A stretch of DNA of 44,239 nucleotides from a virus. The notes below the pieces were generated by a model that saw only the letters and a list, made by a program, of their open reading frames with translations, searched no databases and was not told the origin of the DNA. Positions 1 to 44,239 of the stretch are shown in pieces. Positions within the stretch are counted from its first letter, which is position 1, and each line of letters opens with the position of its first letter. The stretch spans positions 1 through 44,239 of the IMG/VR virus record IMGVR_UViG_3300022929_000057; one strand, 5' to 3'. A program made the translations under genes and the position numbers.

Positions 1-3000
1 CCCCCTCGTTCACCTGGTCGAGCGACTTTACCTTCTCCCCCTTTGTTTCCTGTACGGGTTCAGCCTTGGGTTCTACCTTCTCCTTGGTGGATGGCTTGGC
101 CTTTGATTCCTTGGCCCACTCCTTTAACGCTGCAGCCTTCCCGGCTTCGGTGTCCGAATCTATCCCGGCAAGTTCGTAGAGGGCGTTCTTTACCGCATTT
201 ATTCCCGATTTTGACTTCGGTGGGCGGGTCCCGGTGGCAAGTTCAATTACTCTTTGCCTGAGATCAGAATTGCGATTTCCGGCCATGTTGAATATGTCGT
301 AACCAGCCTGCTTCAGGATACGTTTTATCTCCTCCTGGTTCTCGTTTACCGGGGAATCTATCTTAGCCTGATTCGCTGGTTGCCACTCCTTTAGCTTGGC
401 CTCCGCCTTGGCTAAGTTGTCCTTGGCTTCTTCCAGCTTTGCCTTGGCTTTTTTGACATTGTTGGCATATACTGACAGGTCCGGCTGAAATAGCATCTCC
501 ATAGACTCTGCCCTGCCCATGAGATCAAGTTGGTTGGCCTTCCCGGCTTTTGTTGCGGCATCCTTTTTCTTCTTTAACTCATTTTGTGCAGAGGCAACTT
601 TGGCCCTGGCATCAGCTACATCGCTCTCCAGAACCTTCTTGGTATCATCAGCCTCCTTGGTCCTTCTTGCCAGGTCCTCTTCTGCCTGAAGCTGGGAAAG
701 TAATTCAGAATCGCTGATGTCCCGAGCAGACAATTCGGCCAATACCTCATCCGGAATAGCCTCCATAAGGTCCTGGACTACACCATCCGATTCTTCTAGT
801 TCTTCTATTGGGTACAGGTCAACCTCATTCAGAGCCATAAATTCTGCATTTATAGCCGCAGCCTCTTCCTGTATTTCTGCCTTATTTTGTTGGCCAATAA
901 TATCAGTAGCCATACCTCCACGGCTATTGAATTCCCTAACCACTTCCTCTATGGCGTTCTTGAAATCCATAGAGGAAGTGGAATCCCCTTCCCTGCGGTT
1001 TTCCCATAGGGTATGGGCCATATCGTCTATGGTCTGTCCAGGATACCTACTCTCCGATATGTACCCCTTCCTTTTCCTCTTTTCAGTGGTGTCATTATTG
1101 AATAGGATTTCAATATACCTCCTGTCAATCCTGCCACCTGATAGGAAATGAAAAATTACAGCCTCTCTCGGAGACATGGTATCCTGTCTACCTAACTTAC
1201 TTATAGCCCGTCTTACTACTGGGTTCTTTTCTCTGGCTTTTTTCTTTTTGCTTTTAGGTGGGCTAACATTAGCCTGCGGTAGAGGGTTGCTTTCTCTTGG
1301 AGTGTCAACTTTTTCTTTTTGTCTTTCATCGTTTTCTTTTTTGTTTTCTTGTTCTGCCCTTTCAATGGCCCTGTCTATTACAGACTGATTATCGATCCTG
1401 GATAGTTTATCCTTGATGGTTTCAGGTTCTCCCCGTTGCTGCGCTTCCTTTCTACGCCTCTCAATGATCCGCTGCCTGGAAGCTTCATTCTTCACCTCAT
1501 TACCGGAAGTGTTATTTGTAATTTTGTACCCATCCGGGGAGTTCTCGTCCCGAATGACAGTGTAATTGTCGTTTGGAGATTGACCGGGCTTATCCTGATT
1601 TTGTTCGTTTACAGGCTCTGTGGGTTGGTCTTGGGGTGGAACTTGCGCCTCATCTACCTGGGCTGGCTCCTGAACCTTTCGGTTTTCCCTAATAGTTGGG
1701 TTGTCCACCATTTGCTGGAGGCCGGAACGTACCTTCTGCCTTTCATTGATCTGGTCCTGGATTGATTGTCGCTCAACATCGGTCCAATTACCGGGATCTA
1801 TGTTGGTCGCTCTATCAAGGCGCTGCTCAAGGGCGGTGATCTGTTCATCTACCTGGGTAATCGCATACTCTGCCTCTCCCATCTCAGCAATTGCCTGCTG
1901 GGCAGGTACGCCGCGATCACCCATTCCGGGAGAGTTGCCAAGTTCTATGTTCTGCTGTATGGCATCCATCTCAGCTTCCGCAGCGGTGAGTTCCGCATCC
2001 TGTTCGGGAGTTACCTCTATCTGTTGGGTATCAGCGGGTGTATCCGTGTCCTGTACCTCATTAATTACATGGTCCCATAATTCTTCGAGAGTATTGATAC
2101 CCTCTTGCCGGAATTCCTCAACGAAATCCTCAACCACCCGCATATCGTTGTCCGGAATGCCGGTAGTATTGGATGCCTGGTCCATCAACTGCCCCTCAAT
2201 ACCGCCAGTACTGGCAATTCCGAGGTAAGATCCTACCCCCATTCCGTTACCCATCACAAAGGACGACACCAGGAAGTGAGCTTTCTCCCCAATAGTCCCA
2301 TATCTGTTTTCAAATTCATCCCAGAAAGTCTTACCAACCTCTGTACTTTCCCAGATGTCCACAATTTCCTCGCCTGCCTCTTCTACGGTTTCCCCAACCC
2401 CTTTTTCAATAATCAGGTCGAATATCTTCTTTGCCTCCGAAGGAGCGGTGATCCCGAAAAGATTCTGTATCTTCTTGCCTGCGAAATTTGCAGCACCACC
2501 CAAACCGCCTGTAACCAACTTCCCAGCACTTCCCCCTACCAATCCCTGCAAAAACCCTGCGTCCTCATCTTGGGCGAATAATAACCCAGTGGTCCCAAAC
2601 TCTGTTCCTCCCTTTGCCCCAGCACCAATTACCTTCCGGATCCAACCTCCTCCCTGGGTTGCTATCTTCTGCATTCTAGTACCATCCCGGAGAATGGCCT
2701 GTGCCTGGGCAACCTGCGCCTCGGTAAGTACTCCCTCTTTTGCTAACCTGGTAATCCCTTTCCACAACTTTGTTCCCTTTAGTGCTGCATTTGTAACACC
2801 TGCACCAACCGCAAAGTGAGGTATGATACCCGTAGTGGTTCCAAACAACTGAGCGAAGTCTTTTCCTGAATAATTCTCATATGGCTTTGACAACCTGTCA
2901 ATCTGCTCCTGGGAACCATATACCAAATCCCCCTCGGATATGCCTGCAATATTCAAGGCCTGCTTCAGCCTTTTTGAACCCGATTGCTGAGTCTGACCGG

Positions 3001-4723
3001 TGTATAAATCTCCAATTGCAGACCCCAATGCTGATTTAAGGAATACAGATGGAATCCCTTCGTCAAGCTCTCCCCCTGGGTTGCGGTTCAATAGCGCCGC
3101 TGGTGCAATCGCACCTATGGTCCTGTCAATCTCACTTAGCCTCTCCTCATCTGGACTTATTTGGCGGAATGTCGATCCAGATATGTTCCTCAGCGCCTCC
3201 ATGGCTGTCCCAACGTATTTGTCAGAGAATTTTACCCGAGACTCAATCTCCTTCTTCTCCATGTAGAGGGCATCGAGATACTTTTTTAACTTTTCCCGGG
3301 GAGTATCACCTGCAAATCTGTTGATCTCCTCCGCCTTCTCAGCATATACTGTTTTTAACTGATCCTCCGGCTTAAACAATCCCTGTTCCTTTAGCTTTAA
3401 CCGGTCAATATTTGCCTGATAGAACTCCTTAATTTGAGATTCCGTAAATCCCAAATCAAAATGAGGTGAGTCTGCAGGCGAAAGTATGTACTTTTCCGAT
3501 TCCGCAATCTCATCGTTTATCTCATTCTTCCTTTTCTCCCGGATATCGAATAGTTGGTCCTCAAATATTGAAGGGTCCTCTCCTGATAGTTTAGCCGCCT
3601 CGATTTCCCTCACCAAGTCATATTCGGCCTTATCTTCATCATCGAGAAGTTCCTGCTCAAACCTCTTCAAACTTAGTCTGAATTCATCCTCTGTCTTTCC
3701 AAGCGCATTGGCGGTTTCCAATACCTTCTTGTCGAACCTCTCCATCTGCTTGCCAGGGAACATGGTTCCAACCTCTTTGTTCAAGGCACCTATTACCGCT
3801 GGGGCCATTACTCCGTATTTCTCGTTTAATTGCTCCTCTGTCATCCCCTCCGCAGCAGTAAGCTCGTCAAGAATCTCCTTGGACCGCTTGGGGTCGGTCT
3901 TCGATGACATGTCCTTGAAATACTGAGAGAAGTTTTCCTTTAGCTGAGAACCCATGGGCATGGATGCAAATTGGTCGTCTACCTCTCCGGTATCGACCTT
4001 TCTTGCCATGTCTAAGTAGTATTCAGATGTAGTCTTTGGCTTTTGAGGCTCAGGGGACGGGGGGCTTATTGGAGACATCTCCGTAGGTAAATTTCCTCCC
4101 AATCCAGATCCCTCTTTGTACGACTTTGTGAATTTATCCGCCTCTTCTTCCGAATTGAAATTTATGATGTTACCTGACTGCTTCGCAACTTCTATGGCCT
4201 TTTGGGGGTCTTTTTCAAAATCAACCAACTTCTTTCCGTCCCAATGAATCATAGGAAAAACAATGGCTCCATCGTCAGTTCCAGCATAGGCTAATCTGTG
4301 AGTTTTTACAGCTCCATCGCCCGCTGGCAATGTGGGGTATTTATCAGGATTTAGTACCCGATCAACAAATGGAACGTCCTTATTGCTCTGAAGTATTTCT
4401 GTAGGAGATTGCTGACCAGATGTGACCTGCTGCGAGGCCAAAGTGCCTGCCTGCATTCCTGAAATAGCCCCAGAAACTTCTGGTTGAACCATTTGGTTCG
4501 GGCTTTTTTTTTCAGAACGAGAGAATTCAGGGAACTTGGAATTTATCTCTTCCCATGTGCTATACTTCCCGCTGCTGGCGGTCGCAGCGTAATCCCTCAA
4601 AATCTGAGAATCGTAGTCCTTCAGTTCAGGGAATTTTGAGTCGATTTCTTCCCATGAATTATACTTCCCGCTGCTGGCGGTCGCAGCGTAATCTTTCAGT
4701 ATTTGTTCTAGTTCCTTGTCCAT
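1..4723 (-). CDS. Giant virion/ejection-type protein, C-terminus cut by window edge
   Basis: The frame opens at ATG 4723 (TAATG overlap with the stop of the upstream gene) and stays open to base 1, giving 1574 codons without a stop. The N-terminus has two 33-residue tandem repeats containing YAATASSGKY and W-EEI. A domain around residues 150-200 has a WDGKKLVDF motif and a -EEEADKF- segment, a pattern I associate with phage internal or ejected proteins. Long charged helical stretches follow, then a Gly/Ala-rich, hydrophobic region at about 620-740 that could contact membrane. Next come Gln/Glu-rich coils and, at about 1180-1265, a compact domain with FHFLSGGRI and an SRGGM end, as in giant polyvalent proteins of Bacteroidota phages. 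The position after two other ejection-like genes supports a role inside the virion. No catalytic motif was seen; an RNA polymerase or other enzyme could lie in the missing C-terminus. The frame is certain, the function inferred. Confidence 0.85.
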   Translation of the reverse strand, partial: MDKELEQILKDYAATASSGKYNSWEEIDSKFPELKDYDSQILRDYAATASSGKYSTWEEINSKFPEFSRSEKKSPNQMVQPEVSGAISGMQAGTLASQQVTSGQQSPTEILQSNKDVPFVDRVLNPDKYPTLPAGDGAVKTHRLAYAGTDDGAIVFPMIHWDGKKLVDFEKDPQKAIEVAKQSGNIINFNSEEEADKFTKSYKEGSGLGGNLPTEMSPISPPSPEPQKPKTTSEYYLDMARKVDTGEVDDQFASMPMGSQLKENFSQYFKDMSSKTDPKRSKEILDELTAAEGMTEEQLNEKYGVMAPAVIGALNKEVGTMFPGKQMERFDKKVLETANALGKTEDEFRLSLKRFEQELLDDEDKAEYDLVREIEAAKLSGEDPSIFEDQLFDIREKRKNEINDEIAESEKYILSPADSPHFDLGFTESQIKEFYQANIDRLKLKEQGLFKPEDQLKTVYAEKAEEINRFAGDTPREKLKKYLDALYMEKKEIESRVKFSDKYVGTAMEALRNISGSTFRQISPDEERLSEIDRTIGAIAPAALLNRNPGGELDEGIPSVFLKSALGSAIGDLYTGQTQQSGSKRLKQALNIAGISEGDLVYGSQEQIDRLSKPYENYSGKDFAQLFGTTTGIIPHFAVGAGVTNAALKGTKLWKGITRLAKEGVLTEAQVAQAQAILRDGTRMQKIATQGGGWIRKVIGAGAKGGTEFGTTGLLFAQDEDAGFLQGLVGGSAGKLVTGGLGGAANFAGKKIQNLFGITAPSEAKKIFDLIIEKGVGETVEEAGEEIVDIWESTEVGKTFWDEFENRYGTIGEKAHFLVSSFVMGNGMGVGSYLGIASTGGIEGQLMDQASNTTGIPDNDMRVVEDFVEEFRQEGINTLEELWDHVINEVQDTDTPADTQQIEVTPEQDAELTAAEAEMDAIQQNIELGNSPGMGDRGVPAQQAIAEMGEAEYAITQVDEQITALEQRLDRATNIDPGNWTDVERQSIQDQINERQKVRSGLQQMVDNPTIRENRKVQEPAQVDEAQVPPQDQPTEPVNEQNQDKPGQSPNDNYTVIRDENSPDGYKITNNTSGNEVKNEASRQRIIERRRKEAQQRGEPETIKDKLSRIDNQSVIDRAIERAEQENKKENDERQKEKVDTPRESNPLPQANVSPPKSKKKKAREKNPVVRRAISKLGRQDTMSPREAVIFHFLSGGRIDRRYIEILFNNDTTEKRKRKGYISESRYPGQTIDDMAHTLWENRREGDSTSSMDFKNAIEEVVREFNSRGGMATDIIGQQNKAEIQEEAAAINAEFMALNEVDLYPIEELEESDGVVQDLMEAIPDEVLAELSARDISDSELLSQLQAEEDLARRTKEADDTKKVLESDVADARAKVASAQNELKKKKDAATKAGKANQLDLMGRAESMEMLFQPDLSVYANNVKKAKAKLEEAKDNLAKAEAKLKEWQPANQAKIDSPVNENQEEIKRILKQAGYDIFNMAGNRNSDLRQRVIELATGTRPPKSKSGINAVKNALYELAGIDSDTEAGKAAALKEWAKESKAKPSTKEKVEPKAEPVQETKGEKVKSLDQVNEG
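4561..4693 (-). repeat. Tandem 99-bp in-frame duplication inside the giant protein gene
   Basis: The 34 bases at 4561-4594 recur identically at 4660-4693, a period of 99 bp or 33 codons. They encode the YAATASSGKY core twice near the protein's N-terminus. The surrounding codons differ between the copies while this core is identical at nucleotide level, which suggests a recent duplication or gene conversion. Confidence 0.9.
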
Positions 4724-6177
4724 TATCTTACTGTTGCTCCAGAGGGTACACTACCCCTGGGTAACCCAGAAGGGGAGATGGTATTATTTTCCTTTCTTCC
4801 AGGTGCTCCCTCAATGCTCTGTAACCAGACCTCTCCCATAGACCTCATCTTGGGGGGAAGCTTTTTATGAATATAGTCCTCAACCGCTGCCCGGGGGATT
4901 GCTTTCTGCCCCTCAAGAACTTTTATCCCAACCTCTGAATAAAGAGCCTCCTCTGGCATCCAGTTGAGATATCTGGCATCAGGGAAGTCTTCGTATTGAT
5001 CAGCGCTTGTAATAACCGCAACATTCCCAGACTCCTTATCATAAACAATCTTCTCTATATTCGGGGCATCGTCGCCGCCTCCAAGAGTATATTCATTAAG
5101 TGCGTCTGTCTCTAAATACCTGCCCTTGTCGCCTGGCGTTTCCAGGTCCCCCTGGTACTCTGTGTAGAGCGAAGGATCCCCCTCTCCAATTCCCTTCAGC
5201 CTCTGAACAAACAGGTCTGCTGTTTTCATCTCCCGCTTGTAGCCACTTGAATATGATCCTGATCCGGTTACGCCCTTGGTTTTCTTCACCTGCTCTGTTC
5301 CAGCCAGCCTGGAATCAAGAACGTAGGTCTCCATGAAGTTTAGTGGCTTTGCCTGGGGCTGTCCCTTGCCTGCATACTCTGACCGCCGCTGATTGATCTC
5401 ATGCATCTTTCGGTTAAGTCTCACCACCTCTGCTTGGTCAAGCCCGGCAATTTCCTCCTCTATCTTTTTGGTCAAATAGGGATTCGCCTTAGCTATTCCA
5501 GAAATAGCTGCCTCCTCCTTCTGGGGCTCCCCAATAGTCATCTTGGTCCCTTTGTGGAAAGTGCCATCGTCAGCCATATAGGCATGAGCATCCACATTTC
5601 CCTTTAGGTGGTCCGTGAAGTGATTCTTCCAGAAAGTAGCCTCGTCAATATTTGGCTGAAGGTCAGGAACGGGAGTTTTCTGCATTTCCTCCCAAGGGAG
5701 TTGGGTGTACTTGTTCCACTGGGCAATTGCTTCTGGGTCGAAATCCTTTTTGTGCTCAAGGAGCATCTTATTGGTGTCCTGAATGAACTTTATCTGGTCA
5801 GCACTCGATTGGGCCTCTACCAAATAATCATCTTTCATTTTGTGAAATGCAAACACAGCCGGATCGGTCATGTCATCTATCTTCTTACCCTGGGCCTGCA
5901 AGCTGGCTTTTGCCTTCTTTACAGAGTTCTCTCTTTCAAGGAAATAGGGAACATGATTCTTGTATGGTGTTGCTGCCTCCCAGGTAAGGTCTGCATATGC
6001 TTTGTCTTTGTCGGCCTGCTGCTGGGCTTTCGCCTGCTGCTGGGAAGCTTCGTCAGCTTTTAGCTGCTGGGCCTTCTTCTTGAGATCACCCAGTACATCT
6101 CCCTGGTCGGTCTGGAGAACATATGCTCCGCCAGTGTCGCTTTGCTGTTGAAATACGTCCTGAATTCCTGGTCTCAT
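4723..6177 (-). CDS. Probable internal virion/ejection protein, 484 aa
   Basis: I do not recognise a named family. The N-terminal 70 residues are rich in Gln, Lys and Ala (QQQAKAQQQADKDK) and should form a coiled coil. The remainder is charged and mostly helical, with no signal peptide or membrane segment. The start overlaps the stop of the 307-aa gene upstream, and its TAA overlaps the ATG of the giant gene downstream, so the three are translationally coupled. Lying after the tail genes next to a giant polyvalent-type protein suggests an internal or ejected virion protein. The C-terminus is low-complexity (Ser, Pro, Gly). Confidence 0.75.
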   Translation of the reverse strand: MRPGIQDVFQQQSDTGGAYVLQTDQGDVLGDLKKKAQQLKADEASQQQAKAQQQADKDKAYADLTWEAATPYKNHVPYFLERENSVKKAKASLQAQGKKIDDMTDPAVFAFHKMKDDYLVEAQSSADQIKFIQDTNKMLLEHKKDFDPEAIAQWNKYTQLPWEEMQKTPVPDLQPNIDEATFWKNHFTDHLKGNVDAHAYMADDGTFHKGTKMTIGEPQKEEAAISGIAKANPYLTKKIEEEIAGLDQAEVVRLNRKMHEINQRRSEYAGKGQPQAKPLNFMETYVLDSRLAGTEQVKKTKGVTGSGSYSSGYKREMKTADLFVQRLKGIGEGDPSLYTEYQGDLETPGDKGRYLETDALNEYTLGGGDDAPNIEKIVYDKESGNVAVITSADQYEDFPDARYLNWMPEEALYSEVGIKVLEGQKAIPRAAVEDYIHKKLPPKMRSMGEVWLQSIEGAPGRKENNTISPSGLPRGSVPSGATVR

Positions 6178-7097
6178 TTGTACTGAAATGGGTTGTCGGT
6201 TCCGCCGTATAGGGGAATGACGGGTTCTTCTTTGTACTTAGCTATCTGCTGCTGCTCATATGGGTTGTAAAGCTGACCGGGAGAGGGTAGCCCAGAGGGG
6301 GTATTGGTCTTTACTGGTGTAAATAACTCAGGACGAGGAATGTTCGCTCTCATCATCATGTTCTTGCTCAACTCAAACTTTTCCTGGCCTGGTAAGTAGC
6401 TCTTCGGCTTAAATGCAGGTTCTTGCTGACCCAATTGGATTGGTACGGAAGCACCTGCGTTTACAGGCATAGATGGCTGTGGTGATGTCACGTTTGCAAC
6501 CGGATTCTCACTCGTTCCTGTCTGTCCTGGGATGAGCCCAGATGCAGCAGAGGCCAGTCCGGCAAATGCGCCTATGCCTCCACTTAGGTTTCTGTTAGAG
6601 GCTTCTGTTAATGCGCTTTGTGCTGCAGCACCTTCCTCGTAGGGTTGACGCTCATTGTAATCCCATTGTTGGTCCTGATATTGAGCGTAACGGCCCAGCT
6701 CCCCCTGAAGGTTTCTCTGGTCCCTTTCCTGTTGCGTTGCGGCCATTTGGTTGATGCCGCCAAGGGCCTCGTCAAGATTGCGCTGAGATCCACCTGCGGC
6801 ACCCAGTATTGCATTGGATCCCGCACCAGACTGAACTACTGACTGAAGATATGCCCCTGCGTTTCCCCGGGCGGCATCCTCCATGCGGGACTGCCCAGCC
6901 ATCCTTGGGTCAAGGGCCTGGTCCCGGGCAATGCCCAATGATTCCCTCGCAGCGGTTGGCGGGGTGTAGGTGGGCCTTTTCAGCGTCTTTTCAAGCTCTT
7001 TTGCCTTTTTCTTCTGGGTGTATGAAGAATATAGCTGATGTCCAGCCTGAATGCCTTTACCTGCTATTGCTGCAATTGTGAGTGGGTCCATACCCAA
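6174..7097 (-). CDS. Probable internal virion/ejection protein, 307 aa
   Basis: The N-terminus MGMDPLTIAAIAGKG is a short hydrophobic stretch of the type found at the start of small ejection or pilot proteins. It is followed by a Lys-rich helix, a Gln/Arg/Ala coiled-coil region (about 60-160), a Gly/Ala-rich segment GGIGAFAGLASAASG at about 175-190, and a Pro-rich low-complexity C-terminus. This layout resembles DNA-ejection proteins of podoviruses and pilot proteins of other phages, though I see no diagnostic motif. It overlaps the next gene by four bases (ATGA) and follows the large tail gene by 21 bases. Confidence 0.7.
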   Translation of the reverse strand: MGMDPLTIAAIAGKGIQAGHQLYSSYTQKKKAKELEKTLKRPTYTPPTAARESLGIARDQALDPRMAGQSRMEDAARGNAGAYLQSVVQSGAGSNAILGAAGGSQRNLDEALGGINQMAATQQERDQRNLQGELGRYAQYQDQQWDYNERQPYEEGAAAQSALTEASNRNLSGGIGAFAGLASAASGLIPGQTGTSENPVANVTSPQPSMPVNAGASVPIQLGQQEPAFKPKSYLPGQEKFELSKNMMMRANIPRPELFTPVKTNTPSGLPSPGQLYNPYEQQQIAKYKEEPVIPLYGGTDNPFQYK

Positions 7098-7118
7098 AGA
7101 TAATATTTTTTGGGGACT

Positions 7119-10100
7119 TTACCTCGCAGACCATTCGGATGCCTCATCATAAATATTGGCCTCATACAGAATCACCTGGTCATCACTTTCGTCATTCCTC
7201 AACTCTACTGTGATGTAGTGCCCCCGCATTACGATTCCGTTATCTAGCCCACCGGAAGAGGTAGTGTCCCTGTTGATACTTGCGGTCAATAAATTCGTTT
7301 CCTTTGAAACAAAATCATCCATAGTTATGGAAGTTTCCTGCTGGGGGACCCGCCTCTTGTCTTGGTCAATATATTCCGGAGTGACTATTTCAGGAGCATA
7401 CCACCCGGGATCGTTAGTTTCCAGGGTCACCACCTCCATTACCTTGTTCTTGGATGCGAAGATATTACCCACCATTTTGAATATGGCAGGAGCGCTGATT
7501 CCGTAGAAACTGTTCCATTTATTGCCAATATCGTGCAACCAAATCGATCCAGCGTTGAATGACAATATCTGTGGTCCCAGCGAACACATGGCATCAGGCT
7601 CAAATGAATACCTATGGGTCCATCTCTGGCTTGGTCTGTGATAAGCTATTGTTTCGTAAGGAATTTCTGTGATCACTTCGCCAGGATTGGCCGGGTCCGG
7701 AACCTCCACTCTTTGAAAGGCCAATATGTATTCCTCGTATCTTCGGTCAAAAACACCAAAAACCCGGGCGTTTCTGTACCTCCCATATCTCTCTTCTCCC
7801 TTGTCCTTGAAGTAAGACTGCATTTTGTTATGGGATATTTCCTGCAGTCCATTGTACCCATACATGACTACAATGCCTCGGTACATATCAAACCAGTAAG
7901 CATTCCCCTCCTCTACAATGAAAGATTCCGGATTATGGGTGCCAAGGTTTGCGGCCTGCTCCCGGACAGAAGCTATTACCCGGTCGGCCAGAATGAGTAA
8001 CTGGGTGTTTTGACCCTGCAACATGGCCCTACCAGGGTAAATAGACACCGTATTGAACCTGCATATAGTAAGAAGAACCTGATTGACCATGGCCATCTTC
8101 TCAATGTCACCATATTTTTTTGATAACGGGGCTCCGGATAGTGGCTCGAAGGAACTTAGGCCATTCAGTTTCGTGTCCGGCAAATATGGATTTGAAAAAA
8201 CAACATAATTAGTCCTGTCAATCTGCCTGGCTGCATCTGTGATTATATTTGATCTTCCCTTACCGTCAAATTTAGAATACCAGAAGTCATTGATGTGCTC
8301 AGACTCGTAAGAGTCAAATACATACCTTACCGCCTGCCCTGTATTTACATTTACCGGAACTTCGCGTGAAAGAAAGTATACATCCCCAGCATCAGTGCAA
8401 TCAATGGTTGTTTGTGACCATGTTGGATTCTGGCTGTATGGATTATTTATAGGTATGCACCTGGCAATCTCGTAGTAGTAATCTATTTCCTCCCTGTTTT
8501 TAGGAGTGGTGATCTCTATCATCATTCCAGGCTTTAACTCTGGTAGGGATGACTGATAATCAATCACTATATAGGTCTGGGTATTACCACCAGTAGTCGC
8601 CACCCGGGTCAACCTGATAGGGTATCTGAACTGTTCATTGTAGTTGTTGCCAAGTTCATCCTTCAGGATCTCTATGAAGTCCTGATTGTCCCGTGAGAAG
8701 GTATATGCAACCTGGGTATCCGCAGAACTATGTTCATCTGCATACCGCTTGATGTTTTCAATGGAAATATAAATCTCCCTGGCATCTCCCGCTCCAAACG
8801 AGGTTGTTATCGGAGCATTTGAGGTGTCGTCCCACCTTGTCACATATAGAACCTCGTTTATTGCCCACTGAACCATGAAGTTGGTCCTGAGATTGGGGGT
8901 TCTTACAATTGAGAGATGGGTGAATCTTCCATGTTCCGGAATGGGTACATCTCCCAGAATTTCCAGGGAGAGGGTAGGTCTTCCGTATAGCCTTTGGGAA
9001 ACTGTACCAATTCCGTATTCCAGGACATCCTCGTAATAGTGGGGAATAGGTATATCGATTGATCCAATAACTGCGGTTTCCCGGTTGAGAGCGTCATGAA
9101 GTACTGCTGCATATTTGAAAAATCCTCCTCTTTTGTGGGACCGGATGGTGCCTGATCCCGAAGCGGTTACCGTAGTTCTTGCAATCCTGTACGGAACACC
9201 GTCACTGAACAGGTCATTTGACTTAAACTGGGTTATGATTGCCAGGTGGGTTGATATGTTTAGAGTGGCGATACAGCTACCCCAGTAGTTCAGGTACACC
9301 ATGTCTGTCTGCCGGTCATTGGTGTTGGCGATCACATCCCCGTAGGCAAGGATATTGTAATCCCCGTTCCGGTCAGTCAGGGCCCATCTTCCGTTTTGAT
9401 ATGCAACCAATAGTCCCGATACCGGAGATCCGGACACAGAATTGGCACCACCGATAATATGGGTTCTTATTTTTTCGGTAAGGGTAGATTCGTGATTGTA
9501 GAAAACATAATCGTATGCCCCTACCGTGTTATCCAGTATGGTTTTGGAAGTGAGTGTTCCTTCAAACAATCCTTCGTAAAACCCATCGTTCAAGTCCTGT
9601 AAAGTTTGGAAATGAAGCGGGTTCAAGCTATTTGGTCCGGGTAAAAATGTTCCAGAAGGATTGCTGGGGTCGCTCGTTATTGTCAGCGCACCACCCTTTA
9701 TCTGACCAAGACCTGCAGGAGTGTTGGATCCATTTGAGATACTGAAATGATAGCATCCGTTATGGTCCGTATAGGTAACCCCCGCATTGTACCAGGTAAT
9801 GATATCAGTCGAAATCACAATCCCCCAGGTCAGGGACAGTGGAACCCAGTTAAGGACTGTTCCGTTGTTCCTCTGGGGAACGATTGCCACCAATTGCTTT
9901 TCCATGGTAGCTCCTTCCCGAAAGTTACCAGTTGGATTGGGAGGGGTTCCGTCATTGTCCAATAAGATTCCCCGGTAAATTATATTCCCTAAATCGAGAG
10001 GGTCTGTGTGGTCTACAATCAGGATTTCTCCGATATCAATCACCCCGCCAGTGGCCGGCACAAATACTAGGCACTCACTCCTTCCAGGAATAATATTAGG

Positions 10101-12065
10101 GTTTCCAGTAATGCTTCCCACCTGGGCAGTATCTGCGCTGGTTTTTTGCCAAATTTCAAAAGACTGATTGTAGTCAAAGCTATTGCCAAGTGCAAGCGTG
10201 TCTCCAAATGAACACCTGGGGTCCGCTACCCGGATTACATTCCAGCCAGGGCGGAGGTTTGAGACCTCTACTTCATTTACGACAATCCTCTCATTGATGC
10301 CAGATTGGACCGCAGCCAAGCCATAGTAGTTATTCGGATTGGTCGTGATTCCGGATTGGGAGGTATCAAACACATTGTCATCAAGCAGGTCCGGAGACAC
10401 CCCGCCGCTTGTTGTGAAGGTGGTTTGCCGGGAAAGGGAAGACGCATTGGTGCCTGCACTATAAACCATTACCCCCTTCTCTGGGATGTTCTGACCATTT
10501 GTGTGAGTTGCATTGCTCCTACCGCTTGGCCCAATTCCCCCATAAACAGGACCCTGGCCATAATCGTGAATGCACTGGTTCCAGACAAAATCCGGATCGG
10601 TATTGTGTAACGACACAAACCTGACAGTGGCCCTTACCGTCCCGGTTGTGCCTCCTGGCCCCACGTTGTCATCTATTCCTAAAATAGGCTTCAGGGTGAT
10701 ACATTCATTGTCGTACCCCTCCACAATGTTTCCGTAAAACCTCCTCTCAGTCTGCCCCCCCTCCTCAATTACATCAGCAATCGTCCTGGCCTTGATTGGA
10801 AAGGCATCATTCTTCTTTCCTGACTCAGCATTGGTGATAACAGATCCTATCTGGTCATTGTAAAACTTCCAGGTGCGGTTCAGGACGAAATCCTCTTGCC
10901 CAAGGGTCTTTACGTTCCGCCAGGCAGACCATCCCGTTGGAGTTGATTCCCTGACCGCTACCTCTACATGAGTGATGATGCACAGCCAGTCAGTATCTGT
11001 CAACCGGGAATCGTCAAAATCAACATTTATGCAATTGTTGGCACTGCCAAGATTAAGGCATCCCGCCAGGTCGGCTTTTGTGTCGCTTATGATCGACCAG
11101 GTGCTTATTTCGTAATCATCGTACCGATATCTCAGCCTGAACTGAAATACCTTGTCCTCTAATAAATTCTGTTGACGGTTACTGTCAAACTCATAGGTGA
11201 TCGTAGGGGGGCACATCGGAGGCACCTTCTTTGCGTCCAGAATGTCTTTGTTAAAACCGGTGTACCGGTTCTGAATCTGAACATGAACAGGACTGGCCGC
11301 TACCTGACTGGGTGGAATATTGTCCGATGCGCCGATATTCACAGAATAAATCCCTGTTTGGGTGCCAATCAGCCTAAGTACCTTCCCGCAGGCCTCCGCC
11401 GTGAGCTGGGACCCCGAAGGCCAGGCCGCAGCAAGGGCAATGATAAATTCAGGGAATGTATCAGTAGTAGGGATATTTAGTGCCCCGGAATATACGCTGG
11501 CTCCATTAATCGATACCGAAATCGCCAGATCCCTGCTTGTGGCATTGCTCGGAAGAGGAAGAAAGTATGCATTGAATTCGTCAATCTTCCCCACATCATC
11601 TGCCTTCCCTACGTTTATTTTTCTGGGCTCGTTGAATTTATCCGTCCAGGTGGTCATTGAATCCACCATGGAGGCCTGAATAAGATGGTCAGTAGAAAAA
11701 TTAAGCTCCGGGGTTTGCAAAAGAAGATGGACCTCTCCATTTACCCCGAACTGAGGGTAATATCTCAGGACCATGTGGTTGGAGTTCTCGTTCCATACGA
11801 AATATACCACAGATACCTCCTGGGTGTCCTCGTAGCATCCGATAACTTTATTCCTTCCGGAAGGGAGAGGAAACAAGATCTCCACATTCCCCCGAACCGT
11901 TTCCAGCACATTCTTGTTCCCGCCATTTGTGGAGAATATTCGGATATTCTGGGCATCGATGTAGTCACCAGGAATAAATATTCGGTTGTTCCAGGGATTG
12001 TCATCCCGATTCATGCCCCCCTGAAGGAACAAGTGTCTACTCGTTTCTATTACTTCTCTTGGCAT
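7119..12065 (-). CDS. Giant tail nozzle/stabilization-like protein, 1648 aa
   Basis: The N-terminus (LQGGMNRDDNPWNNRIFIPG, then a QNIRIF segment) has the Gly-Gly-Met-Asn ... Gln-Asn layout I associate with tail nozzle/stabilization proteins such as T7 gp12 and the crAss-like Stab protein. The body is almost entirely predicted beta strand. Two segments near residues 765 (YTDHNGCYHF) and 893 (LTDRNGDYNI) look like carboxypeptidase-regulatory-type beta-sandwich turns, so extra domains are probably inserted in the middle. The last 30 residues (MRGHYITVEL) resemble the closing strand of such proteins. Its size is far above T7 gp12 (about 800 aa). It lies directly after the adaptor genes (three bases from the 253-aa gene) and before the ejection genes, as expected for a tail tip protein. 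Confidence 0.7.
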   Translation of the reverse strand: MPREVIETSRHLFLQGGMNRDDNPWNNRIFIPGDYIDAQNIRIFSTNGGNKNVLETVRGNVEILFPLPSGRNKVIGCYEDTQEVSVVYFVWNENSNHMVLRYYPQFGVNGEVHLLLQTPELNFSTDHLIQASMVDSMTTWTDKFNEPRKINVGKADDVGKIDEFNAYFLPLPSNATSRDLAISVSINGASVYSGALNIPTTDTFPEFIIALAAAWPSGSQLTAEACGKVLRLIGTQTGIYSVNIGASDNIPPSQVAASPVHVQIQNRYTGFNKDILDAKKVPPMCPPTITYEFDSNRQQNLLEDKVFQFRLRYRYDDYEISTWSIISDTKADLAGCLNLGSANNCINVDFDDSRLTDTDWLCIITHVEVAVRESTPTGWSAWRNVKTLGQEDFVLNRTWKFYNDQIGSVITNAESGKKNDAFPIKARTIADVIEEGGQTERRFYGNIVEGYDNECITLKPILGIDDNVGPGGTTGTVRATVRFVSLHNTDPDFVWNQCIHDYGQGPVYGGIGPSGRSNATHTNGQNIPEKGVMVYSAGTNASSLSRQTTFTTSGGVSPDLLDDNVFDTSQSGITTNPNNYYGLAAVQSGINERIVVNEVEVSNLRPGWNVIRVADPRCSFGDTLALGNSFDYNQSFEIWQKTSADTAQVGSITGNPNIIPGRSECLVFVPATGGVIDIGEILIVDHTDPLDLGNIIYRGILLDNDGTPPNPTGNFREGATMEKQLVAIVPQRNNGTVLNWVPLSLTWGIVISTDIITWYNAGVTYTDHNGCYHFSISNGSNTPAGLGQIKGGALTITSDPSNPSGTFLPGPNSLNPLHFQTLQDLNDGFYEGLFEGTLTSKTILDNTVGAYDYVFYNHESTLTEKIRTHIIGGANSVSGSPVSGLLVAYQNGRWALTDRNGDYNILAYGDVIANTNDRQTDMVYLNYWGSCIATLNISTHLAIITQFKSNDLFSDGVPYRIARTTVTASGSGTIRSHKRGGFFKYAAVLHDALNRETAVIGSIDIPIPHYYEDVLEYGIGTVSQRLYGRPTLSLEILGDVPIPEHGRFTHLSIVRTPNLRTNFMVQWAINEVLYVTRWDDTSNAPITTSFGAGDAREIYISIENIKRYADEHSSADTQVAYTFSRDNQDFIEILKDELGNNYNEQFRYPIRLTRVATTGGNTQTYIVIDYQSSLPELKPGMMIEITTPKNREEIDYYYEIARCIPINNPYSQNPTWSQTTIDCTDAGDVYFLSREVPVNVNTGQAVRYVFDSYESEHINDFWYSKFDGKGRSNIITDAARQIDRTNYVVFSNPYLPDTKLNGLSSFEPLSGAPLSKKYGDIEKMAMVNQVLLTICRFNTVSIYPGRAMLQGQNTQLLILADRVIASVREQAANLGTHNPESFIVEEGNAYWFDMYRGIVVMYGYNGLQEISHNKMQSYFKDKGEERYGRYRNARVFGVFDRRYEEYILAFQRVEVPDPANPGEVITEIPYETIAYHRPSQRWTHRYSFEPDAMCSLGPQILSFNAGSIWLHDIGNKWNSFYGISAPAIFKMVGNIFASKNKVMEVVTLETNDPGWYAPEIVTPEYIDQDKRRVPQQETSITMDDFVSKETNLLTASINRDTTSSGGLDNGIVMRGHYITVELRNDESDDQVILYEANIYDEASEWSAR

Positions 12066-12068
12066 TCA

Positions 12069-12830
12069 CTATGTATTATTTGCCAGGGATTGAGTGTTTC
12101 TGATTGCCTGGATCAGGTCGGTTATGCTGAACCTGCTCATCCTCAAACGGGCCCGGGACTTCGCGTCCTGCCAGTCTCTCTTCGCGTCCTGCCTTTCTCC
12201 CCGGGTGCTTTTTGGGTTCCCTTTTATTCTCCTCCAGTGGATAAATTCAATTAGGGCCTCCGCTGAATATTTGTGAACAGTGGTGTTTGTGGAAATCCCA
12301 TCAGATTTGTACCGAAGTACCAATTGCTCTCCTCTCTCAAATGGACCAGGAGCACTAAATATAATCAGTTGATTCTCCCTGTCAATATTGAAATATGCCT
12401 CGTCATCACCCCCCTGCTGACCGTAAACCCTGCCTGTAGACTGTCCGTTCCTGACGTATGTGTAGTTGGATAAGGCATCTGTGATCATTGGGTGGGGTTC
12501 GTTATTCCCGCAATTATCCCTGGACATGGTTAACAGAATCCGGGGTGAGTAGTGTAAAGGGACGAACAATCCTTCGTGCCTGCGACCAATCCCAACATAG
12601 CCCACATAATCATCCGGCAGAGGTGCCCTGCGGAGGTCGTCCAGAACAAAGTCTACCTCCTTGTGTCCCTTCGCAACATCAAAAGCCAAATCCCTGGCTC
12701 CGCGTTCTGCAAACCTCATAAAACGCTCATAATGGTGAGTGTCAGTTGTTTGAAACAATTCAATACAAACATCCTTTACCACCTCATCAAGGGTTACCTG
12801 GTCAAATGGGCTATACTGCTTTCCCGACAT
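12069..12830 (-). CDS. Tail tubular/adaptor-like structural protein, 253 aa
   Basis: The sequence reads as a head-tail adaptor. An N-terminal helical bundle (DEVVKDVCIELF, RFAERGARDLAFDV) is followed by LPDDYVGYVGIGRRHEGLF, closely resembling the LP-DYVD-I-IG motif of crAss-like connector proteins, then a beta region. The C-terminal helix (EALIEFIHWRRIKG ... RLRMSRF) is basic. The ATG lies 20 bases inside the end of the 207-aa gene, so expression is coupled. I infer a ring or tubular protein between portal and nozzle; which ring it would be cannot be told from sequence alone. Confidence 0.65.
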   Translation of the reverse strand: MSGKQYSPFDQVTLDEVVKDVCIELFQTTDTHHYERFMRFAERGARDLAFDVAKGHKEVDFVLDDLRRAPLPDDYVGYVGIGRRHEGLFVPLHYSPRILLTMSRDNCGNNEPHPMITDALSNYTYVRNGQSTGRVYGQQGGDDEAYFNIDRENQLIIFSAPGPFERGEQLVLRYKSDGISTNTTVHKYSAEALIEFIHWRRIKGNPKSTRGERQDAKRDWQDAKSRARLRMSRFSITDLIQAIRNTQSLANNT

Positions 12831-13434
12831 CGGTTGTGTTATTTATGTTGTCCTGTGGAACCTGTCCACCGTACCTCTGGAATACAATATCCTCTACCCG
12901 GCCACCCATCCAGGATAGCATGGGCAAAGGGGCATCCTCCGGAACATCTCCGGACCTTACCACCATTCCTAGATATATCTTATCCGTGTACTGGGAAAGG
13001 TTACTGAAATACAGTCGTCCTTCATTCTCATGAGACTCATACCAGAACTTAGTGAATTTACTCACCATATTGCTGAAAAGGCCCTGGGGCCCACCGGTCG
13101 ATAATTTGTAATTGTCTTCCGGGTCATCCATGTCACTCACATGATAAATCCCCTGATCGAATGGAAGGGATGCAAATCCACCAGGAAGAGTTATGTATTT
13201 TTTTTTGAGGTCAGTATCCTCTTTTACCTCAATGTTCTTGAACCAGCTCACCAGTTCAGTTGGGATATTGAATCCCTCCTTGTTTCTCTGAGATTCCACG
13301 TACTGCATCATCAGGTCATCCCTGGCATCTGCAATAGAGTCCATGATCTCACGGATATCCCATGTGTGATCCCTGGGAATGTCTCCGGATTCCAGCCTCC
13401 TCATTACCCGATATGCTCTTTCTTCAAGTGTCAT
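12811..13434 (-). CDS. Structural adaptor/connector protein, 207 aa
   Basis: The protein has a helical N-terminus (about 1-55) followed by a mostly beta C-terminal half with SWFKNIEV, ITLPGGFASL and LSWMGGRVEDI segments. No named family is recognised. It is packed between two other connector-type genes, overlapping the upstream gene by four bases (ATGA) and the downstream gene by 20. Conserved position between capsid and nozzle genes supports a ring or tail-completion role; this is inference from context. Confidence 0.6.
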   Translation of the reverse strand: MTLEERAYRVMRRLESGDIPRDHTWDIREIMDSIADARDDLMMQYVESQRNKEGFNIPTELVSWFKNIEVKEDTDLKKKYITLPGGFASLPFDQGIYHVSDMDDPEDNYKLSTGGPQGLFSNMVSKFTKFWYESHENEGRLYFSNLSQYTDKIYLGMVVRSGDVPEDAPLPMLSWMGGRVEDIVFQRYGGQVPQDNINNTTDVGKAV

Positions 13435-14162
13435 GCCTGTTTGTCCTCCATGGCTATTGCATATTGCGTGATCTCCTGCTCTCGGATAGCGATGCCCATG
13501 TTCCTTAAAACAATAAGGGCAAGCTCCATCTCAACTTGCTCCGGCCAATCAAAATCAGTTGAGGTGGTAGGGTCATATGTTTTTGAGTTGCCTGTACCAG
13601 TATAACCCCAAACGGGAGTTATTGGCATTCTTAGGTAATTGACCTCTATCCTCTGTAAATCAGTAGGGTAAACCTGAATATACTCATCGCCGAATAACTG
13701 AGCTATTGGATGTTTCTTTGTAGGCTTGTATCGGTCAGGTGCACTCAGCCTCTCTGCCAACCTACCATCAGATAGTATGTCGATATTTATGAACTGAGGA
13801 ACCAGGCCCGGGTCCTCGGTAGCTGGGCAGTCAATATTAACATAATATCTGTACCTTAAAGAGGATATGTGGACGTATTCTTCCGGGTAGTCAGCCTGGC
13901 CCATAGAATTAACGGTCTTATATTCCCGCTCCAGCAGGTAGTGCATATCATCCCGTATTTTCTGCTCAGACTCCCACCCAGTTCTCGATGCTGGATTTCT
14001 CATCTTCTGGGATAGAAACCCATACCGCTTGGAGAACATTTCCTTGCTGGCAGCGCTGATAGCCAGATTGAATTCCTGCGGAGTGAATGATCCGGACTGC
14101 TTCTTACGCAGCCACAGAGTTTCAACTGTATCCTTTAGGTTATTTACATTGATGCGTTGCAC
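13431..14162 (-). CDS. Structural adaptor protein, about 243 aa, non-ATG start
   Basis: The first 60 residues contain KKQSGSFTPQEFNLAISAAS, a motif I associate with structural proteins of Bacteroidota phages: a helix-turn-helix-like PEEFN segment. The rest is mixed alpha/beta with an LPIT--WGYTGT loop and a helical C-terminus. There is no in-frame ATG near the start. GTG at 14162 (residues MQRINVNNLKD) is chosen because the longer TTG start at 14177 falls in the U-tract of the terminator just upstream. It is the first gene after that terminator and heads the adaptor and tail operon. The exact start is uncertain. Confidence 0.65.
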   Translation of the reverse strand: MQRINVNNLKDTVETLWLRKKQSGSFTPQEFNLAISAASKEMFSKRYGFLSQKMRNPASRTGWESEQKIRDDMHYLLEREYKTVNSMGQADYPEEYVHISSLRYRYYVNIDCPATEDPGLVPQFINIDILSDGRLAERLSAPDRYKPTKKHPIAQLFGDEYIQVYPTDLQRIEVNYLRMPITPVWGYTGTGNSKTYDPTTSTDFDWPEQVEMELALIVLRNMGIAIREQEITQYAIAMEDKQA

Positions 14163-14174
14163 ACCCAAATATAA

Positions 14175-14203
14175 CAAAAAAAGCCCAACTTTTCAGTCGG
14201 GCT
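14175..14203 (-). terminator. Rho-independent terminator after the 302-aa gene
   Basis: On the minus strand an AGCCCGAC/GTTGGGCT stem with a short A-rich loop is followed directly by seven T. It separates the capsid genes from the adaptor and tail operon. A TATATTTG sequence, matching the Bacteroidota -7 box TAnnTTTG, lies just below it at 14166-14173, but I found no well-placed -33 box. Confidence 0.8.
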
Positions 14204-14249
14204 ATGTGTACTGTGGGGAGGGGTTCACACCCACTCCCTTTTCACAGTA

Positions 14250-15158
14250 TCATTTTTGGGGCTTAATGCCCTTTAATACGTTGCCGAATGCTGTCTTTGC
14301 GCTTCGGTTTCTGTCATCTCCAAGGAAATTTACCAGGTACTGCTCACTGTCAGTCTCACCAGGAGGGACCTCGCAAATTGCGTCCTTGGTTCCAGTCTTG
14401 TATTTCCAGGTACTTGTTTGACTATGGAACTCAATCCGGTCATGGTCAAGTGCCTTATAAACCTGCTTCCAGGTACGGAACTCGGGGCTCAGGATGAAGT
14501 TTGAAATTTCGTTCATCTTGCGTACCCTGGCATGGTATTCTTCCATATTCACCACATCCTCAATGATGTACTGACGGATATATTCAGGGGTTCCCTGAAC
14601 ATTGTAGCTGAATCTGTCAGCCACAACGGATGTTACAATATCGTCCAGGTTCCAGACCCTGGATTCAAAATCCTTCTTGGCCCGGTATTCCTTGACCTGC
14701 TTCTCTTTGATGCTCTCTTCATCTACGTAGTAGAATAAACCCAGTTTGCTTTCATCGCGATGGGGATTATCTGTCCGGTAGTTGCAGACCATCATGTATT
14801 CATACAATGGCCTTTGGGTCCTGGTGTTTACCCTAAGTAAACCATCTGTGAATACAGGGTAATTGTAGTGGAATGTTTCAACCTCTGTCCCATCAGGGTT
14901 CACCCGGGTTCTCATGCCTCCATGAATATGGATATGATGGTGGTTGCCATCCCCATCGATGATGATGTCCTTCTGGGGAAGATCTGCAATGCCAGGGAAT
15001 TTCTCAACTTTCTCGCGGCTCATCCCATTAAGCTGGGTGTGAATGCGAGACCCCTGGGATAGCTTGAAGATAGCGGTTCCTGATTTGGGGGCAGAGGGGA
15101 TGGTGCCAGCATAGCACTTTGAATAATCATCCCGTAATTTTGTAGTTGTAGTCAACAT
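14250..15158 (-). CDS. Structural protein next to the capsid gene, 302 aa
   Basis: I do not recognise a family. The sequence is hydrophilic and mixed alpha/beta, with a striking histidine-rich motif HHHIHIH at residues 73-79, flanked by DGDGN and a beta hairpin. Such alternating H-x-H strands bind metal in several phage spike and fibre proteins, but here this is only a possibility. It is bracketed by two terminators, downstream of the major capsid gene, which is where crAss-like phages carry conserved capsid-associated genes. A capsid or head-tail accessory role is inferred. Confidence 0.6.
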   Translation of the reverse strand: MLTTTTKLRDDYSKCYAGTIPSAPKSGTAIFKLSQGSRIHTQLNGMSREKVEKFPGIADLPQKDIIIDGDGNHHHIHIHGGMRTRVNPDGTEVETFHYNYPVFTDGLLRVNTRTQRPLYEYMMVCNYRTDNPHRDESKLGLFYYVDEESIKEKQVKEYRAKKDFESRVWNLDDIVTSVVADRFSYNVQGTPEYIRQYIIEDVVNMEEYHARVRKMNEISNFILSPEFRTWKQVYKALDHDRIEFHSQTSTWKYKTGTKDAICEVPPGETDSEQYLVNFLGDDRNRSAKTAFGNVLKGIKPQK

Positions 15159-15170
15159 AATACTGTGGGT

Positions 15171-15202
15171 TAAAAATGGGGGCCGGTGCTGGACCGACCC
15201 CC
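15171..15202 (-). terminator. Terminator/attenuator after the major capsid gene
   Basis: The minus strand forms a 10-bp stem, GGGGGTCGGT with ACCGGCCCCC (one T-G wobble), around a five-base loop and followed by ATTTTTAA. It sits 14 bases after the capsid stop. A partial terminator here would keep capsid mRNA more abundant than the genes below. Confidence 0.75.
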
Positions 15203-15215
15203 TTTTGGGTTACAA

Positions 15216-16613
15216 TTAAGAAGATGGACGAATCAACCAGTAGCGGTTACGGGCCGGAACCATGATTCCGATCTCGCACTTCCAGTGGATGTTCAACTCA
15301 TCAATTTCTGTCTTGTTTTGGCTGGACCAGGCCCCTGTGGACCATTGGAAGTTCTTCCGGCCAGGCAGGTAGCGCAGACACATACCAGGGGTGGTTACGT
15401 TGGTCTTGGGATCCATTACCGTGTCAGTTGGGATGAAGAGTCCCATTTCACTGAAACGATAGTTGGTGTTTCCAAAGGTCTTGGGATGGTTCCACTTCTC
15501 GTACTCCTTGAAGTTGAACTGAATCTCAGTCTTCTTAAAGGAACGGAACTTGTAGGCCAGGGCCACATCCTCACGGCTCAGGAAAGATGCGTAGTTGATC
15601 CCCCCATTGGTAAATGCAGTTGCAAAGAAGTTCTGCAGTTCCTGGTACAGGTCGATTCCCAACCAGCAGTGGTAATTCTTCGCACCGAACTTCCGCTTGA
15701 TCTGCTTGGTGAGCTGATCGATCCACTGGATAGAAATATTGCCGGGAGACCAGGACCATGTGTTTCCGCCTGCAATAATCTCAGGGATTAATCCGTTAGT
15801 AGATCGGGCGGTATCACCCATGTTGAAGAAGTTGTCAGTGCGCTTATGGTGGAGAAGCGCATTGTCCTTCGCATCCTCATAGTTCCAATAGGATTCATCT
15901 GCACCTTTTACAAAGATGTAGTTGCCGCCAGCAGGGACACTTGCTCCGGAAGGGTATTTGATCCCTCCATCACCAGCGGTCTGCACTTGAGGCCAGATTT
16001 TCACCTTCATCTCGGTGCCGGTTATCCGGTAGGAAGCATCGATGATTTCCAGGTCGTTATCGTACTTGGTGAGAACAGGGGTCTTGCCCTCTGGCTGACC
16101 TACACCCTCCGCACGTTGGCGGGAAGCCAGGAACAGTTTGTCTCCACCAGCGATAGCGGGAATAGTATCACCATCTTCCTGTGGGTAGATAGTAAAGGTG
16201 TGGGCATTATTAACAGTCTTGTTTACTGCCCTGATCCTGACGGGAATGATGTCCACCCCTGACTTGATCAACAGGGTGTCGTCCTGCTGCATTGGGGAGC
16301 GGGTTCCGGAGGCATCGTGAGATGCTGCGGCCAGGGTTACTGTGAGTCCGAGTCCAGGACCAGCAGCAGGACCGTATCCGGTTGCCTCTACTTCAAGTTC
16401 TGACTGAATAAAGTCTGTTTCCCACCACTCAAAGGTGACGTTGTTGGCCTCCATGGAAAATCCCATAGAGTCATAAAACTGCATCATGTTTCTCCCGTAA
16501 GATCCGGGATACTTCTCGACAAGTTTTTTGAGTACATCGGGTCGATGAAGACCCGGGTTGTTGGTATTTACTACGTCATAAGTAGTAATGGGGGTTACTG
16601 TTGGCTGTGCCAT
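15216..16613 (-). CDS. Major capsid protein, 465 aa
   Basis: Position (terminase, portal, scaffold-like gene, this gene), length and composition all point to the HK97-fold major capsid protein. The N-terminal arm (about 1-60) carries the LKKLVEKYPGSYGRNMMQF helix. A beta-rich central region contains a Gly/Ala-rich loop at about 80-115. The C-terminal half has aromatic strands (NYHCWLGIDLYQELQNFFA helix, GNTNYRFSEMGLFIP, CLRYLPGRKNFQW) and ends with ARNRYWLIRPS, typical of a closing P-domain strand. I see no protease site. The gene has its own terminator directly after the stop. The fold assignment is inference; the role is fairly secure from context. Confidence 0.75.
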   Translation of the reverse strand: MAQPTVTPITTYDVVNTNNPGLHRPDVLKKLVEKYPGSYGRNMMQFYDSMGFSMEANNVTFEWWETDFIQSELEVEATGYGPAAGPGLGLTVTLAAASHDASGTRSPMQQDDTLLIKSGVDIIPVRIRAVNKTVNNAHTFTIYPQEDGDTIPAIAGGDKLFLASRQRAEGVGQPEGKTPVLTKYDNDLEIIDASYRITGTEMKVKIWPQVQTAGDGGIKYPSGASVPAGGNYIFVKGADESYWNYEDAKDNALLHHKRTDNFFNMGDTARSTNGLIPEIIAGGNTWSWSPGNISIQWIDQLTKQIKRKFGAKNYHCWLGIDLYQELQNFFATAFTNGGINYASFLSREDVALAYKFRSFKKTEIQFNFKEYEKWNHPKTFGNTNYRFSEMGLFIPTDTVMDPKTNVTTPGMCLRYLPGRKNFQWSTGAWSSQNKTEIDELNIHWKCEIGIMVPARNRYWLIRPSS

Positions 16614-16641
16614 GTGTATCGTGTGGTTACAATGTTGTAAA

Positions 16642-17724
16642 TTAGGTGATTCCCACGGAGGTCATCCATGGTTCATTTATGTTGTTTGCAGGTGGCGTGT
16701 CAGCTCCCTTTCCAGGAGTTGACTTATTCTGGATGTCATTTTTCAACTTCTCCACTGCCGCCGCCATGTAGTTTTCGCCTGCTGTTTTCAGCAAAGCGGG
16801 ATTGCTTGCAAACTGGATTACAGAAAGAACGTGATTGAAATTAACCGATCCATCCTGGTTTCGGAATGCAGGTAAGCTCCAAAGAGTGTTTGGATCCTCT
16901 ACAATCTTTTGTACCTGGGCTTTTTCGCTGTCGCTCATGGCTACATTGAATGGGATCTCTCCCGGGACCTCAAGTCCCTTAAATTCAGACGTTGCCTTAG
17001 TTGCGTCAGCAATGTACCGCTGCCGGTTTCTTTCCACTTCTGGATCAACCTTCTTCTCAGGTGACTGAAGCTGAGTCTTTAAATCGGACAACTTTTTTCG
17101 GGCCTGGGCCGCTTCGTCCTTCAAAAGTACCTGCTTTACCTTGATGGCCTTTTGAGCATCTTCGTACTGCTTGATTTCCGAATCGGTCATCTCCTCTTTC
17201 TGCTCTTCAGTCAGAGGTTGGGGCTCAGGGTAGTCGTGGTCAAGGAGAATCTTGTGATCCTCTGCGCTAAGGTTCGGCTTATCCATGATCTTCCACTGCA
17301 GCAGGGCCTCCCTGTCACTCAACTTGTCAGGCTCTATGCTTCTCGCCTGAAGAAACCCTTCGATATTCGTACCTCCGGCCTCTACATACTTATCAATCGC
17401 CTCCGCCAGGTGGTGATTGTACTTATGGGGCTGGTAGGATTGGACTTTCTGCTCAAATTCGTTCCTCTCGGAAAGGATTCTGGCAATGTCGTCCTCTGAA
17501 TTAATCCCTTCAAACTTCCCAGAAAGAAAGGGGGTGTCTTTTGGCGTATCCGCAGGAACATCAGCGGGTGGAGCATCAGTCGGTGGGGTGCTGTCTACTG
17601 GTGGAGCATCAACAACAGGGGGAGGGGTAACATCATCTGGTGGTAGATCGCCAAGATTTTGACCTCCTGGCCCCTGGTCACCAAAAATGGTGTCCTCCCA
17701 TGTACTTTGTTCGTTTTCACTCAT
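16642..17724 (-). CDS. Probable scaffold or capsid assembly protein, 360 aa
   Basis: The first 70 residues are acidic and extremely rich in Pro, Asp and Ala. A predominantly helical, charged body follows, with a coiled-coil stretch at about 175-245 (LKDEAAQARKKLSDLKTQLQ). The C-terminus is low-complexity and ends in EPWMTSVGIT. This disordered, acidic, coiled-coil composition between the portal and major capsid genes is what scaffolding proteins look like. No catalytic motif is visible. An alternative is a minor head protein. It lies 28 bases before the capsid gene and 27 bases after the portal gene. Confidence 0.6.
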   Translation of the reverse strand: MSENEQSTWEDTIFGDQGPGGQNLGDLPPDDVTPPPVVDAPPVDSTPPTDAPPADVPADTPKDTPFLSGKFEGINSEDDIARILSERNEFEQKVQSYQPHKYNHHLAEAIDKYVEAGGTNIEGFLQARSIEPDKLSDREALLQWKIMDKPNLSAEDHKILLDHDYPEPQPLTEEQKEEMTDSEIKQYEDAQKAIKVKQVLLKDEAAQARKKLSDLKTQLQSPEKKVDPEVERNRQRYIADATKATSEFKGLEVPGEIPFNVAMSDSEKAQVQKIVEDPNTLWSLPAFRNQDGSVNFNHVLSVIQFASNPALLKTAGENYMAAAVEKLKNDIQNKSTPGKGADTPPANNINEPWMTSVGIT

Positions 17725-17751
17725 ATTAATACTGTGTAAATATAATAAAAA

Positions 17752-20163
17752 TTATTGATAATTCGTTGCAGTTGCCTTTTGGGCATTTCTGGCAGCTATT
17801 CTTTCTTTGGATTCGTTGTCCATCTCCTTAGTTTTCCTGTCCTCTTCGCCTTTTGCACGAATCTTTTCAAGTTCAGTTTCGCGCTTTTCACCCTCTTTCA
17901 TGTCATCCCTCATGTACTCCATCTCGTACTTCTGGCTCTGGACCTGTATAGCTTGTTGGGCCGCGAGGTCTAGCTGCATTTGAAGCAATTCCTTTTTCCT
18001 CTCGAATTCAGCCACAGCATACTGCTCCTCAATCTCCTTTATGGCCTTTGTCTTTTCGATCTCCGCTTGGGCAGCAGCCTGGATTTGCTCCTGTCCGGTT
18101 TGGGATCTCATTTGCTCCATCCTCTGTTCCTGTTCCTGGGCTTCCCGTTTCCTTGCATCCAGCCGCCTGCGGAATTCCATAGCGGCTCTCTTTACGTTCC
18201 TGATGCCCTTGATGTATAGATAGTCCTCCATATCAAGGCCAGGCTTCCCACCAGTCTCCCGGAGTTCAAGCTGCTTAAGCATTGCCTGCTCTAATAGCAT
18301 CCACTCATTCTCGTCCGGCTCAAACTCAGTGAAGATACCAAAGTCATGCATCCGTATATCGGCTGTTAGTTCTGCCATCTTCCCATTAGAGGAGCCGATA
18401 CCATTTACATATTTCCTGATAGTTCCATCCTGAACCATCAACTGTAAAATGGATAATATTCTCTCACCAGTCTTTCTTGCCAGAAACTCTGATCCAGCAA
18501 CAATGGCCTGTATGGCATTTGAGTTGGTAGCCACACTCAGTTTGGTGGCGGTAACGCTCTGCCTTTCCGGGGCAATGCTCTGAACCTGCTGGGTTCCGCA
18601 TATCCCCTCAATTTCCCGGATTTTGTTTGACAACAGCTCCGTGTACTGCATCACCTCCGGGGGTAGCCCTCCCCTCAGCTCCTTAAATGAGTCACCTACA
18701 TATTCACCTGCATCATTCCGACTGGCCGCTAGTGCCACACCTGTCCCCATATACAACTCAATCACCTCTATTGGCTCAAAGTATTCCCCGTCACCCTTCA
18801 TTACATTGGCAATTGCCTCCGGGGAAACTACGAATCCAGGAGGAGGTGACTTCAATACTGCAGCCATCAGCTTGAGCCTGTAGATCATGTAGTCATCTAC
18901 CAGTGGTTTCGCCCGTTCGACAATAGACTTGCTGTCTCCGTCTACCATGCCAATTCCGTAGAACTGGAACGGAAGTACGCATTCTGAGATAGATCCAGGC
19001 TTGGTAGCCATGTTCTCCCCTAGCTTGTACTTAAATATGTGATCAGTACCTACTATCCAAAATCCTTCGTAGTAAACAGTGTAGTCAATCTCTTCCCTCT
19101 TGTTCTTGCCAGATGGTTTGTACCCATAATCTGCGGGACGGAGCATTTTACCACCTAGCTTTGTGTCCTTTTTTCTCCAAACTTTCTTGTTGTTGCGCTT
19201 AAAACAGAAATACATCACCTTCACAGTGAATGCATCATATGGCTTTCCGTTCTCGTAGTAGCTATTCAAAGACCCCTGGGAAAATCCTTGGCTGGACTGG
19301 CTCATTGCGGATGATCCGTATTGCTCAATTACCTGCCTCAGCTCATCCTCGGATATTTCCTGACCGGCCAGTTCCCGGAGAGTGGAGGCCTGCATGTCCA
19401 ATATTTCCCCGCAGTGGCGTATGTTCCCGAATTTATTGTCATTTGTATAATCAACAATCGCCCGTTTGGGGTCAACCCGTTTTGTGACCACCCTCCCTTT
19501 TGAGTCCAAATATGTCCTGGTGCCTCCTAGTGTGGTTGTGGCCAGATCATCAATTACACGCTTGAATTCTTCCATGAACTCATTCATCTGGAATACCATG
19601 TCGATTCCAGTTTCTGCCATGATCTCATAAGGAGTCTTGAAATCGTAGGTCATCTTAGCCTCTAATTCCTCCTCATCCTTTGGTAACTTGGATATATCCG
19701 GCATCGGGGCCCCGATTGCCTCCCGGAAACTCTGTATCCACCCCTCTTCTACCAGGCCCATGAAGGCCCTGGTCTCCTCCATGTACTTCATCCTTTCATT
19801 GTCTGCCTCCGGGTCAGTGGCCTTGCATGTGACGTTCAGGCCCCTTTTCTCAAGGGAGCCAATTATCACATCAATAATCTGAGGTAGAGGGGATACGATC
19901 TCAAAATCAAGGTTCAAAAGGGTCTTATTGTTTCCCAGTACTGACTTTAGGTATTCAAAGTGTTTCTTGTACTTTGAATTGTCCTGAGTACCCATTCTGT
20001 ACCTTTGGTTCTCTTTATACCTCTGCTTTGCCCTGGAAAACAAGTTGGCACCATGCATCTGGTATTCCTGATACATGGCCTTGGCGTAATCCAGCCCGTA
20101 TTTTTTAGTAGCTTTCTCTTCGTTTGATACGAAGTCGCTTGGATATCCGTTTTGCTCATTCAT
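17752..20163 (-). CDS. Portal protein, 803 aa
   Basis: The protein forms the ring at the packaging vertex. It has the long crAss-like portal layout: an N-terminal helix (YGLDYAKAMYQEYQ), then RYRMGTQDNSKYKKHF, then LLNLDFEIVSPLPQIIDVII with a GSLEKRGLNV segment, matching the G-Q-d-S-KYKK ... D-s---I-PkF-d---g--EKReyn pattern I know from these phages. The middle is mixed alpha/beta with YTVYYEGFWIVGTDHIFKYKLG. From about residue 660 to the end it is a highly charged Glu/Lys/Gln coiled coil, suited to protrude into the capsid. The start overlaps the terminase stop by four bases (ATGA). Confidence 0.85.
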   Translation of the reverse strand: MNEQNGYPSDFVSNEEKATKKYGLDYAKAMYQEYQMHGANLFSRAKQRYKENQRYRMGTQDNSKYKKHFEYLKSVLGNNKTLLNLDFEIVSPLPQIIDVIIGSLEKRGLNVTCKATDPEADNERMKYMEETRAFMGLVEEGWIQSFREAIGAPMPDISKLPKDEEELEAKMTYDFKTPYEIMAETGIDMVFQMNEFMEEFKRVIDDLATTTLGGTRTYLDSKGRVVTKRVDPKRAIVDYTNDNKFGNIRHCGEILDMQASTLRELAGQEISEDELRQVIEQYGSSAMSQSSQGFSQGSLNSYYENGKPYDAFTVKVMYFCFKRNNKKVWRKKDTKLGGKMLRPADYGYKPSGKNKREEIDYTVYYEGFWIVGTDHIFKYKLGENMATKPGSISECVLPFQFYGIGMVDGDSKSIVERAKPLVDDYMIYRLKLMAAVLKSPPPGFVVSPEAIANVMKGDGEYFEPIEVIELYMGTGVALAASRNDAGEYVGDSFKELRGGLPPEVMQYTELLSNKIREIEGICGTQQVQSIAPERQSVTATKLSVATNSNAIQAIVAGSEFLARKTGERILSILQLMVQDGTIRKYVNGIGSSNGKMAELTADIRMHDFGIFTEFEPDENEWMLLEQAMLKQLELRETGGKPGLDMEDYLYIKGIRNVKRAAMEFRRRLDARKREAQEQEQRMEQMRSQTGQEQIQAAAQAEIEKTKAIKEIEEQYAVAEFERKKELLQMQLDLAAQQAIQVQSQKYEMEYMRDDMKEGEKRETELEKIRAKGEEDRKTKEMDNESKERIAARNAQKATATNYQ

Positions 20164-22253
20164 GCGCTCTTGTCAAAGATACGGAAAAAATTAAGTTTTT
20201 TATCCCCGGGTAGGTTGACCCTCTTGGGCTTGCGTCTATTCGCAGCCAATAATGCCAAACCTTTGGCTACCGTCTGGTCAGAATCAGTGGTTTTTGATGG
20301 GTCGAATCCTTCCATATCTTCCAATCCCTCATAATCCCAGTATCTACGCCAATTATTCTCAAAATGCTCTGCAAGAGTAACAGTGTACTGCTCAATCACC
20401 TTCTTGTCTGAGTGGATACCCTTGTCTTCAGCCCTCTTCTTGTTATACTCAGACTTCGTATTTTCTGGCCGGTCCAGGGAGAATCCACCAAGTCTATCAT
20501 TCTTAAAGAAGTTGATCGTAACCGTTTTGTTTCGCTCAATCAATGCAGGACACCCAAAAAACCAGAGGAATTTTAGGATATCCTCATTCATAAGGGATGT
20601 GGTTTGGGCCCTGTAGGTATAGCTGGCTACAAAATTATCACTCACCCAGCCTATCTCATCACCTGCGGCGTAGTCATCAACATCCTCATTTGGATACATA
20701 TAAATCTCCACAGAGCAATTGGACCCCTTGCCTTTTACCACATCGATCCCAAATGGGTCAACCCCCGCTGCAAACCTGTGGGCATTTTGGGGTTTCCTTC
20801 TTGAATCAACTTTATTTAACCATTCTGATGGGGGCATCCAGCGGATCTTGTACCTCCCGTTGGAATCAGGCTTGGCAATTACTTTCGAGAATTTAACTCC
20901 GTTTTCCCATTCAAGTCGATACCTTTGGCTCGGGAGTTTTTTGGGGTTCTCAAGGATGAATGACTTTTGGTCAATCACCTTCTTGATATTGAACGGAGAA
21001 TCTTTCTCAGCCCATCTGAACAGTTCAGCCTCATTTAATGGAAACTGACGGATTCTTTCATCCAGCAGATCTTCTGTAATGTTCTTCCTGGAATTCAGGA
21101 TATACTGCCGGGCTCCAATGCCCTCTTCTGCTTTTGGGTCCTTTTTCCTCAGCCAGGCAAGTTGGCTTTTTGTTGGTGGACCAGATATAGATTCTCCGTA
21201 CTCTCCGATAAATCCACCGTAACCCTCATCCGCAGGCAAGAATAGACGGTAAAGATGAGATCCTGTTCGCCAGTTTGTGCCAGCCTCTGCATCTTTGATA
21301 TTTGAGGCCAGGTACAGATTTTGGAACTGAACCCCTCCATCCTTACTCATCTCACCCACAGTAGATGGAATCAGAGCTTTCCCAAGGATATTCTTACCCT
21401 CCATCATAGCAGGACCTACCACTGCCCAGGTCTTTATGATGTTGTTGGGAACCTTTATTTTACCAGCTTCATCATGAATATAGATCTTCATTTTGTGACC
21501 ATCGTAGCTGGACTTGTCCGTGGACCTGTAATCAATGGTGTTTTTAAGGGCCCTGTTCTTCTTTTGGTTTACATGATCCTTGTTTTTATAGGTGATCATC
21601 TGGCTGGGCTCAAACATTTCCAGCTTTGTTTTTGGCCTGGTACTGCCGGATGTCTGGGGTCTGAAGTACTGGGGAAGGTCGAAATAGGCATCCACAACCC
21701 GGTCAAAGAACTTGCTGGCATCAGCCATTGTCTGAGACTGTATCCCAGCGTTGCAATTACGTACCATTGTCATCGTATTGATGATGATACTTGCTGCTTT
21801 GGTGGTAGCGCCCTCCCGGCGCATTTTGGCGTAAACAAGTCCCTGACAGTTGGGATCCTTCTCACAGAGGTCCCATACATAGAAGAATTTGGTATCCCTG
21901 TCCCGATAATTTGGGCGGATACCCCCTTCCATGATCATGTACTGGAGATAGAAGTAATGATGTCCGGTAATCCATGTGGCGACCCCGTTATTGAAGAACC
22001 AGAACCCCTCTTTCCTTCTCCTGATCTCCTCAAGGAGCCATTCTGTCTTTTCTGCCTCTGGCAGGGATTCAAATTTCGCCTCTTTGTCCTCCCATTCCCA
22101 CTTTTGGTCCCTGGTTTTCTTTCTGAAGTTGTATATATCAGACCTGTCGCGTGGAGGTTCAGGGATATTTATGGTATAATCAGGATCTTTAGGGTCAAGC
22201 CCTATATCCCGGGTTTTAGCTACCCTCCCATATGATCTCCGGTAATAATTCAT
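20160..22253 (-). CDS. terL: Terminase large subunit (TerL), 697 aa
   Basis: This is the ATP-driven packaging motor and DNA-cleaving nuclease. A leading domain carries EGFWFFNNGVATWITGHHYF (83-102), a hallmark I associate with crAss-like TerL. An atypical Walker A segment KMRREGATTKAAS lies at 143-155, and Walker B is KIYIHDEAGK with D261-E262. The RNase H-like nuclease has candidate acidic residues D499 (AAGVDPFG), E573 (ALIERN) and D656/D658 near SKTTDSDQ. The length is typical of crAss-like enzymes rather than the roughly 450-600 aa of most phages. It is coupled by ATGA overlaps to the possible small terminase upstream and to the portal gene downstream. Confidence 0.92.
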   Translation of the reverse strand: MNYYRRSYGRVAKTRDIGLDPKDPDYTINIPEPPRDRSDIYNFRKKTRDQKWEWEDKEAKFESLPEAEKTEWLLEEIRRRKEGFWFFNNGVATWITGHHYFYLQYMIMEGGIRPNYRDRDTKFFYVWDLCEKDPNCQGLVYAKMRREGATTKAASIIINTMTMVRNCNAGIQSQTMADASKFFDRVVDAYFDLPQYFRPQTSGSTRPKTKLEMFEPSQMITYKNKDHVNQKKNRALKNTIDYRSTDKSSYDGHKMKIYIHDEAGKIKVPNNIIKTWAVVGPAMMEGKNILGKALIPSTVGEMSKDGGVQFQNLYLASNIKDAEAGTNWRTGSHLYRLFLPADEGYGGFIGEYGESISGPPTKSQLAWLRKKDPKAEEGIGARQYILNSRKNITEDLLDERIRQFPLNEAELFRWAEKDSPFNIKKVIDQKSFILENPKKLPSQRYRLEWENGVKFSKVIAKPDSNGRYKIRWMPPSEWLNKVDSRRKPQNAHRFAAGVDPFGIDVVKGKGSNCSVEIYMYPNEDVDDYAAGDEIGWVSDNFVASYTYRAQTTSLMNEDILKFLWFFGCPALIERNKTVTINFFKNDRLGGFSLDRPENTKSEYNKKRAEDKGIHSDKKVIEQYTVTLAEHFENNWRRYWDYEGLEDMEGFDPSKTTDSDQTVAKGLALLAANRRKPKRVNLPGDKKLNFFRIFDKSA

Positions 22254-22801
22254 ATAAGGCTCTCAACTGAGTGTCTGCCAACATTTACCAAAATGTCCTT
22301 TTTCACCTTTGAGTTGGGGAATAGATATGTCTCAAGTTCAATGATCTCGGTCTGCATTTCCTTTGAAATTTCAGAACACTTACCGAAAATAGCATATGAC
22401 CGGATCACTTTGTCCTCATCAAGGTGCTTCGTTTTTCCGTCCTCGGTTATCTCAGTCTCATCCACAGGCTTTCTTAACCGCTCAAGAATATTTGAGTACG
22501 CCATACGAAGAGAAACCCATCTGTTGAACCTGAGATCGTCTGCCAGGTACAACATCCTGGTCATGGCATCCAGCATGCAATCGCTATCCACCTCGCCTTT
22601 ATATCCGGATTCAATTCGGCAATCCTCTACTCTCTGGTCAAGAATCTTTTGGCTTATGATTGAATTTGGGTCCGTAAAAAGACTTAGGTATTTAAGCTGA
22701 TCGTTTTCCAGATCCTTGGTTTCAGGGAACTTTGTTAGTATCGGGTACTCCTCCAGCATGTTTTCTACCGGAGGGAATATCATTTCGCTTAACTGGCCCA
22801 T
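22250..22801 (-). CDS. Unknown 183-aa protein, possible small terminase subunit
   Basis: The product is helical and acidic, with no recognised domain. It starts 12 bases inside the end of the GroES-like gene and overlaps terL by four bases (ATGA), so it is co-translated with the packaging motor. Small terminase subunits are usually encoded directly upstream of terL, have this size, and are helical. The position is the only support for that role; I see no clear HTH for DNA recognition. Confidence 0.55.
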   Translation of the reverse strand: MGQLSEMIFPPVENMLEEYPILTKFPETKDLENDQLKYLSLFTDPNSIISQKILDQRVEDCRIESGYKGEVDSDCMLDAMTRMLYLADDLRFNRWVSLRMAYSNILERLRKPVDETEITEDGKTKHLDEDKVIRSYAIFGKCSEISKEMQTEIIELETYLFPNSKVKKDILVNVGRHSVESLI

Positions 22802-23631
22802 TTGAAGAATATTGATTCTGCATTTTTGTTATAGCACAGCTTGTATTTCTCCCCATCAATGAATACATCCGGAACCGCATAGTCCACAGAAACGCGATCA
22901 CCGGGCTTTACCATGGAGTTAGGTCCAGACTTATATACTACCCCATTTCTGGGACCGTTTTTCTTTTTGGTGAAAACAACCAGCCCTCCATGCATGTACG
23001 CATCTTCCCGGAAGGCTCCGTCAACTACGATACCGTCAACTTTTACCAAGGCATAGTGGTCAAGTACCTCCAAGCCATTTACGGCAAAAATATCCGCCTT
23101 GTCGATATACCAGTCCCCATCTTTCTTGATAGGGATGTCTGTTCCGGGCATGTGCCAGATGATATCCCCCTTCTTTAATCCGAATCCGTCACGGATCACC
23201 TTGGACTTGCTTGCCACCTGCTCTGGTTGGGTGGTGGTCAGAAGAGTTACCGGGCCATTGGGAGTGGGCACAACCTTCTCATTTGGCTCGAAAATCTGCT
23301 CAATCATAACCCGGTTGTTGTAACCCCGCATCTCTCCTTCATGAGTGACGAAATAGACACTTTCCGGGATAATTGCCCAAAGGTCATTTTCCTCATCCAT
23401 CAGGTTGTCTTTGGGGGCTTCCTTCATGGTGGGGATACAATGGTAGTCGAATGTAAGTTCATCTCCGGGAAAAACGTCCGGATCCGGGCTGGCAATGACA
23501 ATGCCTCGCACAACTCCGTTTTCGTAAACATTGTGCTGGATTGCCATATTTCGGGGCAAAATTAGGCCATTGTGGACAAATTCTTCATTGTCACGGATTG
23601 GCTTAACGATAAATCTTGATACTGCTTTCAT
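22789..23631 (-). CDS. GroES-like protein with three tandem repeats, 280 aa
   Basis: Three consecutive segments each look like a GroES co-chaperonin barrel. Repeat 1 (1-96) has RFIVKPI, NGLILP, GVVRGIVIASP, FPGDELTFD and DLWAIIPESVYFV. Repeat 2 (104-185) has NNRVMIEQI, KVIRDGFGLKKGDIIWH and WYIDKADIFAV. Repeat 3 (188-280) has HYALVKVDG, GGLVVF, GVVYKSG, VKPGDRVSVD and AESIFFK. The order (first strand, mobile-loop position, G-V strand, P/K-GD turn, final strand) matches GroES. Bacterial GroES is a single domain of about 95 aa. The ATG at 23631 is chosen because GAGGA lies just before it; the frame also opens at GTG 23646. It probably helps a host or phage chaperonin fold capsid proteins. It is the first gene after the 23.7-kb terminator. 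Confidence 0.7.
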   Translation of the reverse strand: MKAVSRFIVKPIRDNEEFVHNGLILPRNMAIQHNVYENGVVRGIVIASPDPDVFPGDELTFDYHCIPTMKEAPKDNLMDEENDLWAIIPESVYFVTHEGEMRGYNNRVMIEQIFEPNEKVVPTPNGPVTLLTTTQPEQVASKSKVIRDGFGLKKGDIIWHMPGTDIPIKKDGDWYIDKADIFAVNGLEVLDHYALVKVDGIVVDGAFREDAYMHGGLVVFTKKKNGPRNGVVYKSGPNSMVKPGDRVSVDYAVPDVFIDGEKYKLCYNKNAESIFFKWAS

Positions 23632-23663
23632 TCCTCTAAAATACACATTTTGAGAAATTAAAA

Positions 23664-23700
23664 CAAAAAGCCCCTGCGGCTGGGAACCGAGGGGCTAAAA
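23664..23700 (-). terminator. Strong rho-independent terminator before the late operon
   Basis: On the minus strand AGCCCCTCGG pairs with CCGCAGGGGCT around TTCCCAG and is followed by TTTTTGTTTT. T-rich sequence also flanks the other side, so it may work in both directions. It separates the two small genes at 23.7-24.2 kb from the GroES-like and packaging genes, implying that the late operon has its own promoter. Confidence 0.85.
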
Positions 23701-23723
23701 ATTAAGGTTGGAAGATATTGCTA

Positions 23724-24026
23724 TTAATATAACATCATATCTTCTATATTATTGTATAGTACGTCAAAAAAACTTTTAGTCATCCTCCTTGAACAGGAGA
23801 AATCTTCTACTCCCAAATCTCCACCATTCTCGAATATCTCCATTTTTGGGGATAGTTTAAAGGATATGGTTATCCTGTTGGGATGGTTTTTCCTGGGGGA
23901 AAATATAGCCCGTAATGGGGGACATTCCGATGACCTTGGCAAAATTATTTCTTTACATGCAAGAATCGCCGGGTTGTGCTCCGGATCTTGTTTTACTAAT
24001 GCAACCAACTTTTCCCAAGTAGTCAT
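23724..24026 (-). CDS. Unknown small protein, 100 aa
   Basis: A soluble protein of no recognised family; its middle is Pro, Ser and Arg-rich and the C-terminus (MTKSFFDVLYNNIEDMMLY) is helical. It overlaps the preceding small gene by four bases (ATGA) and ends 24 bases before a strong terminator, so the two form a dicistronic unit driven by the promoter at 24205-24238. Confidence 0.65.
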   Translation of the reverse strand: MTTWEKLVALVKQDPEHNPAILACKEIILPRSSECPPLRAIFSPRKNHPNRITISFKLSPKMEIFENGGDLGVEDFSCSRRMTKSFFDVLYNNIEDMMLY

Positions 24027-24205
24027 AATTGTTTTTCCTTAGAAGATACCAGACTCATCAACTTCCCCACCAAATCCTCCTCAGACGCTCTAGGGTTGGC
24101 CTGGTTAATAATGTTCAGTATCAGGTCCCTTTCTGTTTGAAGAAGGAACAGCTTTTGCCTTAGAGCTGTGATCTCTGATTTCAAATATTGATCGTTCATA
24201 TTCAT
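24023..24205 (-). CDS. Small coiled-coil protein, 60 aa, predicted leaderless start
   Basis: The product is one predicted helix (SEITALRQKLFLLQTERDLI), so it probably dimerises; function unknown. Three in-frame ATGs lie at 24211, 24205 and 24199. I choose 24205 because it is exactly 12 bases from the C of CGTTAT in the promoter above, as in five other genes here. A longer reading from 24250 would run through a terminator and this promoter and is not credible. Confidence 0.65.
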   Translation of the reverse strand: MNMNDQYLKSEITALRQKLFLLQTERDLILNIINQANPRASEEDLVGKLMSLVSSKEKQL

Positions 24206-24238
24206 ATTCATATAACGGTCACTTTTTCTATTTATTGC
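24205..24238 (-). promoter_or_regulatory. Phage-type promoter, leaderless layout
   Basis: Minus strand GCAATAAATAG, 10-base spacer, CGTTAT, with ATG starting 12 bases after the C. It directly follows the small-RNA terminator, the first bases of the box being the end of that terminator region. Predicted start of transcription is at or next to 24205. Confidence 0.65.
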
Positions 24239-24351
24239 AAAAACCCTCACCGTTAAGCGAGGGTTTCCCTGAAAAGAAATGCAATGGAAGTCAAAGAAGT
24301 GGGAAGCTCTAGGTTCGGTGCCCGGAGACTTCCCTTGATCAAATCAACAGT
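24238..24351 (-). ncRNA. Candidate phage small RNA, about 114 nt
   Basis: The segment runs from the predicted +1 of a phage-type promoter (24351) to a terminator (24239-24266) and holds no ORF beyond six codons. A 5' region of about 17 bases is followed by a stem GGGAAG-T-CTC with GAG-CTTCCC (24301-24334, one bulged T) and an unpaired linker of about 34 bases before the terminator hairpin. It resembles no RNA family I know. It could act on mRNA by pairing, bind a protein, or be the leader of a read-through transcript into the coiled-coil gene. Confidence 0.55.
24239..24266 (-). terminator. Terminator of the candidate small RNA
   Basis: On the minus strand AAACCCTC pairs with GAGGGTTT around GCTTAACGGT and the run continues to TTTTT. 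The next promoter begins immediately beyond it. Confidence 0.75.
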
Positions 24352-24385
24352 ACTACCATAACGAGATAGGTTTTCTTTTTATTGC
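24351..24385 (-). promoter_or_regulatory. Phage-type promoter of the candidate small RNA
   Basis: GCAATAAAAAG, 11-base spacer, CGTTAT on the minus strand. Twelve bases after the C the sequence is ACTG, not a start codon, unlike the leaderless class, which is why an untranslated product is proposed. Confidence 0.6.
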
Positions 24386-24395
24386 GTGAAGTACA

Positions 24396-24428
24396 AAAAA
24401 AATCCCGAAGGGCTTTTGCTCTCCGGGA
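24396..24428 (-). terminator. Terminator after the lipoprotein gene
   Basis: The minus strand forms TCCCGGAG-A-GC with GC-C-CTTCGGGA around an AAAA loop (10 pairs, one A-C mismatch) followed by eight T. It closes the fibre/lipoprotein transcript. Confidence 0.85.
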
Positions 24429-24472
24429 CTCGATGGGGTAAAAAAAACAAATGGGGTTATTGAAGGCTGTTT

Positions 24473-24964
24473 TCAAAAATGGGAAACAGGGGTCCATGGG
24501 TTTATACCTGCCCCCCCAATATATCTTCTGGCAGAGATTGATGAATTGTCCCATTTCAACCAGATTGTTTCATTATTGGCCCTTAGTAACTGGGAGGTTG
24601 GTTGGTCGTAACTCGCACTAACGTACTGCCTTAGATTGTAATTGATCGACAAAAAAAGTTGTGAGTTTCCTGGTGAATTGCCGGAAATTGGGATGTTCTT
24701 AGACAGTGCCCCGTTTACCCAAGGTTCCCCAGTTACAAAGAAAACTCCTGACTCGAATTTGATTTTAGCAGTAGTGTAAGTGTCGCTATCCACTATCGCA
24801 AGTGGCAGGGTATCTGAATACATTGCCTCATCTACTTTCGTGTCAATAATCCATATTTCGTTCTGAACTGGCATAAGCAGTAGTTCGTTTTGGTTTATTG
24901 GTTCAATAAGGGAACATCCCTGGATGATGAGTAATGCTAAAAGGGGGAAGATTAATTGTCTCAT
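24473..24964 (-). CDS. Predicted lipoprotein, 163 aa
   Basis: The N-terminus MRQLIFPLLALLIIQGCS is a signal peptide ending in a lipobox with Cys17 as the lipid-modified residue, so the mature protein should be anchored to a membrane. The rest is beta-rich (IWIIDTKV, AKIKFESGVFFV, LFLSINYN) and unrecognised. It is preceded by its own promoter overlapping the end of the fibre gene and followed by a terminator, so it can be expressed alone. Phage lipoproteins made alone from small units often block superinfection; that role here is a guess. Confidence 0.7.
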   Translation of the reverse strand: MRQLIFPLLALLIIQGCSLIEPINQNELLLMPVQNEIWIIDTKVDEAMYSDTLPLAIVDSDTYTTAKIKFESGVFFVTGEPWVNGALSKNIPISGNSPGNSQLFLSINYNLRQYVSASYDQPTSQLLRANNETIWLKWDNSSISARRYIGGAGINPWTPVSHF

Positions 24965-24998
24965 TTTTACTGTCTGAAATTAAATAAGACACACATTT

Positions 24999-25033
24999 TA
25001 TCTTCATAACGTATTTTTTAGAGGGTTATTGTT
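24999..25033 (-). promoter_or_regulatory. Phage-type promoter upstream of the lipoprotein gene
   Basis: AACAATAACCC, 11-base spacer, CGTTAT on the minus strand. The upstream box overlaps the last codons and stop of the 649-aa fibre gene. Predicted +1 is 24999, giving a 35-base leader before ATG 24964. Confidence 0.5.
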
Positions 25034-26967
25034 CTCCAGAATGTATAAACGTCAATTGAGCCAGTTCCTGCGGTTGGGTTTCCAGCCTCTACTGAAATCT
25101 CAATGCCTGTATCCTCGATCATTTCAACAGCGCCTGAGCCTAAAGAAGCTGACCTTGGAATCATTTTTTGAATGGTAATATACCCATTTGAGATGATCGT
25201 GGTATCCCTGAAGGTATATCCACCGGAGCCGATTGTCCTGACTACTACATTCGTGTTTGTGGCGTAAGCTACCCCAATAAAGTTATGGCGAATCACCACA
25301 TCGAGGACATCCACTACCGTTCCTACACCTTGGGGTCCTACCAGTTGGACCGGTGTAGCGTTTAATGTAAGTACATCGCCAGTTGCGATTGTGATCTTGG
25401 AAACATTTACTCCCGTCCCAAGTGATGCTTGCAATGCCGCTGATAGCTTTGTCTGGTCAACCGCATTGGCGGCTATCTTTGCGGTGGTTACGGCAAGATC
25501 GTCTATTTTGGCAGTCGTGACACCGAGATCATTGATCTTTGCAGTGGTCACGTTCAGGTCAGTAATCTGGGCAGTCCCTACCGCATCATCGGCTATCATG
25601 CTCTGGATAATCCAGTCGGCCTTCTGTGGATCGGTGCTGAGGTTGTAGTGGAGACTTGATCCGTCATAAGACCAGTCTACCCTCCAGGCTCCGGTTAAGG
25701 CAATCTGGGCATTGATAGAATAGCCGCAGACCGTAAGGGTGTTACCGTTGATGTCAATGGCACTCCCAGTCCCGCTGATCCAGCCCTGATCACCCGCAAC
25801 TGCATCAGTAGGGTCAACAGTAACAGTGTAGCCACTCGTAAGTGTAGGACTCCCCTGCAGGAGGAGATTATTGTAACCATTGGGACTCGACCCTGTGTTT
25901 CCGGGAGTAAGCGCAAAACTGCCGCCACCATTGGGAACTGTGATCTCATGGTTCCCCGGGCGAAGTGCTGTGCCAGCTACCGCACGGACGTTCCCAGCGG
26001 TTATTGTGTTGTTCGTCCGCCCAGTCTCCCCGTACACAAATCCGTTTACCGGGTCATTGTAGTAGATCAGTGAGATAAAATTCGGAGTTCCCTCGCTGAC
26101 ATAACTCGTCTGGTTGTCCAGATACAAATTCTCCCCCGTTGTGGTGCTCACACTTACGTCCCGGGCCGTGAAGCCGTTTCCGGCACCAGCGCCCACCAGG
26201 AGGATAGTGTCTCCAGACGTGGCTCCGTTGCCAATAATTACGTCAAGATTTCCTCCACCGCCCTGGACAATGATCAGTGTGGCGTGTTGCTTCCTCGTAT
26301 ATGTGATCGTATTCCCGGTCAATGTGACCGTCTGGATATCAGTTGCACCCTGGACACCAGTTAAGTTTAAGCTTTCAGTGATCTCAAATGCACTCGCAGA
26401 AAGAGTCCCCTTTACCGCAGTTACCGTAGGGTCCAGGAAAGTCCTGGTGCCGGCCATGAACTTCCGGGTGTCATATCCCAAAGAGGGGTCAGACCCACTG
26501 TGAATGATCGTGTCACTGGCAGCAGTAAGGGTGAAATTGCTTGGGGTTGTCAGGGTATAGGCAATCGCATCTCCATTGGCAGTTGTGCCGGTAGATGGAG
26601 AAGCAAACCAGGTCATGGTACTCCCCTGGACTTTTATCGTGTAATTGGGGCCGGATGCCGGGGTGCTACTATTCACCATTGCGGCAACCGCTGCAATATC
26701 GGTAGCGACCACTCCACTAATTGCTACACTGCTGCTGATCTGGTTTACGCCATTGATGGTAATGCTTGTGATCGTATCCGAACCGGTTGAAGATACCTCC
26801 TGGACCGCATAAGCCAGTCTCTCACCTACAGGAGGACTATTGGTTAGTCCATTCATCCTGGCAGCAAGTGCATTTATGGGGGTGTTTTCATATCCCCCGC
26901 CAATGATGTTGCCGGATGAATCTACCGGGTAGATGAAGCCTACATTATTGCCAAGAAATTCGATCAT
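25018..26967 (-). CDS. Fibre/appendage protein with VTTAKI repeats, 649 aa
   Basis: The sequence is Thr/Ser/Gly/Asn-rich and beta-dominated throughout, with a start (MIEFLGNNVGFIYPVDSSGN) typical of tail or head fibre proteins. At about residues 462-509 there is a run of near-perfect ten-residue repeats (VTTAKINDLG, VTTAKIDDLA, VTTAKIAANA), a pattern of trimeric fibre shafts. The last 120 residues would be the tip domain. A collar, head or tail attachment cannot be distinguished. It overlaps the 520-aa gene by four bases (ATGA). Confidence 0.65.
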   Translation of the reverse strand: MIEFLGNNVGFIYPVDSSGNIIGGGYENTPINALAARMNGLTNSPPVGERLAYAVQEVSSTGSDTITSITINGVNQISSSVAISGVVATDIAAVAAMVNSSTPASGPNYTIKVQGSTMTWFASPSTGTTANGDAIAYTLTTPSNFTLTAASDTIIHSGSDPSLGYDTRKFMAGTRTFLDPTVTAVKGTLSASAFEITESLNLTGVQGATDIQTVTLTGNTITYTRKQHATLIIVQGGGGNLDVIIGNGATSGDTILLVGAGAGNGFTARDVSVSTTTGENLYLDNQTSYVSEGTPNFISLIYYNDPVNGFVYGETGRTNNTITAGNVRAVAGTALRPGNHEITVPNGGGSFALTPGNTGSSPNGYNNLLLQGSPTLTSGYTVTVDPTDAVAGDQGWISGTGSAIDINGNTLTVCGYSINAQIALTGAWRVDWSYDGSSLHYNLSTDPQKADWIIQSMIADDAVGTAQITDLNVTTAKINDLGVTTAKIDDLAVTTAKIAANAVDQTKLSAALQASLGTGVNVSKITIATGDVLTLNATPVQLVGPQGVGTVVDVLDVVIRHNFIGVAYATNTNVVVRTIGSGGYTFRDTTIISNGYITIQKMIPRSASLGSGAVEMIEDTGIEISVEAGNPTAGTGSIDVYTFWRTITL

Positions 26968-28526
26968 TTTATGTCGAGGGTTATTTTTAACTCTATAACT
27001 GCAATATTTGCAGCCTGTATTGACTGGATGTCAATGTTGGGGCCCCATGGCCACCGGAATCCAACCCGGAAGTTTTGAGTGAAAACGCTGTCATCCCGGT
27101 AGAATACAAATGCCTCAGGAGGATATTGAACCACTCTCCCGCCTACATCGATAGTCGTTACTTCAACTCCGGGAACAAATGGGTCATTGCCTGTTCCGGA
27201 TGCCAGGAATCCACTAACCTCGAACTCCGCGTTATCCAGGATCGTTCCAGCCAGATTCGTGATCGTCCAGCTACTATATGGGTTGAACTTTGTACCGTAG
27301 TTATTCTCCTCCTGAACAGAGTATGTAGGCAGGCCTCCCCCACTGAAGTTTATATTTACAATACCAGACCAGCGATGAACTTGCTCGATCGTAGAATTTA
27401 TTGTGTCTGTTCTTTCGTCAGGATTTCCGGACACAGTGGATCTCGTTATTGATATCCCTGTGCCGGCTACATTGTTTGTATTGTAAGTGTTGTTCAGGAT
27501 TGCCTGGCCTGAAGCACTCAATCCAATAGTAAAATTAGGGTGAATACCAGACACATCCAGAAATGCAGCCTGGGTAATAGTTACCGTGGATCCGCTACCG
27601 CTGCACAATGGGCTGATCAGGGAGGGTTGTCCATCTCCACACCCACAGCATCCATCCGTGACATTCAGTATGTTTTTAATCTCCGATACCAATGCTGCCA
27701 TGGTTTCCCCGTCCCCGCAATCCTGAGATTGAGCAAAATGAGTTACCCTTGAACTGACTTTATGGTAGGTGTACTCAGCAGTGTCCTTATCCCTGCTTTT
27801 TGCCTCAAGTACCCTGTTCCTAGCAATGGACATCAGGCACTTTAACTCACATGCACTGATACACTCAAATTCACCTTTGAATGTTTCAGTCCTAACATAC
27901 GTTTCTGTTACTGCCCCTATTGTTCGCTGGATAGTAATTGCCAGCTTCGCCTCATAGGTTCCAGACCAGGCGGAGCTACTTCCGGTGTCGATCCTGTCCT
28001 GGGTTGCCAGGGTGGTTGCCCAGCTAGTCCCCTGTGGTCCGTAAAGGGTTAGGGTCCTAGCTGTAATCGACCAGGGAGTTTCGTTTGGTGGGAAATATGC
28101 CGTTGAGTCTACTGCTGTGACAAGGGGCCCACAAAGGCAATTGAAAGTAAGGTCAACATCCGGGTATGGTCCATCATTACAGAATGTGGCCGTGACCGTT
28201 TGGGTGATCGTGGCTCCGGTGCTGATCTGCTTTATTGTGACTTTGAAGCTGTATGTGCCAGTTACAAATACCCCGTTTACATCCTTTGGGAAAATAATAG
28301 GTATGGCATTTACCAGGGAGGTGTCGTAATCCCAGACTACTGTTCCAGCCAGATCCCCGTAAGCCACTGTTCCGGCACCACTGGCAACCTCCACAATCCC
28401 TATCGCATCATTCAAAGCTACCCCATTCGCTACGAGGTCAGAAGAGTCCGTAAGGACTATCCGAGCATTTTGACTCTGGAAATCGATCCCAAGGGAGATT
28501 GTGACGTTTGATAGGGACATGCCCAA
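26964..28526 (-). CDS. Fibre-associated or head decoration protein, 520 aa
   Basis: The first 220 residues are beta-rich, in two or three probable Ig-like sandwiches with aromatic strands (VVWDYDTSL, YSFKVTIKQ, YEAKLAITIQR). A short helical, cysteine-containing middle follows (ECISACELKC, and CCGCGDG near residue 294), then another beta domain whose end matches fibre heads. The many cysteines would be unusual in a cytosolic tail protein. No family was recognised. It is the first gene of the two-gene fibre unit and follows a terminator-like hairpin. Confidence 0.6.
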   Translation of the reverse strand: MGMSLSNVTISLGIDFQSQNARIVLTDSSDLVANGVALNDAIGIVEVASGAGTVAYGDLAGTVVWDYDTSLVNAIPIIFPKDVNGVFVTGTYSFKVTIKQISTGATITQTVTATFCNDGPYPDVDLTFNCLCGPLVTAVDSTAYFPPNETPWSITARTLTLYGPQGTSWATTLATQDRIDTGSSSAWSGTYEAKLAITIQRTIGAVTETYVRTETFKGEFECISACELKCLMSIARNRVLEAKSRDKDTAEYTYHKVSSRVTHFAQSQDCGDGETMAALVSEIKNILNVTDGCCGCGDGQPSLISPLCSGSGSTVTITQAAFLDVSGIHPNFTIGLSASGQAILNNTYNTNNVAGTGISITRSTVSGNPDERTDTINSTIEQVHRWSGIVNINFSGGGLPTYSVQEENNYGTKFNPYSSWTITNLAGTILDNAEFEVSGFLASGTGNDPFVPGVEVTTIDVGGRVVQYPPEAFVFYRDDSVFTQNFRVGFRWPWGPNIDIQSIQAANIAVIELKITLDIK

Positions 28527-28551
28527 AGATAATGAATTGAATAGAATAAAA

Positions 28552-28620
28552 AAACCCCCAGCACAAAGGTATGCACCAGGGGAGAGTCAGTAAACGTTTT
28601 GGATTGGAGAAATCTTGGGG
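28552..28620 (-). terminator. Likely terminator between early genes and fibre genes
   Basis: On the minus strand AAACCCCC and GGGGGTTT can pair across a large loop, with seven T directly after. The inner part has only a short CCCC/GGGG stem, so strength is uncertain. Confidence 0.5.
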
Positions 28621-28622
28621 GT

Positions 28623-28982
28623 TTAGTCACCAGATTTACTTATGATGTTGTCCCAAGCTTTTGACTGTGGGGAAAAATTAACTTCAATTTCATCGCTACC
28701 GTTTGCCATCATGGACATAAAGCCCTCAATGTCAATATTCCACCCATGAGCAGCCATTACCATTGCACCTGTCAGCATAGAAAATGTCTCCCTGCTAAAC
28801 CTGTATCCGGTATGGACATTTTCACCGTCCTCGCTTACTCTGGTGGTGTGAATGCCAATTGTCCCATCTTCGCATTTAACAACGTGGACTTCCCTGTTTT
28901 CGTGCTTCATTGCAAGGAAGTCTACAACTCCAAATTCTTTTTCTTCTCCAATTACTTTTATTGAACCAATTACTTCGCTCAT
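28623..28982 (-). CDS. Unknown 119-aa protein
   Basis: A soluble mixed alpha/beta protein, with beta strands in the first 60 residues and a Met-rich helix (FSMLTGAMVMAAHGW) at about 87-102. No family is recognised. It overlaps the 76-aa gene by four bases (ATGA) and is the last gene before the terminator that precedes the fibre genes. Confidence 0.65.
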   Translation of the reverse strand: MSEVIGSIKVIGEEKEFGVVDFLAMKHENREVHVVKCEDGTIGIHTTRVSEDGENVHTGYRFSRETFSMLTGAMVMAAHGWNIDIEGFMSMMANGSDEIEVNFSPQSKAWDNIISKSGD

Positions 28983-29209
28983 AATGTTTTATTTTTTTGC
29001 TTTGGTTTGTATTTGTGGATAATTACTTGGGTAGCGGCTTTGCTGTGTTTCGCTGCGTGGCGGTCAATTAATCCTGTAGCGACTTCAATATTGTAAATGT
29101 CTACGTCGAAAAATCTATTAATCGGCTTCCAATAATGGAACAACCACCAACCGTGCCTTACTTGTGGGTAAAACTTCCCACCTTTTTCTACTATCCTATA
29201 TTTTTTCAT
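28979..29209 (-). CDS. Unknown basic 76-aa protein
   Basis: A small basic protein with a Trp/Phe/Tyr-rich middle (HGWWLFHYWKPINRFF) and a Lys-rich C-terminus. It overlaps the next gene by four bases. A GC-rich hairpin (29230-29251) lies about 20 bases above its ATG. No family recognised; nucleic-acid binding is possible from its charge only. Confidence 0.6.
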   Translation of the reverse strand: MKKYRIVEKGGKFYPQVRHGWWLFHYWKPINRFFDVDIYNIEVATGLIDRHAAKHSKAATQVIIHKYKPKQKNKTL

Positions 29210-29490
29210 TTTATCTCTTTTCTAAATGGGGGCGCGGAATTGCGCCCCCTTGGTTGAATGCAATGATGAAAAGGGTATAATGTAGAGGTCCGGATTTTAA
29301 CCGAAACGGGACAGAGTAAATGTAGCGTTCCCACCGCATGCCAGGTTCCTATGTGGCGCTGGTCCGCTCTGAGTGCATCCGTAATAATACCATTGGCAAC
29401 TTCCCCTATATCGCTAAGTAAAGAACTTTCAATAAAACCCCACCCTTTCCAATATCCGCAGAACTGTACTTGCGGTGGGGTGCTGTTCAC
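29206..29490 (-). CDS. Doubtful ORF, 94 aa, GTG start
   Basis: The frame opens at GTG and ends in an ATGA overlap with the 76-aa gene, which argues for coding. Against it, the last 30 residues run through a very strong GC hairpin and read unnaturally (HHCIQPRGRNSAPPF). An alternative minus-strand ORF of 42 codons (start ATG 29337, MRWERYIYSVPFRL...) ends just before the same ATG and reads better in this part. The region may instead be a structured untranslated leader. Confidence 0.3.
   Translation of the reverse strand: MNSTPPQVQFCGYWKGWGFIESSLLSDIGEVANGIITDALRADQRHIGTWHAVGTLHLLCPVSVKIRTSTLYPFHHCIQPRGRNSAPPFRKEIK
29230..29251 (-). other. Strong GC hairpin before the 76-aa gene
   Basis: On the minus strand GGGGGCGC pairs with GCGCCCCC around AATTCC, eight GC pairs. 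ATTTAG follows, not a T-tract, so it looks more like a translational control element or partial terminator than a full terminator. Confidence 0.6.
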
Positions 29491-29610
29491 AGCTTATCCC
29501 TCTTCAAGCCACCCGGTTTTCTTTCCGTGGGATTGGTGGCAATTATCCATTTTCCATACCGTTTCCGGCTTTTGGGTCTGGATCTCTTTTGGCCTCTTAT
29601 GGGCCTTTGC

Positions 29611-29790
29611 TCATTTCGTATTGAGTTTTTCAATGAGTAAATCGGTAATGTTGATCGCTTCTTGAACTTGCAAATCTATACCTGGATATCCTTTTTGCTG
29701 ATTTGATAGCATCCCTGAAAGCAAAATTGCTGCCATGAGTTCCCTTTTCTCAAGGGTTTCAATGAAAAAAATGGGGTCTGGTTTTGCCAT
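29611..29790 (-). CDS. Small protein, 59 aa
   Basis: MAKPDPIFFIETLEKREL opens a short amphipathic protein containing MAAILLSGMLSNQQ and an acidic/basic helical end. No family recognised. It follows a structured leader that starts at a phage-type promoter. About 120 bases separate its stop from the next possible gene start; the frame stays open for 38 codons past the TGA, but I see no start in it except one ATG 18 codons from the end. Confidence 0.5.
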   Translation of the reverse strand: MAKPDPIFFIETLEKRELMAAILLSGMLSNQQKGYPGIDLQVQEAINITDLLIEKLNTK

Positions 29791-29847
29791 AATACTTGAA
29801 TTTATTTATTCATAAAATACCAATATACTTTTGCCTTTCGGCTTGTC

Positions 29848-29880
29848 CCTTCCCCCGGATACAATCCGACCAGGGAAGGG
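29848..29880 (-). promoter_or_regulatory. Hairpin in the leader of the 59-aa gene
   Basis: CCCTTCCC and GGGAAGGG form an outer stem and GGAT/ATCC an inner stem. A second small hairpin (GCCGAAAGGC) lies below it. No T-tract follows, so this is a leader structure rather than a terminator. It could be a regulator binding site. Confidence 0.45.
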
Positions 29881-29905
29881 ATTATTAACCTAAAAACCGT
29901 ATGAT

Positions 29906-29939
29906 TACTATCATAACGGTATTTTCCTCCCGTTATTGT
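29906..29939 (-). promoter_or_regulatory. Phage-type promoter inside the end of the HNH gene
   Basis: ACAATAACGGG, 10-base spacer, CGTTAT on the minus strand; the CGTTATGA overlaps the stop of the HNH gene. The predicted +1 (29906) gives a leader of about 116 bases to ATG 29790. Confidence 0.55.
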
Positions 29940-30276
29940 ATATTTTCATTTCTTTTCTTTTTTTTCCAAATTCCCACTGCTGATGGTGATCCCAGCACAG
30001 AACGTCTATGTTGTCCGGGTCAAGGCGTAATCCTGGATGAGCCCCCTTACTGTGACGGTGGGAGAAGATACTGGGATCAAATTCCACATATTTCCCACAC
30101 TCCTCGCAATATGGACCCCTCTGATCATATATTTTTTTGAAGAGTTCAAGTTCACCAGTCGGCTTTTTCTTCCGTTTTAAGGGCATCTTCGATCTGGGCA
30201 GCGGAGTACGCTTCAAAGCCTTTTTCGTCTTTGGGGGCCTTTTCTCCGGCTTTGGTGCAGGTGTGAATTCTTGCAT
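29911..30276 (-). CDS. HNH endonuclease-type protein, 121 aa
   Basis: A basic, Pro/Lys-rich linker (residues 1-40) of the PLPRSKMPLKRK type precedes an HNH-like zinc domain: C57-x2-C60, H73-x-H75, then HPGLRLDPDNIDVLCWDHH with C94 and H97-H98. The linker and Cys pattern are familiar from phage HNH proteins of the NinG/Rap recombination type and from packaging-type HNH proteins. It overlaps the preceding gene by 125 bases; a later start at ATG 30186 would reduce this to 35 but cut off the linker. Confidence 0.7.
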   Translation of the reverse strand: MQEFTPAPKPEKRPPKTKKALKRTPLPRSKMPLKRKKKPTGELELFKKIYDQRGPYCEECGKYVEFDPSIFSHRHSKGAHPGLRLDPDNIDVLCWDHHQQWEFGKKRKEMKIYNNGRKIPL

Positions 30277-30427
30277 CTCTTATCGATTTTTCCTTCGATT
30301 TTCTGGGTCTCGTAACCCTCACATTGTTACTGACCCAGTAGAAAATTCCAGGTTCCTGTCTCTTGTGAGCTACGTAGCTTTTTTCTTCTACGAGCCACCA
30401 CGTTTCTGTTCCAATTGTTAATTTCAT
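30152..30427 (-). CDS. Unknown 91-aa protein
   Basis: The N-terminal half is well formed (MKLTIGTETWWLVEEKS, then YWVSNNVRV), a beta-rich fold of unknown family; the C-terminal 43 residues lie inside the overlap with the HNH gene in another frame and look generic. A purine-rich AGGGAGAG stretch precedes the ATG by about 12 bases. Confidence 0.55.
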   Translation of the reverse strand: MKLTIGTETWWLVEEKSYVAHKRQEPGIFYWVSNNVRVTRPRKSKEKSIRDARIHTCTKAGEKAPKDEKGFEAYSAAQIEDALKTEEKADW

Positions 30428-30588
30428 AATTATTGACTCTCCCTAATCTTGCCTGCAAAGAGGAGAGCCCTGTTGCTTTTTGAATTCTCAATTGTATAAT
30501 TGATACAGGACTTTTATAAAGAACGATTAGTAGTGCAAAGAACGTACCGGAGAGAACCAAACATCCAACGTTTATCTACTCCGGCTAT
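30428..30588 (-). promoter_or_regulatory. Leader of the 91-aa gene, with short ORF and pairing segments
   Basis: About 160 bases from predicted +1 to ATG 30427. CCGGAG near the start can pair with CTCCGG about 30 bases on, and CTCTCC pairs with GGGAGAG near the end. A 16-codon ORF from ATG 30564 (stop at 30514) lies in between. Together these could form alternative structures that control translation; no known riboswitch is recognised. Confidence 0.35.
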
Positions 30589-30622
30589 GTTTTTATAACG
30601 CCTCTGAATCGTAAATATTGTT
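30588..30622 (-). promoter_or_regulatory. Phage-type promoter at the end of the 362-aa gene
   Basis: AACAATATTTA, 11-base spacer, CGTTAT on the minus strand; the CGTTATAA spans the stop codon of the 362-aa gene. +1 would be at 30588 with ATAG, so this belongs to the non-leaderless class. Confidence 0.45.
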
Positions 30623-31681
30623 CATGTAGTAACATACTACCTCCATGAGATAGTAGTCACCTGGCTTGGGGATCATTATCTCCGGATTGCAACTTTTGAT
30701 GATCTCCCGGGCATTCTTTCCTTTCGGTTCATGGCCGATCAGCTTCAACCGGTTTACCCACCTCTTCTTTGCTTCCTCCTTTACCTTCGCAATCGCAGAT
30801 TCATCATGAGCTTTTATTTCGCCCTCGATGAACTTATACATAGGATTCTTCCAGTCTCCACCCAGCATGTAGTACATGCTCTCATTGTCCCCCTGCAACG
30901 TATCGTTGTAGAGGATAGGAGCCCATTCTTTTGCTTGTTGCTCGGGAGGAGTTACATCCCAATATTTTACCATATTCAATGATATACTCTTCATGTCTCT
31001 GCTGGTTAGTCCCCTTAATTCCAGGTCGTGCATATTTGCCTCCCGGTAAAAGTTTTCCAGGACAGCTCCCCGGAACCGGTCCAATTTTTTCGCACTAATT
31101 TCGATCTCTTCTTTTTTTCTTTTTTCTTCCGCCCTTCTGTGTGCCTCGTTGGCGGATACAAAATGTTCCATTACCTGAGTCCCAATATTGGACCGCAGGA
31201 AGGTCTGCAGATTGTTGTGACCCTCGCTCGATGTTTGGTTATGGTGTTCAATAGAGTCGGTTACAGCCTCCTGGAACTCTTCCAGCCAGTTGGTTATTTT
31301 GGAGGGAGAGAAATTACCGTAATTAGTTAGTTTAATGGTTTGCTTTGGCGTTTTTACCTTCAGCGTTTTGCATGATTTCCAGAAAACGGTCAGGTCTTCC
31401 GGAGTCATTGTCGGGTACGAATTAAAGATTAACTCCGCGATATCAGCCGCATCTTCCTCCTGCATCTGGTATCCGTAAAATCTGGCCAATAATATGCAAT
31501 TGGCTGCTATGTTTGCAATTAGATGAGCCAGCGTTTCCGGATCCCTGCCAAAGTCTATTAGAGTCCCAGGAACCCTTTTGTCCAGGGTGACCGCTCGGTT
31601 ACCGAGCCTGATTTTTAATGATTCTTTCGACGGTAGAGCTAACTCCGTCCTTGAATTTTTCTTTATTAATTCCTCTGCCAT
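30593..31681 (-). CDS. Unknown 362-aa protein, possibly DNA-replication related
   Basis: The largest product of the early region. It is almost wholly helical with a charged coiled coil (about 180-205, EAHRRAEEKRKKEEIEISAK) and a compact helical N-terminal half (LIANIAANCILLARFYG, AADIAELIFNSYPTMT). No nuclease, helicase or polymerase motif is visible. It starts 83 bases inside the end of the 184-aa gene. Its size and place in the early block make a replication or transcription accessory role plausible, but this is weak inference. Confidence 0.7.
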   Translation of the reverse strand: MAEELIKKNSRTELALPSKESLKIRLGNRAVTLDKRVPGTLIDFGRDPETLAHLIANIAANCILLARFYGYQMQEEDAADIAELIFNSYPTMTPEDLTVFWKSCKTLKVKTPKQTIKLTNYGNFSPSKITNWLEEFQEAVTDSIEHHNQTSSEGHNNLQTFLRSNIGTQVMEHFVSANEAHRRAEEKRKKEEIEISAKKLDRFRGAVLENFYREANMHDLELRGLTSRDMKSISLNMVKYWDVTPPEQQAKEWAPILYNDTLQGDNESMYYMLGGDWKNPMYKFIEGEIKAHDESAIAKVKEEAKKRWVNRLKLIGHEPKGKNAREIIKSCNPEIMIPKPGDYYLMEVVCYYMNNIYDSEAL

Positions 31682-32153
31682 ACTTACTCAATTTAATATA
31701 AAAATCTGAGAATTTCCTGTCTATAACAGACATATCCCAAATCATCCAGAAGTCATCTTTTGGAAGATTATTCCGGGCCTTAATTATCCAGTTCCAGCCT
31801 CCCATGATCTTTTCCCTCATTTCTTGGTCACATAGATCAGGGTAATGGGCCGCGATCTTTTTGTGTATAGATTGGAGTATCCTTTTAAGTGCAGCCAGGT
31901 TAGCAGGCCTCCAATCGGCTCCTGCATTATCGTGATGCTCCATGTGGTGCATATCCCACATGTCAATGCACTCCGTCCAGGGCATCCAGGGCGGGGTGGG
32001 GATTTTCTTCCTCTTTCCCCAGTCATCTAATATCCAGAAGAGGGCAGCAGTTGCCTCGTCCGAAATATCAAACTCTGCCTGAAATGCCCTGGCCGCCTTG
32101 CCGGCCTTCCTGGTTTTCCAGGTCTTTGGTAATTGTGAATGTTGTGATTCCAT
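31599..32153 (-). CDS. Unknown 184-aa protein, His/Trp-rich
   Basis: The start at ATG 32153 (MESQHSQL) is preferred over 32177 because it reduces the overlap with the upstream gene to 86 bases. A striking segment WMPWTECIDMWDMHHMEHHD lies near 60-79, with further Trp through the C-terminal half (WNWIIKARNN, FWMIWDMSV). The His/Asp/Trp cluster could bind metal. No family recognised. Confidence 0.65.
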   Translation of the reverse strand: MESQHSQLPKTWKTRKAGKAARAFQAEFDISDEATAALFWILDDWGKRKKIPTPPWMPWTECIDMWDMHHMEHHDNAGADWRPANLAALKRILQSIHKKIAAHYPDLCDQEMREKIMGGWNWIIKARNNLPKDDFWMIWDMSVIDRKFSDFYIKLSKYGRGINKEKFKDGVSSTVERIIKNQAR

Positions 32154-32328
32154 GGGCAGTGTATTTGTTATTTTCAACTAGAAGATGTTTTATCCTCTCA
32201 AAAATTGTGTCCGGGATCTGTACGCCCCTTTGGTTGCCAGCAGTGATTAGCCGATATGTAGTTCTCTTTCGGATATAGGCACCTTCCTTTAGTTTCCGGA
32301 TCCAGTAGCTTGTGTTGGGAAGAGTCAT
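32068..32328 (-). CDS. Unknown basic 86-aa protein
   Basis: The first 60 residues (MTLPNTSYWIRKLKEGAYIR ... TIFERIKHLLVENNKYTAHG) have a winged-helix-like alternation of helices and strands, possibly DNA binding. The C-terminal 25 residues lie within the overlap with the downstream gene and are low-complexity. ATGA overlap with the gene above. Function not recognised. Confidence 0.6.
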   Translation of the reverse strand: MTLPNTSYWIRKLKEGAYIRKRTTYRLITAGNQRGVQIPDTIFERIKHLLVENNKYTAHGITTFTITKDLENQEGRQGGQGISGRV

Positions 32329-32564
32329 CCTATAAACTCGTAGGTTGTTTTTTCAATATTATTGATCCTCCTACCCCAGGAATATGTCTTTAAATTGTCT
32401 GGGTCCTTCTGGTTTCTTTTTAGCCGGATTCCGTTGGACAACTGAGCATAGTGGGCTAAACACTGGCCATTCTTCATGTGCCTGTCGGTTTTTACAACCT
32501 CGAAGATGTTTCCCCCGCCAAACTCAGTTGTCTCCAGGATTTTATGGCCTACTTCCAGTTTCAT
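32325..32564 (-). CDS. Unknown 79-aa beta-rich protein
   Basis: A short soluble protein, mainly beta strand in its first half (LEVGHKILETTEFGGGNIFE VVK), basic near the middle, possibly an SH3-like barrel. Four-base overlaps with the genes on both sides. No family recognised. Confidence 0.55.
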   Translation of the reverse strand: MKLEVGHKILETTEFGGGNIFEVVKTDRHMKNGQCLAHYAQLSNGIRLKRNQKDPDNLKTYSWGRRINNIEKTTYEFIG

Positions 32565-32833
32565 GCAGGATCTTTAACGACTCCGTAGCTCAATCCAGGT
32601 ACGTAGGCCCAATGAGTGACATCGAAATAGTATGGGTGGTTCCAAAGAGACCATCCCCGCTTGGATTGATACTCCGCAATACAGATTTCATCAGTTTCCG
32701 CATTGATAGCGATGAGTGTTACCGGGCCAGCAGGCGGTGTCCTGTCATCTATGCTGTGGAGTTCTCTGGTGAAGGGGAACCTTTCATTGAGGGCTCCTGA
32801 CCCTTCTTCGATTTGTTGCTTAATGTTCTTCAT
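32561..32833 (-). CDS. Unknown 90-aa protein
   Basis: A soluble protein with a beta-rich middle (VTLIAINAETDEICIAEY) and a Trp/Tyr cluster (GWSLWNHPYYFDVTHWAY) towards the C-terminus. Four-base overlaps on both sides place it in the same operon as its neighbours. Function unknown. Confidence 0.6.
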   Translation of the reverse strand: MKNIKQQIEEGSGALNERFPFTRELHSIDDRTPPAGPVTLIAINAETDEICIAEYQSKRGWSLWNHPYYFDVTHWAYVPGLSYGVVKDPA

Positions 32834-33429
32834 ATTCTTGAGTAAATTGTTTTAAAGTGCTTGGTCAGGTAGTAATCGATTTGCACAGGTGGATAAAATT
32901 CATCATCGGTTATCTGGATGGCAGATAGTTTCTTTATGTGGTACAGGCGAAGTGCGTAGTCAACAGGATTTTTAAGCTGCTTATAGCACAACAGGGCCTC
33001 TTTACCGTTCTTCAAGACTCCGTAGACCAATGGGATTACTGTCCGGTCGTTACCCTGGTACTTGAGATTGAGGGTTTTTCGTTCTGAAATTCCCTGCTCC
33101 AGTAGCTCCCTTTTGGATGGAACGCCGCAAATGGTTCCGGTATCATCAATTTTCCATACCCAGTCCTTCTGGAAATGAGGCTCAGGAGCAAAAGGCGAAC
33201 ATCCGATTTCCTTAAATAACTCAATCGCCAAATGAGTCTTCGGAACAACATCGTAACCTTTTATTTCTCCGGGCCAATGAATGGATGGGTGGGTATCTGA
33301 CATTCTGGAATGAACCACCTGTGGACTGTGATTGATTTCCCACAGGGTTATCTCCACCCGCTTGTTGATCCGGGCCTGAAGCTCATCGAGCTTGCGGTTG
33401 TACTTCTCTACTATTTCATCGAAGCCCAT
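32830..33429 (-). CDS. WYL-like domain protein, 199 aa
   Basis: Residues about 120-185 (LKYQGNDRTVIPLVYGVLKN ... LLCYKQL ... YALRLYHIKKLSAIQITDDE) follow the WYL-domain pattern: a basic strand, a central alternating beta segment, a [CY]xQ turn, an R-L-hydrophobic strand and a closing aspartate-rich strand. WYL domains often sense nucleic acid or nucleotides in regulators. The N-terminal 110 residues are helical and Pro-rich, with no HTH that I can see. ATGA overlap downstream; the upstream overlap with the DUF3307 gene is about 19 bases. Confidence 0.6.
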   Translation of the reverse strand: MGFDEIVEKYNRKLDELQARINKRVEITLWEINHSPQVVHSRMSDTHPSIHWPGEIKGYDVVPKTHLAIELFKEIGCSPFAPEPHFQKDWVWKIDDTGTICGVPSKRELLEQGISERKTLNLKYQGNDRTVIPLVYGVLKNGKEALLCYKQLKNPVDYALRLYHIKKLSAIQITDDEFYPPVQIDYYLTKHFKTIYSRI

Positions 33430-33788
33430 ATCGCTATTGAATTGATGGTGATGTGGAAGATATTATCCACGATTATCATTAGCCAAACGCTCATCCAGGC
33501 TGGCTTATTGTCATCAAATCCAAAGTTCTTACTCTTCCAGTTCCAGTTGACAAGCTTGATCCAGTACTGAGCCAGGCGGTAGCGGTCTATGAAGAAGTGC
33601 GAGAATAGTATCAGATTGAATGGCCATACCGTAACCAAAAACAGGAATGGAGCGGAGTATATCAATGCGTGGATCATAGCTACCCTGTCGGAGGAGGTCT
33701 TGTTCTGGGCCATCCAGTCGTTCTGGGTAACGTAGTCCCCGATCAGGTGGAGCCAGAGGCCTATTAGTAATGCTTCTGATAGTGTCAT
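33411..33788 (-). CDS. DUF3307-like membrane protein, 125 aa
   Basis: HLIGDYVTQNDWMAQNK near residues 14-30, followed by IHALIYSAPFLFLVTVWPFN and a second hydrophobic helix pair, matches the DUF3307 pattern (H-l-GD---Q-dwmA--K ... iHal-Y). It should be an inner-membrane protein with about four helices. Members occur widely in phages and prophages with no proven function. Overlaps the upstream gene by four bases. Confidence 0.7.
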   Translation of the reverse strand: MTLSEALLIGLWLHLIGDYVTQNDWMAQNKTSSDRVAMIHALIYSAPFLFLVTVWPFNLILFSHFFIDRYRLAQYWIKLVNWNWKSKNFGFDDNKPAWMSVWLMIIVDNIFHITINSIAIWASMK

Positions 33789-34093
33789 GCGAACAGGAAT
33801 GCTTTCAAATCCTCCCGGGATTCATAACAGTAATCCTCCCGAATTGTGATTGTCTCTGTGTGCTGAGGGACATTTACACTGGTCATGGGTTTATGCTCTA
33901 CCGTGAGCATTGGGGGCTGTAGTGTCCATTTTATGTGTGCCTCTGCCTTTATTCCGACCACTTCTCCATTTTTGACTATGCCATCGTGGACAAACCACAC
34001 TTCCTGATACCATTCAAATTTACTTTCAATCCTAACTTTTCCATGGTCGAAAAGGCTGTGCTTTGCAGGGATTTCTGGATTTTCTTGTTTCAT
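33785..34093 (-). CDS. Unknown 102-aa beta-rich protein
   Basis: A soluble, mostly beta protein (FEWYQEVWFVHDGIVKNGEV, VVGIKAEAHIKWTLQPPMLT). It has four-base overlaps with the HTH gene above and the DUF3307 gene below. No family recognised. Confidence 0.6.
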   Translation of the reverse strand: MKQENPEIPAKHSLFDHGKVRIESKFEWYQEVWFVHDGIVKNGEVVGIKAEAHIKWTLQPPMLTVEHKPMTSVNVPQHTETITIREDYCYESREDLKAFLFA

Positions 34094-34392
34094 AATAATT
34101 CGTGTTTTTTTCTTCTGTGAGTATTCATTGCTAATTTATGCTTCTCTTTATCGTAGTAGCGGCCATCTTTTCTTCTTAATCGATATTGCTCTTTGGCTTT
34201 CTCTGCCTTTTCAGGGTTGCAGATGAACATAACCATCCTCTTACTGACACCGAACATTTCTCCAATTACCCGGTAACTCAGGTTGTACTCCTTTCTGATC
34301 ACAGGTATCTGCTCCCGCTGGCATGGGAGAAGCTTAACCCTGGCATCAAGGAAGGGGCTGTCAAGTTTCTTGGTGTCGGTTTTGTACGGCAT
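34090..34392 (-). CDS. Small HTH DNA-binding protein, 100 aa
   Basis: Residues 39-57 (SYRVIGEMFGVSKRMVMFI) form a helix-turn-helix with the second helix GVSKR, followed by a NPEK turn and a basic YYDKEKH segment. This is a family I know from Bacteroidota phages, usually short and basic. It probably binds DNA, perhaps as an early regulator. The start overlaps the 70-aa gene stop and the end overlaps the 102-aa gene (ATGA). Confidence 0.7.
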   Translation of the reverse strand: MPYKTDTKKLDSPFLDARVKLLPCQREQIPVIRKEYNLSYRVIGEMFGVSKRMVMFICNPEKAEKAKEQYRLRRKDGRYYDKEKHKLAMNTHRRKKHELL

Positions 34393-34604
34393 CAGTCCAG
34401 ACCCCTTATTATCTTATTCACAGTATCGTCATCATACCCACCAGCCCGTTCGCATAAATCTAAGATTGGAGAAGTGATCTTGGAGGCAAGAGTCTCTACG
34501 ATTCCATTTATCTTTTCATCAATATCCTTAATGTTTCCACTGATAATCAAATCAAGAATCTCTTTTTTGGCTTTTACTTTTGCTAATCCTATTTCTTTTT
34601 TCAT
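34392..34604 (-). CDS. Unknown 70-aa helical protein
   Basis: Lys/Ile/Asp-rich, almost fully helical (LAKVKAKKEILDLIISGNIK), with a Gly-Tyr-Asp-Asp turn near the end; no family recognised. ATGA overlap with the 96-aa gene above, and its stop touches the ATG of the HTH gene. Confidence 0.6.
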   Translation of the reverse strand: MKKEIGLAKVKAKKEILDLIISGNIKDIDEKINGIVETLASKITSPILDLCERAGGYDDDTVNKIIRGLD

Positions 34605-34891
34605 TTCCTGTCTGTAAATTTAAATTGGTCTGCCTGGTAGTAGGCCAAAGTTCCATCGCTATGCTCTATCAGGGCCCGGCAGTCCTGAACTTTTGTTTTT
34701 AGGATAATACCAGCGTCCTGGGGGCGGCCAGAATGGAATAGATCATCTACCTCAAACTTCTTCTCCACCCAGCGGTGGAAATAGCCGGTTTTACGCTCAA
34801 TGGGTTCCTCTTTTCTGTACGATTCGAGAATATCATCCATTGTTGATGCAATAACTACCGTCCGGTATTTAGCTGCTTGTTCTGGAGTCAT
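34601..34891 (-). CDS. Unknown 96-aa protein
   Basis: A helical N-terminus (MTPEQAAKYRTVVIASTMDD) leads to a beta-rich C-terminal half (DAGIILKTKVQDCRALIEHS). No family is recognised. It is the first gene of a tightly overlapping run down to 32.1 kb. The 36 bases before it have no clear promoter of the phage type. Confidence 0.6.
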   Translation of the reverse strand: MTPEQAAKYRTVVIASTMDDILESYRKEEPIERKTGYFHRWVEKKFEVDDLFHSGRPQDAGIILKTKVQDCRALIEHSDGTLAYYQADQFKFTDRK

Positions 34892-34927
34892 AGCTTCTTT
34901 ATAGCTTAATTTTTAGTATTGAATCTG

Positions 34928-35134
34928 TCATATCTTTTTCTTCAAAATCCAAAAATGTAATTCTTCAGTACTTGTTGATGGTGACGCGCCTATCCGGGAT
35001 ATTCTACCCTGGCCAATGTATTTATACACATCAGGGCTGTAATCCGCATCCCGGTCATTGCTACAGGCATCGTAATCCACCTCATTTCCTTTTATTAAAG
35101 CCAGCCTGGCAGGCTCTGTGTCCCAAACCCTCAT
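34928..35134 (-). CDS. Unknown 68-aa protein
   Basis: MRVWDTEPARLALIKGNEVD opens a soluble protein with a Tyr/Asp-rich middle. It overlaps the preceding leaderless gene by four bases. Function unknown. Confidence 0.55.
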   Translation of the reverse strand: MRVWDTEPARLALIKGNEVDYDACSNDRDADYSPDVYKYIGQGRISRIGASPSTSTEELHFWILKKKI

Positions 35135-35361
35135 ATCTCCGTAGCCATTCCGTATGCATCGTGTCCCATAACCTGAGATGGGCTTTCCTTTTCCTCCCGG
35201 GCCGATATCCAGGTGTTGTGGAGAACAGCCAGAGCAGTTACAACCATGGCCTTAAGCTCATTCATTTGCTCAAGGGTAAGATCCCTGACTTCCCCGGATA
35301 CCGCGAAGTCAAAACCCCCGTAGCTTTTATCTCGACTTACTTCTAGTAATGGATTTTTCAT
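35131..35361 (-). CDS. Unknown 76-aa protein with leaderless start
   Basis: ATG 35361 (MKNPLLEVSRDKSYGGFDFA) is chosen over the longer reading because it lies exactly 12 bases from the C of CGTTAT; the longer frame would read through the promoter. The product has an acidic helical middle (DLTLEQMNELKAMVVTALAV). No family recognised. Confidence 0.7.
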   Translation of the reverse strand: MKNPLLEVSRDKSYGGFDFAVSGEVRDLTLEQMNELKAMVVTALAVLHNTWISAREEKESPSQVMGHDAYGMATEI

Positions 35362-35394
35362 ACGTTTATAACGAATTAATTTCCTATTTATTGT
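35361..35394 (-). promoter_or_regulatory. Phage-type promoter, leaderless layout
   Basis: ACAATAAATAG, 10-base spacer, CGTTAT on the minus strand, ATG 12 bases after the C. It overlaps the 3' end of the 69-aa zinc-ribbon gene. The near-identity to the site at 24205-24238 is what first revealed the motif. Confidence 0.7.
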
Positions 35395-35593
35395 ACCCAA
35401 AGTGGTTGCATTTTCTGCATTTTCTGCCAGGGATCCACTTCCCATTGCTTTCAATGGAATACACCTCAACTTCTGTATCCCTGCTACCGCATTTTGGGCA
35501 ACGGCGGTTGAATAATAACCGTAGGCGATTTATGATCTTTGTCATCATTGTATCTTTTTGTACCAGGAGTGGTTGGTCTTTTTCTTCATCCAT
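35384..35593 (-). CDS. Small zinc-ribbon protein, 69 aa
   Basis: C32-PKC35 and C59-RKC62 form a two-knuckle zinc ribbon separated by a beta segment (TEVEVYSIESNGKWIPG). An upstream basic helix (KIINRLRLLFNRR) suggests nucleic-acid binding. The start lies two bases after the stop of the 68-aa gene. A shorter start at the MM pair (residues 16-17) is possible. Confidence 0.6.
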   Translation of the reverse strand: MDEEKDQPLLVQKDTMMTKIINRLRLLFNRRCPKCGSRDTEVEVYSIESNGKWIPGRKCRKCNHFGYNK

Positions 35594-35595
35594 AA

Positions 35596-35802
35596 TCAGT
35601 CCTTTGTCCGTTCTTTATACCACTCATAAAAATCCTCTTTAGACTCGAAAGTTAATACTTTCAGGGCCTGGTCCGGAGGAAGGGGATCAGCTCGGCGGAG
35701 AGTCCCCGTAGAGACTAAATTCCGGCAGTACTCAGTCATCTGCTCGTCAAAACCAGCATCTTCGAGGGCTTTATTGATTAATTCTTCTGCTTCTTTTTCC
35801 AT
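35596..35802 (-). CDS. Unknown acidic 68-aa protein
   Basis: An acidic protein with a helical N-terminus (MEKEAEELINKALEDAGFDE) and a Tyr/Trp/Glu-rich end. Starts two bases after the stop of the leaderless 73-aa gene and so shares its transcript. No family recognised. Confidence 0.6.
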   Translation of the reverse strand: MEKEAEELINKALEDAGFDEQMTEYCRNLVSTGTLRRADPLPPDQALKVLTFESKEDFYEWYKERTKD

Positions 35803-35804
35803 GG

Positions 35805-36026
35805 CTATTTCTTCGTTATGCAGGGTTTGTGAAATTGAAGAAACTGGATCAGCCTGTCCACATCCTCCGGACCTCGAAGGGCGGCATGGACCTCCAGAAC
35901 AGATCCGCTATGGCCAATAAGGGCTTCGGGAGACAGGCTGGATAATCCCGGGCCATGGTTGCAGATACCCCGGTAAAAACCTTCAATAGAGTAGTCGTGG
36001 TGTAATTTTATGTCGTATCCTTTCAT
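35805..36026 (-). CDS. Unknown 73-aa protein with leaderless start
   Basis: MKGYDIKLHHDYSIEGFYRG leads to a His/Gly-rich middle and a helical end. Its ATG is exactly 12 bases from the C of CGTTAT in the promoter above and has no SD sequence. No family recognised. Confidence 0.65.
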   Translation of the reverse strand: MKGYDIKLHHDYSIEGFYRGICNHGPGLSSLSPEALIGHSGSVLEVHAALRGPEDVDRLIQFLQFHKPCITKK

Positions 36027-36060
36027 GTGAGTATAACGGAGTTATCCGCCAGTTTATTTT
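36026..36060 (-). promoter_or_regulatory. Phage-type promoter, leaderless layout
   Basis: AAAATAAACTG, 11-base spacer, CGTTAT on the minus strand, ATG 12 bases after the C. It lies in the gap before the 103-aa gene stop. Confidence 0.6.
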
Positions 36061-36065
36061 GGTGG

Positions 36066-36377
36066 TCAATTAGCCAGGTTAATAACATCAGGATTGTGAA
36101 TAGCCTTCAGGCAGTGATATTTATTCAAAAGTTCCATGCCCGTAGAATCACCACCAGGAATAAAGTCATCCAGAGTTGAAAACGGATCAGTATCTATCCC
36201 TCGAATCCCATTTTCCCTCATGTCCTCCAGGTGCTTTTTTGCACATTCGATATCTAGTCCACCAAACCTCCGGTTCCATTCACGGATAGCCTGGTACTCG
36301 TCCATGACAGTGGTGGCGTTGTGACGGTAGCGGAGAATGGCGGCTACCTCTTCTTCTGTGTATAGTCTTTTGCTCAT
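36066..36377 (-). CDS. Unknown 103-aa protein
   Basis: A helical soluble protein (EEEVAAILRYRHNATTVMDE, EWNRRFGGLDIECAKKHLED) with an Asp/Gly/Pro-rich middle. Overlaps the 77-aa gene above by four bases. No family recognised. Confidence 0.6.
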   Translation of the reverse strand: MSKRLYTEEEVAAILRYRHNATTVMDEYQAIREWNRRFGGLDIECAKKHLEDMRENGIRGIDTDPFSTLDDFIPGGDSTGMELLNKYHCLKAIHNPDVINLAN

Positions 36378-36607
36378 GGGGTTAAAATATTAGGTCCAGA
36401 GCTATTGAAATTTCCGTAGGAGATTGGTTTATCGCTTTCAAATTGCTCCTTAATAAAGTCATCGATCTGTTTCTGCATGGCCGGAGATTGAATCTTGTAC
36501 AGCCGATCGCAGTAGTCGATCTCAGGAAAATCCTCGTTTACCGTCCTGACTATCTTCTCGAACATTTCAAGGGTCAGTGCGCCTTCTACTGGTGTGTATT
36601 TCTTCAT
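36374..36607 (-). CDS. Unknown 77-aa protein
   Basis: Mostly helical, acidic, with FEKIVRTVNEDFPEIDYCDR and a Gln/Lys-rich middle. ATGA overlap with the next gene. The 54-base gap above it holds no promoter of the phage type. Confidence 0.6.
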   Translation of the reverse strand: MKKYTPVEGALTLEMFEKIVRTVNEDFPEIDYCDRLYKIQSPAMQKQIDDFIKEQFESDKPISYGNFNSSGPNILTP

Positions 36608-36661
36608 GGCTTTATTGCTGAATTGAGAACTGTTCCTTGGTAATTTGTTACGCCACCTTTT

Positions 36662-36847
36662 CTATTCATAAACAAGGGAATCAACCCTATATGTACGGCC
36701 CCTGGAGTCTTCCCAAATGCTACGGCAGTTAAGATGGTTGATTTCGTCCCCATAAACATTCCTTACAAAGGACAGTCCCATTTCTAGGGCTTCTTTCTGC
36801 CTAATAACCCGGAACGTTCTAATTATCCATTTCCTAATTACATTCAT
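36662..36847 (-). CDS. Unknown basic 61-aa protein with leaderless start
   Basis: MNVIRKWIIRTFRVIRQKEA is basic and amphipathic; the C-terminal half is beta-rich. ATG 36847 lies 12 bases from the C of CGTTAC (a close relative of CGTTAT). A second in-frame ATG is not present at the next triplet, so 36847 is the clear start. Function unknown. Confidence 0.65.
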   Translation of the reverse strand: MNVIRKWIIRTFRVIRQKEALEMGLSFVRNVYGDEINHLNCRSIWEDSRGRTYRVDSLVYE

Positions 36848-36880
36848 GCTTTAGTAACGATTTATTGCCCATAATATTAC
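36847..36880 (-). promoter_or_regulatory. Phage-type promoter, leaderless layout (CGTTAC variant)
   Basis: GTAATATTATG, 10-base spacer, CGTTAC on the minus strand, ATG 12 bases after the C. The 12 bases from CGTTAC to the ATG (CGTTACTAAAGC) are identical to those at 37363-37375. Confidence 0.55.
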
Positions 36881-37363
36881 TCAACTCAGCTCCTTAGACT
36901 TAGCTGCAAACTCCTTCCGGGCATTCAGTGTCCATATCTCCATTTCCCAGATGGTGAACATAGCCTTGGCGGGATGGAGCCATTTGTATGGGTTTACTCC
37001 CAGCTCAACCGGATGGACCTCATACTTCTGAAAAACCGATAGATATGCACACTGGAGACGCAGATCGAACTTTTCCTTTTCAAAGTTGAACCATTTTGGG
37101 TAAACCGGGCCAGTTGGGACAAAACTACCAAATCCATTCTTCTCAACATACTTTTCATCCCAAACTGCCTCCTGCGGTTTTAATCTCATCATCAGGGGCA
37201 TGAACCAGTCGGAATAAGCTCCGTTCCATAGGCATAGTTCCCGGTGAATCCTCATCAGGGTATCCTGTCTCTTCCTGAAGTCAGCCCCGTCCATAAGTTC
37301 CTGTTCAAACTGATATATCTCTTCAGGAGTAGAGGGATAGTTGTTTTTAAGATTAGATTCCAT
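36881..37363 (-). CDS. Unknown 160-aa protein with leaderless start
   Basis: A Trp/Phe/Tyr-rich helical protein (LCLWNGAYSDWFMPLMMRLK, YPKWFNFEKEKFDLRLQ). No family recognised. ATG 37363 lies 12 bases after the C of CGTTAC and no SD is present. Confidence 0.7.
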   Translation of the reverse strand: MESNLKNNYPSTPEEIYQFEQELMDGADFRKRQDTLMRIHRELCLWNGAYSDWFMPLMMRLKPQEAVWDEKYVEKNGFGSFVPTGPVYPKWFNFEKEKFDLRLQCAYLSVFQKYEVHPVELGVNPYKWLHPAKAMFTIWEMEIWTLNARKEFAAKSKELS

Positions 37364-37397
37364 GCTTTAGTAACGAATTTATTTGCCAAATATTGCA
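37363..37397 (-). promoter_or_regulatory. Phage-type promoter, leaderless layout (CGTTAC variant)
   Basis: TGCAATATTTG, 11-base spacer, CGTTAC on the minus strand, ATG 12 bases after the C. It fills the gap below the GIY-YIG gene stop. Confidence 0.55.
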
Positions 37398-37398
37398 A

Positions 37399-38064
37399 TC
37401 ACGAACAAGACCTGAAGATTCTCACTCCCCCAAATAGCTTCCCCACAAATTCTCTCAGGTCGTAATCACAAAAGAACCACTCCCCCTTTCTTCGGAGTCG
37501 CTTAAACCGTCTGTGCATATCCTTCTCGGAAACCAGAGAGGTATAACCCAAAAGACATAGCTCCACAGGAGATCCCGTATTAAGAACCCGGATACGGGCT
37601 TCAGGGTCCTTGCTCTTGCCAATTTTCATCAGATTCGTTCCCCGGTCGTAGATAAAATACGTGTAGTCAGCCCTGTCCCCAGCCATATCAGCCTCCAACT
37701 CTTTCCATATTTCAGGGATCAAAGCCAGCTTCCTGTCCAAAAACTTTTCCATATGGCCGTCGAGGATAATATTCTCCGCATATTCCTTATCGTAAGCCTT
37801 CCTGAAGAAATTATGGCTAATTACCGAATAAATGCAATCGGACCGGAGAAGGTAGATACCCAGGGTCAACTTTCCTTTGATCCCTTCCTTCCTGAACTTC
37901 TTCCAGGATCCGTACTTTCCATTAATGAATTTCGGACCTATGAATCCGTATCTTCTGAGTACCGGACCGATATCCTCCGCATACAGGTCCAATGGTGTTT
38001 TTTCTGGTACTAAATCTTCCTCGTCTGGTTCATCATACGGGAGGTCTAAAAATAATCCTGACAT
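37399..38064 (-). CDS. T5orf172/GIY-YIG-type nuclease domain protein, 221 aa
   Basis: Residues about 133-200 (YTYFIYDRGTNLMKIGKSKD, PEARIRVLNTGSP, then the LRRKGEWFF end) match the T5orf172/Mug113 branch of the GIY-YIG superfamily: a YF-Y strand, K-IGKS followed by basic residues, LnTGsP, and the EKxxHxxF-x-[LK]R--GEWF tail. The first 130 residues are a separate unrecognised domain. ATG 38064 is preferred; the frame also opens at GTG 38091. The role could be phage DNA processing or host attack. Confidence 0.7.
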   Translation of the reverse strand: MSGLFLDLPYDEPDEEDLVPEKTPLDLYAEDIGPVLRRYGFIGPKFINGKYGSWKKFRKEGIKGKLTLGIYLLRSDCIYSVISHNFFRKAYDKEYAENIILDGHMEKFLDRKLALIPEIWKELEADMAGDRADYTYFIYDRGTNLMKIGKSKDPEARIRVLNTGSPVELCLLGYTSLVSEKDMHRRFKRLRRKGEWFFCDYDLREFVGKLFGGVRIFRSCS

Positions 38065-38142
38065 AGTAGTGGTTACAATGAGATTAGACACAGGGAGAGG
38101 GCTATGCCTGACGGCATAGACTGTTACACAGTAGTTTTTCCT

Positions 38143-38937
38143 CTATACTCTACATAGCTCTATACCTGTTTCAATATGGTTACTAATACAGATCATCACC
38201 TTGTTACCATGGACTACCATCCTCTTCAGATCACAGGACTCTCCACGGCCTTTAGCCGAGTCCCTGGTTGCCCAGTACTCAGCCACAGAATAGCCGCTAT
38301 CGAGGTATCTCCTTTTGGTATAGATGAATCTCTCTTTATGGGCCTTGTACTTCCAACGGACGGCCCAGGTTAAAGAACGGGAGAAATAGTCAGCGATGAG
38401 TGAGTTTGAGATACCTTTCCGGTCTTTGCTGGACAGGTTTTCCCGGGCATTCTTACAGGACGCCAGCGACCTTCTGAGGCATTCAAGTCCCACTGCTACG
38501 CACCATTCCTTAAATTTTCCGTTAAAGTAGAATCTCGCGGCTCTCAGGAGCGGCAAACCTAATCTAACGCATATTCTCTTGGCTGACCGAAGAAAGATCA
38601 TCTCACCGAATATGTTGATCCAGTAATGCTTCTCCAGCCAGCGGATTATCTTATTTACTTTTTTCTCATTGAACCCGGTGATATCGCACAGTTCTCCGAT
38701 ATCCGGATCATACTTGCCTGATGTGGCCCTCACCCTCATGATCATCCAGAGCCACATGTGGTCTGTCTTCTTGTTGACAACAGCCCAAAGAGCGAGAGTG
38801 GTAGGAGCCTTCCTGAACCATTCCCGCTCAAAATATTCACCTCTTTTCAGCAATATTGTCGCATTCTCTCCCTTTTCCGGAACTTTTACCGGACTTTCCT
38901 TGCTTTCTTTAGCCTCTATGTCGTAACTTGCTATCAC
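38143..38937 (-). CDS. Winged-helix-like early protein, 264 aa
   Basis: Residues about 80-107 (IGELCDITGFNEKKVNKIIR then WLEKHYWI) read as a helix-turn-helix or winged-helix segment, as in plasmid-type replication initiators and phage early regulators. The rest is basic, Arg/Lys-rich and helical with several Cys. The start is GTG 38937; there is no nearby ATG. A replication-initiator or recombination-mediator role is possible from the composition only. Confidence 0.6.
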   Translation of the reverse strand: MIASYDIEAKESKESPVKVPEKGENATILLKRGEYFEREWFRKAPTTLALWAVVNKKTDHMWLWMIMRVRATSGKYDPDIGELCDITGFNEKKVNKIIRWLEKHYWINIFGEMIFLRSAKRICVRLGLPLLRAARFYFNGKFKEWCVAVGLECLRRSLASCKNARENLSSKDRKGISNSLIADYFSRSLTWAVRWKYKAHKERFIYTKRRYLDSGYSVAEYWATRDSAKGRGESCDLKRMVVHGNKVMICISNHIETGIELCRV

Positions 38938-38970
38938 TTTTGAACTTGGTATCTCAAAGGTAAGAAATAA

Positions 38971-39000
38971 ATCCGGTTCTCCCCATGGGCCGGGTTTTTT
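38971..39000 (-). terminator. Terminator after the methyltransferase gene
   Basis: ATCCGG pairs with CCGGGT (one T-G wobble) around a 13-base loop. T-runs lie on both sides, so it may act in both directions. Confidence 0.5.
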
Positions 39001-39004
39001 TTAT

Positions 39005-39781
39005 TTAGAACAAGGTGGGTTGGTCATTCTTCTTTGGTTTTGGTTTCTTCTCTTTCCCATGATAAATCCTGTCCCACGCTGTCTGGAAGATTTCAGGGTC
39101 TTTCTCGATGCCTATGAACTTCCGGTTGAGCAACTTGCAGGCCACACCCGTTGTTCCTGATCCCATCGTGAAGTCCAGAACGGTGTCTCCCTCGTTGGTG
39201 TAGGTTTTGATAAAGTAAATCATCAACTCAACTGGCTTTTCGTTAGGGTGAAGTTTTCCGGAGCTATTGTGGACGCATTTTATGTGGTCAATTACCGTAT
39301 CCGGATTAATCCAATTTGATTGCAAGTCAATATAGTCTTCCCTCTGCGATCCATAAACACTTGTTTTTGAATTCTTCTTATTCCCGGATTTCTGTTCAGT
39401 AGTTCTTTTCCTTTTTTGAGGGTTATATGTAGGTATCGCATCATAAAAAACCGAAATGTATTCGTGACCACCCATCGGCATAAACTTAGCATTTAAGTTT
39501 CCGGTCTTTAGGTTTTTTACCCATACCCAATCGTACTTAAACTTGTGAATATTAGACATTCTAAGGGAACTGCTGAATGGTTCTGCACCGAAAATGCATT
39601 TGGCCGCATTTTTCTTCGATACATAATCCAGGCACTCCCACATCGGCTCAAATGGAATAACAGCATCCCATGCAGACCGGGTTGTGCCGTAGGGAACATC
39701 AGCCAGCACAAGGTCAATGGAACCCGCCTCCAGCTTCGGCATTTCTACCAGGCAGTCCCCTTTAATCAGTTGAATAGACAT
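39005..39781 (-). CDS. DNA methyltransferase (N6-adenine/N4-cytosine type), 258 aa
   Basis: Methylates an amino group in DNA using S-adenosylmethionine. The catalytic motif IV is ADVPYG at 27-32, a DVPY variant of the usual (D/N)PP(Y/F). The AdoMet-binding motif is VLDFTMGSGTTG (201-212), placed after motif IV, which makes this a beta-class enzyme. The C-terminus ends QPTLF, matching the pentapeptide sliding-clamp binding motif. No restriction enzyme lies nearby, so it probably protects phage DNA. The ATG is preceded by AAAGGAG, a strong SD unusual in this window. It has its own intergenic region and terminator. Confidence 0.88.
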   Translation of the reverse strand: MSIQLIKGDCLVEMPKLEAGSIDLVLADVPYGTTRSAWDAVIPFEPMWECLDYVSKKNAAKCIFGAEPFSSSLRMSNIHKFKYDWVWVKNLKTGNLNAKFMPMGGHEYISVFYDAIPTYNPQKRKRTTEQKSGNKKNSKTSVYGSQREDYIDLQSNWINPDTVIDHIKCVHNSSGKLHPNEKPVELMIYFIKTYTNEGDTVLDFTMGSGTTGVACKLLNRKFIGIEKDPEIFQTAWDRIYHGKEKKPKPKKNDQPTLF

Positions 39782-39883
39782 ATTTTCTCCTTTATGGAAA
39801 TTTTCCTTGCTTATAAAGCCTGTATGTGCGTTATTTGTGATAACCTTTATTGAATTAAGGAGCCTTAAAGGTACAAAATAGAA

Positions 39884-39910
39884 ATCCGGGAACCAACCTC
39901 CCGGATTTTT
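39884..39910 (-). terminator. Terminator after the 72-aa gene
   Basis: ATCCGGGA pairs with TCCCGGAT around seven bases (39884-39906); T-runs lie on both sides. Confidence 0.65.
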
Positions 39911-40129
39911 TTATTTCCAGACCTCTTCCAAGAGGTCTATATCCCCTACGATCTCATGGGACTTACCGAATAATTTATTGAAGTCATCCATCATCTCCTG
40001 AAGCTGCACCCTCTCATTACCCGCCTCCACCTGTTCAGTGGCAGTTGATTGAAATCCTGAGCACCTGTCCCGGTAAATGAACTTAATCCTGCTATACCTG
40101 TGGAGGCCTGTTTTGTCCTGGTCTGTCAT
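39911..40129 (-). CDS. Unknown 72-aa protein
   Basis: MTDQDKTGLHRYSRIKFIYR is a basic N-terminus followed by a Gln/Glu-rich helical C-terminal half (VQLQEMMDDFNKLF). ATG 40129 is preferred because it lies 11 bases after the 96-aa gene stop; the longer frame would overlap it. Last gene before a terminator. Confidence 0.55.
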   Translation of the reverse strand: MTDQDKTGLHRYSRIKFIYRDRCSGFQSTATEQVEAGNERVQLQEMMDDFNKLFGKSHEIVGDIDLLEEVWK

Positions 40130-40139
40130 AAGGTCTATT

Positions 40140-40430
40140 TTATCCCTCTTCCTCCAACTCATCCGGCCCTCCGATAGTAAAACCGCAATATCCAGCCTGC
40201 ATAGTAGTCCATGCTCTGCACTTCATGCACACACAGTATACCGTAGCATTTATTAAATCAGGCTGTGGGCCAAATTGCCCCCTTGGAGTAATCGTGACAG
40301 GCTGCCAGTGGTGATCGCATACCCACATAATCTCATGCCACCACTTAGTATTCTGCCGGTCCATGGTCAGTCCAATGTCATTATCCTTCTTTTCTTCAAA
40401 CGTGGGCCATTTTTCTTTAGGTGTATTCAT
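40140..40430 (-). CDS. Small Cys/His-rich protein, 96 aa
   Basis: C38 with H40/H41 and C66-x-C68-x2-C71 suggest a zinc-binding fold; the beta strand ATVYCVCMKC carries the last three cysteines. Otherwise unrecognised. Starts one base after the stop of the 179-aa gene. Confidence 0.6.
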   Translation of the reverse strand: MNTPKEKWPTFEEKKDNDIGLTMDRQNTKWWHEIMWVCDHHWQPVTITPRGQFGPQPDLINATVYCVCMKCRAWTTMQAGYCGFTIGGPDELEEEG

Positions 40431-40431
40431 A

Positions 40432-40971
40432 TCAATCTTGGTTTAAGGTAATTGGTAGCCTCTTAATGACCTTGAAAGCCAAGTCAGGATCACGACCATC
40501 ATCCCGCATCTTATTGTACAGGGACTGAAGGCTGATCCCATTCTTGACATCCCTCATGTAGACGCTTTTCAGGAACCCTATGTAACATGCTTCAAGGTCG
40601 TTTGCTTTTTGAGTTGCCTCAGAATCAGGGTAGTAAACCCCATCATAGTCCCCGATTGAATCGTACATTTCCACCCAGCAGTCGGTCATTTTCTCAATGA
40701 AGGGCTGGAATTCCTTTTGCCACTTCTTCTGGAGAGGGGTCCTTTTATCCTCTGGATCATCAATGTCGCACATGTCACGCGTAACGCCATCAAAGGCCTC
40801 AATGGCCTCTCCAAGGACTCCGTAGGCCAGCCGAAGGTAGTTCTGGTGGGCATCTTCCGTGGTATGGATGGGGAACCGCTTGGGGCAATTCTCGTAATCA
40901 AGGTCCTTGCAGAGGTTGAGTATGCCCCTGCTTACCTTTTTGTCAAAATATTTTTGCGCTTCGTTATTCAT
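40432..40971 (-). CDS. Unknown 179-aa helical protein
   Basis: A helical protein with RLAYGVLGEAIEAFDG near residue 47 and a long acidic middle. The G-E-x2-E-A pattern recalls the first helix of all-alpha NTP pyrophosphohydrolases, but the second acidic motif is missing, so I leave it unassigned. It sits above the Cys/His-rich gene in one operon. Confidence 0.6.
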   Translation of the reverse strand: MNNEAQKYFDKKVSRGILNLCKDLDYENCPKRFPIHTTEDAHQNYLRLAYGVLGEAIEAFDGVTRDMCDIDDPEDKRTPLQKKWQKEFQPFIEKMTDCWVEMYDSIGDYDGVYYPDSEATQKANDLEACYIGFLKSVYMRDVKNGISLQSLYNKMRDDGRDPDLAFKVIKRLPITLNQD

Positions 40972-40981
40972 AATCTATATT

Positions 40982-41113
40982 TTATTTCAAATAATCGTCA
41001 ATATTTTTCAGTTCTTCCTTCCGCATCCAGAGCATATACCTTATGCCCTCACCCTCCAAGTCACGGTGTCTTTCCTCCAGGAGACATTGTATTATCCAGA
41101 TTCGGTTACTCAT
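40982..41113 (-). CDS. Tiny protein, 43 aa
   Basis: ATG 41113 opens MSNRIWIIQCLLEERHRDLE, ending in a KNIDDYLK helix. It lies between the tRNA and the 179-aa gene, with ten bases to the latter. Good codon use and exact fit in the gap support it, though nothing identifies its role. Confidence 0.5.
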   Translation of the reverse strand: MSNRIWIIQCLLEERHRDLEGEGIRYMLWMRKEELKNIDDYLK

Positions 41114-41128
41114 GATTTATTCTTTTAG

Positions 41129-41201
41129 TGGTCCCCCGGGGAATCGAACCCCGCATCTTCTGGTTATGAGCCAGGTGCCTTAACCGATTGGCTAGAGGAC
41201 C
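41129..41201 (-). tRNA. tRNA with CAU anticodon (Met, or lysidine Ile2)
   Basis: A 73-base cloverleaf: acceptor GGTCCTC with GGGGACC, D arm GCC/GGC, anticodon loop CTCATAA in a CCTGG/CCAGA stem (outer pair C-A mismatched), and T arm CGGGG-TTCGATT-CCCCG. The discriminator is A and no CCA is encoded. Methionine is likely, but CAU also fits the Ile tRNA that carries lysidine. It lies between two minus-strand genes, probably processed from their transcript. Confidence 0.93.
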
Positions 41202-41224
41202 ATTTGTACTTATCTTCCGGACAT

Positions 41225-41638
41225 TTACTTTGGGGGTTCAGGAAGTGGCATCCAAAATTTGACGTTATCCTTAAATTGGTTCCACGCCATGCCATCCCTG
41301 TAATGCTGACGGTAGCTATCCGATTCAACGGTAAGGGTCTCTTCGTAGTATTGATAGGCCACCAGGTAGAATCCCTCCTCTTTCGGCAACCGGTCCTCTA
41401 CGCTGATCCAGTCAGGGTAAATGAACTCAACAGTATACTCTGTCTCCTTTTCTCCAATCTTAACAAATTGAGAGAATAAGGGCTGAATGTCCCTGGATAG
41501 CTCATCCTTCATTACATCGAGGGTGAGCTTGTCAATGTCTTCCTGGGAGGCTAATGCGAAATCCCGTTCATTATTTGTACGGTACGCTTTTCGGCGGAAC
41601 AAAGTCGGTCCAGAGAGGCGTTTCTTTGAGTCTTTCAT
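41225..41638 (-). CDS. DUF551-domain protein, 137 aa
   Basis: Residues about 76-136 (WISVEDRLPKEEGFYLVAYQ ... VKFWMPLPEPPK) match DUF551: the WISV-DRLP opening and the h-x-WMPLP-PP end are diagnostic. The family is common in phages and its function is unknown. The first 75 residues are charged and helical. Only 23 bases separate its stop from the tRNA. Confidence 0.8.
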   Translation of the reverse strand: MKDSKKRLSGPTLFRRKAYRTNNERDFALASQEDIDKLTLDVMKDELSRDIQPLFSQFVKIGEKETEYTVEFIYPDWISVEDRLPKEEGFYLVAYQYYEETLTVESDSYRQHYRDGMAWNQFKDNVKFWMPLPEPPK

Positions 41639-41648
41639 ATCTATGGGG

Positions 41649-42104
41649 TTAAGGTTGCCAGTCAGTTGGCTTAATCATGTCTACGGTTCCGAACGGAGCA
41701 TCAATCGTCATATTGGTCCCCTCGAACATCTTCAGGAAATCCCTAATATGAGATAGTTCCCGAGATCCCATTTCAACGAATCTGACGTACTCAGGCTTTC
41801 CGTTGATCACAATAATTGCCCAAGATCTTCCGGGACGGTAAGTGCTCATGGGGGGATCAACGTCCACGGCCAAATCGATAGTCTTAGCCAGGTTGAAATA
41901 CCTGAGTCTGTTCCGGTCAACTTCTGATTGGATGTTAATATCAAACCTCGACTGCTTCTTTGTGAACTCAGCCATTGATTTAGCAAGCTTCGCTTGTGTG
42001 TCAACACTCTGTTCAACAACATCCGTCAACAGGAGGATTCTCCGGCGCTGGATATCAATGTACCAGCCGAGTAATGCGATTGGGATTAAGAGTAGTATTT
42101 CCAT
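41649..42104 (-). CDS. Membrane-anchored unknown protein, 151 aa
   Basis: MEILLLIPIALLGWYIDIQR is one N-terminal membrane segment followed by basic residues, then a helical/coiled-coil part and a beta-rich C-terminal domain (SWAIIVINGKPEYVRFVEMG). The bulk should be in the cytosol. No family recognised. Part of the operon from 43.0 kb. Confidence 0.6.
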   Translation of the reverse strand: MEILLLIPIALLGWYIDIQRRRILLLTDVVEQSVDTQAKLAKSMAEFTKKQSRFDINIQSEVDRNRLRYFNLAKTIDLAVDVDPPMSTYRPGRSWAIIVINGKPEYVRFVEMGSRELSHIRDFLKMFEGTNMTIDAPFGTVDMIKPTDWQP

Positions 42105-42131
42105 TTCTGTATTCTGTTATGATGCAGGAGA

Positions 42132-42497
42132 CTATTCCATGTCCACGATTTCCACTTTCTGGGGAGGGCTGACTTCTTCCCCATTCATATTCATCATGTA
42201 CTCATATTTTGGCTCCCCTGACATGAGGCTTGCTATTTGAAGTAGATACTCCCTCTTGGTGTCAGCATCCATATCCTCCTTACATTCATTATAAACCTCC
42301 CTGAGAAGGCTGGCCCGTTTAATGCCGAGGTCCTTTTCGTGAACAATAATCAGCATCTTTTTTAGAGTAACCTTACCAAACAGCTCAAGAGCCATCTGTT
42401 TTGCTGCATCACCGGATATTTGAACTTTTGTCCCGCCATCAAGGGTGATATCCACAGCACCCACATCTGTCTTCAGTAGAACTATCTCTTCTTTCAT
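42132..42497 (-). CDS. Unknown 121-aa protein
   Basis: Beta strands in the first 40 residues (IVLLKTDVGAVDITLDGGTK) and a helical, acidic remainder with MLIIVHEKDLGIKRASLLRE. No family recognised. Lies between the MazG-like and membrane genes with short gaps. Confidence 0.6.
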   Translation of the reverse strand: MKEEIVLLKTDVGAVDITLDGGTKVQISGDAAKQMALELFGKVTLKKMLIIVHEKDLGIKRASLLREVYNECKEDMDADTKREYLLQIASLMSGEPKYEYMMNMNGEEVSPPQKVEIVDME

Positions 42498-42508
42498 TGT
42501 ATCTGATA

Positions 42509-42835
42509 TTATGATGCTCCAGCATCAGGTTTAAAATTCTCGACTCTTTTCCATTGACGGGCCACTTTCCGGTCGATCTCAGCCTGGACATTATCCTCCC
42601 CGAACAAAGTTGGGATGTTTTTCAGGACAATGGAGACATCTGCGGCCTCCTCCACCATGTTTTTTATCAGGGTTTCTTTATCAACATGCTTTCCTGGAAC
42701 TGCATTCGCAGTCTTTCTCAGGAATTTTACAACCGATAACGCCAACTCAAGGCTTTCCTCCACTACCATCAGGAGCTGGGGGTCCTGCCCGTATAACTGA
42801 AGCATTTTTTCGATCAGGGACTGGTCTACTTTCAT
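42509..42835 (-). CDS. MazG-like NTP pyrophosphohydrolase, 108 aa
   Basis: An all-alpha fold with the signature acidic motifs of this family: VVEESLELA (E26-E27, E30) and VEEAADVSIVL (E62-E63, D66), separated by a Lys-rich loop. These bind magnesium in enzymes that cleave nucleotide triphosphates or ppGpp-like signals. ATG 42835 (MKVDQSLIEK) is preferred; the longer frame would run into the 59-aa gene. Phages carry such enzymes to sanitise nucleotides or blunt alarmone signalling; which one is not evident here. Confidence 0.75.
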   Translation of the reverse strand: MKVDQSLIEKMLQLYGQDPQLLMVVEESLELALSVVKFLRKTANAVPGKHVDKETLIKNMVEEAADVSIVLKNIPTLFGEDNVQAEIDRKVARQWKRVENFKPDAGAS

Positions 42836-42845
42836 ATCTGTGTCA

Positions 42846-43025
42846 TTAAGTGGTGAATATTCTTGAAATAAACTCATCAAAAGTCTCGCTGTAATGCTCA
42901 TCGGTCCCAAAAACGAGGTAATGATCAGTCTTTATGAAATGATCCTCTGCGTAGCAGTCATGCTCCCTCAGATGGACTTTGTGTTTTTCAATCAGTTCCC
43001 GAAGCTCTTTCTCAAACTCTTCCAT
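42846..43025 (-). CDS. Unknown acidic 59-aa protein with leaderless start
   Basis: MEEFEKELRELIEKHKVHLR and an aromatic, acidic C-terminal half (YSETFDEFISRIF). The ATG is 12 bases from the C of CGTTAT. First gene of the operon that runs down to the tRNA, divergent from the HTH gene. Function unknown. Confidence 0.65.
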   Translation of the reverse strand: MEEFEKELRELIEKHKVHLREHDCYAEDHFIKTDHYLVFGTDEHYSETFDEFISRIFTT

Positions 43026-43058
43026 ATACAAATAACGAAATAAAATATATTTTATTAT
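43025..43058 (-). promoter_or_regulatory. Phage-type promoter, leaderless layout, at the divergent control region
   Basis: ATAATAAAATA, 10-base spacer, CGTTAT on the minus strand, ATG 12 bases after the C. The upstream box and spacer lie within the 18-bp palindrome at 43039-43056. Confidence 0.55.
43039..43056. promoter_or_regulatory. Perfect 18-bp palindrome, candidate operator
   Basis: AATAAAATATATTTTATT is its own reverse complement. It lies between two divergent promoters (CGTTAT on minus, CGTTGT on plus), as an operator for the adjacent HTH protein would. A chance palindrome in AT-rich DNA is possible but 18 bp is long. Confidence 0.55.
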
Positions 43059-43075
43059 ATTGCGTTGTACAAATA
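43041..43075 (+). promoter_or_regulatory. Plus-strand promoter of the HTH gene, leaderless layout
   Basis: CGTTGT at 43063-43068 with the ATG 12 bases after its C, the same geometry as on the minus strand. The upstream box is AT-rich but only a weak match. Overlaps the palindrome. Confidence 0.4.
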
Positions 43076-43287
43076 TGAATCAAAAGACATTACAAAAACA
43101 GATCGGTAAAAAGATCTCCAGGGAACTGAAAAACCAGGGGATAAGCCAGGCGGAACTGGCCCGGAAAATGAAACTAGAACACCCCGGATCCCTGAAAAAT
43201 ATAATCCAGGGAGAAAGAAATCTCACCCTGAAAATGATCTGCCGAATCTCTTCAGGCCTTGGAGTGGACCTGATAAAAACTACATAA
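43075..43287 (+). CDS. XRE-family HTH repressor-like protein, 70 aa
   Basis: The only plus-strand gene. Residues about 10-65 hold a Cro/CI-type fold: QKQIGKKISRELKNQGISQA, the turn and recognition helix ELARKMKLEHPGSLKNIIQG, and the -ERNLTLKMICRISSGLGV end. It is a single DNA-binding domain without a regulatory part, as in Cro-like regulators. ATG 43075 is chosen over TTG 43060 by its 12-base distance to CGTTGT. Divergent from the 59-aa gene and followed by a plus-strand terminator; it likely binds the palindrome between them. Confidence 0.85.
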   Translation: MNQKTLQKQIGKKISRELKNQGISQAELARKMKLEHPGSLKNIIQGERNLTLKMICRISSGLGVDLIKTT

Positions 43288-43309
43288 TTGGTTTTATCTT
43301 TTTGTTTTT

Positions 43310-43495
43310 TTAGCGAGTAGCCTGGTTGTCCCCATCGACCGGGCTATTTTTATTTAACTCCAAAGCATCTACCTCCTCCTGGGAGATAGCCTTCCACAGA
43401 GGCCTGCCCCACCTATCATGAGTTGGCTCAGGAGACCAGAGGATCAACCAGATCAGAATGATGGACACCAGGAGATGACAGGCCAGCTCAATCAT
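43310..43495 (-). CDS. Small membrane protein, 61 aa
   Basis: Residues 5-22 (ACHLLVSIILIWLILWSP) are one membrane helix; the rest is polar and probably exposed. Unrecognised. ATGA overlap with the DUF3850 gene. The plus-strand terminator of the HTH gene lies inside its 3' end. Confidence 0.55.
   Translation of the reverse strand: MIELACHLLVSIILIWLILWSPEPTHDRWGRPLWKAISQEEVDALELNKNSPVDGDNQATR
43319..43352 (+). terminator. Plus-strand terminator of the HTH gene
   Basis: AGCCTGGT pairs with ACCGGGCT (T-G wobble), followed by ATTTTTATTT. It lies within the end of the opposing 61-aa coding region, 31 bases after the HTH stop. Confidence 0.75.
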
Positions 43496-43758
43496 GACAG
43501 TTCTATTGACATCATTACATACCCCTCCGGAATCCCAAACCCTTCAGTTATGTCCAGGACCTTCACGGATATCTCCTCACCAGTGAAGACACCCACCCTT
43601 TTAGTCGTGTCCGGACTATATGGCTGAAACTCCTGCAGGACCAAGGTATCATTTACCTTGTACTTTTCTGTTCGGTCATTTTTGCGGAACTCCGCCCGTT
43701 TAATGCCGGACCTTACTTTCTGGAAAGGATCCGGCCAGGTCTTTAGATAATGTGTCAT
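43492..43758 (-). CDS. DUF3850 (ASCH/PUA-like) protein, 88 aa
   Basis: The family pattern is clear: HYLKTWPDPFQKVRSGIKRA, the E-RKNDR motif, then YKVNDTLVLQEF, and the FGIPEGYVMMSIEL end. DUF3850 belongs to the ASCH/PUA-like fold that binds RNA or modified nucleotides, and is frequent in phages. It heads the two-gene unit ending with the small membrane protein. Confidence 0.85.
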   Translation of the reverse strand: MTHYLKTWPDPFQKVRSGIKRAEFRKNDRTEKYKVNDTLVLQEFQPYSPDTTKRVGVFTGEEISVKVLDITEGFGIPEGYVMMSIELS

Positions 43759-43881
43759 TTTTTATATGGTTTGGTTTCCGAGTATCCCCTCCTGAATTCC
43801 CGGTCAGGGTAGGGGTTTCAACTCAGTTTACTTATTGTGGCCTAGTGGCCGGGTTAATGATTGGGCCGGGCCCCGGTGAAG

Positions 43882-44187
43882 TTAATAGGAGGACTTACAC
43901 CCTCTAAATGACCATGAACGAGGCCCATTCGGGGTTAATCGCACAAATCCACACAACCCATGTGAGCCTGCGGTGCTGCATCCACCTGGGCCACATTTAG
44001 TAGGGATTAACTTTTCCTTTTTACCGTCAACAATGGTAAAAAAATCAGCATGCGGGTTTTTTTGTGCAATCTCAATGGACTGTTGGGTAATGTACCCATC
44101 TTTGTCCATCTTTACTTCAATTTCTTGACCTTTTACGGACAAAGACAAAAACAGTAGTACTGTAGCTAAAAACATTAATTTTTTCAT
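43882..44187 (-). CDS. Secreted cysteine-rich protein, 101 aa
   Basis: A signal peptide MKKLMFLATVLLFLSLSVKG with a predicted cleavage near G20-Q21 (Bacteroidota-style) is followed by an 80-residue mature domain. Cysteines at 65, 70, 79 and 97 probably form two disulfides in the periplasm or outside the cell. The last part (GPGGCSTAGSHGLCGFVRL) is Gly-rich. No family recognised. It lies behind a 123-base gap with GC-rich repeats, possibly in its own unit. Confidence 0.7.
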   Translation of the reverse strand: MKKLMFLATVLLFLSLSVKGQEIEVKMDKDGYITQQSIEIAQKNPHADFFTIVDGKKEKLIPTKCGPGGCSTAGSHGLCGFVRLTPNGPRSWSFRGCKSSY

Positions 44188-44190
44188 CTC

Positions 44191-44239
44191 TTAATTATTT
44201 AAAGGTTTATACATTTCATCAAGGAGCTGCAACTGCTTT
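44191..44239 (-). CDS. Possible C-terminus of a gene entering from the right
   Basis: The minus frame reads KQLQLLDEMYKPLNN and stops (TAA at 44191-44193), three bases before the ATG of the secreted protein. The reading is natural, but only 15 codons are visible. Confidence 0.3.
   Translation of the reverse strand, partial: KQLQLLDEMYKPLNN

Follow-up and report, generated by a model that had tools for sequence, protein, structure and literature searches.

The window, by which we mean the whole stretch of DNA that was analyzed (44,239 bases, from a virus of Bacteroidota-type bacteria), contains a late-gene block in which two large ORFs, one of them tail-fiber-like (25018–28526), are followed by the gene for a 280-aa protein designated as P0001, a 183-aa gene, and the genes for the terminase, the portal protein, a 360-aa protein, the capsid protein and virion structural proteins. 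The features considered in this study are listed below.

22789–23631, minus strand: P0001, predicted three-barrel GroES-like protein, 280 aa (ORF, profiles, shuffles)
23332–23631, minus strand: predicted barrel 1, residues 1–100, GD turn at 56–57, ortholog of the first barrel in the two-barrel family (hhalign, AF2)
23524–23595, minus strand: putative mobile-loop segment of barrel 1, residues 13–36, N-G-L-I-L-P (alignments; GroES contacts from PMC5575113)
23068–23331, minus strand: predicted barrel 2, residues 101–188, GD turn at 155–156, ortholog of the second barrel in that family (shuffle controls)
23212–23289, minus strand: putative mobile-loop segment of barrel 2, residues 115–140, N-G-P-V-T-L-L (alignments)
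22792–23067, minus strand: predicted barrel 3, residues 189–280, GD turn at 244–245, extra C-terminal barrel (Pfam, PHROG and NCBIfam; AF2 and Foldseek; shuffles)
22963–23028, minus strand: putative mobile-loop segment of barrel 3, residues 202–223, G-G-L-V-V (alignments; low-confidence, i.e., flexible, in the barrel-3 model)
22250–22801, minus strand: 183-aa gene between the P0001 gene and the terminase gene, no family found
20160–22253, minus strand: terminase large subunit, 697 aa, synteny anchor (phrog_6681, E = 5.4e-91)
17752–20163, minus strand: portal protein, 803 aa, synteny anchor (phrog_6547, E = 1.1e-76)
15216–16613, minus strand: major capsid protein, SU10-like, possible folding client (Pfam SU10_MCP, E = 5.8e-7, above the cut-off)

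The P0001 ORF runs from an ATG at 23631 to a stop codon at 22789–22791. An upstream GTG would extend the product to 285 aa; we favor the ATG because the Met1 that it encodes aligns with the near-invariant Met1 of a family of two-barrel proteins described below. A second copy of the gene, carried by a 7.6-kb contig with 99% identity, confirmed that the frame is open from barrel 2 through barrel 3. An earlier note on this DNA had placed the gene beside the terminase gene. The two are indeed near each other and belong to the same late-gene run, but they are not directly adjacent, as the 183-aa gene lies between them.

The slot between the tandem GroES-like gene and the terminase gene is variable. 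It is occupied by the 183-aa gene in the window and by a helical gene of 92–113 aa in other loci, and the terminases of phages phi38:1, elemo and Panino are longer at the N-terminus by about 180 aa. It is possible that the slot gene has a small-terminase function and is sometimes fused to the terminase. A correspondence between the 183-aa gene and the N-terminal terminase extension of phi38:1 and elemo received no support (hhalign probability 0.2%).

The record is a fragment, since its left end cuts an ORF of at least 1,574 aa (window 2–4723, minus strand) and related genomes are 60–78 kb long. This truncated ORF contains an 81-nt direct repeat (4526–4606 and 4625–4705) encoding a repeated YAATASSGKYxxWEEIxSKFPE motif. 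Elsewhere, the window carries genes for a DNA methyltransferase (39005–39781) and a MazG-like nucleoside triphosphate pyrophosphohydrolase (42509–42910), as well as a tRNA-Met (41128–41201).

GroES-like barrels of P0001

Direct searches revealed little about P0001: tblastn against 50,697 phage records gave zero matches at E ≤ 0.01, and phmmer against PDB sequences gave nothing relevant (galactose oxidase at E of about 1). Curated GroES models matched the protein solely in its last third, where barrel 3 was hit by Pfam Cpn10 (PF00166; E = 0.0042, 17.5 bits, below the cut-off of 21.1) and, also below threshold, by the PHROG co-chaperonin GroES (E = 0.0012) and NCBIfam GroES (E = 0.003) models. 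A profile built from 59 two-barrel relatives, with P0001 left out, found P0001 at E = 1.8e-10, above all of 2,000 shuffled sequences. When a profile combining the GroES of E. coli with single-domain GroES proteins of phages was used, P0001 was ranked first (E = 0.0053; best of 2,000 shuffles, 0.049), and the single-domain GroES profile produced three collinear matches, one per third of the protein, each of them individually weak.

The barrels were then compared one by one with GroES-type profiles by hhalign, with 150 shuffles of each as a control, and every barrel exceeded 150 of 150 shuffles against at least one such profile. Barrel 1 scored 45.3 against the family's barrel 1 (shuffle maximum, 17.9) and 23.7 against GroES (16.2); barrel 2 scored 25.6 against GroES (21.1) and 27.7 against the family's barrel 2 (18.4); and barrel 3 scored 26.4 against the family's barrel 2 (20.4). 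Against the small phage GroES profile, barrel 3 did not rise above the shuffles (49 of 150). The relatives themselves are recognizable as GroES-like: Pfam Cpn10 matched 25 of the 61 tandem family members at E ≤ 0.1 (best E = 1.2e-10), and profile–profile comparison of the family barrels with GroES gave P-values of 1e-11 to 7e-6. A competing Pfam match, ADPRTs_Tse2 on residues 109–167 (E = 0.0029, 18.7 bits), was rejected; it lies below its cut-off of 26.6, falls on a portion of barrel 2 that can be aligned with the family, and occurs in just 2 of the 61 members, P0001 and one other.

Structure models were examined for the full-length protein and for barrel 3 alone. The full-length AF2 model, based on a 61-sequence alignment, was of moderate confidence (mean pLDDT, 61.7; pTM, 0.56): barrel 1 was mostly high except for its loop, and barrels 2 and 3 were medium to low, with barrel 3 being low. 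Foldseek found no significant PDB match for this model, the best being human Hsp10 at E = 0.51, and further matches included reductases and dehydrogenases with a GroES-like domain. Among the predicted viral structures in BFVD, the model matched a two-barrel cpn10 of phage phi18:3 (E = 2.4e-7) and, in a full-length alignment, A0A516L046, an unnamed viral protein of 304 aa (E = 1.3e-9; TM of about 0.5), which may thus be a second three-barrel GroES-like protein as judged from its predicted structure.

Barrel 3 was modeled alone from an alignment of single-domain GroES proteins and family barrels. Its pLDDT was 72.8, with low confidence only at residues 19–31 and 33–40, which correspond to the mobile-loop position. 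All of the PDB matches ranked 1–25 were Cpn10/GroES-type chains (best E = 5.4e-4; TM of about 0.5–0.65), among them T4 gp31 (1g31), and chains of 7ekq (CrClpP-S2c) were also found among the fold matches. This fold test is supportive but not independent of the hypothesis, because the alignment behind the model was made of GroES-type rows.

Taken together, profiles and models indicate that P0001 consists of three successive GroES/Cpn10-like barrels, a prediction in which both fold and family are well supported. The profiles, the per-barrel shuffles and the barrel-3 model thereby bear out the earlier note's reading of the chain as three GroES-like barrels that resemble GroES in differing degrees, each with a P/K-GD turn (FPGD, KKGD and KPGD in barrels 1, 2 and 3, respectively), and the presence of 1g31 among the matches agrees with its mention of gp31 as a fold relative. 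The structural comparison that it had proposed came out in part: barrel 3 alone adopts a predicted Cpn10/GroES fold, gp31 included, but the full-length model has no significant counterpart in the PDB.

GroES binds GroEL via I25, V26 and L27, of which I25 and L27 are required and V26 is dispensable (PMC5575113). In our alignments, the N-G-L-I-L-P segment of barrel 1 is the equivalent of G24-I25-V26-L27 of GroES, and hydrophobic residues occupy the I25 and L27 positions in barrels 1 (NGLIL) and 3 (GGLVV). The barrel-2 loop (NGPVT) is degenerate, with P and T at these positions. The loop of barrel 1 is also well conserved in two-barrel relatives (e.g., IGGIEFIV), and that of barrel 2 is shortened in most of them. 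The roof hairpin insertion of E. coli GroES is absent from all three barrels of P0001 and from the single-domain GroES proteins of related phages. T4 gp31 likewise lacks a roof, which is thought to suit its larger client, the T4 capsid protein gp23 (PMC6318259).

A two-barrel family upstream of the terminase gene

Relatives of P0001 were reached by synteny, through cultured phages whose terminases are 28–33% identical to that of the window. In most of these phages, a gene of 180–200 aa annotated as co-chaperonin GroES or chaperonin cpn10 lies upstream of the terminase gene, and it encodes two barrels. Its cultured carriers include Cellulophaga phages phi38:1, phi40:1, phi13:2 and phi19:3, the Flavobacterium elemo phages and Maribacter phage Panino; the synteny thus includes Pervagoviridae, Pachyviridae, Elemovirus and Panino, together with many metagenomic relatives. 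In MW202828 the gene is present but unannotated, and in Gundel_1 it was not found upstream of the terminase gene. In phi38:1, elemo and Panino, the two-barrel gene either overlaps the start of the terminase gene or lies directly against it.

Scans with terminase alignments identified 238 loci with a terminase ORF, of which 197 had enough upstream sequence, some contigs being counted twice. A tandem GroES-like gene was located within 3 kb upstream of the terminase gene in 187 of the 197 (about 95%), and the lengths of its products cluster at 170–220 aa. No second three-barrel ORF was found among 190 matched loci besides that of the near-identical contig (99%). Six long ORFs considered as three-barrel candidates (L101, L172, L203, L204, L206 and L209) were instead interpreted as two-barrel proteins that are extended at the N-terminus or, in the case of L172, joined to a helical gene. 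Divergent tandem GroES-like proteins of 266–289 aa with an N-terminal extension are encoded upstream of the terminase gene at L105:435–1235, L203:2085–2954 and L204:604–1410. At L172:2355–3203 (282 aa), a two-barrel protein and the small helical pre-terminase gene share one frame, which represents either a fusion or an assembly error.

P0001 aligns collinearly with the two-barrel proteins from Met1 to about residue 190, and the remaining residues, about 90 in number, form the third barrel. It thus fits the terminase-linked tandem family by its two collinear barrels and by its position upstream of the terminase gene with one gene between, and it departs from the family, whose members have 180–200 aa and no further domain, by its length of 280 aa and its third barrel. 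Gene position, protein start and conserved GD turns are shared with the relatives, whereas the C-terminal barrel and a more GroES-like barrel-1 loop set P0001 apart at 17–24% identity. On the basis of sequence alignment, barrels 1 and 2 are assigned as the two barrels of the family and barrel 3 as an added C-terminal copy. The three-barrel form is thus a lineage-specific extension of a two-barrel family that is widespread in Bacteroidota tailed phages and related metagenomic viruses.

The earlier note had set the triple fusion against the single-domain GroES proteins of phages. The triple chain stands, but the appropriate baseline is the two-barrel protein present at about 95% of the related loci, and the novelty is reduced to one extra barrel. 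The two-barrel phage genes are already known in databases as "co-chaperonin GroES"; what is new here is the natural triple chain, the tandem nature of the family and its terminase context. We found no description in the open-access literature of the two-barrel phage genes as tandem or of their place beside the terminase gene, nor of three natural GroES domains in one chain.

Possible roles of the tandem GroES-like proteins

GroEL was not found in the 44,239-base window, which says little, because the record is a fragment. Among 29 related records, 15 encode GroEL, and all 15 also carry a single-domain Cpn10 gene. The tandem gene is visible in the available sequence of 14 of these 15, and hence at least 14 relatives possess it together with a canonical GroES–GroEL pair. 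Since the pair coexists with it in these relatives, the tandem protein would supplement GroES rather than replace it. The earlier note had envisaged a cap for an unusual chaperonin, which received no support: the related phages that encode GroEL have an ordinary group I protein with its own single-domain GroES. In elemo, phi38:1, Calle, Panino, MW202828 and metagenomic relatives, GroEL, a nearby single-domain GroES and the tandem protein make up a Cpn60 + Cpn10 + Cpn20-like set, as in chloroplasts.

We consider it fairly probable that P0001 is a late-expressed, roofless, concatenated co-chaperonin lid that helps GroEL to fold head or packaging proteins, a function that we infer from the features described above. 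The protein would be expressed together with the late genes and would bind the rim of a chaperonin, either host GroEL or phage GroEL, through its mobile loops. Two or more chains, possibly with single-domain GroES, would close a roofless cap in which the barrels could sum to seven, for example as 3+3+1 for P0001 and 2+2+2+1 for its relatives. Folding or release of a large client from the head or the packaging machinery, namely the capsid protein, the portal protein or the terminase, would be assisted by this cap, and the lid would then leave without becoming part of the virion, in line with the missing virion label of the two-barrel protein in phi40:1 (see below).

Chains of mismatched domain number have precedents in known systems. 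The two-barrel Cpn20 of chloroplasts and apicoplasts is functional on sevenfold chaperonins, both by itself and in mixtures with Cpn10 (PMC5780408, PMC3542282, PMC5575113); Cpn10 and Cpn20 form seven-domain hetero-rings (PMC5780408, PMC3542282); and artificial GroES chains of 6, 7 and 8 domains work with GroEL (PMC5780408, PMC3542282, PMC5575113). The earlier note's argument that a fusion needs a different symmetry is therefore not upheld. Single-ring GroEL still supports folding when its lid is a GroES7 chain in which two of the modules carry mutations (PMC5575113), and a lid with one or two weak loops is therefore plausible. P0001 shares with Cpn20 the head-to-tail arrangement of GroES domains in one chain, but Cpn20 has two domains, both with a mobile loop and a roof (PMC3542282, apicoplast form), and is not viral; with three barrels, no roof insertion and a degenerate barrel-2 loop, P0001 lies outside the Cpn20 type, and no close sequence relation between the two was found. 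The artificial chains, i.e., GroES7 and the 6- to 8-domain forms, similarly unite several GroES modules in one polypeptide with some contact loops altered, but they are engineered, and one chain covers the whole ring. T4 gp31 and other single-domain phage co-chaperonins resemble P0001 in their GroES fold, the lack of a roof hairpin, their phage origin and a plausible service to capsid proteins, whereas they have one domain per chain and form a heptameric ring. To our knowledge, the gp31 gene lies outside the terminase cluster of T4.

Phage GroES analogues are usually regarded as single-domain lids. A triple chain within a large double-barrel family would offer a natural experiment on how lids whose subunit number does not match seven are accommodated by a sevenfold chaperonin. 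A tandem gene beside the terminase gene, often alongside a phage GroES–GroEL pair, points to an unassigned head-assembly step in aquatic phages that are common, and the question can be tested in relatives that have been cultured, namely phi38:1, phi40:1 and the elemo phages. A bolder proposal, to which we give a limited chance, is that the tandem terminase-linked proteins constitute a separate class of viral ring caps: natural GroES concatemers, with intact and altered loop modules, that form asymmetric mixed lids with phage or host single-domain GroES (e.g., 2+2+2+1 or 3+3+1) or cap a non-GroEL ring, and that are dedicated to capsid or packaging-motor assembly. If so, the triple barrel would be the first co-chaperonin with three domains to be found in nature.

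The co-chaperonin reading has its difficulties. A second lid is not obviously needed, as at least 14 related records already contain GroEL and single-domain GroES, and chaperonin binding becomes less convincing as a role common to the whole family, given that most relatives have a shortened mobile loop in barrel 2. In P0001 itself, barrel 2 has P and T at the I25 and L27 positions. Moreover, neither two nor three divides seven, and an oligomer of one kind of chain would have an unfilled site or an unused barrel. The presence of GroEL and single-domain GroES in relatives and the shortened barrel-2 loop would also fit a factor in packaging or head assembly that has the GroES barrel but does not act on a chaperonin, for example, an adaptor associated with the terminase or portal that is made and lost with the packaging motor. 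The strict terminase linkage (187 of 197 loci), the lack of any gap before the terminase start in phi38:1, elemo and Panino (overlap or direct abutment), and the single frame shared by the L172 tandem gene and the small helical pre-terminase gene are consistent with such a factor. In the record of phi40:1, MS/MS labels are attached to the portal, capsid and other proteins, and both the tandem GroES-like protein (gp089) and the terminase (gp090) are unlabeled; this shared absence also fits, although an absent label is weak evidence. However, the barrel-1 mobile-loop segment is visibly conserved in the family, barrels 1 and 3 of P0001 have GroEL-type contact residues, and the small terminase is more likely to be encoded by the small helical gene, which is separate. 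We therefore regard the packaging factor as possible but rather unlikely.

Other explanations fare worse than a co-chaperonin lid. The third barrel might be a degenerate or recent duplication without a role of its own, so that P0001 works exactly like its two-barrel relatives, in line with the restriction of the three-barrel form to the window and one 99%-identical contig and with the low AF2 confidence of barrel 3 in the full-length model; this is improbable, given that the frame of barrel 3 is open, that its mobile-loop motif and GD turn are retained and that the curated GroES models match this very barrel. Least probable of all is that P0001 caps a ring other than a chaperonin, for example that of the protease ClpP, so that entry into the protease would be plugged or gated by a co-chaperonin ring during infection: chloroplast CPN11, CPN20 and CPN23 form a co-chaperonin complex on ClpP (PMC8889267), which inhibits ClpP according to the title of a preprint cited there, and 7ekq chains are among the barrel-3 fold matches, but the resemblance is one of fold, common to all GroES proteins, and the P0001 gene lies in the late structural block rather than among early host-takeover genes.
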